Source of the DNA: Nordella sp. HKS 07
GTDB taxonomy: Bacteria; Pseudomonadota; Alphaproteobacteria; Rhizobiales; Aestuariivirgaceae
NCBI RefSeq assembly: GCF_011046735.1
Contig: NZ_CP049258.1
Coordinates: 868,001 to 932,000 of the forward strand
Direction: 5' to 3'
Length of the DNA: 64,000 bases
Position numbers and translations under genes: made by a program. This document shows positions 1 to 64,000 of the stretch, in pieces. Under the pieces are notes generated by a model. That model was not told where the DNA came from. It ran no database searches and saw nothing but the letters and a program-made list of their open reading frames with translations. Each line of letters opens with the position of its first letter. Position 1 is the stretch's first letter.

Positions 1-882
1 GTCGAGCAGTGGCTCGAGCGAAGAGCCGAGCTTGTGGGCGCCGACGCCGGCGACCGACGGATTGAGCAGCACGATCATGAAGGCCGAAATCACGAGCGTC
101 AGCATGCCGAGCAGGATGCCCTTCGGCATGTCGCGCTTGGGATCCACCGATTCTTCCGCCGCCAGCGGCAGTTGCTCGATGGCGAGGAACAGCCACACCG
201 CGAAGGGCAGCGAGGCGAGGATGCCCGAGACGCCCATCGGGAACAGCGAGCCGTTGCCTTCCGGAAGCTCGCTTCCGTCGGGCGCGATATTAAGAGCCCA
301 CCGGCTGAAGTCCATGTTCGGGAAAGCGCTGAACCAGAAGGTGACCATGACCGCGAGCGACAGCAGCGTCACGATCAGCGTCACCCGGAAGGAGAGCGCC
401 ACGCCGAAGATGTTGAGCCCAAGGAAGATCAGATAGGTGATGATCCAGATGAGCGGCGAGTAGCTCGGATCGAAGCCGAAGATGCTGTTCACGTAAGCCG
501 TGATGAAGGTCACGATCACCGCCGGCGTCACTACATATTCGACGTTTTCGCACAGGCCCGTGATAAAGCCGCCCCATGGACCCATGGCGGTGCGACCGAA
601 GGAATAGGCCGCCCCCGTATGCGGCAGCGCCGGCGACATTTCGGCGATGCAGAAGACGAGGCCGATATACATGACGGCGATGATGGCGCCGGCGACCAGA
701 AGCCCGCCCCAGCCCCCGGTGGCAAAGCCGAAATTCCAGCCTGAGAAATGGCCGGAGATGACGGCGCCGACACCCAATGCCCATAGCGACCATATCCCCG
801 CATAGCGCTGGAGATGTCGCTTCTCGAAATATCCGGCGTCAGCCTTGGTAAAGCTGACGCCACCACTTTCCGTTTGAGACAT
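1..882 (-). CDS. ethanolamine permease-like APC transporter (3' end cut by window edge)
   Basis: Inner-membrane permease of the APC superfamily, importing an amine or amino acid; the N-terminal pattern (YFEKRHLQRYAGIWSLWALG, then GAVISGHFSGWNFG) is typical of ethanolamine permeases. The ATG is at 882-880, with a GGGGGA purine run just upstream as ribosome binding site. The frame is open to the window edge, giving 294 residues of a protein that is usually about 440-460 aa; several hydrophobic helices are visible. It is the third gene of a co-oriented set (amidohydrolase, permease, permease) read leftward, with a 73 nt gap to the permease before it. The BetA-like dehydrogenase nearby fits a choline/ethanolamine theme, but the substrate is inferred from family resemblance only. 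Confidence 0.8.
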   Translation of the reverse strand, partial: MSQTESGGVSFTKADAGYFEKRHLQRYAGIWSLWALGVGAVISGHFSGWNFGFATGGWGGLLVAGAIIAVMYIGLVFCIAEMSPALPHTGAAYSFGRTAMGPWGGFITGLCENVEYVVTPAVIVTFITAYVNSIFGFDPSYSPLIWIITYLIFLGLNIFGVALSFRVTLIVTLLSLAVMVTFWFSAFPNMDFSRWALNIAPDGSELPEGNGSLFPMGVSGILASLPFAVWLFLAIEQLPLAAEESVDPKRDMPKGILLGMLTLVISAFMIVLLNPSVAGVGAHKLGSSLEPLLD

Positions 883-955
883 GAGTCCCCCGTTTCCCCT
901 GTTGTTGCCCGCGACGGCGCCCCCCATGGGCGCCGCCGTTTCTTGTCAACGCACG

Positions 956-2701
956 TCAACTTCCCTGTGCGATCGCCGCCTCGGCAGCCGCGATCTCAGC
1001 CCTGCGCCGGGCGATTTCGTCGCCGATCGGCGGGCCGGCGAAGCGCTTGCCACGCAGCACCAGAAGCAGAGCCGCCATCACCACCGCGACGACGACCGCT
1101 GCCCAGAGGCCGAAGTTACTCGCGGGGTCCCGCCAGAAGTAGTAGACGGCCGCGACGGTGAGCGCCGCGAACAGCGCACCGAACGCCGCCTTGCCTTCCA
1201 TCGCGAACCAGAAGGCAGCAAGCGCCAGGATCATGAGCACGATGAGATAGCCCACCTTTTCCTGCGGCGGCTGCACACCGACGAAGATCAGCAGCGCGCA
1301 ACCGATGACGGCGAGCACCGCCACCGGAATGGAGGCCGCCTTGAGATCGAACGGCCCCTTGTTGGTCCATTCGCCGCTGAATTCGCCTTTGAGCGCGGCG
1401 CCGATCGGCATGAGATAGGACAGATATAGAAACACGGCGCAGCCCGTCGACAGGACCAGGAATGCGCCGCCATAGAGAGTTGCCACAATCGAGAGGGCAC
1501 CACCCACCCATATCGCCGCTCCCGGTGTGCGATAGATCGGGCTCACCTTCCTGAGCACATTCGACATCGGCAGGCCGCCATCGCGAGCGAAGGCATACAT
1601 CATGCGCGAGCAGGAGGTCAGTCCCGCGAGCGCGCAGAGGAAGTTCGACACCACAATGCCGATGATGATCAACGCCTTAAGCGCGAAAGGCATGGGCGAG
1701 ACCTGCATGAGCCAGTTGAACGAGGCCCAGCCCTGCTTGGCCGCGGCGGCTACTCCGTCAATGACGGTGCCGGACGCGTCGGTCTGATTGGGGAGCGCCA
1801 GCACCATCGCGCACACCATGAAATAGCCAAACAGGAATGACCACCAGACCGAGCGGATCATTCCTTTCGGCACTTCACGCTGGGCATTGCGGGTTTCCTC
1901 CGACGTATGCGCGGAGGCATCGAAGCCGGTGATGGTGTAGACCGCATGCAGCAGCCCGAGCGCCACGACATAGAGGAAAACATTGGCCTGTGGCCACACG
2001 CCACCGCCGGCATCGCCGGTGAAATTGGTGAAGGTGAACAGGCGGCCGAAGTCGAGTGACGGCGCGAAGGCGAGCAGCGACACCGTCAGCACGACCGTTG
2101 TCGCCAGGATGATATAGCCGCTCCAGTCCGTGAGGATGGTCGTCAGCCTGAGGAAGTAGTGATTGAGGATCGCCTGGACGATCGTGACGCCGGCAATGAA
2201 GGCCGTCTGGACCCACCAGCCGGTCGAAAACTCGCCGGTGGATGTCCAATTGGTGACGTCCATGCCCAGCACCTGGGCAAGGAACAGATCACGGAACAGG
2301 TTAAACAGTCCGAAGTTCACCGACGAGACGACAAACATCAGGCCCAGCAGATTGAACCACGCGGCGGCCCAGCCGAAACCCCGGCCGCCAAGGATCGACG
2401 ACCAGTGGTAAATGCCGCCGGCGGTCGGATAAGAGGAGGCGATCTGTCCCATCGCGGCCGCCACCAGCAGGGCGAACAGCGAGCCGAGCGGCCAGATATA
2501 GCCGATCGAGCCGCCGCCGCCGGCGCTGAGGGCGGCTGGAAACGCGGTGATGCCACCTGCCACGATGCAGATGATGGCGAAGGAGATCGCGAAATTCTGG
2601 AATGGCCCCATGCGGCGGGTGAGTTCCTGCGCATAGCCCATGCCGTGTAGAACTTTCACGTCCTCATGATGCTCGGAATCTGAATAATCTTTGGGTCTCA
2701 T
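956..2701 (-). CDS. APC family amino acid permease
   Basis: 581-residue integral membrane transporter of the amino acid-polyamine-organocation superfamily. The N-terminal segment (LTRRMGPFQNFAISFAIICI) and the following GGITAFPAALSAGG region are the usual first-helix substrate region of the family, and about 12 hydrophobic segments follow. The C-terminus ends in a charged Arg/Ala/Glu-rich helix on the cytoplasmic side. The ATG at 2701 is preceded by GGAGG five bases upstream, which fixes the start. It lies 30 nt after the N-formylglutamate amidohydrolase-like gene and 73 nt before the ethanolamine-type permease, in the same direction, so the three probably form an operon. The exact substrate (GABA, glutamate, amine) cannot be read from the sequence. 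Confidence 0.85.
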   Translation of the reverse strand: MRPKDYSDSEHHEDVKVLHGMGYAQELTRRMGPFQNFAISFAIICIVAGGITAFPAALSAGGGGSIGYIWPLGSLFALLVAAAMGQIASSYPTAGGIYHWSSILGGRGFGWAAAWFNLLGLMFVVSSVNFGLFNLFRDLFLAQVLGMDVTNWTSTGEFSTGWWVQTAFIAGVTIVQAILNHYFLRLTTILTDWSGYIILATTVVLTVSLLAFAPSLDFGRLFTFTNFTGDAGGGVWPQANVFLYVVALGLLHAVYTITGFDASAHTSEETRNAQREVPKGMIRSVWWSFLFGYFMVCAMVLALPNQTDASGTVIDGVAAAAKQGWASFNWLMQVSPMPFALKALIIIGIVVSNFLCALAGLTSCSRMMYAFARDGGLPMSNVLRKVSPIYRTPGAAIWVGGALSIVATLYGGAFLVLSTGCAVFLYLSYLMPIGAALKGEFSGEWTNKGPFDLKAASIPVAVLAVIGCALLIFVGVQPPQEKVGYLIVLMILALAAFWFAMEGKAAFGALFAALTVAAVYYFWRDPASNFGLWAAVVVAVVMAALLLVLRGKRFAGPPIGDEIARRRAEIAAAEAAIAQGS

Positions 2702-2731
2702 TGCATCCTCCGATATGCCCCCGCCTCGGTT

Positions 2732-3529
2732 TTATGTACTCAACCGCGTCCTCACTATTGTCGAAGGGAAGATGATCGAAACGGCCTGCTCCAACACGCT
2801 CGCAAGCCGCGCTGCCCATTGCGCCTGGCCGGCCTCCTGGTCGATGAGATCATTGCGGATCTCCAGCATGACATGGTGGATCCCGCGGGTGCCGCCATGC
2901 AGATTGAGCGTGTGGCACACGCCGTCCTGCGGCCCATAAGGCTCGTTACGCCGCACCACGATATCCTTCATGCGGCCGGCGAGGCCGAGCACCAGATCGG
3001 CCAGACGGGTGTCGCGGTCATGCAGGACGCCGAGATCGAGATGGCGCCTTATTCCCCGGTAGACGGGGGTGAAACTGTGCATCGTCACGATGAGAGAGGT
3101 GATGTTCTGGCTCGCGCGCCGGTCGAGCAGTTCCGACACCGCATCATGAAAGGGGCGATAGATATCGCGGATGCGGGCGAGCCGCGCATCGGGGGTGAGA
3201 TTCTCATTGCCAGGCACCCGCGTCGCCTCGCTCTTTACCGGCATGGCATCGAGTGATTCGGGTGGCCGGTTGCAATCATAGGCCAGCCGCGAATAGCGCT
3301 GCAGCAGAAGCGGCGCGTCGAGTGTCTCGGAAAGCCTACGCGCCACTACCTCCGCCCCGATATCCCAGGCGATATGGCGGGTCAGGTCTTCGGGCGAAAG
3401 TCCCATATTTCCAAGCGCTTGCGGAATCACCCTGCCGGCATGCTCGCACACGAGCACGACCGGCGATTGCCCGTTCTCATTGATCGAAATGACCGGATCG
3501 CCCTCGTCGGGGCGAAGCAACCCACGCAT
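2732..3529 (-). CDS. N-formylglutamate amidohydrolase family protein
   Basis: Cytoplasmic metal-dependent amidohydrolase of the FGase family (PF05013), whose best known member converts N-formyl-L-glutamate to glutamate and formate in histidine breakdown. Recognised from VVLVCEHAGRVIPQ, HIAWDIGA, YSRLAYDCNRP and VTMHSFTPVYRG, in family order. About 265 aa, normal length. The open frame extends to a GTG at 3553, but an AAGGAG about 11 nt before the ATG at 3529 supports the internal start used here. It is the first gene of the leftward operon with two APC permeases and is divergent from the RpiR regulator (80 nt between starts), so RpiR is a plausible regulator. The substrate may be another N-acylated amino acid, since no hut genes flank it. 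Confidence 0.85.
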   Translation of the reverse strand: MRGLLRPDEGDPVISINENGQSPVVLVCEHAGRVIPQALGNMGLSPEDLTRHIAWDIGAEVVARRLSETLDAPLLLQRYSRLAYDCNRPPESLDAMPVKSEATRVPGNENLTPDARLARIRDIYRPFHDAVSELLDRRASQNITSLIVTMHSFTPVYRGIRRHLDLGVLHDRDTRLADLVLGLAGRMKDIVVRRNEPYGPQDGVCHTLNLHGGTRGIHHVMLEIRNDLIDQEAGQAQWAARLASVLEQAVSIIFPSTIVRTRLST

Positions 3530-3609
3530 GGAGAACGACTCTCCTTGTCCCACCTGGAACGATCATTTCAGAATCGCTATCGCCTGTCAAATTCGTTACA
3601 AGAGCAACC

Positions 3610-4485
3610 ATGACCACGCGCAAGACCGACAAGACCGAAACCGTTGCCGAGCGCCTGAGGCTCGGCGCGCCGACGCTGACTCCCGCCGAACACAAGCTCG
3701 CCCATGCGCTGCTCGCCAACTATCCGGTGGCGGGACTTTCCAGCATCACCGAATTCGCCAAGGCGGCGCGGGTATCGACGCCAACGGCTCTGCGACTCGC
3801 CAAGAAACTCGGCTTCACGGGCTTTCCGGCATTCCAGGCCGCCTTGCGCGGTGAAGTATCGGCGCAGTTGAAGGACCCGATCGCGCGCCATCAGCGCTGG
3901 TCGAAGGACGCGCCCGAAGCCCATGTGCTCAACCGCTTCGCCGATGCGGTGATGGAGAATTTGCGCGGCTCCCTCAAGCTCGTCGATCACCGGAGCTTCG
4001 ACCATATTGCCGACTTCATCGCCGACCTGGGCCATGCCGTCCATATTGTCGGCGGGCGCATCACCATGCCGCTCGCCGAGTATTTCCATACCCATCTGCA
4101 TATGATCCGCCCCGGCGTGACGCTGATGCCGGCGCTGCCAGCGTCCTGGCCGCAATATGTGCTCAATATGGATCGCGGCGATGTTCTCATTGCCTTCGAC
4201 GTGCGCCGCTATGACCCGAGGCTGGCCGAACTCGCCAATCTCGCGCATCAGCGCAGGATCAGGATCGTTCTGTTCACCGATCAATGGATGTCGCCGATCG
4301 CCAGCATCGCCGCGCACTCCTTTCCCTTGCGTATCGAGGCGCCCTCGGGCTGGGATTCGAACGTCGCGACACTTTTCATGATCGAGGCGCTCATCGCCGA
4401 CATCGTCGACCGCCGCTGGTCCGATACCGAGCAGCGCATCCGCGAGCTCGAGGGCATAACTGGCCGCTTACGCCGCAATTCATGA
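3610..4485 (+). CDS. MurR/RpiR family transcriptional regulator
   Basis: Cytoplasmic DNA-binding regulator of 291 aa. Residues roughly 15-90 form the RpiR-type helix-turn-helix domain (TEFAKAARVSTPTALRLAKK); residues about 130-260 form a SIS (sugar isomerase) fold effector domain (GHAVHIVGGRITMPLAEYF). It is divergently transcribed from the amidohydrolase/permease operon and precedes the choline dehydrogenase by 83 nt, so it probably controls one or both. SIS domains usually bind phosphosugars, but many rhizobial members next to amine or amino-acid catabolic genes have unknown ligands. No convincing operator was recognised in the short intergenic region 3530-3609. Confidence 0.9.
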   Translation: MTTRKTDKTETVAERLRLGAPTLTPAEHKLAHALLANYPVAGLSSITEFAKAARVSTPTALRLAKKLGFTGFPAFQAALRGEVSAQLKDPIARHQRWSKDAPEAHVLNRFADAVMENLRGSLKLVDHRSFDHIADFIADLGHAVHIVGGRITMPLAEYFHTHLHMIRPGVTLMPALPASWPQYVLNMDRGDVLIAFDVRRYDPRLAELANLAHQRRIRIVLFTDQWMSPIASIAAHSFPLRIEAPSGWDSNVATLFMIEALIADIVDRRWSDTEQRIRELEGITGRLRRNS

Positions 4486-4568
4486 CGTATTGCGCAAGGC
4501 CGCCCGCTATGCGATCCACTACCCTCAAGAAGAGCGCGCAGGGATAAGCGCCAAAAGGGGAAGTTCAT

Positions 4569-6224
4569 ATGGAGTCGTTCGACTTCATCATCATCGGGTC
4601 GGGCTCGGCCGGATCGGCCATGGCCTATCGCCTGTCGGAAGACGGACGGCACAGCGTGCTGGTGCTCGAATATGGCGGCACCGACATGGGCCCGCTGATT
4701 CAGATGCCGTCGGCGCTATCCTATCCGATGAACATGCAGACCTATGACTGGGGCTTCATCGCCGAGCCCGAGCCGGCTTTGGGCGGGCGCCGTCTGGTGA
4801 CACCACGCGGCAAGGTGATCGGCGGCTCTTCCTCGATCAACGGCATGGTCTATGTGCGCGGACACGCCCGCGACTTCGACACCTGGGAGGAGATGGGCGC
4901 CGAGGGTTGGGGTCACCGCCATGTGCTGCCCTATTACAAGCGGCTCGAAGCTTCGCATGGCGGCGAGGAAGGCTGGCGCGGCACCGACGGGCCGCTCCAT
5001 GTCACGCGCGGCGTCCGCAAGAATCCGCTCTATCAGGCGTTCGTCGAAGCGGGCCGGCAAGCGGGCTACCCCGTCACCGAAGACTATAATGGCCGCCAGC
5101 AGGAAGGCTTCGGCGCCATGGAGCGGACCATCTGGCAGGGCCGGCGCTGGTCCACCGCCAATGCCTATTTGCGCCCCGCTCTCAAGCGAACCAATGTGAA
5201 GCTCGTCGCCCGCGCGTTCGCGCGCCGCATCCTGCTCGAGGGCAAGCGCGCCACCGGTGTCGAATATGAGCGCGGCGGCGAGATCCTGCGGGCGGAGGCG
5301 CGCCGCGAGGTGATCCTGGCGGCGAGCTCGATCAATTCCCCGAAGCTCCTGCAGATCTCCGGCATCGGCGATCCGGCGCATCTCCAGTCGATCGGCGTCA
5401 CGCCAGTGCACGCGCTGCCGGGCGTCGGCCAGAATCTGCAGGACCATCTCGAAGTCTATTTTCAGATGGAATCGCTGAAGCCCGTCTCCCTGCTGCCGAG
5501 CCTCAATCTCTTTTCGAAGGGCCTCATCGGTCTCGAATGGCTGCTGTTCAAGACCGGCCTCGGCGCCACCAATCATTTCGAGAGCTGCGGCTTCATCCGC
5601 TCACGCGCCGGCGTCGAATATCCCGACATCGAATATCACTTCCTGCCGATCGCCATCCGCTATGACGGCAAGGCCGCCGCCAAGGGCCATTCCTTCCAGG
5701 TCCATGTCGGGCCAATGCGATCCAAGTCGCGCGGCTTCGTGAAGGCGACATCGGCGGATCCTAAGGGAGCGCCCACCATCAGGTTCAACTACATGTCGCA
5801 TCCCGACGATTGGACGGAGTTCCGCGCCGCCATGCGGCTGACGCGCGAAATCTTCGAGCAGGAGGCGCTGAAGCCCTACAAGGGCCGCGAGATCCAGCCA
5901 GGCGCGAATCTCAAAAGCGACGCCGAGCTCGACGGCTTCATCCGCGATCACTGCGAAAGCGCTTTCCACCCTTGCGGCACCTGCCGCATGGGCGATGCGG
6001 GCGATCCAATGGCGGTGGTCGATCCCGAATGCCGCGTCATCGGCATCGACGCCTTGCGCGTCGCCGATTCATCGATCATGCCCCAGATCACCAACGGCAA
6101 TCTCAATGCGCCGTCGATTCTGATCGGCGAGAAGGCCTCCGATCACATTCTCGGCCGCGAGCCGCTCCCCGCCTCCAATCAGGAGCCGTGGATCAATCCT
6201 AATTGGAAGACAAGTCAGAGGTAG
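4569..6224 (+). CDS. betA: choline dehydrogenase-like GMC oxidoreductase
   Basis: FAD-dependent alcohol dehydrogenase of the glucose-methanol-choline family, 551 aa, the usual BetA length. The FAD-binding motif [17 protein letters not shown] lies at residues 6-22, the GMC signature [20 protein letters not shown] near 85-105, and the C-terminal HPCGTCRMG contains the catalytic His at about 467. Residue-by-residue resemblance to BetA is high (for example [15 protein letters not shown] and [11 protein letters not shown]). BetA oxidises choline to betaine aldehyde at the inner membrane. No betaine aldehyde dehydrogenase or BetI is adjacent; the neighbours are an RpiR regulator and amine permeases, so another amino alcohol could be the substrate. 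Confidence 0.85.
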
Positions 6225-6364
6225 TCTCTCGCTGCTCCCCATGCGTCGCAGCACGGCACTATTAGCATTCCGGAAGGGGGACCGCATTCGCAATCAAATG
6301 ATCTGGCATCGCGAAGGGGTACTGTTCGAACGAACGAGTGCCGACCTGAGCACATCCCCTAGGA

Positions 6365-6583
6365 CTAGGCCGGATCGACCATCGAAAACCGGTTGATCCG
6401 CGGCCGCGCGGCGTAGTTGCGCAGCGTCTCAAAGTCTCTCACACCATGATCGGCGAGAACAAGGATGTGGTCCCGCAGCTTTGACCGCGTCGCGTCGTCG
6501 GTGACCTGCAGGTCACGACACACTTGCGCGAGTACCGCGTTGAGTAATTGATGCTCATTAGTGTCAAGTAGACTATTGTGCAT
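6365..6583 (-). CDS. small conserved-looking protein of unknown function
   Basis: 72-residue soluble, predicted helical protein (LLNAVLAQVCRDLQVTD, LRDHILVLADHGVRDFETLR). I do not recognise a named family. The frame extends to an ATG at 6616, but an AAAGGAGG Shine-Dalgarno sits 9 nt before the ATG at 6583, which I therefore take as the start. A GGAAC-N18-TT promoter-like match reads toward it at 6768-6744, so it may belong to the general stress response regulon proposed for the next 6 kb. The gene is divergent from the EF-hand/PepSY-like gene at 7010. Confidence 0.6.
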   Translation of the reverse strand: MHNSLLDTNEHQLLNAVLAQVCRDLQVTDDATRSKLRDHILVLADHGVRDFETLRNYAARPRINRFSMVDPA

Positions 6584-6743
6584 GTGATCAAGCCTCCTTT
6601 CAATTGCCGGTTTCATCTGTGGGCGCCTCGTTCATTCGGGACCACGCTCCGTTTTAAATTCGATGAGATCCGCAAGCCATCTGCACGCTGATTGTAGGGC
6701 TCCGACGGCGCCGCAATGACTGCGACCCGAAAAGCAGGTCGTC

Positions 6744-6768
6744 AAGTCCGCAAGACGCACTAAGTTCC
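6744..6768 (-). promoter_or_regulatory. EcfG/RpoE2-type promoter candidate for the 72-aa gene
   Basis: On the minus strand GGAAC (6768-6764) is followed after exactly 18 nt by TT (6745-6744), the layout known for alphaproteobacterial general stress sigma factors. It lies about 160 nt upstream of the start at 6583. A second GGAAC further upstream on the same strand has a different spacing (16 nt) to a TT. Confidence 0.45.
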
Positions 6769-6931
6769 AAGTAACGAAGCAATCATTCACAGCAGTTCCA
6801 TACGGTCGAGGCGCCTCCGGTTTCTATTGGGTTATCCCGGGCCGTTGCGTTTAGAGTCATTCATCTCTCTCAGATCGGCTTTCGCGCGGCGAACTTCCTG
6901 AAGAAGCATTGGAGAACTGGTCGTCCAAAGA

Positions 6932-6956
6932 GGAACTAAGCGCGACTGAAAGCATT
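6932..6956 (+). promoter_or_regulatory. EcfG/RpoE2-type promoter candidate for the 7010-8067 operon
   Basis: GGAAC at 6932-6936, an 18 nt spacer, TT at 6955-6956; it lies 53 nt upstream of the ATG at 7010. The same motif and spacing recur at five other stress-type genes in this window. Confidence 0.6.
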
Positions 6957-7009
6957 TAGTCACGTACTCGCTGTTTAAGCGAGAAACCTTCAACAGCTGA
7001 GGCAATCAT

Positions 7010-7459
7010 ATGAAAGCTTTTCTCTTGGCGGCGACCGCCTGCCTTGTCTTCTCCGTTCCGGCTTTTGCGGCGACGGATGAGGAATGCAATACAATGTGGA
7101 AGCAGGCGGATGCGAACAACGATGGCACTTTGAACGGCGCCGAGGCAACCCGCTACGCAGCATGGATGCGTGTGAACGGCAAAGGCGCGCCCGCCGATAG
7201 CATGATCGGCAAGTCCGTGTTCATGGACAATTGCAAATCGGGCGTATTCACGGCCGCTGCGGTCGATGAGGGCGCGCCGCTGGAAGGAGCAAACAGCTTC
7301 ACGGAAGGACAGGCGCAAGATCGCGCGCTTGCCGCCGGCTACACGGACGTGTCGATGTTGACGAAAGATGACAAGGGCATTTGGCGCGGCACGGCGACGA
7401 TAGATGGAAAGGCCTCAAAAGTTGCCGTCGATTACAAAGGCAATGTCGTCTCGAACTAA
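7010..7459 (+). CDS. periplasmic EF-hand/PepSY-like protein
   Basis: 149 aa with a clear Sec signal peptide (residues 1-20, cleavage after VPAFA). The mature part has one EF-hand-like calcium loop, DANNDGTLNGAE, near residue 34, and a C-terminal segment (AAGYTDVSMLTKDDKGIW, then VAVDYKGNVVSN) resembling PepSY-type domains. It is probably a small exported protein; the exact role is unknown. It lies 26 nt upstream of the YflT-like gene in the same direction, so the two are likely one transcript from the GGAAC-N18-TT promoter at 6932. Confidence 0.75.
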   Translation: MKAFLLAATACLVFSVPAFAATDEECNTMWKQADANNDGTLNGAEATRYAAWMRVNGKGAPADSMIGKSVFMDNCKSGVFTAAAVDEGAPLEGANSFTEGQAQDRALAAGYTDVSMLTKDDKGIWRGTATIDGKASKVAVDYKGNVVSN

Positions 7460-7485
7460 TGAATCTCACATAAGGAAAATGTTCA

Positions 7486-8067
7486 ATGCAGACCGTAACA
7501 AAAATATATGACAATTACGAGCGCGCTCAGAGAGCGGTGGGGGACCTTGAGGCGGGTGGCATCCCCTCGTCGCAAATAAGCTTGCTTGCTAATCGCAATG
7601 TCAGCGCCAAGTACGACGACAGAGATGACGCTTCCAAGACGGCAGCGGGAGCCGGGCTCGGAGCGGTTATTGGCGGGGGCGCAGGACTTCTCGCTGGTCT
7701 TGGCCTTCTGGCCATCCCTGGCGTCGGTCCGATAGTGGCTGCCGGTTGGCTGGCGTCGACCGCGGCTGGTGCGCTAGCAGGCGGTGCGGCCGGTGGTGTC
7801 GTGGGCGCGCTTGTAGAAGCAGGCGTCCCGGAAGACCAGGCCCATGTTTATTCGGAGGCGATACGGCGGGGCGGAACTTTGCTTTCCGTGAAAACCGACG
7901 ACGATCGGGCTGAGAAAGTGCGGATGATCCTTGACAGGCATGAACCGTTGGACCCTGTCACTTTGGGCGACGACTACAGGAAGGCGGGCTGGAAATCCTA
8001 TGATCCGGATGCTCCTCCCTACAAGCTTACCGAAGCTGAGATCGAACGCATCAGAAGGCCCTTGTAA
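7486..8067 (+). CDS. YflT-like general stress protein (heat-induced stress protein domain)
   Basis: 193 aa. The N-terminal region (VTKIYDNYERAQRAVGDLEA, then SSQISLLANR) matches the YflT/general stress protein 17M domain (PF11181). Residues about 55-110 form a glycine/alanine-rich hydrophobic stretch (AVIGGGAGLLAGLGLLAIPG) that may insert in or associate with the membrane, followed by a repeat of the ferredoxin-like half (AIRRGGTLLSVKTDDDRAEK). This layout is common for alphaproteobacterial stress proteins of unknown biochemistry. It is second in a two-gene unit with the PepSY-like protein. About 680 nt of mostly featureless DNA follows, except for the weak frame at 8355 and a promoter at 8689. 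Confidence 0.8.
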   Translation: MQTVTKIYDNYERAQRAVGDLEAGGIPSSQISLLANRNVSAKYDDRDDASKTAAGAGLGAVIGGGAGLLAGLGLLAIPGVGPIVAAGWLASTAAGALAGGAAGGVVGALVEAGVPEDQAHVYSEAIRRGGTLLSVKTDDDRAEKVRMILDRHEPLDPVTLGDDYRKAGWKSYDPDAPPYKLTEAEIERIRRPL

Positions 8068-8354
8068 CGGGCTTTCCGGCGGGTAGCCCGGTCGAGTCCG
8101 AGGCAAATTAATTCCAGGCGGTGTGGAACCTTTCTGCCGCCATGGCATTGACCCCCTGGTTAATCACCTAGTCTTATCCTCTTGGGCCCGCCCTCAGTCG
8201 ATCTGGAGCGGGCCCTTTGACGCGGACATTGCGGTCATTAACCCCCCTGGCGGTCACGCTCGATAGATAAGTGTGAAGATAAGAGCCAAGGCACGGCGCG
8301 GCAGACCAAGATAAGACCTCAAGCGAGCTTGGGGCGCTGGAGAAAGACGCGGAA

Positions 8355-8603
8355 GTGCTACAATGTAAGGAGTTCGTCCGAATGATAAGATGCGCGGAGG
8401 AGCATGGTCGCAAGCAGCTCGCCCTTGAATCAGCCCGACTGGACAAGCAGATCACGCGCGCGAGGAAGCTTGCCCTTGCTCACGACGGACTGATAGCGGA
8501 GCTTTATTTGATCCATGCGGCGATTTGCGAAGGAAAGCGCAAGGCTATCAGCGGAAGACCATCTGGACTCGTCCAGGGCGGACCGCAAAGAAGCGAAGCT
8601 TGA
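8355..8603 (+). CDS. possible small helical protein (weak)
   Basis: 82-codon frame beginning with GTG; an in-frame ATG lies at 8382. The central part (ARLDKQITRARKLALAHDGL) could form a charged helix, but there is no clear ribosome binding site and the C-terminus looks like non-coding sequence. I recognise no family. Listed because the 8068-8746 interval otherwise holds no gene; it may be non-coding or a remnant. Confidence 0.25.
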   Translation: MLQCKEFVRMIRCAEEHGRKQLALESARLDKQITRARKLALAHDGLIAELYLIHAAICEGKRKAISGRPSGLVQGGPQRSEA

Positions 8604-8688
8604 GGCTCAATAGACGCTGGGGATCCGCAGCGGGAAGAAAGACAATCAGCAAGCGAACAGGGAATTGCAGAGACCTGTTTGGTCGGGA

Positions 8689-8713
8689 GGAACCATCCGG
8701 CCCATGAAGGGTT
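8689..8713 (+). promoter_or_regulatory. EcfG/RpoE2-type promoter candidate for the Gln-rich protein gene
   Basis: GGAAC at 8689-8693, 18 nt spacer, TT at 8712-8713, 33 nt before the ATG at 8747. Confidence 0.6.
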
Positions 8714-8746
8714 TCCAGTAGCTAACCCTCTAGACAGGAGCACTCC

Positions 8747-8932
8747 ATGAATCCCAATAAAGACAACCGTGATCAGAACCAGCAACAGCAAGGGAATCCG
8801 GGGCAGCGGCCCGGCCAGGAGCAGCAGGGCGGCGGAGCAAAGAACCCCGGTCAGCAGCAGCAGCAGCAGCAGCAGAATCCGACACCTATACGTCCTGAGT
8901 ATGAAGAAGACGACCGCACTCCGAGCGGCTAG
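8747..8932 (+). CDS. small Gln/Pro-rich hydrophilic protein
   Basis: 61 residues, almost entirely Gln, Asn, Gly, Pro and charged residues, with an uninterrupted Gln8 run near residue 36; no hydrophobic core, so predicted to be intrinsically disordered. A clear AGGAG lies upstream of the ATG, a GGAAC-N18-TT promoter lies 33 nt further up, and a strong terminator follows at 8954, so it is a well-bounded monocistronic gene despite its low complexity. Disordered hydrophilic proteins of this kind are often induced by osmotic or desiccation stress; the role here is inferred from promoter and neighbours only. Confidence 0.65.
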   Translation: MNPNKDNRDQNQQQQGNPGQRPGQEQQGGGAKNPGQQQQQQQQNPTPIRPEYEEDDRTPSG

Positions 8933-8953
8933 AACAAGTCATGCGTTGCAACG

Positions 8954-8985
8954 GAGCCCCTTTAAACGAAGGGGCTCTTTTTGTT
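8954..8985 (+). terminator. rho-independent terminator after the Gln-rich gene
   Basis: Perfect 9 bp stem GAGCCCCTT (8954-8962) / AAGGGGCTC (8969-8977) with a 6 nt loop, followed by TTTTTGTTT. Confidence 0.85.
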
Positions 8986-9242
8986 TCTGCACGGTCGACG
9001 AATCCCAAGCTTCTGAGGTTCGCAAATGCCCCCACGTCGTCGCACTACCGGCGTGAGCCAGAAGAGCGGGGTTCTACCGGACGTCGCATTCAGTCGGCGG
9101 TCGATGGCAGGGACCGCAAGAGGTTCAAAGGAGCCGTCGAAAAAGGCAACGCAGGCAGGATGGCTAACCGATTTCCCGGCTCAAGACTCTTTTTGGATAA
9201 GAGCGGTCGGCTATGGTGAGCGCTTCTATGGTCTCGTCAGAA

Positions 9243-9950
9243 TCACCGCTTGCCATGGCCGGCGCGCGGAGCGTCGATGTTAATTCTCCCGTCATGTTCG
9301 GCGTCCTCTTCAGTGTCCTCGCGCGCCGAATCTCGCAGCGCGCTTTGTTCGGGAAAGTCCTCGTCGTCCGAGGGCGATCCCTCTTCTGAGCGGGGTGCAA
9401 CCATTCGGGCAGGAGCTTGGACAAATTGGGTCTCGCTATCCTCCATGTCCTCATCTCCCAGCTCTTCATCGTCTTCACTGACGCTTGTGAAATCTTCTTC
9501 CGCCTCATCCTCCAGGGGCTCGGCATCTTCTTCGTCGGCTTCTTCCTCGGGCGTCAGCGCGGCGGATAGCCGATCCAGCTCATGGTCGCGTGCCAGGCGC
9601 TGGGCGTCCAACGGTGTAGGCGGCCTACCAGTGCGAGGATCTTGAGTTGCGTCATAGGGGGCATCGTCGCCTTGGACGGCTTCCTGGGTTTCCTCTGACA
9701 CGGCGTTCGATTTGCCCTGACTTTCGAGAATACGATCTGGAACCCGTGCTACAGCATCCTCCGAGTGGAAGTCCTTTCCGGTTGCTCCCTCTGCCAGGAT
9801 GCGCGTTGCCGCATCGTCCTTGTCCTTCGGATTTGTCGAGAGGGGTGTCGTGGCCTCCGTTGCCGTGAGGCCGGCAACTCCGTCTTGCTCCCCACGTCGC
9901 GCCGACTCTGCGAACTGAGCAAGCGCTTCCGGGCGTTCGACTTTACTCAT
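9243..9950 (-). CDS. highly acidic protein of unknown function
   Basis: 235 aa with a normal N-terminal third (SKVERPEALAQFAESARRG) and a C-terminal half extremely rich in Glu and Asp (for example EEEADEEDAEPLEDEAEEDF). It is predicted to be mostly disordered and strongly negatively charged; no family recognised. The frame reaches an ATG at 9998, but AAGGAG nine bases before the ATG at 9950 marks the probable start. A GGAAC-N18-TT promoter lies just upstream (10007-9983), back to back with the one for the iron permease-like gene. Role in general stress is an inference from that promoter. Confidence 0.6.
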   Translation of the reverse strand: MSKVERPEALAQFAESARRGEQDGVAGLTATEATTPLSTNPKDKDDAATRILAEGATGKDFHSEDAVARVPDRILESQGKSNAVSEETQEAVQGDDAPYDATQDPRTGRPPTPLDAQRLARDHELDRLSAALTPEEEADEEDAEPLEDEAEEDFTSVSEDDEELGDEDMEDSETQFVQAPARMVAPRSEEGSPSDDEDFPEQSALRDSAREDTEEDAEHDGRINIDAPRAGHGKR

Positions 9951-9982
9951 TTGCCTAATCTCCTTGGGGGTTCGATTGAGCA

Positions 9983-10007
9983 AAGCGTTTGAGGGCAACT
10001 AAGTTCC
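9983..10007 (-). promoter_or_regulatory. EcfG/RpoE2-type promoter candidate for the acidic protein gene
   Basis: Minus-strand GGAAC at 10007-10003, 18 nt spacer, TT at 9984-9983, 33 nt before the ATG at 9950. Its GGAACTTAGT forms a 10 bp inverted repeat with the plus-strand promoter at 10021. Confidence 0.6.
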
Positions 10008-10020
10008 TGAGCTCATGAAG

Positions 10021-10045
10021 GGAACTTAGTGGGGCAGAAAATATT
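10021..10045 (+). promoter_or_regulatory. EcfG/RpoE2-type promoter candidate for the iron permease-like gene
   Basis: GGAAC at 10021-10025, 18 nt spacer, TT at 10044-10045, 47 nt before the ATG at 10093. Together with 9983-10007 it makes a divergent promoter pair in about 63 bp. Confidence 0.6.
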
Positions 10046-10092
10046 GATGGACGCCTGCCTATCGCAGGAGTGGGCGTAATAGGAGGCAGGCT

Positions 10093-10578
10093 ATGAAGAG
10101 AAACTCCAAAGCATCGTCAGGAGACCTTTTCGCCACATTTGCCAATAAAGTCGCCTGGGCGGCTGGCAGCCCGGTTGCCTTTGGATTGGCTTTGACTGTC
10201 TTAGTCACTTGGGTGGCGTGCGGCCCGCTCTTCAGTTATTCGGACGCCTGGCAGCTGGTGGTGAATACAGGGACAACCATCGTTACATTCCTGATGGTCT
10301 TCGTCATTCAGAACAGCCAAAACCGCGACGGCTTGGCCACGCAGATCAAGCTCGATGAAATTATCAGAGCATTGACTGGCGCCAAGAACTCGATGATTGA
10401 TCTGGAGTGCTTGACCAACGAGGAACTGGCGGACCTCAGAGTGAAGTTTGCGACCATCGCCGACGAGGCGCGAAAGGACGAACATGCGGTGCAAACGCGT
10501 AAACGCCGCCCCGGTGGGCATGCCGCGCGATCCGCGAAGAAAAATGGAGCGAAGACGAAACGGACTTTGCACGCGTAG
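10093..10578 (+). CDS. low-affinity iron permease family membrane protein
   Basis: 161 aa. Two membrane segments (residues about 27-50 and 58-78: AFGLALTVLVTWVACGPLF and TTIVTFLMVFVIQNSQNRD) followed by the amphipathic segment ATQIKLDEIIRALTGAKN match the low-affinity iron permease family (PF04120). Despite the name, bacterial members are usually uncharacterised small stress-associated membrane proteins. The C-terminus is Lys/Arg-rich. A strong GGAGG precedes the ATG. The promoter pair at 9983-10045 suggests general stress control together with the divergent acidic protein. Confidence 0.8.
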   Translation: MKRNSKASSGDLFATFANKVAWAAGSPVAFGLALTVLVTWVACGPLFSYSDAWQLVVNTGTTIVTFLMVFVIQNSQNRDGLATQIKLDEIIRALTGAKNSMIDLECLTNEELADLRVKFATIADEARKDEHAVQTRKRRPGGHAARSAKKNGAKTKRTLHA

Positions 10579-10664
10579 TAACTCCCGCGAACTTCTCAGC
10601 GTCCTGCCGAAGAGGGGGGCGCCGAGCGCCGGCACGGGGGAACCGCAGCCCGGCCGGCACTGCC

Positions 10665-12755
10665 TTATCCAGGGCTTCGGATCTTCGGCTCTCGCTCCCA
10701 GATCCGCTGCTGTTTTGCAGCGTTTATGAAGGTTAGGAAATCGGCCTTCTTGTCATCCAGCTTGACAATGCCCTCATCAAACATCCCCGACAGGCCAGCC
10801 TTATTCAGCAGCTCTGCGGATGGACCGTTGAACCCAATGACCTTCAAGTGGCCAAATGCGTCCCGTACCCAATCGATGGCAGAGGCCTCCTCGGCGAGTT
10901 CCCTTGCACCATCGTCGCTTGTGAAAACTGCGACCGCGTCGAAGATGACCGAGGGGGCGCCCGACAGCGCGTGATCCGCCGGCAGCTTGGCCTTGTCCGC
11001 CAGGAGGACGCCGCCAATTTTTGGGCAGACGACGGCCATTTCCGCGCCTTCCGCCTCAATCGCCTTCCGGAATTGCTTGACCAGAGAGCCGTCGATGCCG
11101 TTCGAGAGAAGGACACCAATCTTTCTTCCACGAAGAGTCGCTGGCGCCTTCTTGATTATGCTCAACGCAGGTGAAGGGGCGAGATCGCGCGGTTCAAGGG
11201 CGGGCTTGATTGGATCAATCTCAGTCGTTCCAAGCGCCTTGCTCACACCGCCGCAAAGCGCCTTGTCGATAATGGCCAGATGGCCGAGCATCCGCTTGCG
11301 AATGGCCGGTGTTTCCACTTTTCCAAGCTCGAACGCGAAGGCGCTCACAATATGCCGCTGCTCGGGCTCTGACATGGAGTTGAAAAACATCCGCGCCTGG
11401 CTGTAGTGGTCTTTGAAGGTTTCGGATCGTTCCCGGATCTTTCGAGGGCCGAAATCGCCCTCAGGATGAGTGGCGAAGCCTGTACCGCTTTCGCGGGGAC
11501 TATCGGGGTCAAGGCTGTTCGGTTCATAGGCCACGCGGCCCTTGGGGACGTCGATGCGGCGCATGCCGTCGCGCTGGAAGTTCCGCATCGGGCAGCGCGG
11601 CCGATTTACGGGTATTTCGTGGAAATTCGCCCCGCCAAGCCGAGAAAGCTGCGTATCGAGATACGAAAACAGGCGACCCTGCAAAAGCGGGTCATCCGAG
11701 AACTCGATGCCCGGCACGATATTGGCCGGATGGAAGGCGACCTGTTCTGTCTCCGCAAAGAAATTGTCCGGGTTCCGATTTAGCACCATTTTTCCGACGA
11801 TCTGCAGCGGCACGACCTCCTCAGGAATGAGCTTGGTGGCGTCGAGAATGTCAAAGTCCAGACCGGCGGCCGTTGCCTCATCGATAATTTGCACGCCAAA
11901 TTCGAACTCGGGGAAGTTCCCGCTGTCTATGGCCTTCCACAAATCACGCCGGTGGAAATCCTGATCCGCTCCATTGATCTTGACAGCCTCGTCCCAAAGC
12001 ACCGAAGCCGCGCCCAGGACAGGGCGCCAGTGGAATTTCACGAAGTTGGAGTCGCCTTCAGCGTTCACGAAGCGGAAAGTGTTCACGCCAAAGCCCTCAA
12101 TCATTCTGAGCGAGCGGGGGATCGCGCGATCCGACATCACCCACATCAGCATATGCATGCTTTCCGGCATCAGGGACACGAAATCCCAGAAGGTGTCATG
12201 CGCCGATGCGTTCTGCGGAAAGCCGCGATCCGGTTCCATCTTCACGGAATGGACCAGATCGGGAAATTTCACCGCATCCTGGATAAAGAAGACGGGAATG
12301 TTATTGCCGACGAGATCGAAATTTCCTTCGTCGGTATAAAACTTGACGGCGAAGCCGCGGACGTCGCGTGGGAGATCCACTGATCCCGCACCACCGGCGA
12401 CTGTTGAAAATCGCACGAAAACCTCAGTTTGTTTGGCCGTATTCTGCAAGAATCCTGCCTTGGTGAGATGGCGAAGCGACTTCGTCAGCTCGAAATAGCC
12501 ATGCGCCCCGGACCCTCTCGCATGGACGATCCGCTCGGGGATACGCTCATGATCAAAGTGCGTGATTTTCTCCCGCAGCATGAAATCTTCGAGCAATGCG
12601 GGACCGCGGCTACCTACTCTAAGGGAGTTCTGGTTGTCTGAGATCGTAATGCCCTGATTGGTCGTCAGTCGATCACCGGTCTTCTCGCTCTTTTGATGGA
12701 GTTCCCCGCCGGAACCGACTTCCCCAGTCGAGCCTGTCGCACGTGACGATTTCAT
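10665..12755 (-). CDS. katE: large-subunit (clade II, HPII-type) catalase
   Basis: Haem catalase of 696 aa that dismutates hydrogen peroxide. The catalase core contains the distal His motif [35 protein letters not shown] with the conserved distal-side region, and the proximal haem Tyr in [17 protein letters not shown]-terminal domain of about 150 residues ([20 protein letters not shown] onward) is the DJ-1/PfpI-like module that defines large-subunit catalases. AGGAG precedes the ATG at 12755. A GGAAC-N18-TT match lies at 12935-12911. Large catalases of this type are classical general-stress genes, which fits the neighbours. Confidence 0.95.
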
Positions 12756-12910
12756 ATGAGTCTCCTGCTGTGAGCCCGAGGGGGCGAAATTCGTTGAACC
12801 TGTTGGATGCGATTAGGCTGGGGCTTTGCGCCGCGATCTTCCTTTTGCAGTCGGATCGTCGCATTCACGCGTCAGTCCTCTTGCAGAAGCCCTCCGCACA
12901 TCGTCAGGAC

Positions 12911-12935
12911 AATGACGGGGAAGGGTGTTGGTTCC
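12911..12935 (-). promoter_or_regulatory. EcfG/RpoE2-type promoter candidate for katE
   Basis: Minus-strand GGAAC at 12935-12931, 18 nt spacer, TT at 12912-12911, about 155 nt upstream of the katE ATG. The rest of the 12756-13289 interval shows no gene that I can support. Confidence 0.5.
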
Positions 12936-13289
12936 GAATGGTTCGCCATTACTTTGCGCGCCTCCCCCTCCGGCGTCCGTGGGTGCGGGTCGGCTCAAGC
13001 GCGTTCGATGGGGAATAAGGCAGAAGCGTTGAGGTGCGTCGCTATACTTTTGGAACCCCTGCCCTTCCGGGGGGAGCATCCGCTCAGGAGATCGTTCCCC
13101 GAACTGTCAAGGACCAGGCCGGCGCGCAAAGGCAAGCGAGCGCTCAGCGTGAGGATTCTTCCATGTCGCGAAACAGCGACATTGTCCTTGATCCGGGTGG
13201 ATGGTCGCAAACCGGGCAGATAAAAGCCAAGCGCCCCGTGGCTGTATGCGGCGCTAGTTGAGGAAAGTATCTCTGGTAACGTCCGCGCC

Positions 13290-14147
13290 TTACTTCAGCC
13301 CCGCCTGCCTGCGCGCCTCGTCGAGATAGATGTCGCGCAATTTGCGCACCACCGGGCCCGGCTGGCCGCCGCCGACGCGTTTGCCGTCGATCTCGACAAT
13401 CGGCAGCACGAAATTGGAAGCGCTGGTGAGGAAAGCTTCGTCCGCCGCATAGGCTTCGTCCGGCGTGAACAAACGCTCCTCGATGGTGACGCCGTGCTCC
13501 TTGGCGAGGCGGAACAACGAACGGCGCGTGCAGCCGGCGAGGATGCTGTTGGACAGAGGCCTGGTGATGACCTTGCCGTCTTTCACGATATAGGCGTTCG
13601 ACGACGTGCCTTCGGTGATCTTGCCGTCCTCGACCATCCAGGCCTCGAAAGCACCCTCTTCATAAGCCTTCTGCTTGCCGAGCACCGGCGCCAGCAGCAT
13701 CACCGACTTGATGTCGCGCCGCGCCCAGCGGATATCGGGAATGGTGACGACCTTGACGCCCGCCGGCGCATACGGGTTTTCGAGCAGCTTCTGCTCCTGC
13801 GTGAAAGCAACGAGCGTCGACTTCGCCTCCTTCGGAAACTTGAAATCGCGGTCGGCGGCGCCGCGCGTCACCTGCATATAGATGATGCCCTCATCGAGCT
13901 TGTTGCGCTTGATGAGCTCCTCATGCATCTGGCGAAGTTCCGCCTTGCTGCACGGCCAGGCCATGCGGATCTCGTTGAGCGAGCGCTCCAGCCGCTCGGC
14001 ATGCGGCTCATAATCGACGAGCCTGCCGTTGATCACGGCCGTCACTTCATAGATGCCGTCGGCGAACAGGAAGCCGCGATCGAAAATTGAGACTTTCCCT
14101 TCATTTTCAGGGACATAGCTTCCATTCACATAGACGACGCGGCTCAT
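13290..14147 (-). CDS. D-amino acid aminotransferase (class IV PLP enzyme)
   Basis: 285 aa fold-type IV PLP aminotransferase. N-terminal VVYVNGSYVPENEGKVSIFD and RGFLFADGIYEV are the family signature; the PLP Lys is in PVLGKQKAYEEGAFEAW, and DGKITEGTSSNAYIV is the phosphate/cofactor region. The frame is open to 14252, but the ATG at 14147 starts the conserved domain directly and has AAGGGA upstream. The usual reaction is transamination between D-alanine (or other D-amino acids) and 2-oxoacids; branched-chain activity cannot be excluded. It is divergent from the class III aminotransferase at 14270. Confidence 0.85.
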   Translation of the reverse strand: MSRVVYVNGSYVPENEGKVSIFDRGFLFADGIYEVTAVINGRLVDYEPHAERLERSLNEIRMAWPCSKAELRQMHEELIKRNKLDEGIIYMQVTRGAADRDFKFPKEAKSTLVAFTQEQKLLENPYAPAGVKVVTIPDIRWARRDIKSVMLLAPVLGKQKAYEEGAFEAWMVEDGKITEGTSSNAYIVKDGKVITRPLSNSILAGCTRRSLFRLAKEHGVTIEERLFTPDEAYAADEAFLTSASNFVLPIVEIDGKRVGGGQPGPVVRKLRDIYLDEARRQAGLK

Positions 14148-14269
14148 TGGATTTTCCCTTGTGACGTGAAGCGCTGTCAAACCAGATTCTGGAGCAGAAA
14201 TCCATGGGGGTTGTGCCTCCCCCCTGGCCCGGCTAGGTAAGTGCCGGCTCAACTACCGTAAAGGATATC

Positions 14270-15622
14270 ATGGCCTCCCGGATCACGGACGCCTCGGTCG
14301 AGGCGATGCTGACGCGTGAAAAAGCCCATTTTCTGCAGCGCAACCCGAAATCCAGGACCTTGTCGGACGAATCCTCCAAATATTGGCTGCGCGGCGTGCC
14401 GATGCATTGGATGATCGACTGGGGCACGCCTTTTCCCTTGTTCATCGAAAAAGCCTCGGGCGTCGATCTGACCGATGCCGACGGCAACTTCTATGTCGAT
14501 TTCTGCCTGGGCGATACCGGCGCCATGTTCGGCCACAGCCCCAAGGCGCTGGCCGAAACCTTGCGCCAGGCAAGCCTCGACGGCTTCACCACCATGCTGC
14601 CCTCACCCGATGCGCCAATCGTCGGGCGCCTCCTCGCCGAGCGCTTCGGCTTGCCCGCCTGGCAGGTGACGGCGACCGCGTCGGATGCCAACCGCGCGGT
14701 GTTGCGCTGGTGCCGCGCCATCACCGGGCGCAAGAAAATCCTCGTCTTCAACGGCTGCTATCATGGTTCTGTGGACGAAACCTTTGTCGGCCTCGAAAAC
14801 GGCAGAGAAGTCGCCGATCCGGCCTTGATCGGCGAGCCGCGCGACATCACCCAATTCACCAAGGTCGTCGAGTTCAACGACTTACCGGCCCTCGAGGCGG
14901 CGCTGGCGCCTGGCGATGTCGCCTGCGTGCTGGCCGAGCCTTTGATGACCAATATCGGCATGGTGCTGCCCGATGAGGGTTTCCATGACGCCTTGCGCCG
15001 GATCACGCGGCGCACCGGCACGCTGCTGGTGATGGACGAGACGCATTGCATGTCCTCCGGCCCCGGCGGTTATTCGGGCGTCCATGGCCTCGAACCCGAC
15101 GCCATCGTGCTCGGCAAGCCGATCGCCGGCGGCGTGCCCGCGGCCGTCTACGGCTTCTCGGCGGAGACCGCGCTGCGCATCAGCAACTATCTCGAACATC
15201 GCGAGCCGGGCCGCTCCGGCATCGGCACCACGCTCTCAGGCTCGAAGCTGCAGGTAGCGCTCATGCGCACCATGCTCGAAACCTATTTCACCCGGGAGGC
15301 TTTCGCCCCTCTGATCGAGCTCGCCAGAAGGCTCGAAAGAGGTATCGCGAATGTCATCATCAAATATGGGGCACCATGGCATGTCGTGCGCGTCGGCGCT
15401 CGCGTGGAATTCATGTGCAGCCCGGACAGACCGCGTAATGGCGGCGAAGCGGGCCGTATCATCCACCGCCCGATCGACATGGCCATTCATCACTATCTTC
15501 TGAACCGCGGCGTGTTGATCACGCCGTTCCATAATATGATGTTGATATGCCCCGCGACGACGGAAGCGCATGTCGAGAGCCTGATCAACGGCCTCGACCA
15601 ATGCCTTGCCGAACTCGTCTGA
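14270..15622 (+). CDS. class III aminotransferase, glutamate-1-semialdehyde aminomutase-like
   Basis: 450 aa PLP enzyme of the class III (HemL-like) group. Seen are the glycine/cofactor region VFNGCYHGSVDETFVG, the Asp region LLVMDETHCM, and the PLP Lys in IVLGKPIAGGVPAAVYG. It is unlikely to be the housekeeping haem enzyme: HemL is shorter (about 430 aa), and this gene sits 21 nt upstream of a glutamine-synthetase-family gene in the same direction, a pairing that points to amine or amino acid catabolism (transamination plus gamma-glutamylation). Substrate unknown. Confidence 0.8.
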   Translation: MASRITDASVEAMLTREKAHFLQRNPKSRTLSDESSKYWLRGVPMHWMIDWGTPFPLFIEKASGVDLTDADGNFYVDFCLGDTGAMFGHSPKALAETLRQASLDGFTTMLPSPDAPIVGRLLAERFGLPAWQVTATASDANRAVLRWCRAITGRKKILVFNGCYHGSVDETFVGLENGREVADPALIGEPRDITQFTKVVEFNDLPALEAALAPGDVACVLAEPLMTNIGMVLPDEGFHDALRRITRRTGTLLVMDETHCMSSGPGGYSGVHGLEPDAIVLGKPIAGGVPAAVYGFSAETALRISNYLEHREPGRSGIGTTLSGSKLQVALMRTMLETYFTREAFAPLIELARRLERGIANVIIKYGAPWHVVRVGARVEFMCSPDRPRNGGEAGRIIHRPIDMAIHHYLLNRGVLITPFHNMMLICPATTEAHVESLINGLDQCLAELV

Positions 15623-15643
15623 CCGGATGGGAGCCCTTGAATC

Positions 15644-17020
15644 ATGACCGTCATCACCCCGCAGCGCCAGAGTGAAGCTCAGAGCTTTCTCGACGCCAAT
15701 CCCGGGATCGAAAGCTTTCATCTGATCTGGACCGATCTGTGCGGTATCCAGCGCGGCAAGATCCTGCGCCGCGACGAATTGGTGCCGGGCTGGCGCGACG
15801 GCCGCTTCCTGCCGATCTCGGCGCTTGTTCTCGACGCCACCGGCCAGGATGTGCCGGAGACCGGTCTCGTCTTCGATGAAGGCGACCGCGACCTGCTGCT
15901 GTGGCCTGTACCCGGCAGCATGACGACCATTCCCTGGGCCACCCAGCCGGCGGCGCAATATATCGGCGCCGCGCATGACCTCGACGGCTTTCCCCATTAT
16001 GCCGATCCGCGCAATGCCCTTGAAAAGATCGTCGGGCGCTTCTCCGAATTCAACATGACGCCGGTCGGCGCGGTCGAGGTCGAATTCTTCCTGATGGATC
16101 GTGAATCGGCCTTCGCCGGCACGCCCAGGGCGCCCAAGGCGCTCACCAACGGCGCGCGCCCGCAGCACTACCAGGCCTATCACCTGCAGGATCTCGACGA
16201 TTTCGCGCCCTTCTTCCACGACCTCTACGCCTATGCCGACATCCAGGGCCTGCCGGCCAAGACGCTGATCTCGGAATATGCGCCGGGCCAGATGGAGATC
16301 GTGCTGCGCCATCGCAACGACGTGCTGAAGGCCTGCGATGAAGGTATCATGCTGAAGCGGCTCATCAAGGCCGTCGCCGACAAGCATGGCCTTGTCGCCA
16401 CCTTCATGGCGAAGCCCTATTCCGAGTGGACAGGCTCGGGCATGCATATTCATATCAGTCTCGCCGACGAGGCCGGCAAGAATCTCTTCGCCGCAGCAAA
16501 CCCGACCGAGAACGAGTTGCTGCTCAATGCGCTGGGCGGACTCAAGGCGTCGATGGCCGAATCCATGCTGATCTTCGCCCCCAACGCCAATTCCTATCGC
16601 CGCTTCCGCCGCAACTCCTATGCGCCGGTATCGGCGAGCTGGGGCGTCAACAACCGCACCGTCTCGCTGCGCATCCCGGCGGGCGCGCCCGAGACCTGCC
16701 ATATCGAGCACCGCCCCGCGGGCGCCGACGCCAATCCCTATCTGGTGATGGCCGCCATCCTCGCCGGCATGCATCATGGCATCGCCGAGAAGCTCGATCC
16801 GGGCGCTCCCGTCACCGGCAACGGCTATGAGAAGCGGGCCAAATATATTCCCGGCAACTGGTTCGAGGCGATCGACGCCTTCTGGCGCGCCTCGATCCTC
16901 AAGGAGTATTTCGGCAAGGACTTCGTCGACACATTCTGTACGCTGAAAGAGGTCGAAGCCGATCGCTTCTTCGCCGAGCCGACGGCGCGCGATTACGAGT
17001 GGTATCTCAGAACTATTTGA
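15644..17020 (+). CDS. glutamine synthetase family protein (PuuA/GlnT-like)
   Basis: 458 aa. Catalytic-domain motifs are in order: EYAPGQMEIVLRH, the ATP/glutamate loop GSGMHIHISL, RRNSYAPVSASWGVNNRT and HRPAGADANPYLVMAAILAG. An N-terminal beta-grasp part (IWTDLCGIQRGKILRRDEL) is present. Members of this branch ligate glutamate to polyamines or other amines rather than ammonia. The gene follows the class III aminotransferase by 21 nt and very likely shares its transcript. True glutamine synthesis is possible but less likely from the context. Confidence 0.85.
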   Translation: MTVITPQRQSEAQSFLDANPGIESFHLIWTDLCGIQRGKILRRDELVPGWRDGRFLPISALVLDATGQDVPETGLVFDEGDRDLLLWPVPGSMTTIPWATQPAAQYIGAAHDLDGFPHYADPRNALEKIVGRFSEFNMTPVGAVEVEFFLMDRESAFAGTPRAPKALTNGARPQHYQAYHLQDLDDFAPFFHDLYAYADIQGLPAKTLISEYAPGQMEIVLRHRNDVLKACDEGIMLKRLIKAVADKHGLVATFMAKPYSEWTGSGMHIHISLADEAGKNLFAAANPTENELLLNALGGLKASMAESMLIFAPNANSYRRFRRNSYAPVSASWGVNNRTVSLRIPAGAPETCHIEHRPAGADANPYLVMAAILAGMHHGIAEKLDPGAPVTGNGYEKRAKYIPGNWFEAIDAFWRASILKEYFGKDFVDTFCTLKEVEADRFFAEPTARDYEWYLRTI

Positions 17021-17024
17021 CCAG

Positions 17025-17070
17025 AGCGCTTCCCGCAAAAGTTGCTCGACTTTTGCGATAAGGAAGCGCT
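17025..17070. repeat. palindromic intergenic repeat (nested hairpin)
   Basis: Outer arms AGCGCTTCC (17025-17033) / GGAAGCGCT (17062-17070) and inner arms CGCAAAAGT (17034-17042) / ACTTTTGCG (17049-17057). It starts 4 nt after the glutamine-synthetase-family stop codon. The pattern resembles dispersed palindromes seen between genes of many Rhizobiales and may also stabilise or terminate the transcript. Confidence 0.65.
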
Positions 17071-17099
17071 CCTATTTTTGCGTAATCGAGCCTTTTTAT

Positions 17100-17127
17100 C
17101 CCGTTCGGATGTTTTCATCCGAACGGG
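17100..17127. repeat. perfect 12 bp hairpin
   Basis: CCCGTTCGGATG (17100-17111), TTTT loop, CATCCGAACGGG (17116-17127). There is no downstream T-run, so it is not a classical terminator; it lies between two other inverted repeats ahead of the thiolase gene. Confidence 0.7.
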
Positions 17128-17142
17128 AAAGGCTTCTATGTT

Positions 17143-17177
17143 ATGGGTCAGCTAACTCATACAGGGAGCTGACCCAT
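17143..17177 (+). promoter_or_regulatory. inverted repeat covering the thiolase ribosome binding site and start codon
   Basis: Perfect 11 bp arms ATGGGTCAGCT (17143-17153) and AGCTGACCCAT (17167-17177) with a 13 nt loop. The right arm contains the first two bases of the ATG at 17176 and abuts the GGGAG ribosome binding site (17164-17168). As RNA it would hide the start; as DNA it could be an operator. Confidence 0.55.
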
Positions 17178-18336
17178 GACCGCCATCATCGGCTGGGCGC
17201 ATTCGAAATTCGGCAAGCTCGAAGCCGAAACGCTCGAAAGCCTGATCGCCGGCATCGCTGCGCAAGCGATCGCCGATGCCGGCATTTCACCTAAGGACAT
17301 CGACGCCATTTATGTCGGCAATTTCGGCGGTTTCGAGAAGCAGTCTTTCCCGGCCGCCTTCGCGCTGAATGCATCGCCGGACCTGCGCTTCAAACCGGCG
17401 ACGCGGGTGGAGAACGCCTGCGCCACCGGTTCCGCCGCCATCCATGCCGCCGACACCTCGATCGCCGCGCGCGCCGCCCGTTTCGTGCTGGTGGTGGGGG
17501 CGGAGAAGATGACCGTGGCGCCCGGCGATCAGATCGGCGACATCCTGCTCAATGCCTCCTATCGGGCCGAGGAAGGCGACACGCCGGGCGGCTTCGCCGG
17601 CATATTCGGGCGCATCGCCGAACTTTATTTTCAGCGTTATGGCGACCAGTCGGAAGCGCTCGCCCGCATTGCCGCCAAGAACCACAAGAACGGCGTCGCC
17701 AATCCTTACGCGCAATTGCGCAAGGAGCTCTCGGTCGAATTCTGCAATACGGTGTCGGACAAGAACCCCATCGTCGCCGGACCTTTGCGGCGCACCGACT
17801 GCTCGCTGGTTTCAGACGGCGCCGCGGCCATCGTGATGTGCGACACGGAAACTGCCTTGCGCTTTCCCAAGGCCGTGCATCTGCGCGGCCTCGCCCATGT
17901 CCAGGACTATCTGCCGATGTCCGCGCGCGACATCGTCAATTTCGAGGGCTGCGAAGTCGCCTGGCGCAAAGCGCATGAGCGCGCCGGCACGTCCCTTGCC
18001 GACCTATCCTTCGTCGAGACACATGATTGCTTCACCATCGCCGAGCTCCTCGAATACGAGGCCATGGGCCTCGCCCCCAGAGGCCAGGGTGCGCGCGCCA
18101 TCGCCGAGGGCTGGACGCAGAAGGACGGCAAGCTGCCGGTCAATCCCTCGGGCGGCCTCAAATCCAAAGGACATCCGATCGGCGCCACCGGCGTATCGAT
18201 GCATGTGATGGCGGCATTGCAGCTCGAGGGCAAGGCCGAGGGCATGCAGGTGAAGGACGCGAAACTGGCGGGGATCTTCAACATGGGTGGCGCCGCGGTC
18301 GCCAATTATGTTTCGATCCTCGAGCGGTTGAGGTAA
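17176..18336 (+). CDS. thiolase family protein (acetyl-CoA acetyltransferase/SCP-x-like)
   Basis: 386 aa thiolase fold enzyme that condenses or cleaves acyl-CoA. The nucleophile Cys82 lies in VENACATGSAAIH, the second-half His in ETHDCF, and the C-terminal loop in GHPIGATGVSMH and NMGGAAVANY. The arrangement is of the SCP-x/non-specific thiolase branch, with His-Asp-Cys instead of the usual C-terminal GGGxCxG, so the biochemical reaction may differ from FadA. It follows the glutamine-synthetase-family gene after 155 nt containing three inverted repeats, the last of which overlaps its start codon. Confidence 0.85.
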   Translation: MTAIIGWAHSKFGKLEAETLESLIAGIAAQAIADAGISPKDIDAIYVGNFGGFEKQSFPAAFALNASPDLRFKPATRVENACATGSAAIHAADTSIAARAARFVLVVGAEKMTVAPGDQIGDILLNASYRAEEGDTPGGFAGIFGRIAELYFQRYGDQSEALARIAAKNHKNGVANPYAQLRKELSVEFCNTVSDKNPIVAGPLRRTDCSLVSDGAAAIVMCDTETALRFPKAVHLRGLAHVQDYLPMSARDIVNFEGCEVAWRKAHERAGTSLADLSFVETHDCFTIAELLEYEAMGLAPRGQGARAIAEGWTQKDGKLPVNPSGGLKSKGHPIGATGVSMHVMAALQLEGKAEGMQVKDAKLAGIFNMGGAAVANYVSILERLR

Positions 18337-18340
18337 AAGT

Positions 18341-18376
18341 CCCTCGCCCCGCGTGAGCGGGGAGAGGGAGGGGACC
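18341..18376. repeat. REP-like palindromic element, copy 1
   Basis: Stem CCTCGCCCCGC / GCGGGGAGAGG around GTGA, followed by GAGGGG. It is an inverted copy of the element at 18460-18533. Confidence 0.65.
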
Positions 18377-18444
18377 CCTTGAACACAGTTTTATTGCACG
18401 CACGGTCGGCATTCGCTGAACCAAACGAAAAGGTCTGTTTCGAA

Positions 18445-19932
18445 ATGCCGTTCAGCAAGGCCCCTCACCCTTCCCGTCGCTTCGCGTCGGGCCCCTTCCC
18501 TCTCCCGGCATCGCGGGGCGAGGGTATTCGGCGCGCGCTTCCTGCGATAGCGCTCCTCCTCCCTCTCCTCTGGCCGGCACAGGCCCAAGCGGCGGAACTC
18601 AACGGCGCCGAATTACTGCTGCCCTGGGCGGTGCCCTTTCTCGGCATCCTGCTGTCGATCGCGCTGCTTCCTCTGCTGGCCCATGATTTCTGGGAACATC
18701 ACCAGGGCAAGATCGCGGCGTTCTGGGCCGCCCTCGTCCTCCTGCCCCTCTTCACCCTCTTCGATTCGGCGACCGCCACCGCGGCAATCGGTCATGCGAT
18801 CGTTCTCGAATATATTCCGTTCATCCTGCTCCTGCTCGCGCTCTTCACGGTCGCCGGCGGCATCGTGCTGCGCGGGAATCTCCATGGCTCGCCCGCCGTC
18901 AATACCGGGCTTCTGGCCATAGGCTCGGCGCTGGCGAGCTTCACCGGCACGACAGGTGCTGCCATGGTGATGATCCGCCCGCTGCTGCGCGCCAATGACG
19001 ACCGCAAGCGCAATGCGCATGTCGTCATCTTCTTCATCTTCCTCGTCGCGAATATCGGCGGCTCGCTCACCCCGCTCGGTGACCCGCCTCTGTTCCTGGG
19101 GTTCCTGCGCGGCGTCGATTTCTTCTGGACCACCGAGCATCTCTTTCTCGAAACGCTGTTCCTGGTCGCCGTCCTTCTGGTGATGTTCTTCATTCTCGAC
19201 AGCATCATCTATCGCCAGGACGGCCATTCGAAGCCTGATCCCACCCCTGACGACGAGCGTTTGCGCCTGTCGGGCGGCCTCAACATCGTCCTGCTCGGCG
19301 TCATCATCGGCGCGATCCTGCTCAGCGCCTCCGCCTCGCTCGGCACCGTCCGCATTCTCGGCGTCGATGCCGAGATCGCGAACATCCTGCGCGACCTCGT
19401 GATGATTACCGTGACGTTTGTCTCCCTCGCGGTGACGCCCAAGGCGGATCGCGAAGCCAATGCCTTTTCCTGGGAACCGATCAAGGAAGTGGCCAAGCTC
19501 TTCGCCGGGATCTTCATCACCATCATCCCGGTGCTCGCCATGCTGAAGGCGGGCCAGAACGGCGTCTTCGCGCCACTCGTCGCGCTGGTCAGCAGCGCCG
19601 ATGGCTCACCCAACACCGCCGCCTATTTCTGGCTGACCGGCATGCTGTCGGCCTTCCTCGATAATGCGCCGACCTATCTGGTCTTCTTCGAGCTGGGGGG
19701 CGGCGATCCGCAGGAGCTCATGTACGCGAAGGAAATGACGCTGACGGCGATCTCGGCCGGCGCGGTCTTCATGGGCGCCCTCACCTATATAGGCAACGCG
19801 CCCAATTTCATGGTGTATTCGATCGCCCGGCGCTCCGGCGTCAACATGCCGGGCTTCTTCGGTTACATGCTGTGGTCGGTCACGATCCTGCTGCCCCTAT
19901 TCGCGCTCCTGACCTTCATCTTCTATATGTGA
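18445..19932 (+). CDS. sodium:proton antiporter-like membrane protein (NhaD/citrate transporter superfamily)
   Basis: Integral membrane ion transporter of 495 aa from this start, with about 11-12 hydrophobic segments and the motif FTGTTGAAMVMIRPLL followed by GGSLTPLGDPPLFLGFLRG, typical of NhaD-like members of the ion transporter superfamily. A hydrophobic leader (ALPAIALLLPLLWPAQAQA) starts near residue 32. The frame also reaches a TTG at 18379; the ATG at 18445 has AAAGGT upstream. The first 30 or so codons are translated from a REP-like repeat, so the N-terminus is odd and the biological start is the least certain part. Confidence 0.75.
   Translation: MPFSKAPHPSRRFASGPFPLPASRGEGIRRALPAIALLLPLLWPAQAQAAELNGAELLLPWAVPFLGILLSIALLPLLAHDFWEHHQGKIAAFWAALVLLPLFTLFDSATATAAIGHAIVLEYIPFILLLLALFTVAGGIVLRGNLHGSPAVNTGLLAIGSALASFTGTTGAAMVMIRPLLRANDDRKRNAHVVIFFIFLVANIGGSLTPLGDPPLFLGFLRGVDFFWTTEHLFLETLFLVAVLLVMFFILDSIIYRQDGHSKPDPTPDDERLRLSGGLNIVLLGVIIGAILLSASASLGTVRILGVDAEIANILRDLVMITVTFVSLAVTPKADREANAFSWEPIKEVAKLFAGIFITIIPVLAMLKAGQNGVFAPLVALVSSADGSPNTAAYFWLTGMLSAFLDNAPTYLVFFELGGGDPQELMYAKEMTLTAISAGAVFMGALTYIGNAPNFMVYSIARRSGVNMPGFFGYMLWSVTILLPLFALLTFIFYM
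18460..18533. repeat. REP-like palindromic element, copy 2, inside the antiporter reading frame
   Basis: Contains CCCTCTCCCGGCATCGCGGG GCGAGGG, the reverse complement of the element at 18341 with a few changes, plus a short GTCGCTTCGCGTCGGGCCCC hairpin. It is translated as residues 6-30 of the antiporter if the ATG at 18445 is used. Confidence 0.65.
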
Positions 19933-19950
19933 TGACTGCCGGACCTAGAT

Positions 19951-19980
19951 CGCCGGACGCTCACATAGAATCGTCCGGCG
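19951..19980. repeat. hairpin after the antiporter gene
   Basis: Arms CGCCGGACG (19951-19959) and CGTCCGGCG (19972-19980). No T-run follows; it may stabilise the 3' end or act as a weak terminator. Confidence 0.5.
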
Positions 19981-19999
19981 CTCCAACTCTCTGATTTGC

Positions 20000-20068
20000 G
20001 CATCGGATTATCCGAAAACCGCTTCGATGGCCGGGTCAGGCCCGGCCACAAGCTTTTCGGTCCGATGC
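20000..20068. repeat. long imperfect palindrome between convergent genes
   Basis: Outer arms GCATCGGA (20000-20007) / TCCGATGC (20061-20068), then CCGAAAA / TTTTCGG, GCTT / AAGC, and a central GGCCGGG / CCCGGCC stem. It ends on the last stop-codon base of the UPF0114 gene. Confidence 0.55.
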
Positions 20069-20580
20069 TACTCTTCCTTGCCCTTGCCGGTGGCCGACAT
20101 CACCTTGTCGATGATGGCGAGGAAGATCGCCGAGACCACGAAGGCCATATGCATGATGGTGAGCCACATGATCTGCTCGGACGTATACTGGGCGGAGTTG
20201 AGAAACACCTGCAGAAGGTGGATGGAGGAGATGGCGACGATGGTCGAGGCGACCTTCACCTTGAGGGAGCCGGCATCGATCTTGCCGAGCCAGTGCACCT
20301 CGCCGTCGGCTTTGTCGAAGCGGCTGACGAAATTCTCATAGCCCGAGATGATCACCATCACCACCAGGCTCGCCACCAGCGCCGCATCGATCAGCCCCAG
20401 CATCTTGAGGATGGTGTCGGTGTCCTCTAGCACCATGACCTTGCTGACGAACTCGATGAGCTTGTTGGCGAAGGAGAAGGCATAGATAGCGAGCGCCAGG
20501 GCGAGCCCCAGATAGAACACCACGAGCAACCAGCGAGAGGCGAGGATGATCGATTCGATGAAATGCTCGATGGGTTTCAT
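20068..20580 (-). CDS. UPF0114 (YqhA-like) inner membrane protein
   Basis: 170 aa with four predicted membrane helices. The N-terminal motif EHFIESIILASRWLLVVFYL and LIDAALVASLVVMVIISGYE followed by ENFVSRF are characteristic of the YqhA/TIGR00645 family, whose function is not established. It is convergent with the antiporter gene across two hairpins and divergent from the proline-racemase-family gene. Normal length for the family. Confidence 0.9.
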   Translation of the reverse strand: MKPIEHFIESIILASRWLLVVFYLGLALALAIYAFSFANKLIEFVSKVMVLEDTDTILKMLGLIDAALVASLVVMVIISGYENFVSRFDKADGEVHWLGKIDAGSLKVKVASTIVAISSIHLLQVFLNSAQYTSEQIMWLTIMHMAFVVSAIFLAIIDKVMSATGKGKEE

Positions 20581-20646
20581 GGGGCCCTTCCGTTATGTCC
20601 GGCGTTTTCATAACCTATCAATTCGGGCAATCAAGAGGCAGAAACC

Positions 20647-21675
20647 ATGCGGAGTTGCAAGGCGGTCCAGATCGTCGGCTGCCATGCCGAAGGTGAGGTC
20701 GGCGATGTCATCGTGGGGGGCGTGGCGCCGCCGCCCGGCTCGACTTTGTGGGACCAGTCGCGCTTCATCGCCGACGACCAGGAATTGCGCAATTTCGTCC
20801 TGAACGAGCCCCGGGGCGGAGTCTTCCGCCATGTCAACCTGCTGGTGCCCCCGAAGAACCCCGAAGCCCAGATGGGCTTCATCATCATGGAGCCCGAGGA
20901 CACCCCGCCGATGTCGGGCTCGAACTGCATCTGCGTGGCGACCGTCTTGCTCGACACCGGCATACTGCCGATGCAGGAACCGGAGACGTTGCTCGTGCTG
21001 GAGGCGCCCGCGGGTCTGATCTCCATCCGGGCCGAATGCCGGAACGGCAAGGCCGAGCGCATCATTCTGCGCAATGTGCCCTCCTTCGCCGACAAGCTCG
21101 GCGTGACGCTGGATGTGCCGGGTGTCGGCGCCGTCACCGTCGATATCGCCTTCGGCGGCGACAGTTTCGTCATCGCCCGCGCCCGGGATTTCGGCTTCGC
21201 GATGAAGCCGGAGGAAGCGCGCGACATTGCGGTCATGGGCCGCCGGATCGTCAAGGCGGCCAATGAGCAGCTGGGCTTCCGGCACCCGGTCCTCGCCGGC
21301 TGGAACCACATCTCTTTCTGCTTCATGACCGGCGAGCTCGAGCAGGTCGACGGAAACCTCTCCAGCCGCAATGCCTGCGTCGTCAATCCGGGCAAGCTCG
21401 ACCGCTCGCCGACCGGCACCGGCTGCTCGGCGCTGATGGCGGTGCTGCATGCCAAGGGCCTGCTCAGAACGGGCGAGCGCTTCGTCGGCCGCTCGATCAT
21501 CGAATCGCGCTTCGACGGCCGCATCGAGGACGAGACCGAGATTGCCGGGCGCAAGGCGATCATTCCCTCGATCGCCGGGCGCGCCTGGATCACCGGCACC
21601 TCGACCTTGCTGCTCGATCCCGATGATCCCTGGCCGTCGGGCTACAAGATCGCCGATACCTGGCCCAGCATTTGA
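20647..21675 (+). CDS. proline racemase superfamily enzyme (hydroxyproline epimerase/dehydratase type)
   Basis: 342 aa cytoplasmic enzyme of the proline racemase superfamily. The general acid/base site normally reads MCGHG; here it is MSGSNCICV, with Ser at position 90, while the second site SPTGTGCSA keeps Cys260. Superfamily members carry Cys-Cys, Ser-Cys or Cys-Thr pairs and act as proline racemases, 4-hydroxyproline 2-epimerases or 3-hydroxyproline dehydratases. The Ser-Cys pair argues against classic proline racemase. No other hydroxyproline genes are adjacent, so the substrate is open. Confidence 0.85.
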
Positions 21676-21681
21676 CGAAAC

Positions 21682-21710
21682 AAAAAATCCCGACCGCTCC
21701 GGACCGGGAT
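21682..21710 (-). terminator. rho-independent terminator for the GlsB-type gene
   Basis: Read on the minus strand, ATCCCGGTCC and GGTCGGGAT form a near-perfect stem followed by a run of six T (plus-strand A run 21682-21687). It also lies just past the stop of the convergent gene and could work both ways. Confidence 0.75.
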
Positions 21711-21742
21711 CCTTGCAACAGAAAGCAGAAGTAAAACTGCGT

Positions 21743-21988
21743 TCAGGCGCGCTTGATGAGCCGCAGTATGACCAGCAGGATGATGGCCCCGATCGTGGCG
21801 GAGATGATCGCGCCGAGGATGTCGCCGCCGAGCGAGATGCCGAGTCGCGGAAACAGCCAACTCGCAATGAGCGAGCCGACGATGCCGACGACGATATCGC
21901 CGATGAGGCCATAGCCGCCCCCTTTGACGATCTGGCCCGCCAGCCAGCCGGCAATGAGGCCGATAATGATCGCGATGATAATGCTCAT
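21743..21988 (-). CDS. GlsB/YeaQ/YmgE family stress-response membrane protein
   Basis: 81 aa, three hydrophobic segments. MSIIIAIIIGLIAGWLAGQI followed by YGLIGDIVVGIVGSLIASWL is the transglycosylase-associated (GlsB/YeaQ) family pattern, with the conserved G-D-I-V-V-G-I-V-G core. It is a small inner-membrane protein usually induced by stress; biochemical role unknown. GGAGG precedes the ATG and a terminator follows at 21710-21682. Confidence 0.9.
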   Translation of the reverse strand: MSIIIAIIIGLIAGWLAGQIVKGGGYGLIGDIVVGIVGSLIASWLFPRLGISLGGDILGAIISATIGAIILLVILRLIKRA

Positions 21989-22057
21989 AGTCCCCTCCAG
22001 GTTAGTCTACGGCAACGAACCTATCAGAAATCAGAGCGGCCGCTAAGGCAGTCTTCG

Positions 22058-22798
22058 TCAGGCGTTGGCGCCGCCATCGACAAGAAACGACGCGCCGGTG
22101 ACCTGGCGGGCGCCGTCGCTCGACAGATAGGCGACGGCCGCCGCCACATCCGTTGCCGAACCGAATTGACCGAGCGCGGTGAGGCCGCGCTGTTCATCGG
22201 CGCTTGCGCCGTCGGATGGATTCATATCGGTCTCGGTCGAGCCTGGCTGAACGAGATTCACCGTAATGCCGCGCGGCCCGAGATCGCGGGCGAGTACCTT
22301 GGTGAAACCGATGAGCGCCGACTTGCTCATGGCATAGAGGGCGACACCCGGAAACGGCACGCGCTCGCCGAGATTGCTGCCGATAGCGATGATGCGGCCG
22401 CCCGTGCGCATGTGCCGCGAGGCTTCCTGCGCAGCGACGAACGCTGCCCGCGCATGAATCGCCATGGTGCGGTCGTATTCCTCGAGGCTCACCGCCTCGA
22501 AGGGACCAAAGGGGAAGACGCCGGCATTGTTGATGAGAATATCGAGGCGGCCCAGGCCCTTCACCGTTTCGACGACGGCGCGCCTGACCGCTTCGGGATC
22601 GCTGCTGTCGGCCACGATGGCTAGTCCTTTGCGGCCCTGGGCTTCGATGTCGGCAATCACCTTGTCCGCCGCGGCCGCCTCCTTCGCGAAGCTTATGGCG
22701 ACATCCGCCCCCTCAGCCGCGAGCCGCCTGGCGATGGCGGCGCCGATGCCGCGGCTGCCGCCGGTGACGAGCGCTACTTTTCCGGACAAGTTGCTCAT
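22058..22798 (-). CDS. SDR family NAD(P)-dependent oxidoreductase
   Basis: 246 aa short-chain dehydrogenase. The cofactor motif TGGSRGIGAAIARRL lies at residues 11-25, NNAG near 89, and the catalytic YAMSK in the normal place, with the family C-terminus GASFLVDGGANA. The frame is open to 22858, but the ATG at 22798 starts the Rossmann fold directly and has GGAGAG upstream. It is divergent from a TetR-type regulator with a palindrome at 22814-22829 between them, so it is probably the regulator's target. Substrate not predictable. Confidence 0.9.
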   Translation of the reverse strand: MSNLSGKVALVTGGSRGIGAAIARRLAAEGADVAISFAKEAAAADKVIADIEAQGRKGLAIVADSSDPEAVRRAVVETVKGLGRLDILINNAGVFPFGPFEAVSLEEYDRTMAIHARAAFVAAQEASRHMRTGGRIIAIGSNLGERVPFPGVALYAMSKSALIGFTKVLARDLGPRGITVNLVQPGSTETDMNPSDGASADEQRGLTALGQFGSATDVAAAVAYLSSDGARQVTGASFLVDGGANA

Positions 22799-22813
22799 TT
22801 CACTCTCCATTAC

Positions 22814-22829
22814 TGTATCGATCGGTACA
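22814..22829. promoter_or_regulatory. probable TetR-type operator
   Basis: TGTATCGATCGGTACA is a 16 bp palindrome with one mismatched pair, centred on CGATCG, lying between the divergent SDR and TetR starts. Size and position suit binding by a TetR-family dimer. Confidence 0.6.
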
Positions 22830-22879
22830 AATATGAGAGTCTTGCGTTGGACCGTCAAGAGAATTATTTACTGAACGGT

Positions 22880-23503
22880 ATGAAAAAGGATAATCCGCCG
22901 GGCGAACGCGGCCGGCCGCGTAATTTCAACCGCGCCCAAGCCTTGCGCCGCGCGATGGAGGTGTTCTGGGAGCGCGGCTATGAGGGCACCTCCCTGACTG
23001 ACCTTACTCACGCCATGGGCATCGAACGGCCGAGCCTCTATGCCGCCTTCGGCTGCAAGGAGAAGCTCTTCCGCGAGGCGGTCGACCTTTACAATGCGGT
23101 AGAGGGCGTTCCGGCGCGGCGCGCGCTTGAAACGGCGCCGACGGCGCGCCAGGCAATCGAGATGATGCTGCGCGATTATGCGGCGAGTTATACGAAGCCC
23201 AACCAGCCTCCCGGCTGCATGATCGTGCTGTCGGCCCTTCTCGGCACGCCGCAGAACAAGGACGTGCGCGACCATCTGGCGGCGCATCGACGCCAGTCCT
23301 ATCTCGACCTCGAAGCCTGCATCGCGCGCGGCATGGCGGAAGGCGATGTCCCTAGAACCGCCAATGCCGAGCGCCTGGCCGGCTTCTACGCGACTCTGCT
23401 CGAAGGCCTGTCGATCCAGGCCCGCGACGGTGCAACATGCGACAAGCTGAATACCATCATCGACGGCGCCATGGCCGCCTGGGATCCGCTGACGGCCAGC
23501 TGA
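22880..23503 (+). CDS. TetR/AcrR family transcriptional regulator
   Basis: 207 aa. The N-terminal helix-turn-helix (ALRRAMEVFWERGYEGTSLT, then MGIERPSLYAAFGCKEKLF) is the TetR DNA-binding domain; the rest is a ligand-binding helical bundle with a TetR C-terminal part (GCMIVLSALLG). A frame-extending TTG exists at 22847, but the ATG at 22880 gives the standard length. It is divergent from the SDR gene and likely represses it through the palindrome at 22814-22829. Confidence 0.9.
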   Translation: MKKDNPPGERGRPRNFNRAQALRRAMEVFWERGYEGTSLTDLTHAMGIERPSLYAAFGCKEKLFREAVDLYNAVEGVPARRALETAPTARQAIEMMLRDYAASYTKPNQPPGCMIVLSALLGTPQNKDVRDHLAAHRRQSYLDLEACIARGMAEGDVPRTANAERLAGFYATLLEGLSIQARDGATCDKLNTIIDGAMAAWDPLTAS

Positions 23504-23637
23504 CGCGCCTGATTCGCGTGATAACGAGAAAGTGAAACTTCTGACATTGCCATTATGACGTGTGCTCGGTAGCGAATTTTGTCGGCCACCCGGAAGAGGC
23601 ACCGCCGGCTGTCAAACGGAACGGATAAGGGGATTCC

Positions 23638-24036
23638 ATGGACTTCATGTTTCTTTCGCGCTTCGCGCCACAGCTTCTGAGCGTGCTGCGCATCATCACC
23701 GCTTTGCTTTTCTTCGCCCACGGCTCGGCCAAGTATTTCGGCTTTCCGGCGGTCGAAGGGCTCGCCAATGTGCCGCCGATGTCGCCGGGCGGCATTGCCG
23801 GCATTCTGGAAATCGTCGGCGGCATTCTGTTGGTCATCGGCCTCTTCAGCCGCCTCACCGCCTTCATCCTGTCCGGTTTGATGGCGGTCGCCTATTTCAT
23901 GGTGCATGCGCCGCAGGGCTTCCATCCCATTCTCAATAATGGCGAGCTGGCAATCCTTTATTGCTTTATCTTCCTCTATATCGCCGCCGCGGGCCCCGGC
24001 CCCTGGAGCGTTGACGCCAGCCGCGGAAAGGCCTGA
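23638..24036 (+). CDS. DoxX family membrane protein
   Basis: 132 aa with four hydrophobic segments. LRIITALLFFAHGSAKYFGF at the N-terminus and GGILLVIGLFSRLTAFILSG are typical of DoxX (PF07681). These small inner-membrane proteins are linked to redox and thiol stress in some bacteria, but the function here is not evident. It is monocistronic, with a strong terminator at 24051. Confidence 0.85.
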   Translation: MDFMFLSRFAPQLLSVLRIITALLFFAHGSAKYFGFPAVEGLANVPPMSPGGIAGILEIVGGILLVIGLFSRLTAFILSGLMAVAYFMVHAPQGFHPILNNGELAILYCFIFLYIAAAGPGPWSVDASRGKA

Positions 24037-24050
24037 GCGTTTCCTGATGC

Positions 24051-24076
24051 GGCCCGCTCGAAAGAGCGGGCCTTTT
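24051..24076 (+). terminator. rho-independent terminator after the DoxX gene
   Basis: Perfect stem GGCCCGCTC (24051-24059) / GAGCGGGCC (24064-24072), GAAA loop, then TTTTC. Confidence 0.85.
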
Positions 24077-24172
24077 CAAACTCTTAAATTTTACGTCCCG
24101 GGTAAATTGACGCTGGTGTAAGCGCGCCTTCCCCCATAAGCTCCGATTCAGGGAGTTTACGGAGGAATAGCT

Positions 24173-25804
24173 ATGTCCTTTGCCCGCCTGTTGGCCTGGG
24201 CGCCGGTAGTGCTACTTCTATGGATGGCAGCCCCGCTGGCGCAGGCCGCCGAGAATGAAATGGTCGCCGCCGAGATCCGCAAGATCATCGACAGCGGCGA
24301 ACCCCTCATGGGCGACCAGCAGTCGGACGAACGCATCGTCGAGGTCTATGTCTTCTATGCCGACGACCGCGACTACAAACCCCTCTGGGTACGCGATAGT
24401 GGTCCCAAGGCGAAGGCCCGTGATGTGCTCGACGCGATCAAGGGCGCCGCGGATCTGGGGCTCGATCCCCTTGCTTATCGGGTCGCCGAGATCGACGCGA
24501 AGATGGAAACGGCGAAGACGCCGCGCGAGCTAGCCGAGCTCGAATTCCTCCTCACCCGCGCTTTCATCGATTTCGGCCGCGACATCAATCGCGGCATCGT
24601 CGAGCCGCAGGCGGCCGGAAAGGAGAACGCCATCGTCTCCAAGGAGCTCGGGGCGCTCACCCTGATCGACGGCGCCGAGCAGGCAAACAGCATCGCCGAT
24701 TATGTCAGGACGCTCGAGCCGCAGACGCCGGAATATCAGCGCCTCAAATCGGCGCTTGCCGCCTATCGCGATATCGAAGCCAGGGGCGGCTTCCCGGTGA
24801 TCGGCAAGGGCGGTGCGCTCAAGCCGGGCATGCGCGACCAGCGCATCCTTGCCATCCGCAAATATCTGCTCCTCACCGGCGATCTCCCGGCCGATGCCGA
24901 CAAGGGCGAAGATCTCTACGATACCGACCTGGTCGCCGCGGTGAAGTGGTTCCAATACCGCCACGGTCTCACTGAGGATGGCATCCTGGCGCAGAGTTCC
25001 TTCGACGCGATGAGCGTGCCGGTCGCCGACCGTATCCGCCAGCTCGAGATCAATATGGAGCGGCGGCGCTGGATGGATGACGATCTGGGCCAACTCTATA
25101 TCCTGGTCAACATCGCCGACCAGGAGCTCAAGGTGGTGAAGGACGGCAAGACCGTGCATACCGCGCGTGTCGTGGTCGGCAAGCCCTTCACCCGTACACC
25201 GGTCTTCTCCGAGAAGATGAAATACATCGTTCTCAACCCCTATTGGAACGTGCCGCCCAATATCGCCAACAACGAATATCTGCCCAAGCTCAAGCGCAAT
25301 CCGAACGCGCTCAAGCGCGAGCGCATCCGCGTCTTCTCCGGCAATGGCGATGGCGGTACGGAAGTCGATCCCGCTACCGTGAACTGGTCGTCGATGCGCC
25401 GCATGCCCTATTCGCTGCGCCAGGATTCGGGGCCTAAGAACGCGCTGGGGCGGGTGAAGTTCATGTTCCCCAACCGCTTCAATGTCTATTTGCACGACAC
25501 GCCGTCAAAGAGCCTGTTCAACCACGATCTGCGTATTTTCAGCCATGGCTGCATAAGGGTGCAGGACCCGCTCGATCTCGCCGAATTGCTTCTCGCCGGT
25601 CAGGGCTGGTCGAAAGCGCGCATCGACGCCCAGATCGCGCAAGGCGGCCAGCGCATCATCAATCTCAAGACGCCGGTCCCGGTGCATGTGACCTATTTGA
25701 CCGCCTGGGCGAACAAGGACGGCTCGATCCATTTCCGCCGCGACGTCTACAAACGCGACGAGCAGCTGGCCAGGGTGCTGGCGGGTTCGGAAGCGGGCGG
25801 CTGA
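24173..25804 (+). CDS. L,D-transpeptidase of the YcbB/LdtD type
   Basis: 543 aa periplasmic enzyme that makes 3-3 peptidoglycan cross-links or attaches proteins to peptidoglycan. A signal peptide covers residues 1-25 (cleavage after PLAQA). A peptidoglycan-binding-like segment (YDTDLVAAVKWFQYRHGLTE) lies around residues 240-280, and the YkuD catalytic domain at about 300-480 has the HGCIRVQDP motif with the nucleophile Cys460. Length and the large insert in the catalytic domain are usual for the YcbB group. GGAGG precedes the ATG. Confidence 0.9.
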   Translation: MSFARLLAWAPVVLLLWMAAPLAQAAENEMVAAEIRKIIDSGEPLMGDQQSDERIVEVYVFYADDRDYKPLWVRDSGPKAKARDVLDAIKGAADLGLDPLAYRVAEIDAKMETAKTPRELAELEFLLTRAFIDFGRDINRGIVEPQAAGKENAIVSKELGALTLIDGAEQANSIADYVRTLEPQTPEYQRLKSALAAYRDIEARGGFPVIGKGGALKPGMRDQRILAIRKYLLLTGDLPADADKGEDLYDTDLVAAVKWFQYRHGLTEDGILAQSSFDAMSVPVADRIRQLEINMERRRWMDDDLGQLYILVNIADQELKVVKDGKTVHTARVVVGKPFTRTPVFSEKMKYIVLNPYWNVPPNIANNEYLPKLKRNPNALKRERIRVFSGNGDGGTEVDPATVNWSSMRRMPYSLRQDSGPKNALGRVKFMFPNRFNVYLHDTPSKSLFNHDLRIFSHGCIRVQDPLDLAELLLAGQGWSKARIDAQIAQGGQRIINLKTPVPVHVTYLTAWANKDGSIHFRRDVYKRDEQLARVLAGSEAGG

Positions 25805-25821
25805 GTTGATCTGCCCCTGGC

Positions 25822-27036
25822 TCAGACCTCGAGACCGTCACCATCGAGCGGGACATCCTGTCCCGCCTCGTTCTTGGCGCCCGTGAGCTGGCCGTTGCCG
25901 TAGATATAACGCAGTCCCTGCCCTTGCCCGGCAGGGCGCGTCAGGATCAGGCTCACGCTGTCATCGGGATTGGGCCGCTTGGCACAATTATTGTGCCGGG
26001 GCGTCGCCGCCCTGCCCCAGGAGTCATCGCCGACATAGAGCGGCGTCACTTTCGGGAAATCCCAGCGCGGAATGCGGACATAATCCACTTCCGTGAAGAA
26101 CTTGCCGAAGTTGGAGCCCGTCGCGTCGCCATCCGCGTCGGGCGTCACGATCTTCCTGAGCTTCCTCACCGCCCTCGCCCAGGCCTTCAACGCCGCGTCA
26201 TCGCCGCTGCCGTCGCGATCGACGGCGGCGGGATGCGCGAGACGGAACAGCGGCAGCGCCTTGGCGGCCGGATTTGTTTCGGCCCAGATATCGAAAGCCT
26301 GCTGCGCGACATCGCCAAAGGCGACGATTGCCTGAAGCGGACCGGCCGCCAGGAGCGCGTCATAGAGTGCGTGGCGCGCCGTCTTGATCGCCTGATTGTT
26401 CTTCAACACGGCGAGCCCCTTGGTCCGGGCCCTTGGACGCATGGCGACGGCGAAGGCGTTGACCAGGACATAGCTGCGTGTGAGCCCCAATTTGGCGAGG
26501 AAGCCTTGCGTCTTCTGGCCGGAATCGCCGATGAGCGAACGCCGGGCGAAGGGCAGGCATTCGGCGGGGCCCGGATCGGACGCGATGCACAGGAGGCGCG
26601 CCGAACCGTCGAGCCGGCCGCGAAAGAAGAGATTGCCGAAATGATCCCAGAAGATCGTGGGATCGCCGGTGGCCGTCAGATAATTCGGGGTCGCGTCGAA
26701 TATCGCCTTGACCGGCGGCGGCGGGCCCGCATCGAACTGCGCCTGCTCACTTGCCGGGATCGGGCGCAGCGTGACACGGCTGAGCTCCAGCGTGTCGGCC
26801 CCGACCTTTCCGCTCAGCAGGTTGCGATTCTTGATCTTGAGCGAAAAAGCCTGGCCTGAGAGCCTGCCGGTCAGCGTCTTGGTCGCGGCATCGCCTCTGA
26901 GCCTGATCGTGCTGCCGCCGAGAGCAAGCGTTCCGCTGGTCGCCGACGCCATGCGGATGACTGCCTCGCCAAGACCGGCATTCGCCCGCGTCATGCTGAA
27001 GAAGCCGGATGCACTCACCGTCGCGGGAGCCGCCAT
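25822..27036 (-). CDS. uracil-DNA glycosylase superfamily-like protein with extra N-terminal domain
   Basis: 404 aa, third gene of a leftward three-gene operon, 19 nt after the S41 protease. Residues about 145-290 resemble the UDG superfamily: LLCIASDPGPAE (motif 1 region), LIGDSGQKTQGFLAKLGLTR, AIVAFGDVAQQAF, and RLAHPAA (motif 2, usually HPS/HPA). The N-terminal 110 residues have a repetitive beta-like composition and are not part of the glycosylase fold; the C-terminal 90 residues are unassigned. No signal peptide. Whether it still binds uracil or DNA is open, since the usual E/Q-D catalytic context differs. Family assignment is by my own motif reading. Confidence 0.5.
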   Translation of the reverse strand: MAAPATVSASGFFSMTRANAGLGEAVIRMASATSGTLALGGSTIRLRGDAATKTLTGRLSGQAFSLKIKNRNLLSGKVGADTLELSRVTLRPIPASEQAQFDAGPPPPVKAIFDATPNYLTATGDPTIFWDHFGNLFFRGRLDGSARLLCIASDPGPAECLPFARRSLIGDSGQKTQGFLAKLGLTRSYVLVNAFAVAMRPRARTKGLAVLKNNQAIKTARHALYDALLAAGPLQAIVAFGDVAQQAFDIWAETNPAAKALPLFRLAHPAAVDRDGSGDDAALKAWARAVRKLRKIVTPDADGDATGSNFGKFFTEVDYVRIPRWDFPKVTPLYVGDDSWGRAATPRHNNCAKRPNPDDSVSLILTRPAGQGQGLRYIYGNGQLTGAKNEAGQDVPLDGDGLEV

Positions 27037-27055
27037 ACTTGTCTCCTGTCGTGGC

Positions 27056-28909
27056 CTATCTGATCGTCAGGCGCCGCTTCTGGCGCAGGCTCTCTTCCGC
27101 AAAGCCTGCGACTTCCACCATCTGACCTTTTTTCACCGCGAGCTTGATCCGGTGCTTGCCGTCGCCCGGAATGCTGTGGGGGAAGCCGGCGGGATGGCCG
27201 TCGACGAAGAGGTCGACCTGCTCGATCCCCGCGGTCTCGACCTCGATGCCGCCCGCCGCCTGCCGGACATTCATCCGCGTCCAGGGTTGAGCCGCGAGCA
27301 TCTCGGCGCATTGTTCGATGAGATCGCGGTTGCCATTGAGGATATCGGTGCCGGTCATGACATAGGGCTGGCCCACGACGCCGCCATCTTCGATCAGCGC
27401 GCCGTCGGCCGGTCCCGAGCGTACCGCGCGCCGTATCGCCATGGTAAAATCGACGCCGTCCGGCAGCCGCGGCAGCAAAATCTTAGCGGGGCGCAAGGAA
27501 TCGGCGAGATCCCGCGCCGACCACACATTGGCGCCGCCAGCACCCGTCGCCTGACCGACGCAGACCAGAGGGCCTATGCGATTGTCGACGATGCCGGCTG
27601 AGAAGAGATCTCCCGACGAATAGGTATTGGCGTCGGCGATGGCCACGACCGGCCCGCCATAGCGCTGGCCGAGATTGTTGCATTCCTCCGGCGGCGTGAT
27701 CGGGATATGGCTCGAATAGGGCTCGCCGGTGTTCTCCGCGCTGTCGAGCGACTCCGACCACGCGCCAAGGTCGTCGCGGTTGAAGACGGCGCGCGCCATC
27801 GCCGCCGTCGTCGCCGTGGCGCGCAGAGCGAACTTGGTCGGCGTCACCGGATGCGGCGTGAAGATCTGGAGAAGCCGCTCGGCCGCCCAGATCAGCCCGC
27901 CCGGATTGCCTCTGACATCGATGATGAGGCCGCGATCCGGCAAATCCTGCACGAGCGTCGACACGGCATCGATGAAGGCCTGATCATCGTCGACATTGAA
28001 ACTCCAGATCCGCAGATAGCCGAACTTGCCCTTGCTCGTCGTGACGGTGCTGGCGGTCAGGAAATCCGCGAACTGGGTCGCCATCCGCTGCTTGCCGGCG
28101 CGGACTTTCGCGACCTTCTTCTCCGCCTGCCACAGGGCATGGTTGAAGCGGAATTTCTTGGCCCGCCGTACCGCTTCGGCGCCCAGATGGATGCTGCGCT
28201 TGAAGCGCGTGGCGAGCGCGTCGCGCTCGCTGTTGGGAGCCAGATCCGGGTCGAATATCTCCCAGTGCAGCCTTATGCTGCGCGGCTGATTTTCGTTATC
28301 GATATAGTCGATGTCCACCCATTCCTCATTGGGTGGCGGACGATACTCCAGTGCCCTGAAGGTGAGCGACTCGAGCGACCGGGCGCGCCTGGAATCGGGC
28401 CGGCCGCCGGTTTCCACATCGGCATGTAGATCGACCGCGCGGCTGAAGGGGATGCCGTTCCAATGGGTGATGTGGACGTTTTCCTCGAAATGCTTGTCCT
28501 TGACGGTGCGCGTGTCCACTTTCGAGACGATATAGGTCGTGTCGTCCAGGGGACCGTAGCTTTCGATAAGGAAGGGCAGGCTCGCCACGATGTTCTTCTG
28601 CGTCCACGGGCCCTGATACTGCGTATGCGCGTCGCGCAGCCGGCTGATGATCGTCGTCATCTCGCGGTGGAACTGGGTATCGTCGATCTGGGTCAGCTGC
28701 TGGCGCAGGCTCACCAGGGCCCGGATGACATCGAAGCCATAAAGCGAGCGCTTGAGCGGCAGATGAACATAGAGCTCACCGAGCACCAGCATCAGCGTGT
28801 CCAGCACGTCGAGCCGCTCGGCCCAGCTGAGCTTGGCGACCTGGGGCACGATGTCCTCGGTGCGGATCTGCGTTTTGCCTGTGGCCCGCCGGCGGGCTGC
28901 CCGTTTCAT
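27056..28909 (-). CDS. S41 family (C-terminal processing type) peptidase, no signal peptide
   Basis: 617 aa. The C-terminal half has the S41 fold: GLIIDVRGNPGGLIWAAERL and the nucleophile Ser in ADANTYSSGDLFSAGIVDN. The N-terminal 250 residues (TEDIVPQVAKLSWAERLDVL, then FHREMTTIISRLRDAHTQYQ) resemble the helical lead of other S41 proteins; no PDZ domain is obvious and no signal peptide or lipobox is present, so it is predicted to be cytoplasmic. The ATG (28909-28907) overlaps the amidohydrolase stop as ATGA, so translation is coupled. The same frame runs on upstream to 30031, but that part is the shadow of the amidohydrolase. Confidence 0.75.
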   Translation of the reverse strand: MKRAARRRATGKTQIRTEDIVPQVAKLSWAERLDVLDTLMLVLGELYVHLPLKRSLYGFDVIRALVSLRQQLTQIDDTQFHREMTTIISRLRDAHTQYQGPWTQKNIVASLPFLIESYGPLDDTTYIVSKVDTRTVKDKHFEENVHITHWNGIPFSRAVDLHADVETGGRPDSRRARSLESLTFRALEYRPPPNEEWVDIDYIDNENQPRSIRLHWEIFDPDLAPNSERDALATRFKRSIHLGAEAVRRAKKFRFNHALWQAEKKVAKVRAGKQRMATQFADFLTASTVTTSKGKFGYLRIWSFNVDDDQAFIDAVSTLVQDLPDRGLIIDVRGNPGGLIWAAERLLQIFTPHPVTPTKFALRATATTAAMARAVFNRDDLGAWSESLDSAENTGEPYSSHIPITPPEECNNLGQRYGGPVVAIADANTYSSGDLFSAGIVDNRIGPLVCVGQATGAGGANVWSARDLADSLRPAKILLPRLPDGVDFTMAIRRAVRSGPADGALIEDGGVVGQPYVMTGTDILNGNRDLIEQCAEMLAAQPWTRMNVRQAAGGIEVETAGIEQVDLFVDGHPAGFPHSIPGDGKHRIKLAVKKGQMVEVAGFAEESLRQKRRLTIR

Positions 28910-30441
28910 CGGTAGAACTCCGCGAGGCCGTCCAGCAATCCGCCGTGGAAGCCGCGACCGGTGATGTCGGCGAAGAATTTCTTGTCGTGAACGAGGGAGC
29001 TGAGCGGCGGGATGACCACCTTGTCGGCATGATCCCTTATGTTCCCGGCGAAGGCGCCGCCGCCGGTGGGCATATCGAGCGCCAGGAGCAGCGGCGCGTT
29101 GGGGGAATCGAGCGGGCCGGCATAGGCCCGCAACCGTGCCTCGGCCCGGGTCAACGCGGTCTTCGGATCGGCGATCACCGCCTTGAGAAGCTTGGTGAAC
29201 TCCTCCCATTTCCAGGGTTTGTCCGGGGCATCGGGATTGGCGATGGCGAAGCGCCGGTCCTTGCCGGCGAGCCTGAATTTGGCGCTGGGCCGCCCGGCCT
29301 TCTGCATCAGGCTCGGATTGCCGTAGCGCGCCAGGCCATCGATAACGACGAGAGCGATATCGGCTTCGGTCGCCTCGATCACTTGTGTCCATACAGGCTT
29401 GTCGCCGGCCGACTTGATCACCGTGATATCGGCGAATGCGCCCTTGACGAGCCGGCCGATCGCTCTCTTCCAGCAGCGCGTCAGCACATCGCCCGGATTG
29501 CTGGTCATCATGGCGACGAGATCGCGGTCGCTGAGCCCGAGCCCATCCCTTTCGCTGACGAGCTTGGCCACCTTGATCTCGCCCAGGATGTTCTTGGTAC
29601 CGGATGGTCCCCAGTCGGATCCGATGCAGATGGCGACGCCCTGCCGCCGCGCCGCCTTGATATTGGTTGTCGAGCCATAGAGCCAAAGGTTGGAAAAAGG
29701 CGACCAGACGACGGCGCCCGCCTCGGCCTGGGGCCAGCGGGTCCAGTCGGCCTCGGCGAGCGAATTGCAATGGATGCCGATGAAGGTTTGGGTCAGGCAG
29801 CCGGCATTGGCGCTGTCGACGAATTCGCGCTTCACCAGCGATCCGACCGCCCCTTCGCCACAGTGATAGATGAAGCCGGCGCCGTTTCTCTGCGCCTGCG
29901 CCCGCTTCGCGAGTTCCAGGGGCTTCAGCGTAAGCGTCGAGGTGTAGATCAGGTCGCGGCTGGTGCCGCCTGCCGTCTCGTCGTCGATATTGCGCAGAAC
30001 CTGGACATGCTGGCGATTGGCGGTCGGCCATCCTTGCATGGCGGTGGTGCCGCCGACGAGTGCCCGCAGTTGCACATAGGCGAGCAGCGCCTCGGGCTCG
30101 GTTGCCGCGAGAGCCTTGGAGGGCCAGGTGATGGACGCCTGATAGCTGGGAGCGTTCGGCCAGCTGTCGTGATGGGCATAAGGCGTCGTGCGCGTCGGCT
30201 CGGCCCAGAGCGGCAGCGTATTGTAACCGATGTGATTATGCAGATCGATGAGACCTGGAAGGATGAAATCATTCCCCAGATCGATGACAGGGGCATTGGC
30301 GAAGCCGGCCGGCGCACCGCCGGCACCCTTGGCGATATGTTCTATGCTGCCGGTATCATTGAGGAAGACGCGGCCTTTGAATACCGCGTCGGGATCATTC
30401 GGGTCACAAGGCGCGACACGACCGGCAAGCACCAAGACCAT
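28906..30441 (-). CDS. amidohydrolase superfamily metal-dependent hydrolase
   Basis: 511 aa TIM-barrel hydrolase. Metal ligands are visible in order: DLHNHIGYN (HxH), YHCGEG, GIHCNSL and GSDWGPSG (Asp), the pattern of the chlorohydrolase/deaminase-type branch without a carboxylated Lys. N-terminal beta part VLVLAGRVAPCDPNDPDAVF and the terminal composite-domain residues are present. First gene of the three-gene operon with the S41 protease (ATGA overlap) and the UDG-like protein. Substrate unknown; the coupling with a protease hints at peptide or amide processing, but this is inference. Confidence 0.8.
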   Translation of the reverse strand: MVLVLAGRVAPCDPNDPDAVFKGRVFLNDTGSIEHIAKGAGGAPAGFANAPVIDLGNDFILPGLIDLHNHIGYNTLPLWAEPTRTTPYAHHDSWPNAPSYQASITWPSKALAATEPEALLAYVQLRALVGGTTAMQGWPTANRQHVQVLRNIDDETAGGTSRDLIYTSTLTLKPLELAKRAQAQRNGAGFIYHCGEGAVGSLVKREFVDSANAGCLTQTFIGIHCNSLAEADWTRWPQAEAGAVVWSPFSNLWLYGSTTNIKAARRQGVAICIGSDWGPSGTKNILGEIKVAKLVSERDGLGLSDRDLVAMMTSNPGDVLTRCWKRAIGRLVKGAFADITVIKSAGDKPVWTQVIEATEADIALVVIDGLARYGNPSLMQKAGRPSAKFRLAGKDRRFAIANPDAPDKPWKWEEFTKLLKAVIADPKTALTRAEARLRAYAGPLDSPNAPLLLALDMPTGGGAFAGNIRDHADKVVIPPLSSLVHDKKFFADITGRGFHGGLLDGLAEFYR

Positions 30442-30655
30442 GAGTGACCTCGACTGGTGATCGGTTCCGGATGTGCGTACGCCCCCGCACTGTTTTAATT
30501 ATACAATAAAACTTGCCCTCACGCCAGATGCCAGATGCCGCCGGCCCTTATCCCATCGTGACCGCTTTGTAATGCGCAATCGGCTTGCATCGACGGGCCC
30601 GCGGGGCCAGGATCGGTCGGGGAGCTGACCACAGCTTTTTTGCAGGGAGATCCCC

Positions 30656-31345
30656 ATGCCCAAGCAGGCCAGCATCGTTCTCGTGCACGGTTTTTGGGGC
30701 GGCGCCGCCCATTGGAGCAAGGTCATTCTCGGACTGTCCCGTTTAGGCCACAAGTCGGTCATGGCGGTGGAGAACCCGCTCACCTCGCTCACCGACGATG
30801 CCGGGCGCACGCGCAAGATGATCGCCCAGCAAAAGCAGCCGGTAATCCTGGTCGGGCATTCCTATGGCGGTGCGGTCATCTCGGAAGCCGGCGGCCAGCC
30901 CAACGTCGCGGGCCTCGTCTTCATCGCCGCCTTCGCGCCCGATGCCGGCGAAAGTCCCGGCGCCATAACCGCCAAGTCGCCGCCGGTCGCCGCCCCCAAT
31001 CTCGAGCCCGACAGCGACGGCTATCTGTGGATCAAGCGGGATAAATTTCATGAAAGCTTCTGCCAGGATCTTTCCGCCGACGAAGCCTTGGTGATGGCGG
31101 CGACGCAGAAGGCACCGCTCGCCAGCACCTTCGGCGACACGGTCTCGATGCCCGCCTGGAAGAAGAAACCGTCCTGGTATCAGATCTCCAGCGAGGACCG
31201 CATGATCGCGCCCGACAATCAGACATGGATGTCGGGGCGCCTCAAGGCTAGGAAAGTGGTGACGCTCAAGGCGAGCCATGCCTCGCTCGCCTCACAGCCG
31301 GACGCGGTGGTGGCACTCATCGACGAAGCCGTCGCCGCGGTCTGA
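30656..31345 (+). CDS. alpha/beta hydrolase
   Basis: 229 aa. N-terminal strand SIVLVHGFWGGAAHWSKVI with the oxyanion-hole HG, nucleophile elbow VGHSYGGAVISEAG (Ser) and a C-terminal His in TLKASHASLASQP complete the catalytic triad region. Similar small rhizobial hydrolases are annotated as general esterases. GGGAG precedes the ATG. It stands alone: divergent from the amidohydrolase operon and convergent with the GST gene. Confidence 0.8.
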   Translation: MPKQASIVLVHGFWGGAAHWSKVILGLSRLGHKSVMAVENPLTSLTDDAGRTRKMIAQQKQPVILVGHSYGGAVISEAGGQPNVAGLVFIAAFAPDAGESPGAITAKSPPVAAPNLEPDSDGYLWIKRDKFHESFCQDLSADEALVMAATQKAPLASTFGDTVSMPAWKKKPSWYQISSEDRMIAPDNQTWMSGRLKARKVVTLKASHASLASQPDAVVALIDEAVAAV

Positions 31346-31365
31346 GGCGCCCCGGCGCCTGAAGG

Positions 31366-31992
31366 TCAGCTTGCGTCGCGTGGAATCGTGGCCTGCATCG
31401 AAGGACGCTCGGCGAAGACCGCATACCAGGCCGCCAGGCGCGGGTGATCTTCCCGCCAGGGCCGGTGAGCGAAACGGAAGTCGAGATAACCCAGCGCGCA
31501 GCCGATGGTGATGAGGCCGATCGTCAACGGCCCCGACAGCGTCTCGACATGCTCCTCGAGCCGCGCCAAGGCGCCATCGACCTTGGTCATCTGCCCCTGC
31601 ACCCAGTCGGCCCATTGTCGGGCTTCCGGTCGCGCCGTCATTTCGTAGCGCGACAGCAAGGCGGCATCGAGCAGTCCGTCGCCCAGCGCCTGCAAGGTGA
31701 GCGCGCGCCAGCGCGCCTTCTGCTCGGCGGGAAACAGATGGCGGCCCGGCACGTTCGCGTCGAGATATTCGCAGATGACCCGGCTGTCGAAGAGAGTATC
31801 GCCCTCGGGCGTGATCGCCGCCGGGATCTTGGCCAGCGGATTGGCGAGCGCGATGCGCTCGTCGCGCTTCACCGGATGCGCGGCACTCGGCAGCTTTTCG
31901 ATCCCATCGGCAAGGCCGAGCTCATGCGCGGTGACCATGACCTTGCGTACATAGGGCGACGTCGGAGCGTAGAAGAGCTTCAGCATGGTCAC
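31366..31992 (-). CDS. glutathione S-transferase family protein
   Basis: 208 aa. N-terminal thioredoxin-like domain with KLFYAPTSPYVRKVMVTAHE and NPLAKIPAAI (cis-Pro) and DSRVICEYLDA (glutathione-binding Ser region), followed by the all-helical C-terminal domain (ALGDGLLDAALLSRYEM, GLITIGCALGYLDFRF). The GTG at 31992 overlaps the upstream gene's stop as GTGA; an ATG two codons in is the alternative. It is translationally linked to the GlcG/HbpS-like gene, suggesting a small detoxification or haem-related unit. Confidence 0.85.
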   Translation of the reverse strand: MTMLKLFYAPTSPYVRKVMVTAHELGLADGIEKLPSAAHPVKRDERIALANPLAKIPAAITPEGDTLFDSRVICEYLDANVPGRHLFPAEQKARWRALTLQALGDGLLDAALLSRYEMTARPEARQWADWVQGQMTKVDGALARLEEHVETLSGPLTIGLITIGCALGYLDFRFAHRPWREDHPRLAAWYAVFAERPSMQATIPRDAS

Positions 31993-32411
31993 GGCACCTG
32001 GTCCTCAGCACCGATGGCGGCGAGCGCGGCGCGCGCCACTTCGACATCCTGCGCGCCAGTGCCGGAGCCGACCCCGACCGCGCCGACGCAGAAGCCGCCG
32101 ATGATGATCGGCAGGCCGCCTTCCAGATTGGTGAGCCGGCCGCCGGCCGCGATGGCGAGTTTGATCTCGTTCTTGGGATCGAGCCTGGAGGTCGGCTGAC
32201 GGTGCGAGGCGGCGGTGATCGCTTTCGAGCGCGAGGTCTCGATCGACAGGAGCTTGGCGCCGTCCATGCGCAGGAAGGCCAGCAGATTGCCGCCGTCATC
32301 GACAACCGTGATGTTCTGCGGCACGCCGAGCTCATTGGCCTTCGCGACCGCTCCCGCCAGCGCCTTGAGCGCGCCCTCATGTGTCAGTTTCAACGCCGGT
32401 CTGGTCGTCAT
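31989..32411 (-). CDS. GlcG/HbpS family haem-binding-like protein (DUF336)
   Basis: 140 aa. VPQNITVVDDGGNLLAFLRM, then SRSKAITAASHRQPT and GGLPIIIGGFCVGAVGVGSG are the GlcG/HbpS pattern (PF03928). Some members bind haem or are encoded near glycolate oxidase; many are of unknown role. The ATG at 32411 is chosen because homology begins there; the frame opens at 32453. First gene of a pair with the GST. Confidence 0.85.
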   Translation of the reverse strand: MTTRPALKLTHEGALKALAGAVAKANELGVPQNITVVDDGGNLLAFLRMDGAKLLSIETSRSKAITAASHRQPTSRLDPKNEIKLAIAAGGRLTNLEGGLPIIIGGFCVGAVGVGSGTGAQDVEVARAALAAIGAEDQVP

Positions 32412-32574
32412 CTGGGTGTGATTCCTTGCATTTTGAGCATGACGATGAAGCACGCCACGTTGGCGATAAATTACTTTTCCTATTCCGTCTGGATCGGAAA
32501 ATCTTATTCAACATGCACGCCGCTTCAGCGCCATCTCGTCTAGACTCCGCGATGCCAAACGAAAGGTGAGATTG

Positions 32575-33189
32575 ATGCGACTGTTGCGCGCCGAGGGCTA
32601 TGAAGCCAAACCCTGGAAGAACGGCCAGGGCATCACGCGCGATATTCTCCTCTGGCCCGCCACGGACGAGTTCGATCTCCGGGTCAGCCTCGCCGATATT
32701 CCCCCTGCCAGCACCTTCTCCGCTTTCCCCGGCATCACTCGCCACATCACACGGATCTCAGGGAGCGCCACGACATTGATCTTCGCTGACGGCAGGGTCG
32801 AGCGGCTTGGACTCATGACGCCCCTGACCTTCGACAGCGGCGAGGCGCCCCATTGCGAGGCCTCCGGCGACGATGTGCGCGTCCTCAATGTCATGACGCG
32901 CGCGACTTCATGGCGATCGTCGGTGCGGCCGCTGGCGGCGGGCCGGCACCCGGTCGTTCTCGCGGAGGGCCATGCCGTGCTGCTCTTTGCCGTTGCCGGC
33001 GAATGGAGGGTGGAGGCCGGCAATACCAGCGTCAATTGCCTGCCCGGGGAGACCTTGCTGGCGGCAAGACCGGCTGCGATAACCCTGGTTGGCACGGCGG
33101 GTTGCGCCGCCCTTCTGGCCGATCTGGTCCCCGCCGCCGAAAGTCGGGACGCCCTATTCGCTTTTTTTGAAGCAACTGGCAGGAATTAA
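32575..33189 (+). CDS. hutD: HutD family protein
   Basis: 204 aa cupin-like protein of the HutD family (PF05962): EAKPWKNGQGITRDILLWPA near the N-terminus, RVSLADIPPASTFSAFPGI and DVRVLNVMTRA. HutD proteins are thought to limit histidine utilisation, possibly by binding formylglutamate or urocanate-like ligands. The first in-frame start is a GTG at 32566, but GAAAGGTGAG places the ribosome in front of the ATG at 32575. No hut operon is present here; an FGase-family enzyme is 29 kb away. The next gene starts 65 nt downstream. Confidence 0.85.
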   Translation: MRLLRAEGYEAKPWKNGQGITRDILLWPATDEFDLRVSLADIPPASTFSAFPGITRHITRISGSATTLIFADGRVERLGLMTPLTFDSGEAPHCEASGDDVRVLNVMTRATSWRSSVRPLAAGRHPVVLAEGHAVLLFAVAGEWRVEAGNTSVNCLPGETLLAARPAAITLVGTAGCAALLADLVPAAESRDALFAFFEATGRN

Positions 33190-33253
33190 TTATTTTCGCT
33201 ATCTAGCGTCCTCTCCTAGGCTTCCCGCAACCTCAAAAAACAGCGTGAAGACA

Positions 33254-34705
33254 ATGATCAGAACAGGTGAGCAATATCGTGAAGGCCTCCGCGATGGACG
33301 CGAGGTCTGGGTCGATGGGGAACGCGTCAAGGATGTGACCGGGCATCCGTCCATGAAGCCGATCATCGACATCCGCGCCCGCATGTATGACATGCAGCAC
33401 GACAACAGCCATGCCGAGACCCTCACCTACAGCGACGCGAACGGCACCCATTCGATCTTCAACCGCCTGCCCAGGGAACAGCAGGACTGGCACGACAAAT
33501 GGAAAGCCGTCGATACCGTCATCTCCGACATAGGCGGCGTCGTCACCCGCGTCGGCGACGAGACGGTCGGCGAGATGTGGTCGCTCTATGACGGCCAGGA
33601 CGTGCTCAACGAGATCGATTCGCAGTTCTCCGAGAATATCACCCGCCATATCCAGCGCGTCATCGAGACCGACGTCTTCCATGTCTCGGCCAATACCGAT
33701 CCCAAAGGCGACCGCTCCAAGCCGCCGCAGGAGCAGGACCCCGACATGATGGTCCATGTCGTCAAGGAGACCGACAAGGGCATCATCGTGCGCGGCGCCA
33801 AATACGAAACGGCGGCCGGCTATGCCGACCAGGCCTTCCTCAAGCCGACGGTCGGCGCCTGGACCAATGAGAAGCTGTCGAACTATGCGGTGGGCGGCAT
33901 CGTCAAGATGGGCGCGCCCGGCGTGAAGATGATCGCCCGCTCGGGCTTTGCCGGCAAGGGCAGCAAGGACGACTATCCGCTTGCCAACAAATATGACGAG
34001 GTCGACTTCCTGATGGTGCTCGACAATGTCCTCATCCCCTGGGAGGACATCTTCTTCTACCGGCACACCCGCGCCGCCGCCTATATCCGCGGCACGCTGC
34101 ACCGTTATTCGGCTTTCCCCTATACGCTGCGCCTTCTCTACGTCGCCGACATGATGATCGGCGCCGCTTTGTGGAATGCCAAGCAGACCGGTCTCGACAA
34201 GCTGCAGGCGGTGCGCGAGAAGCTCGCCGATCTCGTCTGCTACCGCGAGGGCATCAACGCCCATCTCACCGCCTCGATCGCGCTGGCGCAGAAGAGCCCC
34301 GGCGGGCTGCTGATGCCGCATCAGTCGATCCTCTATGCCGGCCGCATCCATGCCTGCGCCAATCTCCCGCAGATGATGCATATCGCGCGCGAATTGTGCG
34401 GCGGACAGATCTGCGTGACGCCGAGCGCTGCCGCCTTCAACAACGGCGACTCGAAGGACTGGCTGGCGAAATTCTACAGCCTCAACGATGCCTGGCAGGC
34501 GGAGGACCGTCGCAAGCTTCTGGCCTTCGCGCGCGACCTCTTGAATTCGGACTATGCCAATCACCGGCTGACCTTCGTCCAGTTCGCCCAGGCGCCGCAT
34601 TTCAACCATCTGGCCGCCACCTACAACGCCTTCGACTTCTCCGGGCCGCTCGATTTCGTGCGCCGGTCGGCCGGCCTGTCGGAGCGGGTCAACGGCTCGC
34701 TCTGA
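33254..34705 (+). CDS. 4-hydroxyphenylacetate 3-monooxygenase (HpaB) family flavin monooxygenase
   Basis: 483 aa oxygenase component of a two-component FADH2-dependent aromatic hydroxylase. The N-terminus (RTGEQYREGLRDGREVWVDG) and the central NYAVGGIVKMGAPGVKMIAR, VDFLMVLDNVLIPWEDIFFY and ICVTPSAAAFNN segments are those of the HpaB family. It needs reduced flavin from a separate reductase; none is adjacent, but a reductase fused to a ligand domain is encoded at 49290. The open frame begins at 33089 but homology begins at this ATG. First gene of a dense same-strand cluster (12 nt to the next gene), so it probably opens the catabolism of an aromatic or heteroaromatic compound. Confidence 0.85.
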   Translation: MIRTGEQYREGLRDGREVWVDGERVKDVTGHPSMKPIIDIRARMYDMQHDNSHAETLTYSDANGTHSIFNRLPREQQDWHDKWKAVDTVISDIGGVVTRVGDETVGEMWSLYDGQDVLNEIDSQFSENITRHIQRVIETDVFHVSANTDPKGDRSKPPQEQDPDMMVHVVKETDKGIIVRGAKYETAAGYADQAFLKPTVGAWTNEKLSNYAVGGIVKMGAPGVKMIARSGFAGKGSKDDYPLANKYDEVDFLMVLDNVLIPWEDIFFYRHTRAAAYIRGTLHRYSAFPYTLRLLYVADMMIGAALWNAKQTGLDKLQAVREKLADLVCYREGINAHLTASIALAQKSPGGLLMPHQSILYAGRIHACANLPQMMHIARELCGGQICVTPSAAAFNNGDSKDWLAKFYSLNDAWQAEDRRKLLAFARDLLNSDYANHRLTFVQFAQAPHFNHLAATYNAFDFSGPLDFVRRSAGLSERVNGSL

Positions 34706-34717
34706 CGGTCCTGGATC

Positions 34718-35905
34718 ATGACGCCGCCGGCATCGGCCACCATCCTGAAGGAGCTCGTCGGCTTCGCCTCGGTCAGCGCCAATTCGAATCTCGATATCAT
34801 CGCCTATGTCGAGGAGCGATTGGCGTCCCTAGGCATCGCGTCGCGGCGCCTACCCGACAAGATGGCCAAGAAGGCTTCCCTGCTGGCGACGATCGGCCCC
34901 ACCGATCGCGCCGGCATCGTGCTCTCGGCTCATACCGATGTCGTGCCGGCCAGCGAGCCTAACTGGTCGAGCCCGCCCTTTGAGGCATCGCTGCGCGACG
35001 GGCGGCTTTATGGCCGCGGCGCCTGCGACATGAAGGGGTTCATCGCCGCCATCCTGGCCCAGCTTCCGCTGCTTCATCGGGAAGCGAGCGAGACGCCGGT
35101 GCATCTCGCTTTCTCCTATGACGAGGAAGTGGGCTGCCGAGGCGCGCCGGATCTCGTCGCCGAAGTCGCGGGCCTGCCGGTGAAACCGGCGGTCTGCATC
35201 GTCGGCGAGCCAACCTCGCTTCAGATTGCCACCGCGCATAAGGGCAAGGTCGCCTACCGCATCACGGTCACGGGCCGGACCGGCCATTCGGCTTTGCCGC
35301 ATCGCGCCGCCAATGCGGTGACGGCGGCGGCGCGGATCGCCGCCATGCTGGGCGATCTCGCCGACGAGGTGGCGATTTCCGGTCCACGGGATGAGAGCTT
35401 CGATCCGCCCTATACGACTATTCATGTCGGATCGCTCCACGGCGGCTCGGCGCTCAATCTGGTGCCCGACCGCGCCGTGCTTGAATATGAGATCCGCAAC
35501 ATTCCAGATCGCGAAGGCGGTATCCCGGTCCTCTGCAGTCGTATCGAGGCGGGAATCGCCGCCGAGTGCCAGGCGTTGCGGAGATCGGCGCCCGAAGCCG
35601 ATATCCTGATCGAGGAGATCGTCGCCTATCCCCAACTCGCCACAGCCGCCGATCATCCGGCGGTCGCCGCCGTCGCGCGCCTAGCCGGCACGGAAGCAAG
35701 GCCAAGGACCGTCAGTTTCGGTACCGAAGCCGGGCTCTATGCCGAAGCGGGAATCCCGACCGTCATCTGCGGGCCGGGTGACATGACACGAGCCCACAAG
35801 GCCGATGAGTGGATCGGTCTCGATGAACTCGCCGCCACCGAGCGGATGCTCGAGCGCCTTGCCGGAAGGCTGCGCCAGCCGCTAGCGACATGGATGATCT
35901 CATGA
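34718..35905 (+). CDS. argE: acetylornithine deacetylase-like M20 metallohydrolase
   Basis: 395 aa zinc deacylase of the ArgE/DapE/M20 group. Metal and catalytic motifs are LSAHTDVVPA (His), RGACDMKGF (Asp), YDEEVGCRG (Glu-Glu) and GEPTSLQIA, with the dimerisation-domain motif TGRTGHSALP. ArgE removes acetyl from acetylornithine; because this copy lies between an HpaB-type hydroxylase and a quinone oxidoreductase, removal of an N-acyl or N-formyl group from a ring-cleavage product is equally possible. Its stop overlaps the next start as ATGA. Confidence 0.8.
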   Translation: MTPPASATILKELVGFASVSANSNLDIIAYVEERLASLGIASRRLPDKMAKKASLLATIGPTDRAGIVLSAHTDVVPASEPNWSSPPFEASLRDGRLYGRGACDMKGFIAAILAQLPLLHREASETPVHLAFSYDEEVGCRGAPDLVAEVAGLPVKPAVCIVGEPTSLQIATAHKGKVAYRITVTGRTGHSALPHRAANAVTAAARIAAMLGDLADEVAISGPRDESFDPPYTTIHVGSLHGGSALNLVPDRAVLEYEIRNIPDREGGIPVLCSRIEAGIAAECQALRRSAPEADILIEEIVAYPQLATAADHPAVAAVARLAGTEARPRTVSFGTEAGLYAEAGIPTVICGPGDMTRAHKADEWIGLDELAATERMLERLAGRLRQPLATWMIS

Positions 35906-36900
35906 CCTTTTTGCCAAAGACCATGCGCGGCGTGATCGCCAGGACCAAGGGCGGTCCTGAAGCGCTGTCGGTCGATACCTTCCCGGTGCCAGAGCCCAGG
36001 CCGGGCGAGGTTCTGATCAAGGTCGTTTATGCCGGCGTGTGCCGGCCCGACATCATGCAGCGCCGCGGTATCTTCTCGCCGCCGCCCGGCGCTTCCGAGA
36101 TATTGGGCCTCGAAGTGGCCGGCACGGTCGTCGCCTGCGGCGCCGAGGTCCATGATCTCAAGGTCGGCAACCGTGTGGCCGCTCTGCTCTCGGGCGGCGG
36201 CTATGCGCAATATGCCGTGGCCGATGCGCGCTGCTGCCTCAAGCTGCCGGGCTTTCTCGGCGAGCGCGAATGCGCCGCTTTGCCCGAGGCCTTGTTCACC
36301 ATCTGGCACAATCTCTTCGAGCTCGGCCGCCTCAGCTGCGGCGAGGCGGTGCTGATCCATGGCGGCGCCAGCGGCAACGGAACCATCGCCATCCAGCTCG
36401 CCAATGCCATTGGCGCCACCGTCTTCGCCACCGCCGGCACCAAGGAGAAGGCGACCTTTCTGCACAAGCTCGGCTGCGCCCATCCGATCGTCTATCGCGA
36501 CCAGGATTTCGTCTCGGTGATCGGCGAGGCCAGAGGCGAGCGCGGCGTCGATGTCGTGCTCGACATCGTCGGCGGCTCCTATATGCCGCGCAATCTCGCG
36601 GCTCTGGGCCCCGGTGGACGCCATGTGAGCCTCGCTTTCATGGAAAGCGCCAACATCACGCTCGATTTCACCGTCGTGATGCGCAAGAGCCTGACGCTGA
36701 CTTCATCGACGCTGCGGCCGAAATCAGCCGACGAGAAGGCCCGCCTCAAGCGTGCCCTCGAGCGTCATGTCTGGCCGCTCGTCGAGACAGGTCGCGTACG
36801 CCCGGTCATCCATGCCGAACTGCCGCTCGCCGAAGCGGCGGAAGCCCATCGCATCCTTGAAGCCTCCGAACAGGTCGGCAAAGTGGTGCTGCGCTGCTGA
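35902..36900 (+). CDS. quinone oxidoreductase / medium-chain dehydrogenase-reductase
   Basis: 332 aa NAD(P)H-dependent oxidoreductase of the QOR branch. The N-terminal GroES-like fold shows EVLIKVVYAGVCRPDIMQRR, and the Rossmann domain shows AVLIHGGASGNGTIAIQLA and ATVFATAGTKEKATFLHKLG. No structural zinc loop is visible. The ATG at 35902 overlaps the ArgE stop (ATGA); an ATG at 35890 is in frame but less likely. Translationally coupled member of the catabolic cluster. Confidence 0.85.
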   Translation: MTFLPKTMRGVIARTKGGPEALSVDTFPVPEPRPGEVLIKVVYAGVCRPDIMQRRGIFSPPPGASEILGLEVAGTVVACGAEVHDLKVGNRVAALLSGGGYAQYAVADARCCLKLPGFLGERECAALPEALFTIWHNLFELGRLSCGEAVLIHGGASGNGTIAIQLANAIGATVFATAGTKEKATFLHKLGCAHPIVYRDQDFVSVIGEARGERGVDVVLDIVGGSYMPRNLAALGPGGRHVSLAFMESANITLDFTVVMRKSLTLTSSTLRPKSADEKARLKRALERHVWPLVETGRVRPVIHAELPLAEAAEAHRILEASEQVGKVVLRC

Positions 36901-36943
36901 GAGAAAACAATCCGCTTCAACCCTTCTGAGATGAGGAAACTCC

Positions 36944-37363
36944 ATGATCCATAAGCGCATCCGCCCCTTCAACACGAAGCAGACCTATCCCGAGCAGAAG
37001 CTTGACAACGATCTTTCGCAAGGCGTCGTCGCGCGCGGCACGATGGTGTTTCTGCGCGGCCAGGTCGCGCAGGATCTCGATACGCGCGAAAGCCTGCATG
37101 TCGGCGATGCCGCGCTGCAGACGCGCAAGACGATGGAGAACATCAAGATGCTTCTCGAGGAAGCCGGCAGCGAGCTCTCGCATATCTGCCGGATCGTCGT
37201 TTATCTGACCGACATCCGCTATCGCGAAGCCGTCTATCGCGAGATGGGCGTGTGGCTCAAAGGCGTCTTCCCCTGCTCCACCGGCCTCGTTGTGCCGGCC
37301 TTGGCCCGCCCCGAATGGGTGGTCGAGATCGAAGTGACCGCCGTCATTCCCGACAAGACCTGA
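36944..37363 (+). CDS. RidA/YjgF family protein
   Basis: 139 aa. The family core is visible: MVFLRGQVAQDLD, QTRKTMENIKMLLEEAGSEL, RIVVYLTDIRYREAVYREMG and STGLVVPALARPEWVVEIEV, with the Arg-Glu region typical of enamine/imine deaminases. RidA-like proteins in catabolic operons hydrolyse reactive enamine or aminoacrylate intermediates (for example RutC), which suggests that the pathway here passes through an unstable amine. GGAAAC precedes the ATG; 43 nt gap after the quinone oxidoreductase. Confidence 0.85.
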   Translation: MIHKRIRPFNTKQTYPEQKLDNDLSQGVVARGTMVFLRGQVAQDLDTRESLHVGDAALQTRKTMENIKMLLEEAGSELSHICRIVVYLTDIRYREAVYREMGVWLKGVFPCSTGLVVPALARPEWVVEIEVTAVIPDKT

Positions 37364-37375
37364 GGTGCCGCCGTC

Positions 37376-38053
37376 ATGACCTTCTCGATCTCCGCCCGCT
37401 GCCGGCGCACCGGCATGTTCGGTATCGCGGTCTCCTCCTCGAGCCCTTGTGTGGCGGCGCGTTGCGCCCATGCCCGCGCCGGCGTCGGCGCCGTCGCCAC
37501 CCAGAATATCACCGACCCGACACTAGGGCCCAAAGGTCTCGATCTGCTCGCCTCGGGCCTCTCGGCGCCTGAGGCTTTGGCGAAGCTCAAGGCGACGGCC
37601 CCTCATCTCGACTACCGCCAACTGGCCCTCGTCGACCGCCAGGGCGGCACCGCCTCCTTCTCCGGAGCGAAGACGCTGGGCACCCACCGCATCAAGGAAG
37701 CGCCCAATGTCGTGGCGGCCGGCAACCTGCTGAAGGATCCGCAGGTGCCCGACCACATGGTCGAGGCCTTTCTCGCCGACGAACAGGCCGCGCTGGGCGA
37801 CCGGCTCATCGCCGCCATGCAGGCTGCCCTCGCCGCGGGCGGCGAGGAAGGCCCGGTCCATTCGGTCGGCATGCTGCTGGTGCGCGACGTCGCCTGGCCG
37901 GTTGCCGATCTGCGCGTCGACTGGCACGAGACCGACCCCATCGGCGAACTGGCAAGACTTTGGGCACTGTGGCAACCGCAGATGGACGCCTATGTGACCC
38001 GCGCCCTCGACCCGTCTACCGCCCCTTCCTATGGGGTTCCCGGCGACCAATAG
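37376..38053 (+). CDS. DUF1028 family protein (putative Ntn-type hydrolase)
   Basis: 225 aa. The N-terminus MTFSISARCRRTGMFGIAVS and GVGAVATQNITDPTLGPKGL are diagnostic of DUF1028, a family with an Ntn-hydrolase-like fold often encoded beside RidA and amidases in nitrogen-compound catabolic operons. The exact reaction is not established. It follows RidA by 12 nt and therefore belongs to the same transcript. Confidence 0.85.
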   Translation: MTFSISARCRRTGMFGIAVSSSSPCVAARCAHARAGVGAVATQNITDPTLGPKGLDLLASGLSAPEALAKLKATAPHLDYRQLALVDRQGGTASFSGAKTLGTHRIKEAPNVVAAGNLLKDPQVPDHMVEAFLADEQAALGDRLIAAMQAALAAGGEEGPVHSVGMLLVRDVAWPVADLRVDWHETDPIGELARLWALWQPQMDAYVTRALDPSTAPSYGVPGDQ

Positions 38054-38148
38054 AGGCAGGCGTGATACGCATTGAACAGGCCTTCAAAGGTGACATAAAC
38101 TCGTATCTCCAGCAGGAGGAGATACGTGTCCAAGTCCGGTCGAATATT

Positions 38149-39105
38149 GTGACGAAAGCCGATCCGGCGCGATCGCCGCTACGCTTTACACTGCGGCAAC
38201 TTCTATATTTCGTCGCGGCCGGCGAAACCAGGAGCGTCAAGCAAGCCGCCGAGCGGCTGAACATCTCGCAGCCTTCCATTTCAACCGCCATCGCGCAGAT
38301 CGAAGCCGAATTCGATATCCAGCTCTTTGTGCGCCATCACGCGCAAGGCTTGTCGCTGACCCCGGCCGGCGTGCGCTTCCTGCAGGCGGCCAAGACGCTC
38401 CTCGACCAGGCCGAGGAACTGCACAATGTCGCTGACGAGGTGGCGGGCTCGGTCAGCGGTCCTTTGAATATCGGCTCGTTCCGCACCTATGCGCCGCTTA
38501 TCATCTCGGAAGTCTGCAAGGGCTTCCTCGACCAGTTCCCGCGCGTCAAATTGCATGTCTCGGAAGGCGACGAGGCCTCGCTCGTCGCAAGGCTGCGCCG
38601 CGCCGAGATCAGCATTGCGGTGACCTATTCGCAGAACATTCCGGAGGATATCGATTTCGAGCCGTTAGCGAAGCTGCCGACCTATGCCCTGCTGCCGGCC
38701 GATCACGAGTTCGTGTCAAAGGCTCCGCTCCATTTGCGCGACCTTGTCGACCTGCCCTTCATCCTGCTCGACCTGCCCTTGAGCCGCGAATATTTCATGT
38801 CGCTCTTCCTGCGCGAGAATCTGGCGCCCAATATCCTCACGCGGACCGAGTATCCGGAAGCCATCCGCAGCTATGTGGCGAGTGGCTTCGGCTATTCGCT
38901 GGCGACGGCGCGGCCACGCAACAAGGCGGCCCTCAACGGCAAGCCGCTCGCTTATGTGCCGCTGGCCGGCAATTATCCTCCGATGGTGTTCGGCCTCGCA
39001 ACGCTGAAGGGACTGCGCAAGACCAGCATCACCCAGGCCTTCGAGCACCACTGCCGCAATGTGATCTCGACCAATCAGATGCCTGGCATGGCGCCGCTCG
39101 GCTGA
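38149..39105 (+). CDS. LysR family transcriptional regulator
   Basis: 318 aa from this GTG. The HTH domain (LRQLLYFVAAGETRSVKQAA, then LNISQPSISTAIAQIEAEF) begins about 13 residues in, and the substrate-binding domain follows (GPLNIGSFRTYAPLIISEVC). The start is uncertain: the frame also contains a GTG at 38062 and reaches 37960. The last third (LPFILLDLPLSREYFMSLF, VASGFGYSLATARP) is clearly related to the LysR domain of the fusion protein at 49290. Likely regulator of the HpaB cluster, in which it is embedded in the same direction. Confidence 0.85.
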   Translation: MTKADPARSPLRFTLRQLLYFVAAGETRSVKQAAERLNISQPSISTAIAQIEAEFDIQLFVRHHAQGLSLTPAGVRFLQAAKTLLDQAEELHNVADEVAGSVSGPLNIGSFRTYAPLIISEVCKGFLDQFPRVKLHVSEGDEASLVARLRRAEISIAVTYSQNIPEDIDFEPLAKLPTYALLPADHEFVSKAPLHLRDLVDLPFILLDLPLSREYFMSLFLRENLAPNILTRTEYPEAIRSYVASGFGYSLATARPRNKAALNGKPLAYVPLAGNYPPMVFGLATLKGLRKTSITQAFEHHCRNVISTNQMPGMAPLG

Positions 39106-39165
39106 CGCGCGTTGTGCATCATTCCCTTTCACTGACCAACCCACGCAATCCCCAGGAGTGCACGG

Positions 39166-39621
39166 ATGAGCCGAATATTCAGGGCTTTGATCGTCAATGG
39201 CGCCAACACCAATCTCTATGGTGTCGACCCGAGCGGCGTCTATGGCGCCAAGACATTGGCCGACATCGAGGCCGGCTGCCGCGCCGTCACCGCGACACAG
39301 GGCCTCACGCTCGATTTCCGCCAGTCGAATCACGAGGGCCAGCTGATCGACTGGATCCACGCGGCGCGCCAGAGCGAGGACGGCATCATCATCAATGCCG
39401 GCAGCCTGACTTACACATCGATCGGCCTGCTCGACGCCCTTTCCGCCTTCGCCAAGCCGGTCATCGAGGTGCATATGACCAATATCTACCGGCGCGAGCC
39501 GTTCCGGCATCACTCCTTCATCTCCAAGGCGGCGACGGGAATCATTGCAGGGTTAGGTCCTGACGGCTACGAACTGGCTGTCATGGCCATGGCACGGTTG
39601 TTGAAGAGAGAGGCGAAGTGA
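39166..39621 (+). CDS. type II 3-dehydroquinate dehydratase-like protein (divergent active site)
   Basis: 151 aa. Overall AroQ fold pattern: VNGANTNLYG, FRQSNHEGQLIDWIHAA, INAGSLTYTSIG and VIEVHMTNIYRREPFRHHS. Compared with well-known AroQ enzymes the lid-loop Arg (GRREP region) is replaced (GVDPS) and the His of the LTHTS motif is Tyr (LTYTS), while the catalytic Tyr (VYG), the Asn, the EVH His and a later Arg remain. It therefore may not be the shikimate enzyme but a paralogue acting in the catabolic cluster. The stop overlaps the next start (TGATG). Confidence 0.7.
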   Translation: MSRIFRALIVNGANTNLYGVDPSGVYGAKTLADIEAGCRAVTATQGLTLDFRQSNHEGQLIDWIHAARQSEDGIIINAGSLTYTSIGLLDALSAFAKPVIEVHMTNIYRREPFRHHSFISKAATGIIAGLGPDGYELAVMAMARLLKREAK

Positions 39622-40556
39622 TGAAGCGCGAGGCGCTGGTTTTCTATAGTCCAACCGACGATCCAACAGCCTGGCGGGACGCGCTCGCGGCCGAACTGCC
39701 CGACCTCGACTTTCGTCTGAGCGCGCAGCCGGGCGACACGTCCGAGATCCACTACGCCCTCGTCTGGAAGCCACCGACGGGCTTCTTCGCACCCTATCCT
39801 CATCTCAGGCTGGTGACCAATCTCGGCGCCGGCGTCGATGAGATCGTCGGCCGCAATGACCTGCCTGACGTCCCCATCTGCCGCCTGTCCGATCCGGGCA
39901 TGGTCCAGCTCATGACGAGCTATGTGCTCTTCGCCGTCCTGCGCTATGCCCGCGACATTCCCTCCTTCGAGCGCTCCAAGGCGCGCGGCAAATGGGAGTT
40001 CATCCATCCGCGCCCGTTCGCCGAGATCAAGGTTGGCCTTCTGGGGCTCGGCGATCTCGGCGCGGCGGCGGCAACGGCATTGGCCAATCTCGGCTTCACG
40101 GTCTCGGGCTGGAGCCGCACGCAGAAGCAGCTGGCGCATGTGAACTGCGTCTCGGGCGCCGGCGCGCTCGATGGGTTCCTTGCCGCAAATGAGATCCTCG
40201 TCTGCATGCTCCCCTTGACGCCCGAGACGCACGGGCTGCTCGACAAGAGACGGCTCGCACTGCTGCCCGAAGGCGCCAAGCTTATCAATGTCTCACGTGG
40301 CCAGGTCGTCGATGAAGCGGCCATGATCGAGGCCTTGCGCAGCCGCCGCATCGCCGAGGCGACGCTCGATGTCTTCGTCAAGGAGCCGTTGCCGGAAGGC
40401 CATCCGCTTTGGGCGCTCGACAATGTGCTGATCACGCCGCATCTCGCCAGCAACACCACCCCGGCCATCGCGGCGCGTGATGTCGCCGAGAGCATCCGGC
40501 GCATCCGCCGGGGCGAAGAGCCGCTACACCGCGTCGATCCGAAGCGGGGCTACTGA
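39621..40556 (+). CDS. D-2-hydroxyacid dehydrogenase (GhrA-type glyoxylate/hydroxypyruvate reductase)
   Basis: 311 aa NAD(P)-dependent dehydrogenase. The nucleotide motif VGLLGLGDLGAAAATAL lies in the middle, and the catalytic Arg, Glu and His are in INVSRGQVVDE, DVFVKEPLPEGHP and LITPHLAS. The N-terminal part (YALVWKPPTGFFAPYPHLRL) fits GhrA rather than SerA. The ATG at 39621 shares one base with the AroQ-like stop, so the two are translationally coupled. A truncated copy of the last 306 bp occurs at 48198-48503. Confidence 0.85.
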   Translation: MKREALVFYSPTDDPTAWRDALAAELPDLDFRLSAQPGDTSEIHYALVWKPPTGFFAPYPHLRLVTNLGAGVDEIVGRNDLPDVPICRLSDPGMVQLMTSYVLFAVLRYARDIPSFERSKARGKWEFIHPRPFAEIKVGLLGLGDLGAAAATALANLGFTVSGWSRTQKQLAHVNCVSGAGALDGFLAANEILVCMLPLTPETHGLLDKRRLALLPEGAKLINVSRGQVVDEAAMIEALRSRRIAEATLDVFVKEPLPEGHPLWALDNVLITPHLASNTTPAIAARDVAESIRRIRRGEEPLHRVDPKRGY

Positions 40557-40604
40557 GCGCTACCGTCAACCCGGCGAAGGTTGGGGCCAATTAAGTGCTC
40601 TCCA

Positions 40605-40618
40605 CCCGAATATTCGGG
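40605..40618. repeat. perfect 14 bp palindrome
   Basis: CCCGAATATTCGGG lies 50 nt after the hydroxyacid dehydrogenase stop, inside a 380 nt stretch (40557-40935) that holds no gene I can support. It may be an operator or a weak transcript end; no T-run follows. Confidence 0.45.
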
Positions 40619-40935
40619 CGTGGAATCATGAGTCCTGCTCTGAATTTACCTCCGGTTTCGGCGGCATAGCGGACATGACCGGACTTGCGGCCGGCTCGGC
40701 CTGGTCGCGGAAGTCCGTTTCTGCAAGCGGGCTCATCAATGCCGCCCACGCGCTGCGCCGCAAAACTTCTACTTCGTCTGGTTAAATAAGCCTATAAAGT
40801 CAATGTTCCCGCCAACCCTTCGGGAATAGGCAGTGGCTGCCGGCAAAGCAAATGTCCAAGAATCTGTGTCTTCATGGCTCCAGGAAAGTGAAAAGCAAGT
40901 TTGCTTTTTGGGCACTCGTCCGGACTACCACGACC

Positions 40936-41430
40936 ATGAAATACGCTTCTTTCATTGCCGCAGTTGCCAGCATATTGCTCATCTCGCCCGCAGATGCTGC
41001 CTCAGAGAGCTTCTTTGACAACTTGGCGGGAAATTGGACTGGTTCGGGAAAGGCGTATGTCAAAATATACGGTGAAATTTCAGCGAGGTGCCGGGTCTCG
41101 ATAAGGGGGACCGAGGTCGTTATCATCATGAGCGGTAGTTGTGGAATGTTGGTGTTCCGGCAACCTCTTGGATTTTCTCTTCGGAAAGCGGGCAATAACA
41201 GGTATGTCGGAACCTATACGGGCTCCAAGACTGGGCCTGCCAAACTGGAGGGTACCCTTCGCGGCAACCGACTGGTGATGACCATTAGGTGGGGAGGTCT
41301 CGTCAATGGGGACCGCACGGCACAGATGGTGCTTGAACGGACAGGCCCCAATTCCTTCGCCGAGACGGTAAATGACTCTGTAGCCGGAACGAACCGCAAC
41401 ACCGCCAATTTCGCTTTTGTCCGCGAATGA
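40936..41430 (+). CDS. exported protein of unknown function
   Basis: 164 aa from this ATG, with a signal peptide (residues 1-20, FIAAVASILLISPADA). The mature part is beta-rich (NLAGNWTGSGKAYVKIYG, then LEGTLRGNRLVMTIRWGG), like small lipocalin- or avidin-type barrels seen in rhizobial exported proteins, but I do not recognise a named family. The frame begins at 40852; the ATG used here starts the signal peptide. A short AAAAGCAAGTTTGCTTTT palindrome lies upstream (40892-40909). No clear ribosome binding site, so the start is uncertain. Confidence 0.55.
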   Translation: MKYASFIAAVASILLISPADAASESFFDNLAGNWTGSGKAYVKIYGEISARCRVSIRGTEVVIIMSGSCGMLVFRQPLGFSLRKAGNNRYVGTYTGSKTGPAKLEGTLRGNRLVMTIRWGGLVNGDRTAQMVLERTGPNSFAETVNDSVAGTNRNTANFAFVRE

Positions 41431-41446
41431 GAATGCCGCTTCGTCG

Positions 41447-41525
41447 TTCTAGTGTCCCGAATCCGAAGTTCGCCACAGCCAGCGGGACCTTGCGAGTGAA
41501 CTTCGGATTCGGAAGGACATTAGAA
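41447..41525. repeat. MITE-like palindromic element A
   Basis: Arms TTCTAGTGTCC..CGAATCCGAAGTTC and GAACTTCGGATTCGG..GGACATTAGAA pair over about 27 bp with a 2 nt bulge around a 25 nt centre. It contains no reading frame. Confidence 0.7.
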
Positions 41526-41537
41526 AGCTTAATGAAT

Positions 41538-41612
41538 CTAGTGTGCTTTTGAACGCAAGTTCCTGTCGGTGCTGGCCGCCTGATATCAGGAACTTCGCGT
41601 TCAGCACACTAG
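41538..41612. repeat. MITE-like palindromic element B
   Basis: Arms CTAGTGTGCT..TGAACGC AAGTTCCTG and CAGGAACTTCGCGTTCAGCACACTAG pair with a 2 nt bulge. It has the same CTAGTGT terminus as element A and lies 12 nt after it. The final CTAG supplies the stop codon of the oleate hydratase frame (41609-41611). Confidence 0.7.
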
Positions 41613-43178
41613 GGCCCGAGACCTAGAAACACTTTGAAAGCCGCCCACACACCCTTCGGATCGAACTGGCCCTGATAGACGGGCGGCGGCGGAGGGCCAC
41701 GCTTGAGGAGGCGGTAAATGGCCTCCCAGGCGGTGCGAGTTGAGTATTCGAAGGTGAACGCAATGTCTTTCGGAATCTCCACATACTGGCCGATGAGTCC
41801 GAGATTGGTCGCCCCCTCCGGCACTACAGGTGGCCTGTCGCCGTGCCTGCGCACCAGCCAGATGTTGTTCACATAGGGCATGTTGCAGGGAATACAGATC
41901 GATGACTTCATGATCGCGTCCGATTTCTCGAACCGAAGATGGCGCAGCAATTCCCCTAGGATCTCCTCGCCCGTGCATTGATCCATGCGTTTCTTCACGA
42001 AAGTGCCTTGGCGTTCGGGATAGAGCCCATAGCCCCACCAGACAGACGTGCCCTGGGGCTGATCGAGGATTTCCGGCTGGAGGAAGATCGAGACCGACAG
42101 CACCCACCCTGAGTCTTTCAAGGTCAGAAGCCCGCCGCTTCCGGGGTCGCTGCGGGTCAGCCTGGTCATTTGATCGATGAATTCCGTACCCGTCGTGGTG
42201 ACCGTGAATGTCACCCAGCGCGAGTCGACTATGCGGGGGGCGCCGAAGAACGCGTCCGGATTGCCAAAGCCCTTGTGCTCCTCAGCCAGGCGCTTCCACA
42301 GCGCCCAGGACCGCCCGGTGCCCACCGGCTTCGGCGCCGCGGTCATCGATCCCGCCGAAAGGTCAGCCGCCTGCGACCCGGTCGTCAACAGCACGATATC
42401 CTCCGGCGCGACGATGACCGAGGGCCGCGGCGCCCCCACGTTCGTAGTCGAGTCGGTTGACGGTTATCCGGCCGGGCGACGATTCGAAGCCGATGTCCTT
42501 GACGAAAGTGCCGGTCAAGAAGTTCACGCGGCGCGGCTCCAGCCAAGCGACCAGGGGTTTTACGAACGCTTCGTGCTGGTTGAAGGGCGAGCGCAGAACG
42601 TGCGCCATGGTCGAGAGGTCGGGGAACAAGTAGACGAAGCGGTTCATGTAGCGGCGGAATTCGACGACGCTATGCTGAGGTAGCGACCCCATGAGCGTCG
42701 ACCATAACAGCCAAAATTCCGTCTCAAAGAACTTCGGAGAGAAGAACTCCTCTATCCGCCGCCCGTCCAACCACGCTTCGGGCGTGAGCGAGAGCCGCGC
42801 GAGTGCAAAGCCGTCGCTCCAGCTCAACCCGTAACGCGGGCCATGCACGGTACGGAGGTCGCGATCGACGATGTGTGTCTGGTCGTCGAATGGGTGCTCC
42901 CTGTTGAAAGTGAAGAGTTGCTCTTTGACTGAAATCTTGGGGTTGGCTTCCGTGGGAATTGTTGCGAGCAGGTCGAAAGCACAGCGGAATTCCCTATCAA
43001 AAATAGAGCCAGGCAGGTTGTAGCCGCTCTGGGGACTGCCGTCCAAAAAGAACCCGCCGCCCAGCCGCTCATCCGCCTCGTAGATCGTGATGTCCTGCCC
43101 GGCAACGCCTGCATTCCGGATGAGCAACGCCGCCGCCGCCAATCCGCCAAACCCGCCACCGATGAGATGCGCCTTCAT
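41609..43178 (-). pseudogene. oleate hydratase (myosin-cross-reactive antigen family), one frameshift
   Basis: FAD-binding fatty acid hydratase family that adds water to the cis-9 double bond of oleate. The first part (43178 to about 42440) shows AHLIGGGFGGLAAAALLIRN and GGFFLDGSPQSGYNLPGSIF; the second part (about 42439 to 41609) shows APEDIVLLTTGSQAADLSAG, WALWKRLAEEHKGFGNP, MDQCTGEEILGELLRHL, CIPCNMPYVNN and VEIPKDIAFTFEYSTRTAWE. The two lie in different frames; deleting one base of the C5 run at 42433-42437 restores a continuous protein of about 522 aa (ERGAPRPSVIVAPED across the joint). GGAGG precedes the ATG. The stop lies in a palindromic repeat. Either a real disruption or a homopolymer error. 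Confidence 0.85.
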
Positions 43179-43588
43179 CTGCTTCCTCCCTGGAGTCCGG
43201 GTTTCGGAAGTCTTCCCGTTTCCCGCCGACCGACGCACCGCCGACCAATGCCAAATGGGACGCGACACGCTCGTCGAACAAGCAATCTAGCTCAGCAAGG
43301 ACTGTGAAGCATCCGCGCTTCCGCTCAGGGTCAAAAGCCGATTGAACAGGCCTCAGCATGAACATCATGATGCTTCAAATTTTAGGTAATGCTCATTAGA
43401 TCCTTTGACAGGAGCGCCAAACTGGCGTCTTCTGAATTCCGGGACTGGGGTCGCTCGGTCTCCATCTCCCGCATTGATGACTGCGCGAGCAATTCGGCAA
43501 CGCATTCGCCGATTCAATCAATTAGCCCACGCCAATACGACCAAAGCTGATTTCATGCGCTCATTCAACGAGAAGCTAGGAGCGAGCT

Positions 43589-44020
43589 ATGCGCACACTA
43601 TCGATCCTGTCAATCGGAGCCGTCTTATCAGTAAACTCGGCGGCGTTCGCCGGCTCCGAGATGGAACCTCTCAAAATTGCGAAAGAATGCAGTCAGTATT
43701 CCGGAGAGGCGCCAAGCTTCTGCACAGTTACCGAATCGAACGTCGCTGCGATACCCAAGGGATCCAAAATCCTCTACTACGGGCCGGTTACCGGCAGTTC
43801 GTTGTTTACCAGCAGCGCCGTGGTACTTGCGGTCGGGCCTGGAGACTCGGCTGTTGGATATTGCGTCGTCTACGATACCGCCAAGCCACCGCTTGGTCTG
43901 TGCGCATTCCACGCCGGAAGCGGATCTCTCGCCGGATTCCAGGCCATCGCCAAAGTCACAGTTGACGACAAGCAAATCTGGCATTGGGAGGGTGGCTACC
44001 TGCTTGGCAGCGCGAAGTAG
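43589..44020 (+). CDS. exported protein of unknown function
   Basis: 143 aa with a signal peptide (ILSIGAVLSVNSAAFAGS, cleavage near residue 22) and a good AGGAG six bases before the ATG. The mature part has three Cys (ECSQYSGEAPSFCTV, GYCVVYD) and beta-type segments ending in KVTVDDKQIWHWEGGY. I do not recognise the family. It is preceded by 410 nt (43179-43588) without a supportable gene and followed by 619 nt (44021-44639) in which I see no gene. Base composition of this stretch is more AT-rich than the flanks. Confidence 0.6.
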   Translation: MRTLSILSIGAVLSVNSAAFAGSEMEPLKIAKECSQYSGEAPSFCTVTESNVAAIPKGSKILYYGPVTGSSLFTSSAVVLAVGPGDSAVGYCVVYDTAKPPLGLCAFHAGSGSLAGFQAIAKVTVDDKQIWHWEGGYLLGSAK

Positions 44021-44639
44021 ATTAGACCCGCGCCAAGCCGTGCCCTGTGCACCGTCGCCAGGCAAGAGGAGTTGCGCTGCATACGCCCAAAGCGGCACCG
44101 AGACCTGGAGGTACTGGATCGGGTCAGTGAGTAGTTCCGCCATCTGGAATTTCTCGGCTCCGGCTTTTTTAGCAACCTTAGACGACGGGCGGCAGAATTC
44201 GGGGAAGGGAGTGACTTCGATGGGCTGATAGCGAGCCGGGGTTTCCTAGAGTCACGTAGAAGCTAATTGAAAAGGGAATGGTTTTTTGCCTGCTCGCCAA
44301 TGTCCGTTATGGAGTGGATCGCGGACTCAAGTCGGACATTCCGCTACTTCCGGAAAAGGGCCATGTGTGGACGGCTCCGGGCTGTCAAGGTTCTTTTGCA
44401 TGTCGCAGCGCTGGTCGTAGCAGCCATGTGTTCGGCCTTTGAGCGCGGCTCATAGGGCCGCTGGCCATAATGCCTTCCGCGGATCAGGTCCCGGTCAAAA
44501 GCTCGCATTCGACAATGCTGTGGCCCATGTGGGTTGTCCTGATCGCCGGATCGACCGGTTCTGCGTTACCTGCTGTCAGTCCTTTCCAGCCTTCACATCA
44601 CGCCGTTGCCGGCGCGATCTCGTCCAAAGTCGCCGTGCC

Positions 44640-45671
44640 CTAGCGAGCCAGCGCGACGGGTTCCCTGTAACGCTCGCCCTTGGCCATCATCGCCCAGGCC
44701 ATGCGGGCAATCTTGTTGGCGAACGCGATCGCGGCCACCTTTGTCGGCCGCCGCTCCAGCAGCTTGGCAAGCCATGGCCGATGCTTGGTGCCGTGGATTT
44801 TCGCGTATCGGATCACCGCCAACGCGCCAGCACAGAACAGCGAGCGCAGGTATCGATCGCCCTGTTTGGTGATATTGCCAAGCCTCTCCCTGCCTCCACT
44901 GGAGTTCTGCTTCGGCACCAGCCCAATCCAGGCTGAGAAGTCGCGTCCCGAGCGAAACGCCCTCGGATCGGGAATACTGGCGACCAGCGCGGTTGCCAGC
45001 GCCGGACCGACCCCGGGGAGTTCGTCGAGCCGACGGCTGGTCTCGTTTGAGCGATGCCAGGCGTTGATATGCTGGTCGAACGTCAGGATCTGCCGCTTCA
45101 GCTGCCATAGTTGACGGCCCAGTGCCTCCAGGCACTCGCGCGCAATCTCGGGCACGCGTCCATCGTCGGGATCGGCAACCACATCGAGCAGCTTCTCGAC
45201 GCCATTGCGGCCGACTGGTGCGACAATGCCAAACTCGGCAAGGTGGGCGCGGATCGCATTGATCAGCGCAGTCTGCTGGCGAATGAACAGATGCCGCGTA
45301 CGGTGGAGCATCAGACAGGCTTGCTGGTCGGGTGTCTTGGTCGGCACGAACCGCATGCTTGGCCGCTGCACCGCCTCGCAAATGGCCTCGGCATCGGCCG
45401 CATCGTTCTTCTGGCGTTTCACATACGGCTTCACATAGGCCGGCGGCATCAATCGAACCGTGTGCCCGAGTGCCTGCAACTCGCGCGACCAGTGGTGCGA
45501 GGACGCGCATGCCTCGATACCAACCACACAAGGCGAAAGCTTCCTGAAGAAACCGAGAACCCGTGACCGCTTGAGACGCTGGCGAATAACCCCCTGGCCG
45601 TCTGCGTCAATGCCGTGAACCTGGAAAACAGACTTCGCAATGTCGAAACCGATTGTCGTCACCGCTTGCAT
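44640..45671 (-). CDS. IS110 family transposase
   Basis: 343 aa DEDD-type transposase. N-terminal DEDD domain with TTIGFDIAKSVFQVHGIDAD and VVGIEACASSHHWSRELQAL, then KNDAADAEAICEA; C-terminal Transposase_20 domain with LDELPGVGPALATALVASIP and DFSAWIGLVPKQNSSGGRER containing the conserved Ser. Full length, with no stop or frameshift, so possibly active. IS110 elements lack clear inverted repeats, so the ends of the element cannot be fixed from this sequence alone. It sits beside the truncated cyclase/TPR tail and within a group of broken genes. Confidence 0.9.
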   Translation of the reverse strand: MQAVTTIGFDIAKSVFQVHGIDADGQGVIRQRLKRSRVLGFFRKLSPCVVGIEACASSHHWSRELQALGHTVRLMPPAYVKPYVKRQKNDAADAEAICEAVQRPSMRFVPTKTPDQQACLMLHRTRHLFIRQQTALINAIRAHLAEFGIVAPVGRNGVEKLLDVVADPDDGRVPEIARECLEALGRQLWQLKRQILTFDQHINAWHRSNETSRRLDELPGVGPALATALVASIPDPRAFRSGRDFSAWIGLVPKQNSSGGRERLGNITKQGDRYLRSLFCAGALAVIRYAKIHGTKHRPWLAKLLERRPTKVAAIAFANKIARMAWAMMAKGERYREPVALAR

Positions 45672-45799
45672 ATCGAGCTCCTCCGAATCGTGGTCACCTT
45701 TTGGCCACCAATCCTATGGCACTTGCGCACCAGGTGGAGGAGCCGTCCACAGCATCAGAAGCGGACTCCAGCATGCGGCGCTTTCGAGTTCCGACGCAG

Positions 45800-46078
45800 T
45801 TACTCCGGAAGGCCAGCTTTGCGAAGGTCTTCGGCAATCCTGTCGCGCAGCGCCATGTGGCGGTAGGGGTGGAATTCGGTCGTTCGCCCAATCCTGTATT
45901 GAGGGTTTGTCGCCAGATATTGCTTGGCCTCCTCACGTGCTTCCTCCAGGCTGCCAAGCCGCGCCAGGGCGGCCGTCAATACAACCCGGGACTCGTTTTG
46001 ATCTGTGGCATTCCTCAGAGCCTTTGCCGCTACCTCATTCAGACCGGCGGCGTATTGGATCGGCGATTGAAGGACCAT
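45800..46078 (-). pseudogene. C-terminal fragment of an adenylate cyclase/TPR-type protein
   Basis: About 92 residues with a TPR-like pair of helices (VVLTAALARLGSLEEAREEA) and the ending FHPYRHMALRDRIAEDLRKA GLPE, the usual tail of rhizobial class III adenylate cyclases with TPR repeats. No catalytic domain or start signal is present upstream, so this is a remnant, probably cut by rearrangement near the IS110 element. Confidence 0.6.
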
Positions 46079-46126
46079 TCCCAGCAGCGATCATTGTAGC
46101 CTCCTATTTGACTTGTCCCCTTGGCG

Positions 46127-47797
<1,671 letters not shown>

Positions 47798-47981
47798 TCA
47801 TTTTCTACCGATCCAGCCGGCTCGGGGTGCCGGTTGATGTCCGCTTGGCCCAAAAGCGACAGGCTGCGGATAATGCTGCCGGTTGCTCGGGAGCGATCGG
47901 TTAGCTAGTGGCCCATCGAGTCTTTTCGCTGTGCTATCGAGCCGTCCGCCCGGCAGACTAATGGAGTCGGGACGATGGAAT

Positions 47982-48199
47982 TCAGCTCACCAGGTCGAAG
48001 AGGCCTATGCACTCAGCCACAAAAGCCTCAGCACCTGCGCCAAGCTCGGCGCGCGCGGGGCGCGCCAGCATCACCTGGCTCGGCCGCGTCTAATCCGCCA
48101 AGAGCCGCGTCACTAGCGCGTTGCCGTCATAGGACATGGTTGCCACCGGCTTCGTCGACAGAAGGCTGTAGCCGAAGCCCCCCGCGACGAGGCCGCGCG
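47982..48199 (-). pseudogene. truncated copy of the 3' end of a LysR-domain gene
   Basis: About 72 codons aligned without frameshift to the last part of the flavin reductase-LysR fusion gene (49290-49505): LVAGGFGYSLLSTKPVATMS and the closing AECIGLFDLVS. One codon (GAG in the intact gene) is TAG here. The 5' part is missing; the homology stops at 48199, where the hydroxyacid dehydrogenase fragment begins on the other strand. Confidence 0.8.
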
Positions 48200-48503
48200 G
48201 CTCGCATTGCTGCCCGAAGGCGCCAAACTTACCAATGTCTCGCGTGGCCAAGTCGTCGATGAAGCGGTCATGATCGAGGCCTTGCGCAGCGGCCGCATCG
48301 CCGAGGCGACGCTCGATGTCTTCGTCCAGGAGCCCTTGCCGGAAGGCCATCCGCTATGGTCGCTCGACAATGTGCTGATCACGCCGCATCTCGCCAGCAA
48401 CACCACCCCGGCCATCGCGGCGCGCGATGTCGCCGAGAGCATTCGGCGCATCCGCTGGGGCGAACGGCCGCTTCACCACGTCGATCCGAAACGGGGATAT
48501 TGA
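48198..48503 (+). pseudogene. truncated copy of the 3' end of the hydroxyacid dehydrogenase gene
   Basis: 306 bp, aligned without gaps to 40251-40556, ending exactly at the stop codon. Eight of 98 residues differ. It carries the catalytic Arg, Glu and His region but no nucleotide-binding domain. Joined head to head with the LysR fragment. The following 358 nt (48504-48861) hold no supportable gene. Confidence 0.85.
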
Positions 48504-48861
48504 TCGACAACCGGCAAGAACGGCGTTGTGACGGCGTCGCCCCATCCCAGCGAGATGGTTGCACCGCCGGTTATAACTCCCGCCTTCTCCTGACTGAGGC
48601 TCTTGCTGCGCCTGATGCTGGTGCCGCTGTTCGTGGAGGTCGTCAATGAAATCGTCACCAAGCACAGCCGACCAGGGGGCGCCTGCCTAATGCGCAAATG
48701 GTCTGCTTAACTTCTGTGCCGTCCTCGACCGACGATTCAAAATTGTTGTTAAAGAGCGAGTTACAACCTAACATCTGTTCGGTCGAGTCGGAAAGCTCAA
48801 CATTGTCGTTGAGCTGATGATTCGCGCGCGGTGGCATCCGCGCCAGTCACAGGAGGCTAAT

Positions 48862-49188
48862 GTGGCAAAGAAAGCAGCGAAGAGAGCCTTGGTGAGACGT
48901 GCGGTAAAGAGGAAAGCCGTCAAGGGCGCCTTGAAGAGGCGCGCCGTCAAGAAAGCCGTCGTTCGCAAAGCCGTGAAGCGTCGGGCGGTCAAGAAAGCCG
49001 TCGTTCGCAAAGCCGTGAAGCGTCGGGTGGTCAAGAAGGCCATCGCGCGCAAAGCCTTGAAGCGTCGGGCGGTCAAGAAGGCCATTGCGCGCAAAGCCAT
49101 CAAGCGTGCAATCGTCAAGCGGGCGCTCCGGCAAGCGATCGTTGCTCGCGCGCTCAGCGAAACGGGCGGTGGTTCGGGCTCCGAATGA
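48862..49188 (+). CDS. very basic Ala/Lys/Arg/Val repeat protein (histone H1-like)
   Basis: 108 aa starting at a GTG five bases after AGGAGG; an upstream in-frame ATG (48817) has no ribosome binding site. The protein is about half Lys, Arg, Ala and Val and consists largely of a 14-residue repeat VKRRAVKKAVVRKA (four full copies and a partial fifth), ending in an uncharged ALSETGGGSGSE tail. Composition resembles bacterial histone H1-like or AlgP-type C-terminal domains that bind DNA or RNA non-specifically, but here it stands alone without a partner domain. Function inferred from charge only. Confidence 0.6.
   Translation: MAKKAAKRALVRRAVKRKAVKGALKRRAVKKAVVRKAVKRRAVKKAVVRKAVKRRVVKKAIARKALKRRAVKKAIARKAIKRAIVKRALRQAIVARALSETGGGSGSE
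48931..49137 (+). repeat. 42 bp in-frame tandem repeat
   Basis: Units 48931-48972, 48973-49014, 49015-49056, 49057-49098 and a partial 49099-49137, each coding 14 residues. Units 1-2 and units 3-4 are most alike (VV versus IA at the tenth and eleventh residues), suggesting duplication of a pair. Confidence 0.8.
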
Positions 49189-49289
49189 GCTGAATGCGCC
49201 AGTTGCGCCCCGTCACTCCAGACGGGGCGCATGGATCTCGGACGGGTTGCTGATCAATGGCTCCCGACTTTCGGTCGGGATGACCGAAC

Positions 49290-50468
49290 TCAGTTTGCCA
49301 CGCCGAAGAGACCTCTGCACTCCGCCGCGAAAACTTCAGCGCCGGCGCCAAGTTCAGTGTGCGCGCGGCGCGCCAGGACCACCTGGCTCGGCCGTGTCTC
49401 ATCCGCCAGGGGCCGCGTCACCAGCGCGTTGCCGTCATAGGACATGGTTGCCGCCGGTTTCGTCGACAGAAGGCTGTAACCGAAGCCGCCGGCGACGAGG
49501 CTGCGCGCCATCTCGAAGGACGCGGTGCGAAAGCGGATATGGGGCGTAAGCCCCCTCTCGCTGAACAGCGACAAGAAGTATTCCCCGCTCGGCGGCGGCT
49601 CGAGAAGGATCAAGGGCTCGTTTGCCAGCGTCGCCAGCGGCAAGGCGCTCTCCCGCGCCAGCGGATGGTTCTCGGCGAGCAGAACATAGGGTTGAAGTTC
49701 GGTGAGAAGCTCGGTCTCGATCTGGTCGCCCAGATTGAAATCATAGATGAGGGCGAGATCGACATCGCCGGCCTTGATCGCCTCGAGAACGCGCCGGTGG
49801 TCGCCTTCGACCAGCTTGAGATCGATCTGGCGGCCCCGGGCGGCGAGGCGGCTCAGCACCTGCGGCACCACATGCGGGCCGAAAGTATGAAAGGCGCCAA
49901 GCCGGACCGATTCCACGTCTTCCGACTGACCGTCGCGCCGGGTGTCGATGCGCGACGGCGTGCCGTAGGCGCGGTTGGCATAGATCAAGGGTGATCCGCG
50001 ATCGAGGGCGAATATCTCCTCGACGCTGCCGATAATCACATAATGCGTGCCGATTTTCTGCGCCGACAGGATGCGGCAATCGAAGGCGGCCAGCGCGTCG
50101 ACGACGCGCGGCGCACCGGTGGCGAGCGTGGTCCAACTGGTGCAGGAGAATTTATTGCCGTCCGGCGTCTTGAAGCGTCCGGCGAAGCAATCGGAGATGA
50201 AGGACTGGTCGTCGCGCAGCACATTCACGCAGAAGATGCCGTTGTCGATGATCGCCTGCGCCGCCGGGCTCAGATGATGCACACAGACGAGCAGCGTCGG
50301 GCGCGACGTGTCGGCCGAAACCGAGGCCATCGCCGATACGGTGACGCCATGGCGGCCCGCCTGGCCCTCGGTGGTGACGACATTGACCGTGCAGGCGGCA
50401 AGCCCCATGCCATTCAGGAAGCGCTGCCGGAGCGCCGGATCGGGAGAATTATCTGGAGCTTCGGCCAT
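49290..50468 (-). CDS. flavin reductase fused to a LysR-type ligand-binding domain
   Basis: 392 aa, two domains. Residues about 14-168 are an HpaC/RutF-type flavin reductase (AACTVNVVTTEGQAGRHGVT, SRPTLLVCVHHLSPAAQAII, FCVNVLRDDQ, GTHYVIIGSVEEI). Residues about 186-388 are a LysR substrate-binding (type 2 periplasmic-binding fold) domain: GAFHTFGPHVVPQVLSRLAA, DVDLALIYDF, PLILLEPPPSGEYFLSLF, VAGGFGYSLL. There is no HTH. The gene begins 12 nt after an ABC transporter ATPase gene and is last in that operon. By analogy with the reductase of Acinetobacter 4-hydroxyphenylacetate hydroxylase, which has a C-terminal MarR-like regulatory domain, the LysR domain may make flavin reduction depend on the imported substrate. 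A candidate oxygenase partner is the HpaB-type protein at 33254. Confidence 0.85.
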   Translation of the reverse strand: MAEAPDNSPDPALRQRFLNGMGLAACTVNVVTTEGQAGRHGVTVSAMASVSADTSRPTLLVCVHHLSPAAQAIIDNGIFCVNVLRDDQSFISDCFAGRFKTPDGNKFSCTSWTTLATGAPRVVDALAAFDCRILSAQKIGTHYVIIGSVEEIFALDRGSPLIYANRAYGTPSRIDTRRDGQSEDVESVRLGAFHTFGPHVVPQVLSRLAARGRQIDLKLVEGDHRRVLEAIKAGDVDLALIYDFNLGDQIETELLTELQPYVLLAENHPLARESALPLATLANEPLILLEPPPSGEYFLSLFSERGLTPHIRFRTASFEMARSLVAGGFGYSLLSTKPAATMSYDGNALVTRPLADETRPSQVVLARRAHTELGAGAEVFAAECRGLFGVAN

Positions 50469-50480
50469 GGATTACCTCCT

Positions 50481-51623
50481 TCAAGCCGGCAGGATGACGG
50501 CCTCGTCGAGCGCCACCGAGAGCGCGATCTCTGAACCGAGTGGTGCCTGGTCGATCGCCGTTGCCCCCTTGGTGCGCAGTTCGATCAGGCCTATTCCCGC
50601 AACATTGACCCGGGTCTGCGTATGCGTGCCTTGATAGATATGCGCGGCGACATTGCCCTTGATGATATTGGCGCCCACGCTCCGGGGCCCGGCGATCTCG
50701 ATATGCTCCGGCCTGATGAAGATATGGACCATCTGGCCGTCTTTGATTTCCTGGCGCGCCAGCTGCCGGCCGTTCAGGGTAATCTCCGGACAGACCTCGA
50801 AGCGCAAATCCTGGCCCTGCTTCTGGCAGCGCGCTCTAGGCAAGGCGTTGATCTCGCCGATGAAGGAGGCGACAAAGCCGTTGGCCGGCTGGGTGTAGAG
50901 CTCGATCGGCGCCGAGACCTGCTGCACCTCACCGCGATTCATGACTACCACGCGGTCCGACAGGCTGAGCGCCTCGCCCTGATCATGGGTCACGAAGATG
51001 GTGGTGAGGCCGGTCTTCTGATGCAGCTCCTTGAGCTCGACCTGCATCTGCAGACGCAGATTCTTGTCGAGCGCGGAGAGCGGCTCGTCGAGGAGCAGCA
51101 CTTTCGGCCTTATGACGATGGCGCGCGCCAGAGCGATGCGCTGCTGCTGGCCGCCCGAGAGCTGGCGCACCCGCCGCCCCTCCATGCCGGAGAGCTTCAC
51201 CATGTCGAGGGCCCGCTCGACCTCGGCCTGGACCTGCCTGGCCGGCAGTTTTCGCATGCGCAGGCCGAAGGCGATATTGTCGAAGACATTCATATGCGGG
51301 AAGAGCGCATAGCTTTGGAACACCATGCCGGTCTCGCGCATATAGGGCGGAACACTGGAGATGTCCTTGCCGTCGATATGGATGGCGCCCGAGCTCTGCG
51401 TCTCGAAGCCCGCCACCATATTGAGGAGCGTGGTCTTGCCGCAGCCCGAGGGGCCGAGGAGCGTCATGAACTCGCCCTTGCGAATGCTAAGCGAAGCCTT
51501 ATGCACGGCGGTGACATTGGCGAAGGTCTTCGTCACCTCGACGATATCCACCGAATGGCCGCTGTCCCCGCCGGTACCACCTAGCCGGTTGTTCTTATTC
51601 ATGCTGGTCGAGCCACCTGTCAT
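50481..51623 (-). CDS. ABC transporter ATP-binding protein (PotA-like)
   Basis: 380 aa. Walker A GPSGCGKTTLL, signature LSGGQQQRIALARAI, Walker B VLLLDEPLSALD and His switch FVTHDQGEALSLSDR are intact; a C-terminal TOBE-type domain follows. The ATG at 51623 shares one base with the stop of the upstream permease (TGATG), so translation is coupled; a second ATG at 51602 is possible. It energises a polyamine/opine-type importer with the two permeases and solute-binding protein encoded upstream. Confidence 0.95.
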   Translation of the reverse strand: MTGGSTSMNKNNRLGGTGGDSGHSVDIVEVTKTFANVTAVHKASLSIRKGEFMTLLGPSGCGKTTLLNMVAGFETQSSGAIHIDGKDISSVPPYMRETGMVFQSYALFPHMNVFDNIAFGLRMRKLPARQVQAEVERALDMVKLSGMEGRRVRQLSGGQQQRIALARAIVIRPKVLLLDEPLSALDKNLRLQMQVELKELHQKTGLTTIFVTHDQGEALSLSDRVVVMNRGEVQQVSAPIELYTQPANGFVASFIGEINALPRARCQKQGQDLRFEVCPEITLNGRQLARQEIKDGQMVHIFIRPEHIEIAGPRSVGANIIKGNVAAHIYQGTHTQTRVNVAGIGLIELRTKGATAIDQAPLGSEIALSVALDEAVILPA

Positions 51624-52417
51624 CAGTGAGAATCTATCGCGAGGACCTTGCGCAGGCCGAGGAAGTGATTGGCCACCAGCAGTATCAGCATGGTGGAGAT
51701 GATGAGCAGCGCCGAGACCGCGGCGACCGTGGGATCGGTATATTCGCGCATGTAGTTGTACATGGCGACGGGCAGCGTCTGGGTGCGGCTCGCCGTGACA
51801 TAAAGCGAGGCCGAGAATTCGGTGAGCGACAGGATCGCCGCCACCAGCCAGCCGCCGGCCATGCCCGGAATGATGAGGGGTATGGTGATGCGGCTCAGCA
51901 CCATCAAGGGCGAGGCGCCGAGATTGGCGGCGGAGCGCTCGAGATTGGGATCGATATTGAGCAGGCTCACATAGACGGCGCGGGCGACGAAGGGCAGCAC
52001 CAGCACCACATGGGTGATGATGATGATGGTGAGCGTCTGGGTGAGGCTCAATCGCGCCCCGAGCAGCAGGAAGCCGAAGCCCGTGGTGAAATGCGGGATG
52101 ATCAGCGGCGAGGACAGGATACCCTCGAGCAGGCTCTTGCCCGGGAAAGCATAGCGCACGACCAGGAAGGCGAAGGCCGTGCCGACGGCGAGCGCCAGCG
52201 TCGAGGAAATCAAGGCGATGATGAGGCCGGTCTGGAAAGCAGCGCGGAAATCCGGATAAGTGAGCGCCTTCTCATACCAGCGCAGCGAGAAGCCCTCGGG
52301 CGGGAAGGACAGGATCTCGCCCGGATTGAACGATGTCATCACCACGACGATCGCCGGGATCGTCATGTAGAACAGGATGCAGCTGACGACCAGCCAGAAC
52401 AGTGTTTGTCTCCACAT
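51623..52417 (-). CDS. ABC transporter permease (PotC-like)
   Basis: 264 aa, about six membrane helices, with the EAA-type loop SAANLGASPLMVLSRITIPL. The frame continues upstream to 53008, but that section is the shadow of the neighbouring permease gene; the ATG at 52417 begins a normal first membrane helix (WRQTLFWLVVSCILFYMTIP). 17 nt after the other permease gene. Confidence 0.9.
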   Translation of the reverse strand: MWRQTLFWLVVSCILFYMTIPAIVVVMTSFNPGEILSFPPEGFSLRWYEKALTYPDFRAAFQTGLIIALISSTLALAVGTAFAFLVVRYAFPGKSLLEGILSSPLIIPHFTTGFGFLLLGARLSLTQTLTIIIITHVVLVLPFVARAVYVSLLNIDPNLERSAANLGASPLMVLSRITIPLIIPGMAGGWLVAAILSLTEFSASLYVTASRTQTLPVAMYNYMREYTDPTVAAVSALLIISTMLILLVANHFLGLRKVLAIDSH

Positions 52418-52434
52418 GGCTCTCGCGGCTCCCG

Positions 52435-53289
52435 TCAGTGGATCGCCGTCTGCCGCTCGAGGCGGCCGGCGACGAGTTTCATGAGCGCCAAGCTGGCGAA
52501 AGCGCTGATCAGCGCGATCACGCTGAGCGTGGCGGCGAAGGGGAAGTTCAGGGCCGAGAAGCCCTGCAGATAGATGGCGTTGGAGATCATGAGAACCTTG
52601 CCGCCGCCGATGAGCTGCGGGGTGGCGAAGGCGCTCATCGTCCAGGCGAAGATCACAATGAATCCGGAGACGATCCCGGGCATGGTGAGGGGGATGATCA
52701 CGCGCAGGATGACGGTCGCGGGCGGAGCGCCCAGATTGGCGGCGGCCTTCTCGTAATCGGTATTGATATGGCTGATGGCGGTGGCGAGGATGATGATCAT
52801 CACCGGCATGGCGAACTGGACCAGCGCGATGACGACACCGGCGCGCGTATACATGAAGGTGACGGGCTCGGCGATGATGCCGAGATTCATGAGCACCGTA
52901 TTGAGGAAGCCATTGGTGCCGAGCACCAGCATCCACGCATAGGTGCGCACGATCTCGCCGGTGAACAACGGCGTGATCGACAACAGGATGAGGAGCGTTC
53001 TGATCCACTCGACCTTGGTACGCACCAGCGCGAAGGCGATCGGATAGGACAGTATCAGCGTGAAGAAGGCGGTGGCGAGGCTCAGCACGAAGGTATTGAC
53101 GACCGCCATGAAGTAGACCGGCCGGTAGATGCGGGCGAAATTGTCGAGCGTGAAACCGCCGACATCGAGAGAGCCGGGGATGAATTCGCGGAAACTGTAT
53201 TGCAGGATCTCAGCCAGCGCCGCGAGGAAGATGACCGCGACGAGTATGGCCGGAACCAGGAACGGGATGAGGAAGGGGCGCTTGGACAT
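52435..53289 (-). CDS. ABC transporter permease (PotB-like)
   Basis: 284 aa, about six membrane helices (FLVPAILVAVIFLAALAEIL onward) and the EAA loop KAAANLGAPPATVILRVIIPL shortened here to family core. The ATG at 53289 is preferred over the frame-opening codon at 53331, because the latter would place the start inside the intercistronic hairpin. Partner of the PotC-like permease. Confidence 0.9.
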   Translation of the reverse strand: MSKRPFLIPFLVPAILVAVIFLAALAEILQYSFREFIPGSLDVGGFTLDNFARIYRPVYFMAVVNTFVLSLATAFFTLILSYPIAFALVRTKVEWIRTLLILLSITPLFTGEIVRTYAWMLVLGTNGFLNTVLMNLGIIAEPVTFMYTRAGVVIALVQFAMPVMIIILATAISHINTDYEKAAANLGAPPATVILRVIIPLTMPGIVSGFIVIFAWTMSAFATPQLIGGGKVLMISNAIYLQGFSALNFPFAATLSVIALISAFASLALMKLVAGRLERQTAIH

Positions 53290-53301
53290 TGGCAAATGAA
53301 A

Positions 53302-53330
53302 TGGATGGCCCGCTTGCGGCGGGCCATCCA
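53302..53330. promoter_or_regulatory. intercistronic hairpin between solute-binding protein and permease genes
   Basis: Perfect 12 bp stem TGGATGGCCCGC (53302-53313) / GCGGGCCATCCA (53319-53330) with a 5 nt loop and no T-run. In ABC operons such hairpins protect the solute-binding-protein part of the message and lower expression of downstream permeases. Confidence 0.7.
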
Positions 53331-53338
53331 ATGTCCGC

Positions 53339-54364
53339 TTATTGCATCATGTTCTCGGTGAACCACACCTTCCAGGTGGGCAGCAGCTTGGCCTGGACCT
53401 CATCCGGTGTCACGATCGCCTGGGTCGACCACTGCTCCGGCGTGGTGAAGATGCCCGGCAGTTTGGCGAGCTCCGGATCGATCTGGGCATCCTTGTTCAT
53501 GGGCGAGCATTTGTGGAAGTTGCAGATATCGCGCTGCACGATCGGATCGAGCGCGACATTGATGAACTCCTGCGCCGCGTCGAGCTTCTTGGTGCCCTTG
53601 TTGATGCCGAGCGCGCCGATGCCGACGACCGCCCCTTCCTTCGGGATCTCGATGGTGATCGGCACGCCGTTCTGGATCAGGTGATAGGCGTTGATCGACA
53701 GCATGATCTGGACCGGCGTTTCGCCCGTCTTGAGAAGATCCTGGCTGGTCGCGTCCGACTGGTAGAAGGCCTTGATATTGGGCTTGAGCTTTTCGAGCAG
53801 CGGAATGCCGGCTTCCCATGTGGTGGCGTTGCCGCCGGCCAGGATCGCCGATGCGACGATGATGTGGCTCGGATCGAAATCCGGCATCGACAGCTTACCC
53901 GCCACACCTTCCGACCACAGGTCGTTCCACGAGCTGATGCGGAAGTCCTTGGGCATGAGATCGGTGCGGAAGACCGGGCTATAGACATAAGAATAGACGC
54001 CGACTTCATAGTCGCCGCGATCCGCCGCCGGATGCAGGTTGGCGAAATTCGGGATCTTGCTCTTGTCGAGTTTCTCGAAGAGGCCGTCGGACTGATAGAG
54101 ATAGCCGACATGGCTCGTCGTATAGGTCACGTCCGATTCAGGATTGTCCTTGGCGACTTTCGCTTTGGCGAGCCGGTCGAGCGTGCCGCCGGTGATGAAC
54201 TCGACCTCCATCCCGGTGCGCTTTGTGAACTCCTTGGCGATGATGGCGGCGCCGTCCTTCCAATTGCCGCCCCAGACGCTGACAATGAGCTTTTCCTGCG
54301 CCGAAGCGGCGGTGCTGGCGAGGGTGACGACGAGCGCGCCGAGCGCGACCCAAAGCTTCTTCAT
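53339..54364 (-). CDS. ABC transporter substrate-binding protein (PotD-like, family 1)
   Basis: 341 aa periplasmic binding protein. Signal peptide KKLWVALGALVVTLASTAAS A, mature part starting QEKLIVSVWGGNWKDG. The SDVTYTTSHVGYLYQSDGLF, SSWNDLWSEGVAGKLSMPDF and FHKCSPMNKDAQ segments are typical of spermidine/putrescine-type binding proteins. The ATG at 54364 is preceded by AGGGAG; the frame-opening codon at 54418 is not supported. First intact gene of the import operon; a closely similar but frameshifted copy lies directly upstream. Confidence 0.9.
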   Translation of the reverse strand: MKKLWVALGALVVTLASTAASAQEKLIVSVWGGNWKDGAAIIAKEFTKRTGMEVEFITGGTLDRLAKAKVAKDNPESDVTYTTSHVGYLYQSDGLFEKLDKSKIPNFANLHPAADRGDYEVGVYSYVYSPVFRTDLMPKDFRISSWNDLWSEGVAGKLSMPDFDPSHIIVASAILAGGNATTWEAGIPLLEKLKPNIKAFYQSDATSQDLLKTGETPVQIMLSINAYHLIQNGVPITIEIPKEGAVVGIGALGINKGTKKLDAAQEFINVALDPIVQRDICNFHKCSPMNKDAQIDPELAKLPGIFTTPEQWSTQAIVTPDEVQAKLLPTWKVWFTENMMQ

Positions 54365-54587
54365 CTGGACATTTCTCCCTGTTTGTTTGGCGTTTTCTAT
54401 ATTGACCCTGCGTAGCAACGCCTGCTTGAGGATCGGGACAATCTTACGGACAGGACTAAATCAGAGAATTATTATTTTTTGTTGGTCTGCTTCCAATGTT
54501 CCTAAGCAGAAGGCCACTCGCCAAAAACAAATGCGCCAGGCCGTTGCCGGCCTGGCGCATCCGCAAAGAAAGTCCGAAAAACGCCGC

Positions 54588-55612
54588 CTACTGCATCATG
54601 TTCTCGGTGAACCAGGCCTTCCAGGTCGGCAGCAGCTTGGCGCGGACCTCATCCGGCGTGGTGATCGCCTGTGTCGACCATTGTTCGGGGGTCGTGAAGA
54701 TGCCGGGCAGCTTGGCGATTTCCGGATCAATCTTCGCGTCCTTGTGCATCGGCGAGCATTTATGGAAGTTGCAGAGCTGCCGCTGGATTTCCGGATCGAG
54801 CGCGACATTGATGAATTCCTGCGCCGCATCAGGTTTCTTGGTGCCCTTGTTGATGCCGAGCACGTCGATGCCGACGACAGCCCCCTCTTTCGGAATGGCG
54901 ATTGTGACCGGCACGCCATTGGCGATCAGGTGATAGGCATTGATCGACAGCATGACCTGGACCGGGGTTTCACCCGACTTGAGCAGATCCTGGCTCGTCG
55001 CGTCCGACTGGTAGAAGGCTTTTACGCCGGGCTTGAGCTTCTCGAGCAGCGGAATGCCGACTTCCCAGTTCGCCGCGGCACCCCCGGCGAGCACCGCGGA
55101 AGCGATGATGATATGGCTCGGATCGAAGTCGGGCAGCGACAGCTTGCCCGCCACTTCCGACGACCACAGATCGTTCCACGAGCTGATGCTGAAGTCCTTG
55201 GGCATGAGATCGGCGCGGTAGACCGGACTGTAAACGTAAGAATAGATGCCGACTTCATAATCGCCGCGATCGGCAACCTGGTGCAGACCGGCGAAGTTGG
55301 AGATCTTGCCCTTGTCGAGCATCTCAAACAGGTCGTCGGCCTGATAGAGGAAACCGACCTGGCTCGTGGTGAAGACCACGTCCGATTCCGGATTGTCCTT
55401 GGCGACCTTCGCCTTGGTGAGACGGTCGAGCGTTCCCCCGGTAATGAATTCGACCTCCATGCCGGTGCGCTTGGTGAATTCCTTGGCGATGATGCCGGCG
55501 CCTTCCTTCCAGTTGCCGCCCCAGATGCTGACGACAAGCTTCTCTTGCGCCGATGCGCCGTGCCGGCGAGCATAAGGACCATCGCGCCGAGCGCGATCCG
55601 AACTCTTTTCAT
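54588..55612 (-). pseudogene. second PotD-like substrate-binding protein, frameshifted at the signal peptide
   Basis: Tandem paralogue of the next gene, with most residues identical (EKLVVSIWGGNWKEG, SSWNDLWSSEVAGKLSLPDF). GGAGGAAA precedes the ATG at 55612, from which MKRVRIALGAMVLMLAGTA is read; one base is missing around 55555-55562, so the frame then turns into HRRKRSLSS. The mature domain (ASAQEKLVV onward) is open in another frame without a ribosome binding site. One inserted base would restore the protein. Either a pseudogene or a sequencing error. Confidence 0.8.
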
Positions 55613-55925
55613 GCAGTCGTTTCCTCCGTTTATATGACTTCTTGCTCTCGATCACGGCGGTCGCCGCGATCCATTTTTTTGACCGCGCAAGAGTCTGTCC
55701 GAAACGGCAGGCAAGGTAACTATTATTTTCCGTTCATCTGGTTCTGATGTTCCAAAGCAACACGGACCTAGCGGGGCACCTGGCACCGTCCCGATCCTCG
55801 CCAGCCTCGGGCGTGACCTGAGACTTGCTCACGACACCTGCGCACAATAATGTGCACGATATGATTGTACCATTGCCGCAAAACACCAGCGTCATCCTCA
55901 AACGCGACACTGCTACGCTGCCGAC

Positions 55926-57146
55926 GTGAGCACCGATCGGTCGCCGGAGACCGGCGCGCGCTACGCGCCGGCCGCGGGAGGCGCTGCCTTCGTGGCGTTC
56001 ATCATCGTCATCGGCCTCAATCTGCGCCCCTTCCTGACGGCTGTCGGCCCTTTGGCGCAGGAGATCTCAGGCGCGACGGGCATGGGCATGACGGTGCTCT
56101 CCGTCATGACCTTCCTGCCGATGCTGCTGATGGGCGTGCTGGGCTTCGCCGCACCCCGCCTCCAGCGGATGCTTGGCGGGCGCGGCGTCGTCCTGGGCGG
56201 CATGCTGCTTCTCGCTTTGGGTCTGGCTTTGCGCGGCATCGCCCATGAGCAGATCCTGCTTCTGGCATCGGCCCTGATCTGCGGCCTCGGCGTCGCCGCC
56301 GTCCAGGCGGTGTTCCCGGGAATCCTCAAGGCCCGTTTCCCGCATCGGGTGTCCACCATGACCGGCCTCTATTCCGCGTCCTTGATGGGCGGCGGCGCAC
56401 TCGGCGCCTATCTGGCGCCGCGTGTCGCCACATGGGCCGGCAGCTGGCAGTTTTCCCTTGCCCTCTTCGCGCCTTTGGCGCTCCTCGGCGCCTTGCTCGC
56501 CGCCGTGATGATCAGGAAATCCACTCCGCAAAAGCGCGCCGAGAACGGTCCGATGCCATCCTATTGGCGCGCACCGCGCGCCTTCCTGCTGATGGCCTGC
56601 TTCGGTCTCGTCAATAGCGGCTATTCCCTCACCATCGCCTGGCTGGCTCCCTTCTTTCAGAGCACCGGCCATACCGCCGCCACGGGCGGCGCCATCGTCG
56701 CGGTCATGGCGCTGGCCCAGACAGTGACGGCCCTCGGCCTGCCGTTTCTCAGCCGCAAGTCGCGCGACAAGCGGCCGTGGTTCTGGCTCGCCCTTGCTTT
56801 GCAGCTTGCGGGCTTCGGCGGACTCATCCTTGCGCCCGACCTCAGCCCCTATTTCATCGCGGCTTTGCTGGGCTCAGGGCTTGGCGGTTGCTTCGCCCTG
56901 GCCCTGGTGATCAGCCTCGATCACCTCGCCGATCCGTGGCGCGCCGGCGCGCTCAGCGCCGCCATGCAGGGCGGCGGCTTCATCATCGCGGCGCTGATCC
57001 CGCTTCTGATTTCCGCTCTCTATAGCCTCGTGCCGGATTTCACGCTTATCTGGGCGCTGCAATCGGCGCTGATCCTCATCGTCGCCGTGCTGGCACTCAG
57101 GCTCGACCCGGCTCTCTACACACAGGCCCTCGCCAGACGAGGCTGA
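55926..57146 (+). CDS. MFS transporter of the CynX/NimT type
   Basis: 406 aa, 12 predicted membrane helices. The first-helix motif VIGLNLRPFLTAVGPLAQEI is diagnostic of the cyanate/nitroimidazole (CynX/NimT) branch of the major facilitator superfamily; AAVQAVFPGILKARFPHRVS is the second conserved region. It starts with GTG. Substrate not predictable. It ends exactly next to the convergent acetyltransferase gene with no spacer, so the two transcripts must overlap. Confidence 0.85.
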   Translation: MSTDRSPETGARYAPAAGGAAFVAFIIVIGLNLRPFLTAVGPLAQEISGATGMGMTVLSVMTFLPMLLMGVLGFAAPRLQRMLGGRGVVLGGMLLLALGLALRGIAHEQILLLASALICGLGVAAVQAVFPGILKARFPHRVSTMTGLYSASLMGGGALGAYLAPRVATWAGSWQFSLALFAPLALLGALLAAVMIRKSTPQKRAENGPMPSYWRAPRAFLLMACFGLVNSGYSLTIAWLAPFFQSTGHTAATGGAIVAVMALAQTVTALGLPFLSRKSRDKRPWFWLALALQLAGFGGLILAPDLSPYFIAALLGSGLGGCFALALVISLDHLADPWRAGALSAAMQGGGFIIAALIPLLISALYSLVPDFTLIWALQSALILIVAVLALRLDPALYTQALARRG

Positions 57147-57629
57147 TCAGAATTTCAGCACCGCCTCGACCTCGTCGTCATACATTTCACCCGTCGTCAC
57201 GAAGCCGAGGCGTTTATAGAAGCCTTCGGCATTGCCGGCCTCCTGACCATAGCTGGTGAAAAGTTCCGTGAACCCTTGAGCCTTGAGGTCGCGGACGATG
57301 ATCGCCATCGCCTTCTCGCCATAGCCTTTGCGCTGGAAAGGTCCGCCGATCATCAGGCGCCACAGGAAGGCGCCCGGACAGTCTATGCCGTCATCATAGT
57401 CGGCCCCGATATGCAGCATGACGAAACCGACCATCGTCTCATCCGCATAGATGGCGCGCATCCAGGCATTCTCGGAAAAATGCGCCTGCGCGATCGAGGC
57501 GCCATTGTCGGCTACGAGCCCGCGATGCTCGGGCGACAGCGTTTTGCTGAGCTCGCATACGTCCCAGACGGTCAGCGCGGAAATCCGACGCAGCGTGATT
57601 TCGGCGTCGGGTGGAGATTGTTCGGTCAT
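57147..57629 (-). CDS. GNAT family N-acetyltransferase
   Basis: 160 aa. The acetyl-CoA binding motif A is visible in LWRLMIGGPFQRKGYGEKAM (R/Q-x-x-G-x-G/A), with motif B region NAEGFYKRLGFVTTGE at the C-terminus. The best-placed start is the ATG at 57629, five bases after AGGA; another ATG lies two codons upstream and the frame opens at 57710. Acceptor substrate unknown (spermidine/diamine N-acetyltransferase-like proteins look similar). Confidence 0.85.
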   Translation of the reverse strand: MTEQSPPDAEITLRRISALTVWDVCELSKTLSPEHRGLVADNGASIAQAHFSENAWMRAIYADETMVGFVMLHIGADYDDGIDCPGAFLWRLMIGGPFQRKGYGEKAMAIIVRDLKAQGFTELFTSYGQEAGNAEGFYKRLGFVTTGEMYDDEVEAVLKF

Positions 57630-57883
57630 GATCATCCTGTTTTGCTGGCCCGCGCATAGAGGCGATCGTTGCCGCGTCAAGCCGCCGGATTGCTTGCCTT
57701 GTGCGTGCAAAGCAGTATTTGTGGGGCCGCTACCGCTAGCTAGACTAGAGGAGGAACTTCTCTAAGCTCCATTTCATCGGCAAGCGGAAACCCAATCGTT
57801 CAGCCATTACTCCGCGCTCAGTTTACGTGGCGACATTTCTTGGCGCATTTGTTGGTGGCCCAAACAAGTCGGGATTTTCGGTA

Positions 57884-58345
57884 TCAATATGAACACCGCC
57901 GAATGTGCCAAGCCGGGCGTTGGCGCCACTGGGCGCAATATCTGAGACTGCTTGAGCAATAGCTCGCCTGCAGATTTGCCAACCGTGACAAAGTGCTGGG
58001 TGCCGCCTTGAGGGCAAGCTGATCGTACGCAGGATTGCCGCGAGCTTTCGCCATGTCGGCAACCTCGCAAGCATGGGAGAATCTTGCTGAATCACGGAGC
58101 AGGCGAGGACGAGGCGTCGGTATAGGCTTGTGAGATTGACTTGCAGCTTCATCGCCTGTCGTCACGCCCGGCTGTGACGGGGAGGATAATCGCGTTCTCA
58201 CAAGAGCGGGCTTGCCATTGCTTCCGCAGTAAGATGCCGTGCTGGTTTGTGCGACATTCTCGAGGACATCACCCCCATCCTTCTTGATCCACGCACGCAA
58301 CAAAGCTTGCAGGATCTTACAGGCCTTTCGGAGATCGAGAGCCAT
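57884..58345 (-). CDS. possible hypothetical protein (weak)
   Basis: 153-codon frame with AGAGGA eight bases before the ATG. N-terminus LDLRKACKILQALLRAWIKK looks helical, but the rest is low in structure and no family is recognised. Two other minus-strand frames overlap it, so a decayed gene is possible. It is the only candidate in the 57711-58679 stretch, which otherwise appears non-coding. Confidence 0.3.
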   Translation of the reverse strand: MALDLRKACKILQALLRAWIKKDGGDVLENVAQTSTASYCGSNGKPALVRTRLSSPSQPGVTTGDEAASQSHKPIPTPRPRLLRDSARFSHACEVADMAKARGNPAYDQLALKAAPSTLSRLANLQASYCSSSLRYCAQWRQRPAWHIRRCSY

Positions 58346-58679
58346 TCGGTTGATCCTCTAGCAGGGGTTTGATGATCTGAAGGATTGCGGAGTTTTTACT
58401 CGGAGATGAAACGTCTTGGAGCCGCCAATTGGGTGGCCGGGCATAGGCCGGCTATGGTTCGGTTAAGCCCAGCCGTCCAACACAGCTGTCGAAGTCCGAA
58501 CGCAACTCCAAGCTTGATATTTCCCAATCCTGCCGTTTGGCCCACGATGTCAAGCGTCCATCACTCCGAGGACACACAATCATGCCTGAGGCCGTTGCTG
58601 CTCCGCCGTCTCGCGTTTCGGACTTTGCTGAATCCGGTGGGATCGTTTCTCTATTTTTCTTCTTCGCCTTTTTCGTGGG

Positions 58680-61600
58680 TTATCTTAGAAAATCATCCAG
58701 TGACTGGAACACCCCGGCGCTCTTCCAAAGCGACCGATTGCCGATGACATAGACGGCTTCTTTCGCCCGCGTCACGGCAACGTTCAGGAGATTCGGCCGC
58801 CCACCCGCCCAGCCGCGCGCGCCGCGCTGCTCGGCATTGGGCGCGCCAAGCAGGAAGAAGACCGCCTCCGCCTCGCGGCCCTGCACCGTATGGACCGTGC
58901 CCACGCGCTCATAGACCCAGGCAAAGGGGTTTTCGACCCATCCCCCAAGCAGGCCGCTGGAGCGGAGCATTTCCCGCATCCGGTCCTGAACGACGACGAA
59001 CGGCGTCACGATGTAAAAGTCGGGTTCGATTCCTCTGTCCCGAAGCTGCCGCAGCAGTTCCAACAGCACTTCGCCTTCCCGCTGGCACCATTTTTCTTGG
59101 CCGCGCCCCTCGACATCGATCCAGCGCGACGGGCCGAGAACATCGCGAATGGCCTAGGCTTTGGCCGTCTTTGCCTGCACCATGAGGTTTTCATAGGCGA
59201 TCATGTTCGAGACAGAGAACATCGGCTCGTCGCAGCGCCTGTGAACCAGCAGCGGCACACCTACTTCACGGGTGCCGAACTTGGTCTCGAAGGTGCCGTA
59301 ATATTCGGTCGCGGCATCCGCCAAAGTCTGCGCCGACGCTCCGGGCGGATTGTAGAGCAGCGGATCGACCCCGAATTGACGGCACATCGCGTCGGTCAAC
59401 TGGTCCGGCAGGACGACCACGGGCTCGATCTGGATCGGATCGCCCACCACAACGGCGCGCTTCGTTCTCATCAGCGCTCCCACGGCAGCCTGCGGCAAAG
59501 CCTGTCCGGCCTCATCCACAAGAAGCCATCCGAACTCCTCGGGATCGATCCTGCCGAACATCCGGGAGACGGAAGCGAATGTCGTCGACACCACCGGCAC
59601 CAGAAGGAGCAAGGTCGACCACAGATGCGGGATCAGCGCATCCCTTTCGGCGTTGCCCAGCGAACGAACGCCGAAACTGTCCATCAAGGCATTGAGATTG
59701 TGCCGCACCGGCCTCGCCGCCGCGTCGATGAAAGCGCGGTGCAGATCCATCGCGGCCTCGAACACGTCGTTACGCAGCCTCGCCGTCTGATCGTCAAGCC
59801 ACGGCGCGGTCTTTTGCCTATCGGCATGCCGTCTTTCGAAGAACTCTTCCGAGAGGAAAGTGCCTGAATATTGCTCCGCGAGCGCCGCGTAGCGTTCTCG
59901 ATCCCCCTCATGCGATGCGATCAACTCCGATCTTGTTTTCTGAAGTTCTTCAGCGTCGGCCTTCAGCCGCGAATGCGCCGCCACCTTGGTATCGGCATCG
60001 GACTTCAAAGAGACGAAGCGGGCATTCGCGCCCTTCAGTTTTTCGGCCAATGCGCCATGATTTGACTGCCAGGCGCGAAAGGTCGACGTTCTGAAAAGGC
60101 GACTCCAGAAGCCGGGCCTTAATTGCATCGCGTCGTCCACATTCCGCTTCAGCGCCAAAACCAGTTTTTCCTGGCTTTGCTGGAGCAAGACGGCATCATC
60201 GGCCGTCTGTTCCGCCTCCATCAGCGCAGGCCCGCGCGAGACGATCTCCGCTTCGATCTTTGCGAACTTTGCCCGGGCCTTCGCCATCGCGATCAACAGA
60301 TCGTGGATGACCTGCAAGTTCGCGAGCGCGGTTTTCGCCTCGCTCAGCGTCTTCGTAAATTTATGCCGCACATTGCGCCAGCGCTTCAGCGCATCGTCGT
60401 GACCTTCAGGCGCGTTTTCCCGCTCGACGATGACGGGGCGGCGTTGCCGGTTTCCGGTTTCCGTCTTTTCGGTGATCAGCTGCGGATTACCGCTCGCCTC
60501 CTGCAAATACCGCTGGAAGCCGACATCGTCGTCCCACCAGAAGGTCTGGCGAAAATCGCTGCGGTTTCTGGCATTGCCGAGCACGGCGGCGATCACGCCC
60601 CAGCTATCGCGCTCCAAAAGAGCATCCGAAACCGTCTTGAAATATCGCAAGCCCGTCGCATCGGCCGCGATAGCACCCATTCCGGGCAATTCCGCGCTGA
60701 CATTTTCCACAGCCTTGTTGTTCGATGAGGCGACGATGATTTCATGACCACGCAGCTTCTCATCCAGCTTGTAGAGATGGATGAAAGCGCTGCCTCTTTT
60801 GATCTTCTGGCCTGATGGCGTAAAGGCGTCTTCCGGATCGCCGAATTTGCAAAGAAGCTCAGCCCGCTTTGTGACGATCGCCGCCACGATGTCCCGGAGC
60901 AACGTCGTCTTCCCGGTTCCAGGAGGTCCGTTAACGGCAAGGATGCCGTCCGATGTCAGGTCCTTGATGGCAAGATTAACAGCGCACTGCTGAAGCATGA
61001 CCAGCGGATGACGGCCGCTGGCGGGCCACGCGCCAGACGGAAATCTTACCGGCTCCAGCGCCTCCGAAAGCGCCTGGTTGTCCTTCATCAGGTTCCGCCG
61101 CGCCTTCGGTTTTGTCGTGCCAAGATAGCGGTTGAGGTTCGCCGTACCCTTTCGGTGCCGGTTAGCTCGGCGGCCCTGGCGAGGTCCTCAAGAAAGAACG
61201 AGTTCAGCAGGATCGATTCAGGCGGGTCCTGGAGCTTGAAATACTGATAGGAGCGGACGGCGAAGACAGGCTGTTCTGCGAAACGAGCGTCCAGCCCGAG
61301 CGTTTCCACCAGCCACCGATAGGCGGCATCAATCGCCTTTGCCGTCAGCGGCAGCGGATTGCCGTCCTTGTCTTCGGAGACGATTTTTTCCTCGAGCTGT
61401 TCGACCAACTGGCGTTCGACCTGCGACCAGTTACCAAGGTCGCGCAGCCTCCCGGCCAAGGCCACGGGAACGCCCCAGCCGAAACTAGAGATCGAAACGG
61501 CCTCACTCTCGACTGGCCTGCCGGTACGATCGACCATGATCGTCGCGAGCACGGCTTCCCCCCGCGCCGAGGGTCTTTCAATCCGGCTATCCGAATAGAT

Positions 61601-62188
61601 CTGGAGCAGCGAGGAGACTGCCGCCTCCATATCGATGCTGCCCAGGACGATCTGATAATAGAGCTTCTGGTTGGGACGGCTTTTCTCGCCATCCCCCTCC
61701 CAAGGCAGCTTGCCCTTGTCCAGTGGCGCGATACGGAAGCGGTCTCCGCTTGCCAGGTCTTCCGGCTTACGGAACGAAGGGGGCGATAACACCTCCATCG
61801 CCGTCCATGCACCAAGAATATCCGTTGCCTTGTTGGTAACAGGCGGCGGCTCCGGAGCTATACGAACCGGCCCCCGGATTTGCGGTTCCTTGATTGGCTC
61901 GGCCGCGTGAGCGGACTGCTCTGGCGGGATCGCAGCAGCTGCACGTGAAGATGCCGCCACCCGTGCGCGGGATTCCCGTGCAGCCTCAATCTCTGCTTTA
62001 GCTTTGGGCGTCTCGCGACTGACAGAAACCGCCTGAAGCGCCCTTCGATGCAACTCCCTCGCCCGCGGCACCTTCCGCTCGGACAATTCGGCAAGCAGGG
62101 TCTTCAGAAACTGCGGATCATCACGGTTCTGATCGAAGAGCTTTTCAAGCTCTGCTATTCCTTTCTTCAACAACGGCCTGGAGGACAT
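58680..62188 (-). pseudogene. DNA2/NAM7 (SF1) helicase-like protein, interrupted by a frameshift and an amber codon
   Basis: Three pieces of one protein of about 1,170 codons. Piece 1 (62188-61091): helical lead KGIAELEKLFDQNRDDPQFL and a pre-helicase domain. Piece 2 (about 61148-59157): TANLNRYLG joins piece 1 after a one-base gap in GGG at 61147-61149, then Walker A AVNGPPGTGKTTLLRDIV, Walker B WLLVDEAGQALPQ and VVVGDPIQIEPVV. Piece 3 after TAG at 59156-59154, same frame: YERVGTVHTVQGREAEAVFF and LLNVAVTRAKEAVYVIGN (helicase motifs V and VI). All SF1 motifs survive, so the decay is recent. Function may be RNA/DNA unwinding; no adjacent nuclease or methylase proves a defence role. Confidence 0.8.
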
Positions 62189-62624
62189 GCTCACGCTTGT
62201 TCTGTTTCGCGGAAGTCTCGCACAAAATTTAACAGGAAATCAAAGAATTGTGGGCCTGTCTATTTGCCACGCGTCCGCTCAACCTGCTCTTCCACATGCG
62301 CGTCCAGCGCGGACGTCACCGCGCCGATCCAATCGCGGAGCTGCAATGCTTGTGGGGATTATCGATTCCCTGGAAGCAATCGAGGCTCCGAAACCCACGC
62401 CAAGTTGGCCCCATCCCCGCTATATCGACTGGGCGCCGGTGGAGCACCTCCTGCAGGGTCACTGCGTCAAATAGCGCTTTACCCAAAGTGATTGAGCCGC
62501 CTTGAGCTCGATCAACACATGATCTGGAACGCTTCCCGTTCGCCGAATGGCGGTCAGGCACGCCGCCAAATCTGTGAGCAAGCCGTTGACTTCTCCGGCG
62601 CAACAGCTAGCTTCGCCGACGGAG

Positions 62625-62800
62625 CTGGTTCTGCCGCAAGGCAGATTGAAAGGGAACACAGTGAGGCCGAGTCTTCGGCCGAAGCTGAGACTGCCCCCGC
62701 AACTGTAACCGTTGAGTCCTCCCCCAAATGCGCCACTGGCCGTAGACGGCCGGGAAGGCGGGAGAGGACGACGACACGGAAGTCAGGAGACCTGCCGGAT
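62625..62800 (+). ncRNA. cobalamin (adenosylcobalamin) riboswitch
   Basis: Conserved elements in order: AAAGGGAACAC (62649-62659), CTGCCCCCGCAACTGTAA (62691-62708), GCCACTGG, GGGAAGGC, and the B12 box AGTCAGGAGACCTGCC near 62781-62796. It lies about 200 nt upstream of a TonB-dependent receptor start, the classical position for a btuB leader. Cobalamin binding should lower receptor expression. Confidence 0.9.
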
Positions 62801-63007
62801 CCGGTCACCCATGCTTGACCACGGGGTGTGGTCGAGCGCGGTCGTCCGTGGCGGTGACACGTGAGAAGTGTTGCCGCATGCCGGAGACCGCCGGGGTCGA
62901 TTGACGTCCATTTCGGACGAAACCCTTAAAGCGCCCATCCGCCTGCGGTTTGTCGAAAACCTCGGGACAAACCTTGTTTGCTCCCGCACATCGCAGTTGG
63001 GGATGGG

Positions 63008-64000
63008 ATGAAGAGAAGAATTTTTGGTGCCGGCATCGCAGCGCTGGCCTTGAGCGATATCGGCCTGTTTCGCGAGGCCGGGGCGGAAGAACCGACGATG
63101 CTTGATCCGATCCTGGTGACCGACGGCCTGACGCCGATCGAACAGGAAAAATCGGGGCGCGCCTATACGGTCATCTACGGCGAGCAGCTCGAGAAGAACC
63201 AGATACGTTACGTCGCCGATGCCTTGCGCCAGGTTCCGGGCTTCGCCGTGTCCCGCACCGGCTCCCATGGCGGGCCGACGCAGATCAGGGTGCGCGGCGC
63301 CGAAGCCAACCACCTGCTCGTTATGATCGACGGGGTCGAGGTCAACGAAACCTCCAACGGCGAATTCGACTTCGGCAGCCTGCTGGTCGACGATATCGAC
63401 CGCATCGAAATCCTGCGCGGACCGCAAAGCGCCTTCTGGGGCTCGAATGCGACGGCAGGTGTCATCAACATCATCACCAGGCGCGGCGAAAGGAACGATT
63501 ATCAGGGCGCTGCCCGAACGGAAACCGGAACCGACGGCACCTATTTCGGAAGCCTGGGCCTTTCCGGCGGCGGCGAGAAGTACGATCTGGCGCTCTCCGG
63601 CGCATTTCGCCGCAATGACGGCTTCAATATCTCGGACTTCGGGCATGAAGAGGATGGCGACCGCAATACCACGCTGAACGGCCGCTTCAATGCCGATCTC
63701 GCGCCGAACCTCTCGCTCGACAGCACGTTGCGTTATGTCGATCGCAAGAGCGACGCCGACCCTCAGGACGGCAGGGTGATCGATGGAAACGACTGGACGG
63801 CCACCGAGGAATTCTACGGCTCGATCGGCGCGACCAATTTGGCGCTCGACGGCGCGCTGACGCAGAAAGCGCGTTTCACCGGCTCCGACACATACCGGGA
63901 CAATTACGCCAGCACATTCGGCGGCGCCCGGTTCTGGGACGACGGCAACCGCTACAACGCGACCTATCAGGCGAGCTACCGGTTCGACACGCCGAGCCTT
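63008..64000 (+). CDS. btuB: TonB-dependent vitamin B12 receptor (3' end cut by window edge)
   Basis: 331 residues of an outer-membrane receptor that normally exceeds 600 aa. Signal-like N-terminus (IFGAGIAALALSDIGLF), TonB box region PTMLDPILVTDG, then the plug domain: YTVIYGEQLEKNQIRYVADA, LRQVPGFAVSRTGSHGGPTQ, IRVRGAEANHLLVMIDGVEV and RIEILRGPQSAFWGSNATAG, followed by the beginning of the beta-barrel. The cobalamin riboswitch directly upstream supports the B12 assignment over iron siderophores. Frame open to the window edge. Confidence 0.9.
   Translation, partial: MKRRIFGAGIAALALSDIGLFREAGAEEPTMLDPILVTDGLTPIEQEKSGRAYTVIYGEQLEKNQIRYVADALRQVPGFAVSRTGSHGGPTQIRVRGAEANHLLVMIDGVEVNETSNGEFDFGSLLVDDIDRIEILRGPQSAFWGSNATAGVINIITRRGERNDYQGAARTETGTDGTYFGSLGLSGGGEKYDLALSGAFRRNDGFNISDFGHEEDGDRNTTLNGRFNADLAPNLSLDSTLRYVDRKSDADPQDGRVIDGNDWTATEEFYGSIGATNLALDGALTQKARFTGSDTYRDNYASTFGGARFWDDGNRYNATYQASYRFDTPSL

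Follow-up and report, generated by a model that had tools for sequence, protein, structure and literature searches.

A flavin reductase fused to a LysR effector-binding domain and its association with HpaB-type monooxygenase clusters

Gene content of the locus

The window, a 64,000-nucleotide stretch of the Nordella sp. HKS 07 genome, contains on its minus strand a gene (positions 49290 to 50468) that is a single open reading frame (ORF) of 392 amino acids (aa) with an ATG start and no internal stops. Its product comprises a flavin reductase (residues ~14 to 170), a linker of ~14 residues (171 to 184), and a LysR effector-binding domain (185 to 388) without a helix-turn-helix (HTH). The gene is the last of a minus-strand operon encoding two tandem, related ABC solute-binding proteins (protein 2, 54588 to 55655, and protein 1, 53339 to 54418), a PotB-like permease (52435 to 53331), a PotC-like permease (51623 to 52480, start approximate; PF00528; order conserved in L011 and L012, the loci of two close relatives), and a PotA-like ATPase (50481 to 51623), which lies upstream of the fusion gene across a gap of 12 nt (50469 to 50480). 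This last place in an ABC import operon, 12-nt gap included, had been read from the sequence in the original prediction and is borne out. The two solute-binding genes (53339 to 55655) appear to be a duplication, present also in L011 and L012; at the DNA level, they cross-match each other's L012 counterparts at 82 to 83%.

Elsewhere in the window (32.5 to 40.6 kb), the plus strand carries a cluster with an HpaB-type two-component flavin monooxygenase (33266 to 34705, start approximate; PF11794, 1.3e-81; PF03241, 2.2e-53), the presumed partner of the fused protein. It is preceded by a HutD-family protein (32566 to 33189) and followed by an M20/ArgE-like deacylase (34718 to 35905), a quinone oxidoreductase-like ORF named by eye and conserved in L011 and L012 (35890 to 36900), a RidA-family protein (36944 to 37363), a DUF1028 protein (37376 to 38053), a full-length LysR regulator of the C-type with HTH_1 and LysR_substrate domains (38149 to 39105), a DHquinase II-like enzyme (39166 to 39621), and a D-2-hydroxyacid dehydrogenase-like enzyme (39618 to 40556). 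The regulator at 38149 thus sits in an HpaB cluster, with HpaB at about 33266 to 34705, just as had been predicted. L011 and L012 show the cluster in the order HutD, HpaB, ArgE-like, quinone oxidoreductase-like, RidA, DUF1028, LysR, DHquinase-like, and dehydrogenase, and there the 3' end of the fusion gene lies 2 nt from that of the dehydrogenase gene. In the window, a segment of ~8.7 kb (40559 to 49289) lies between the HpaB cluster and the fusion; apart from two fragments, it was not found at the corresponding position of L012. Cluster and fusion operon thus give the impression of a single unit that has been pulled apart.

The segment itself contains an IS110-type transposase-like ORF (44640 to 45671, judged by eye) and, at 47996 to 48503, the 3' ends of the fusion and dehydrogenase genes for a second time, with their usual order lost. 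It also contains an ORF of glycosyl hydrolase family 1 (46544 to 47779) that matches profile positions 3 to 297 of 453 and is therefore probably truncated.

Domain architecture of the fused protein

Pfam searches with the fused protein recovered Flavin_Reduct (PF01613) at residues 24 to 170 (7e-31; 107.9 bits against a cut-off of 27) over profile positions 4 to 151 of 153, which places it in that superfamily, and LysR_substrate (PF03466) at residues 185 to 386 (2e-40; 138.8 bits against a cut-off of 28) over profile positions 5 to 206 of 209. No HTH family, PF00126 included, was found in the 392 aa at E <= 0.001; since PF00126 is absent and residues 24 to 170 are a reductase, we do not file the protein as a LysR-type transcriptional regulator. 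The predicted combination of a reductase with a LysR substrate-binding domain lacking an HTH is hence confirmed on one continuous ORF.

For residues 14 to 169, the best NCBIfam matches are RutF (4e-37) and HpaC (7e-31), single-domain models of 154 to 156 positions whose motifs the fused protein shares and to which it adds the LysR domain. The scores stay below the equivalog cut-offs of both HpaC (TIGR02296, 107.4 of 205.95 bits) and RutF (TIGR03615, 127.5 of 254.75 bits), and NF045919, the model for the Acinetobacter-type reductase, gives 50.7 bits against a cut-off of 340 and covers the reductase half only. The reductase motifs are intact and conserved in an alignment, and by these motifs we predict the protein to be an NAD(P)H:flavin reductase.

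In structure modeling, which had been proposed together with the original prediction, the LysR part came nearest in fold to the regulator HinK, at low TM-scores (see below), and the reductase half is too weak for the contacts between the domains to be read from the model. The AlphaFold model has a mean pLDDT of 52.5, low because the alignment had 7 rows, with residues 1 to 183 and 314 to 346 below 50 and the rest of the LysR part mostly at 60 to 90. Three scans of viral contigs for relatives that could deepen the alignment found none.

Distribution of the fusion

The same fusion is present in Rhizobiales bacterium Y(2018), at 92% identity over residues 1 to 390, and in Aestuariivirga sp. YIM B02566, at 91% over the same residues, and further fused homologs were recovered from the same family and from other families of the order and class. 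The family sample gave a match at E <= 1e-50 in 8 of 69 genomes, of which seven have the fusion and the eighth has its match split between two contig ends (G038); in the order sample, scored with up to five candidates per genome, 18 of 347 matched at E <= 1e-45, and both domains were covered in 12. Two fused proteins besides that of the window's own genome were found in the class sample (13 of 385 matching at E <= 1e-40), and the fused ones in the phylum sample (19 of 398 at E <= 1e-38) were all already known. Among 72,556 plasmid records, seven match 80% or more of the query at a single place: four from Paracoccus, one each from Sinorhizobium and Aminobacter, and a distant Rhizobium protein (six of the records were opened). 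In plasmid records, such proteins already bear the label LysR substrate-binding domain-containing, so the sequences themselves are known.

Twenty-five fused proteins, the window's included, were entered in trees; left out were L091 and L092 (same places as L011 and L012), H3 (Paracoccus ferrooxidans), G038, and, as short copies of longer loci, L014-L031, L045, L046, L050, L054, and L059. Below, we distinguish a main clade of 20 fused loci, to which the window belongs, a subclade of four (L042 and L086-L088; 41 to 44% identity to the window protein), and a lone protein of Rhizobium leguminosarum WSM2304 (L043).

That an assembly or annotation artefact has joined two genes is an extremely remote prospect: nothing in its favor was found, and it is refuted by independent genomes and complete plasmid records that carry the same continuous gene. 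Misassembly and split homologs were rejected on these grounds. The original prediction had named homologs always encoded as two separate genes as a finding that would speak against it and had called for a search of the PF01613 plus PF03466 architecture together with its neighbors; the relatives carry one continuous fused gene, and such genes recur, usually near HpaB. Genome comparison confirms that the architecture is real and not a product of chance.

Association with HpaB and with importers

HpaB lies within the fetched span (~6 to 31 kb, some contigs being short) of 19 of the 20 main-clade fused loci and is the next gene to the fusion in eight (L075, L077-L080, L085, L089, and L090). With cluster-type HpaB defined at E <= 1e-150, a threshold reached in 41 of the 347 order genomes, it is present in 9 of 9 main-clade fused genomes versus 32 of 338 others (Fisher, 1.9e-9); adding the three subclade genomes gives HpaB in 9 of 12 fused order genomes (Fisher, 3.3e-7), both p values serving as guides only because the genomes are related and kinship was uncorrected. 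Hence, a lack of co-occurrence with flavin monooxygenases, which would have counted against the original prediction, is not what the genomes display.

The single main-clade exception is L076 (genome G145), in which ten neighboring ORFs were scanned and contain no flavin monooxygenase family. G145 has an HpaB-RidA-DUF1028 cluster (L160) on another contig than the fused reductase; it keeps a free HinK-type LysR, and no reductase was found in its fetched span. With a fusion that lacks a neighboring monooxygenase and an HpaB cluster that lacks a reductase, a partnership in trans is possible in this genome. The association does not hold in reverse, as there are many HpaB clusters without a fusion: the HpaB locus was inspected in 22 of the 32 HpaB-positive nonfused order genomes (G078, G153, G219, and 19 others), and the fusion is there in none. 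One genome of the window's own genus (G055; L141) has the HpaB cluster, with an HpaB 90% identical, and neither fusion nor reductase was detected in its fetched span. As far as genome sequences can speak, then, the fusion, its conservation, and its partnership with HpaB are established; that the fused reductase serves the HpaB of its cluster appears probable from this neighborhood.

The predicted coupling to an importer stands in part. The fusion is downstream of same-strand ABC importer genes in 6 of the 20 main-clade loci: a PotA-like gene directly precedes it in the window, L011, and L012, and a branched-chain-type (Liv) importer set lies ~0.3 kb before it in L081-L083. Importer permease genes occur within the fetched span of 13 of the 20 (these six, L038-L041, L084, L085, and L089). 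The importer families differ between fused loci, so that the importer alone does not name the ligand.

Origin of the sensor domain

For comparison with clusters that lack the fusion, we compiled 28 unfused HpaB loci, namely, the 22 order loci, the HpaB locus of G145, plasmid L044, and L099, L103, L104, and L110 from the class and phylum samples; L102 (a 3.4-kb contig on which HpaB is cut) and L094 and L096 (no HpaB seen in the span) were kept outside this set. An unfused reductase is present in 20 of them and a RidA-fused reductase in one (L099), with no reductase seen in seven. A free HinK-type LysR occurs in 13 of the 28, or in 11 of 26 without L110 and L103, which had been fetched for LysR and for reductase plus LysR matches, respectively; a C-type LysR occurs in 12 and neither in three. 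The HinK-type gene is divergent from HpaB or the reductase in 12 of the 13. Within the spans of the 20 main-clade fused loci, there is no HinK-type LysR, a C-type LysR is found in 12, and no other LysR is seen in eight, some of these contigs being short. One of the 13 HinK-type loci is L160; G145 therefore has the fusion and a free HinK-type regulator in different places, which speaks against a simple replacement of regulator by fusion.

The window LysR domain is 36 to 44% identical to HinK-type and 31 to 38% to C-type regulators by BLAST. The original prediction had pointed to a resemblance with the regulator at 38149; the shared motifs are there, but at 32% identity this regulator is not the closest kin. 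A derivation of the sensor from the 38149 regulator was likewise considered and is not supported, as C-type regulators form a separate clade in the tree. In this LysR-domain tree, which left out L043, L006, L007, and the regulator of L012, the main-clade fused domains unite in a single clade (20 rows; support 97/100) apart from the C-type regulators; no definite sister group emerges for it, and HinK is not grouped with it. A single origin for the 24 domains of main clade and subclade is compatible with the data but not demonstrated by them (AU p 0.626). Sequence comparison and the tree support the claim of a transcription-factor origin, in that the sensor domain descends from LysR regulators.

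The nearest solved relative of residues 187 to 389 is HinK (PDB codes 6m5f and 3fzv; E about 1e-34 by sequence), with which the fused domain has the motifs YF.SLF and GFG.SLL in common. In a Foldseek search with the model, the top eight hits are all 3fzv or 6m5f, at low TM-scores (0.38 to 0.53), a result that does not inform on the reductase. Where HinK, which controls transcription, carries its DNA-binding domain, the fusion has a reductase. According to a review (PMC8231116), this LysR regulator of histamine catabolism responds to imidazole-4-acetate and not to histamine, its affinity for imidazole-4-acetate is weak (1.56 mM), and mutant studies put the ligand between the two lobes. That HinK and the fused protein might share a ligand is a candidate reading.

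Conservation of the fused domains

In 11 pairs, dN/dS is 0.05 to 0.39 for the LysR part and 0.01 to 0.11 for the reductase, which points to purifying selection on both, and the LysR part evolves faster in all 11. The 20 main-clade fused domains and the 13 HpaB-adjacent regulators have T195, E221, Y242, Y297, F298, and R322 without exception, and E319 occurs in every one of the 20 fused domains and in 92% of the regulators; several of these seven positions we take, from LysR structures, to line the effector cleft. The subclade keeps T195 and E221 and differs at 222, 225, 242, 293-294, 297-298, and 319, suggesting that it probably binds another ligand.

These observations bear on the idea of the LysR domain as a passive passenger of gene fusion. 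Its faster evolution, the unfused relatives in the same kind of cluster, and a lone reductase that pairs with a fused row and has no LysR trace in its locus (L100; see below) would suit such an idea; we nevertheless regard it as quite improbable, since dN/dS is below 0.4 in 11 of 11 pairs, the fusion persists in several families and in no fewer than two orders, and the invariant positions are maintained.

Proposed function of the fused protein

A precedent, and the closest known system, is the reductase C1 (AbHpaC) of Acinetobacter baumannii p-hydroxyphenylacetate 3-hydroxylase (HPAH), in which, according to a review (PMC10816480), binding of 4-HPA to a MarR domain relieves self-inhibition. 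The analogy to this MarR-domain reductase, drawn in the original prediction, is supported by that review. Both proteins combine a flavin reductase with a C-terminal ligand-binding domain of a type taken from a transcription-factor family in the context of a two-component flavin monooxygenase; the domain is of the LysR effector type in the fused protein and MarR in C1. By its sequence, the fusion resembles C1 in its C-terminal domain of transcription-factor origin and in an HpaB encoded nearby in 19 of 20 loci, and it departs from C1 in lacking the MarR type and NF045919 membership. The Acinetobacter reductase is, moreover, described as FMN dependent and its system as set apart from the FAD-dependent HpaB/HpaC type in a second review (PMC6165268).

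By analogy with C1, the best reading, to which we give somewhat better than even credence, is that of a ligand-gated reductase relieved from low activity by a pathway ligand. The fused protein would act as the NAD(P)H:flavin oxidoreductase in a two-component monooxygenase, with the HpaB of the same cluster as the oxygenase. The LysR effector-binding domain would take up a pathway substrate or early intermediate in its interlobe cleft; when free of ligand, it would hold the reductase in a low-activity state. Ligand would relieve this inhibition, which would confine NADH consumption and the release of reduced flavin to times when HpaB has substrate. We infer that the ligand is a substrate or intermediate of the HpaB pathway; both the gating and its sign, activation, would follow the Acinetobacter example, and it is because that reductase is relieved by its ligand that relief of inhibition is taken as most likely. 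An imidazole compound is only a lead as to the ligand; an N-heterocycle would agree with the presence of HutD and RidA in the cluster. The two full-length domains in one ORF, their recurrence in relatives, the HpaB partnership, the absence of HinK-type regulators from the spans of fused loci, the purifying selection, the invariant positions, the intact reductase motifs, and the C1 precedent favor gating by ligand. The faster evolution of the LysR part, the close unfused relatives (L093), the HpaB clusters without a fusion, the presence of both fusion and free regulator in G145, the subclade without a close HpaB and with differences at many of the invariant positions, and five label changes in the reductase tree (see below) weigh against it.

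The gating could have the opposite sign, with a downstream product binding the LysR domain and shutting off flavin reduction as feedback inhibition. HinK, which according to the review cited above answers to the pathway intermediate imidazole-4-acetate and not to histamine, would be in keeping with this, as would the retention of positions common to HpaB-adjacent regulators; the one characterized reductase of such a layout that was found is, however, reported to be substrate activated, and we consider feedback inhibition unlikely. We judge it unlikely to the same degree that the LysR domain is a protein-interaction module that pairs with the cluster's full-length LysR regulator or with HpaB and, without ligand gating, ties flavin supply to transcription or docks the reductase on the oxygenase. 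LysR effector domains dimerize, and a full C-type LysR lies in the span of 12 of the 20 main-clade fused loci, as such a module would have it; yet the invariant positions are shared with HpaB-adjacent regulators, the fused domains and C-type regulators form separate clades (31 to 38% identity to the window domain), and eight of the 20 loci, some on short contigs, have no other LysR in the fetched span.

If gating by ligand is real, it would show how two-component monooxygenases avoid NADH waste and peroxide formation and would offer a ready design for a ligand-switched flavin supply; the sensor would also let the ligand of the recurrent HpaB-RidA-DUF1028 cluster be sought by a simple NADH assay. 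Among the literature matches listed, taken at the level of titles and abstract openings, neither the reductase-LysR architecture nor a LysR sensor half switching an enzyme directly is described; for DUF1028 and the HpaB-RidA-DUF1028 cluster, no literature was found in a search outside which most subscription papers fall.

Other C-terminal domains and related fusions

Copies of the reductase also occur alone or with a different partner. L093 encodes an unfused reductase, 73% identical, without a LysR domain, and in L094, L096, and L099 (also L033 and L035), a RidA domain (PF01042) replaces LysR on the same reductase family. L099 stands beside HpaB and DUF1028 and L094 beside DUF1028; here, the C-terminal RidA is presumably a pathway enzyme and not a sensor. 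The RidA-fused reductases occur in three genomes (G266, G191, and G428), whose partial LysR matches, to residue 225 or 235, had been candidates for truncated sensors until Pfam showed RidA instead. Nine loci with unfused or RidA-fused copies were searched for remnants of a lost LysR domain: there are none in L093, L094, L096, L098, L100, and L101, and the matches in L095, L097, and L099 belong to LysR genes that the clusters themselves contain. On the reductase tree, five changes of the LysR-fused label are required; the lone reductase L100 pairs with a fused row (100/99), and the RidA-fused L094 falls among fused rows, which implies more than one event of domain loss, replacement, or gain.

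The protein of L043 (positions 9959 to 11083) has both domains at 24% identity to the window protein, forms very long branches in both trees, and adjoins a luciferase-like monooxygenase; a search of 297 order genomes, a sample without a positive control, returned no relative at E <= 1e-50. This one record is probably a separate reductase-LysR fusion. We offer the following generalization tentatively, at a little less than even confidence: LysR effector domains would have been recruited, probably at least twice (in the HpaB-linked clade and in L043), as direct allosteric switches of flavin reductases, the transcription-factor sensor of a pathway having become its enzyme-level throttle.

In the four subclade loci, a glutamine-synthetase-like gene and an APC-type permease gene flank the fusion, and the cluster also encodes an acyl-CoA-dehydrogenase-fold protein and a further flavin reductase; HpaB was not found in their fetched spans, nor was a close HpaB in the three subclade genomes searched. 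In L107, an unfused reductase comes after peptidase, acyl-CoA-dehydrogenase-like, hydrolase, and glutamine-synthetase-like genes. L042, L086-L088, and L107 have in common glutamine synthetase-like, M29 peptidase, and acyl-CoA-dehydrogenase-fold genes, joined by a cupin gene in the first four, and this conserved cluster would encode a catabolic pathway.
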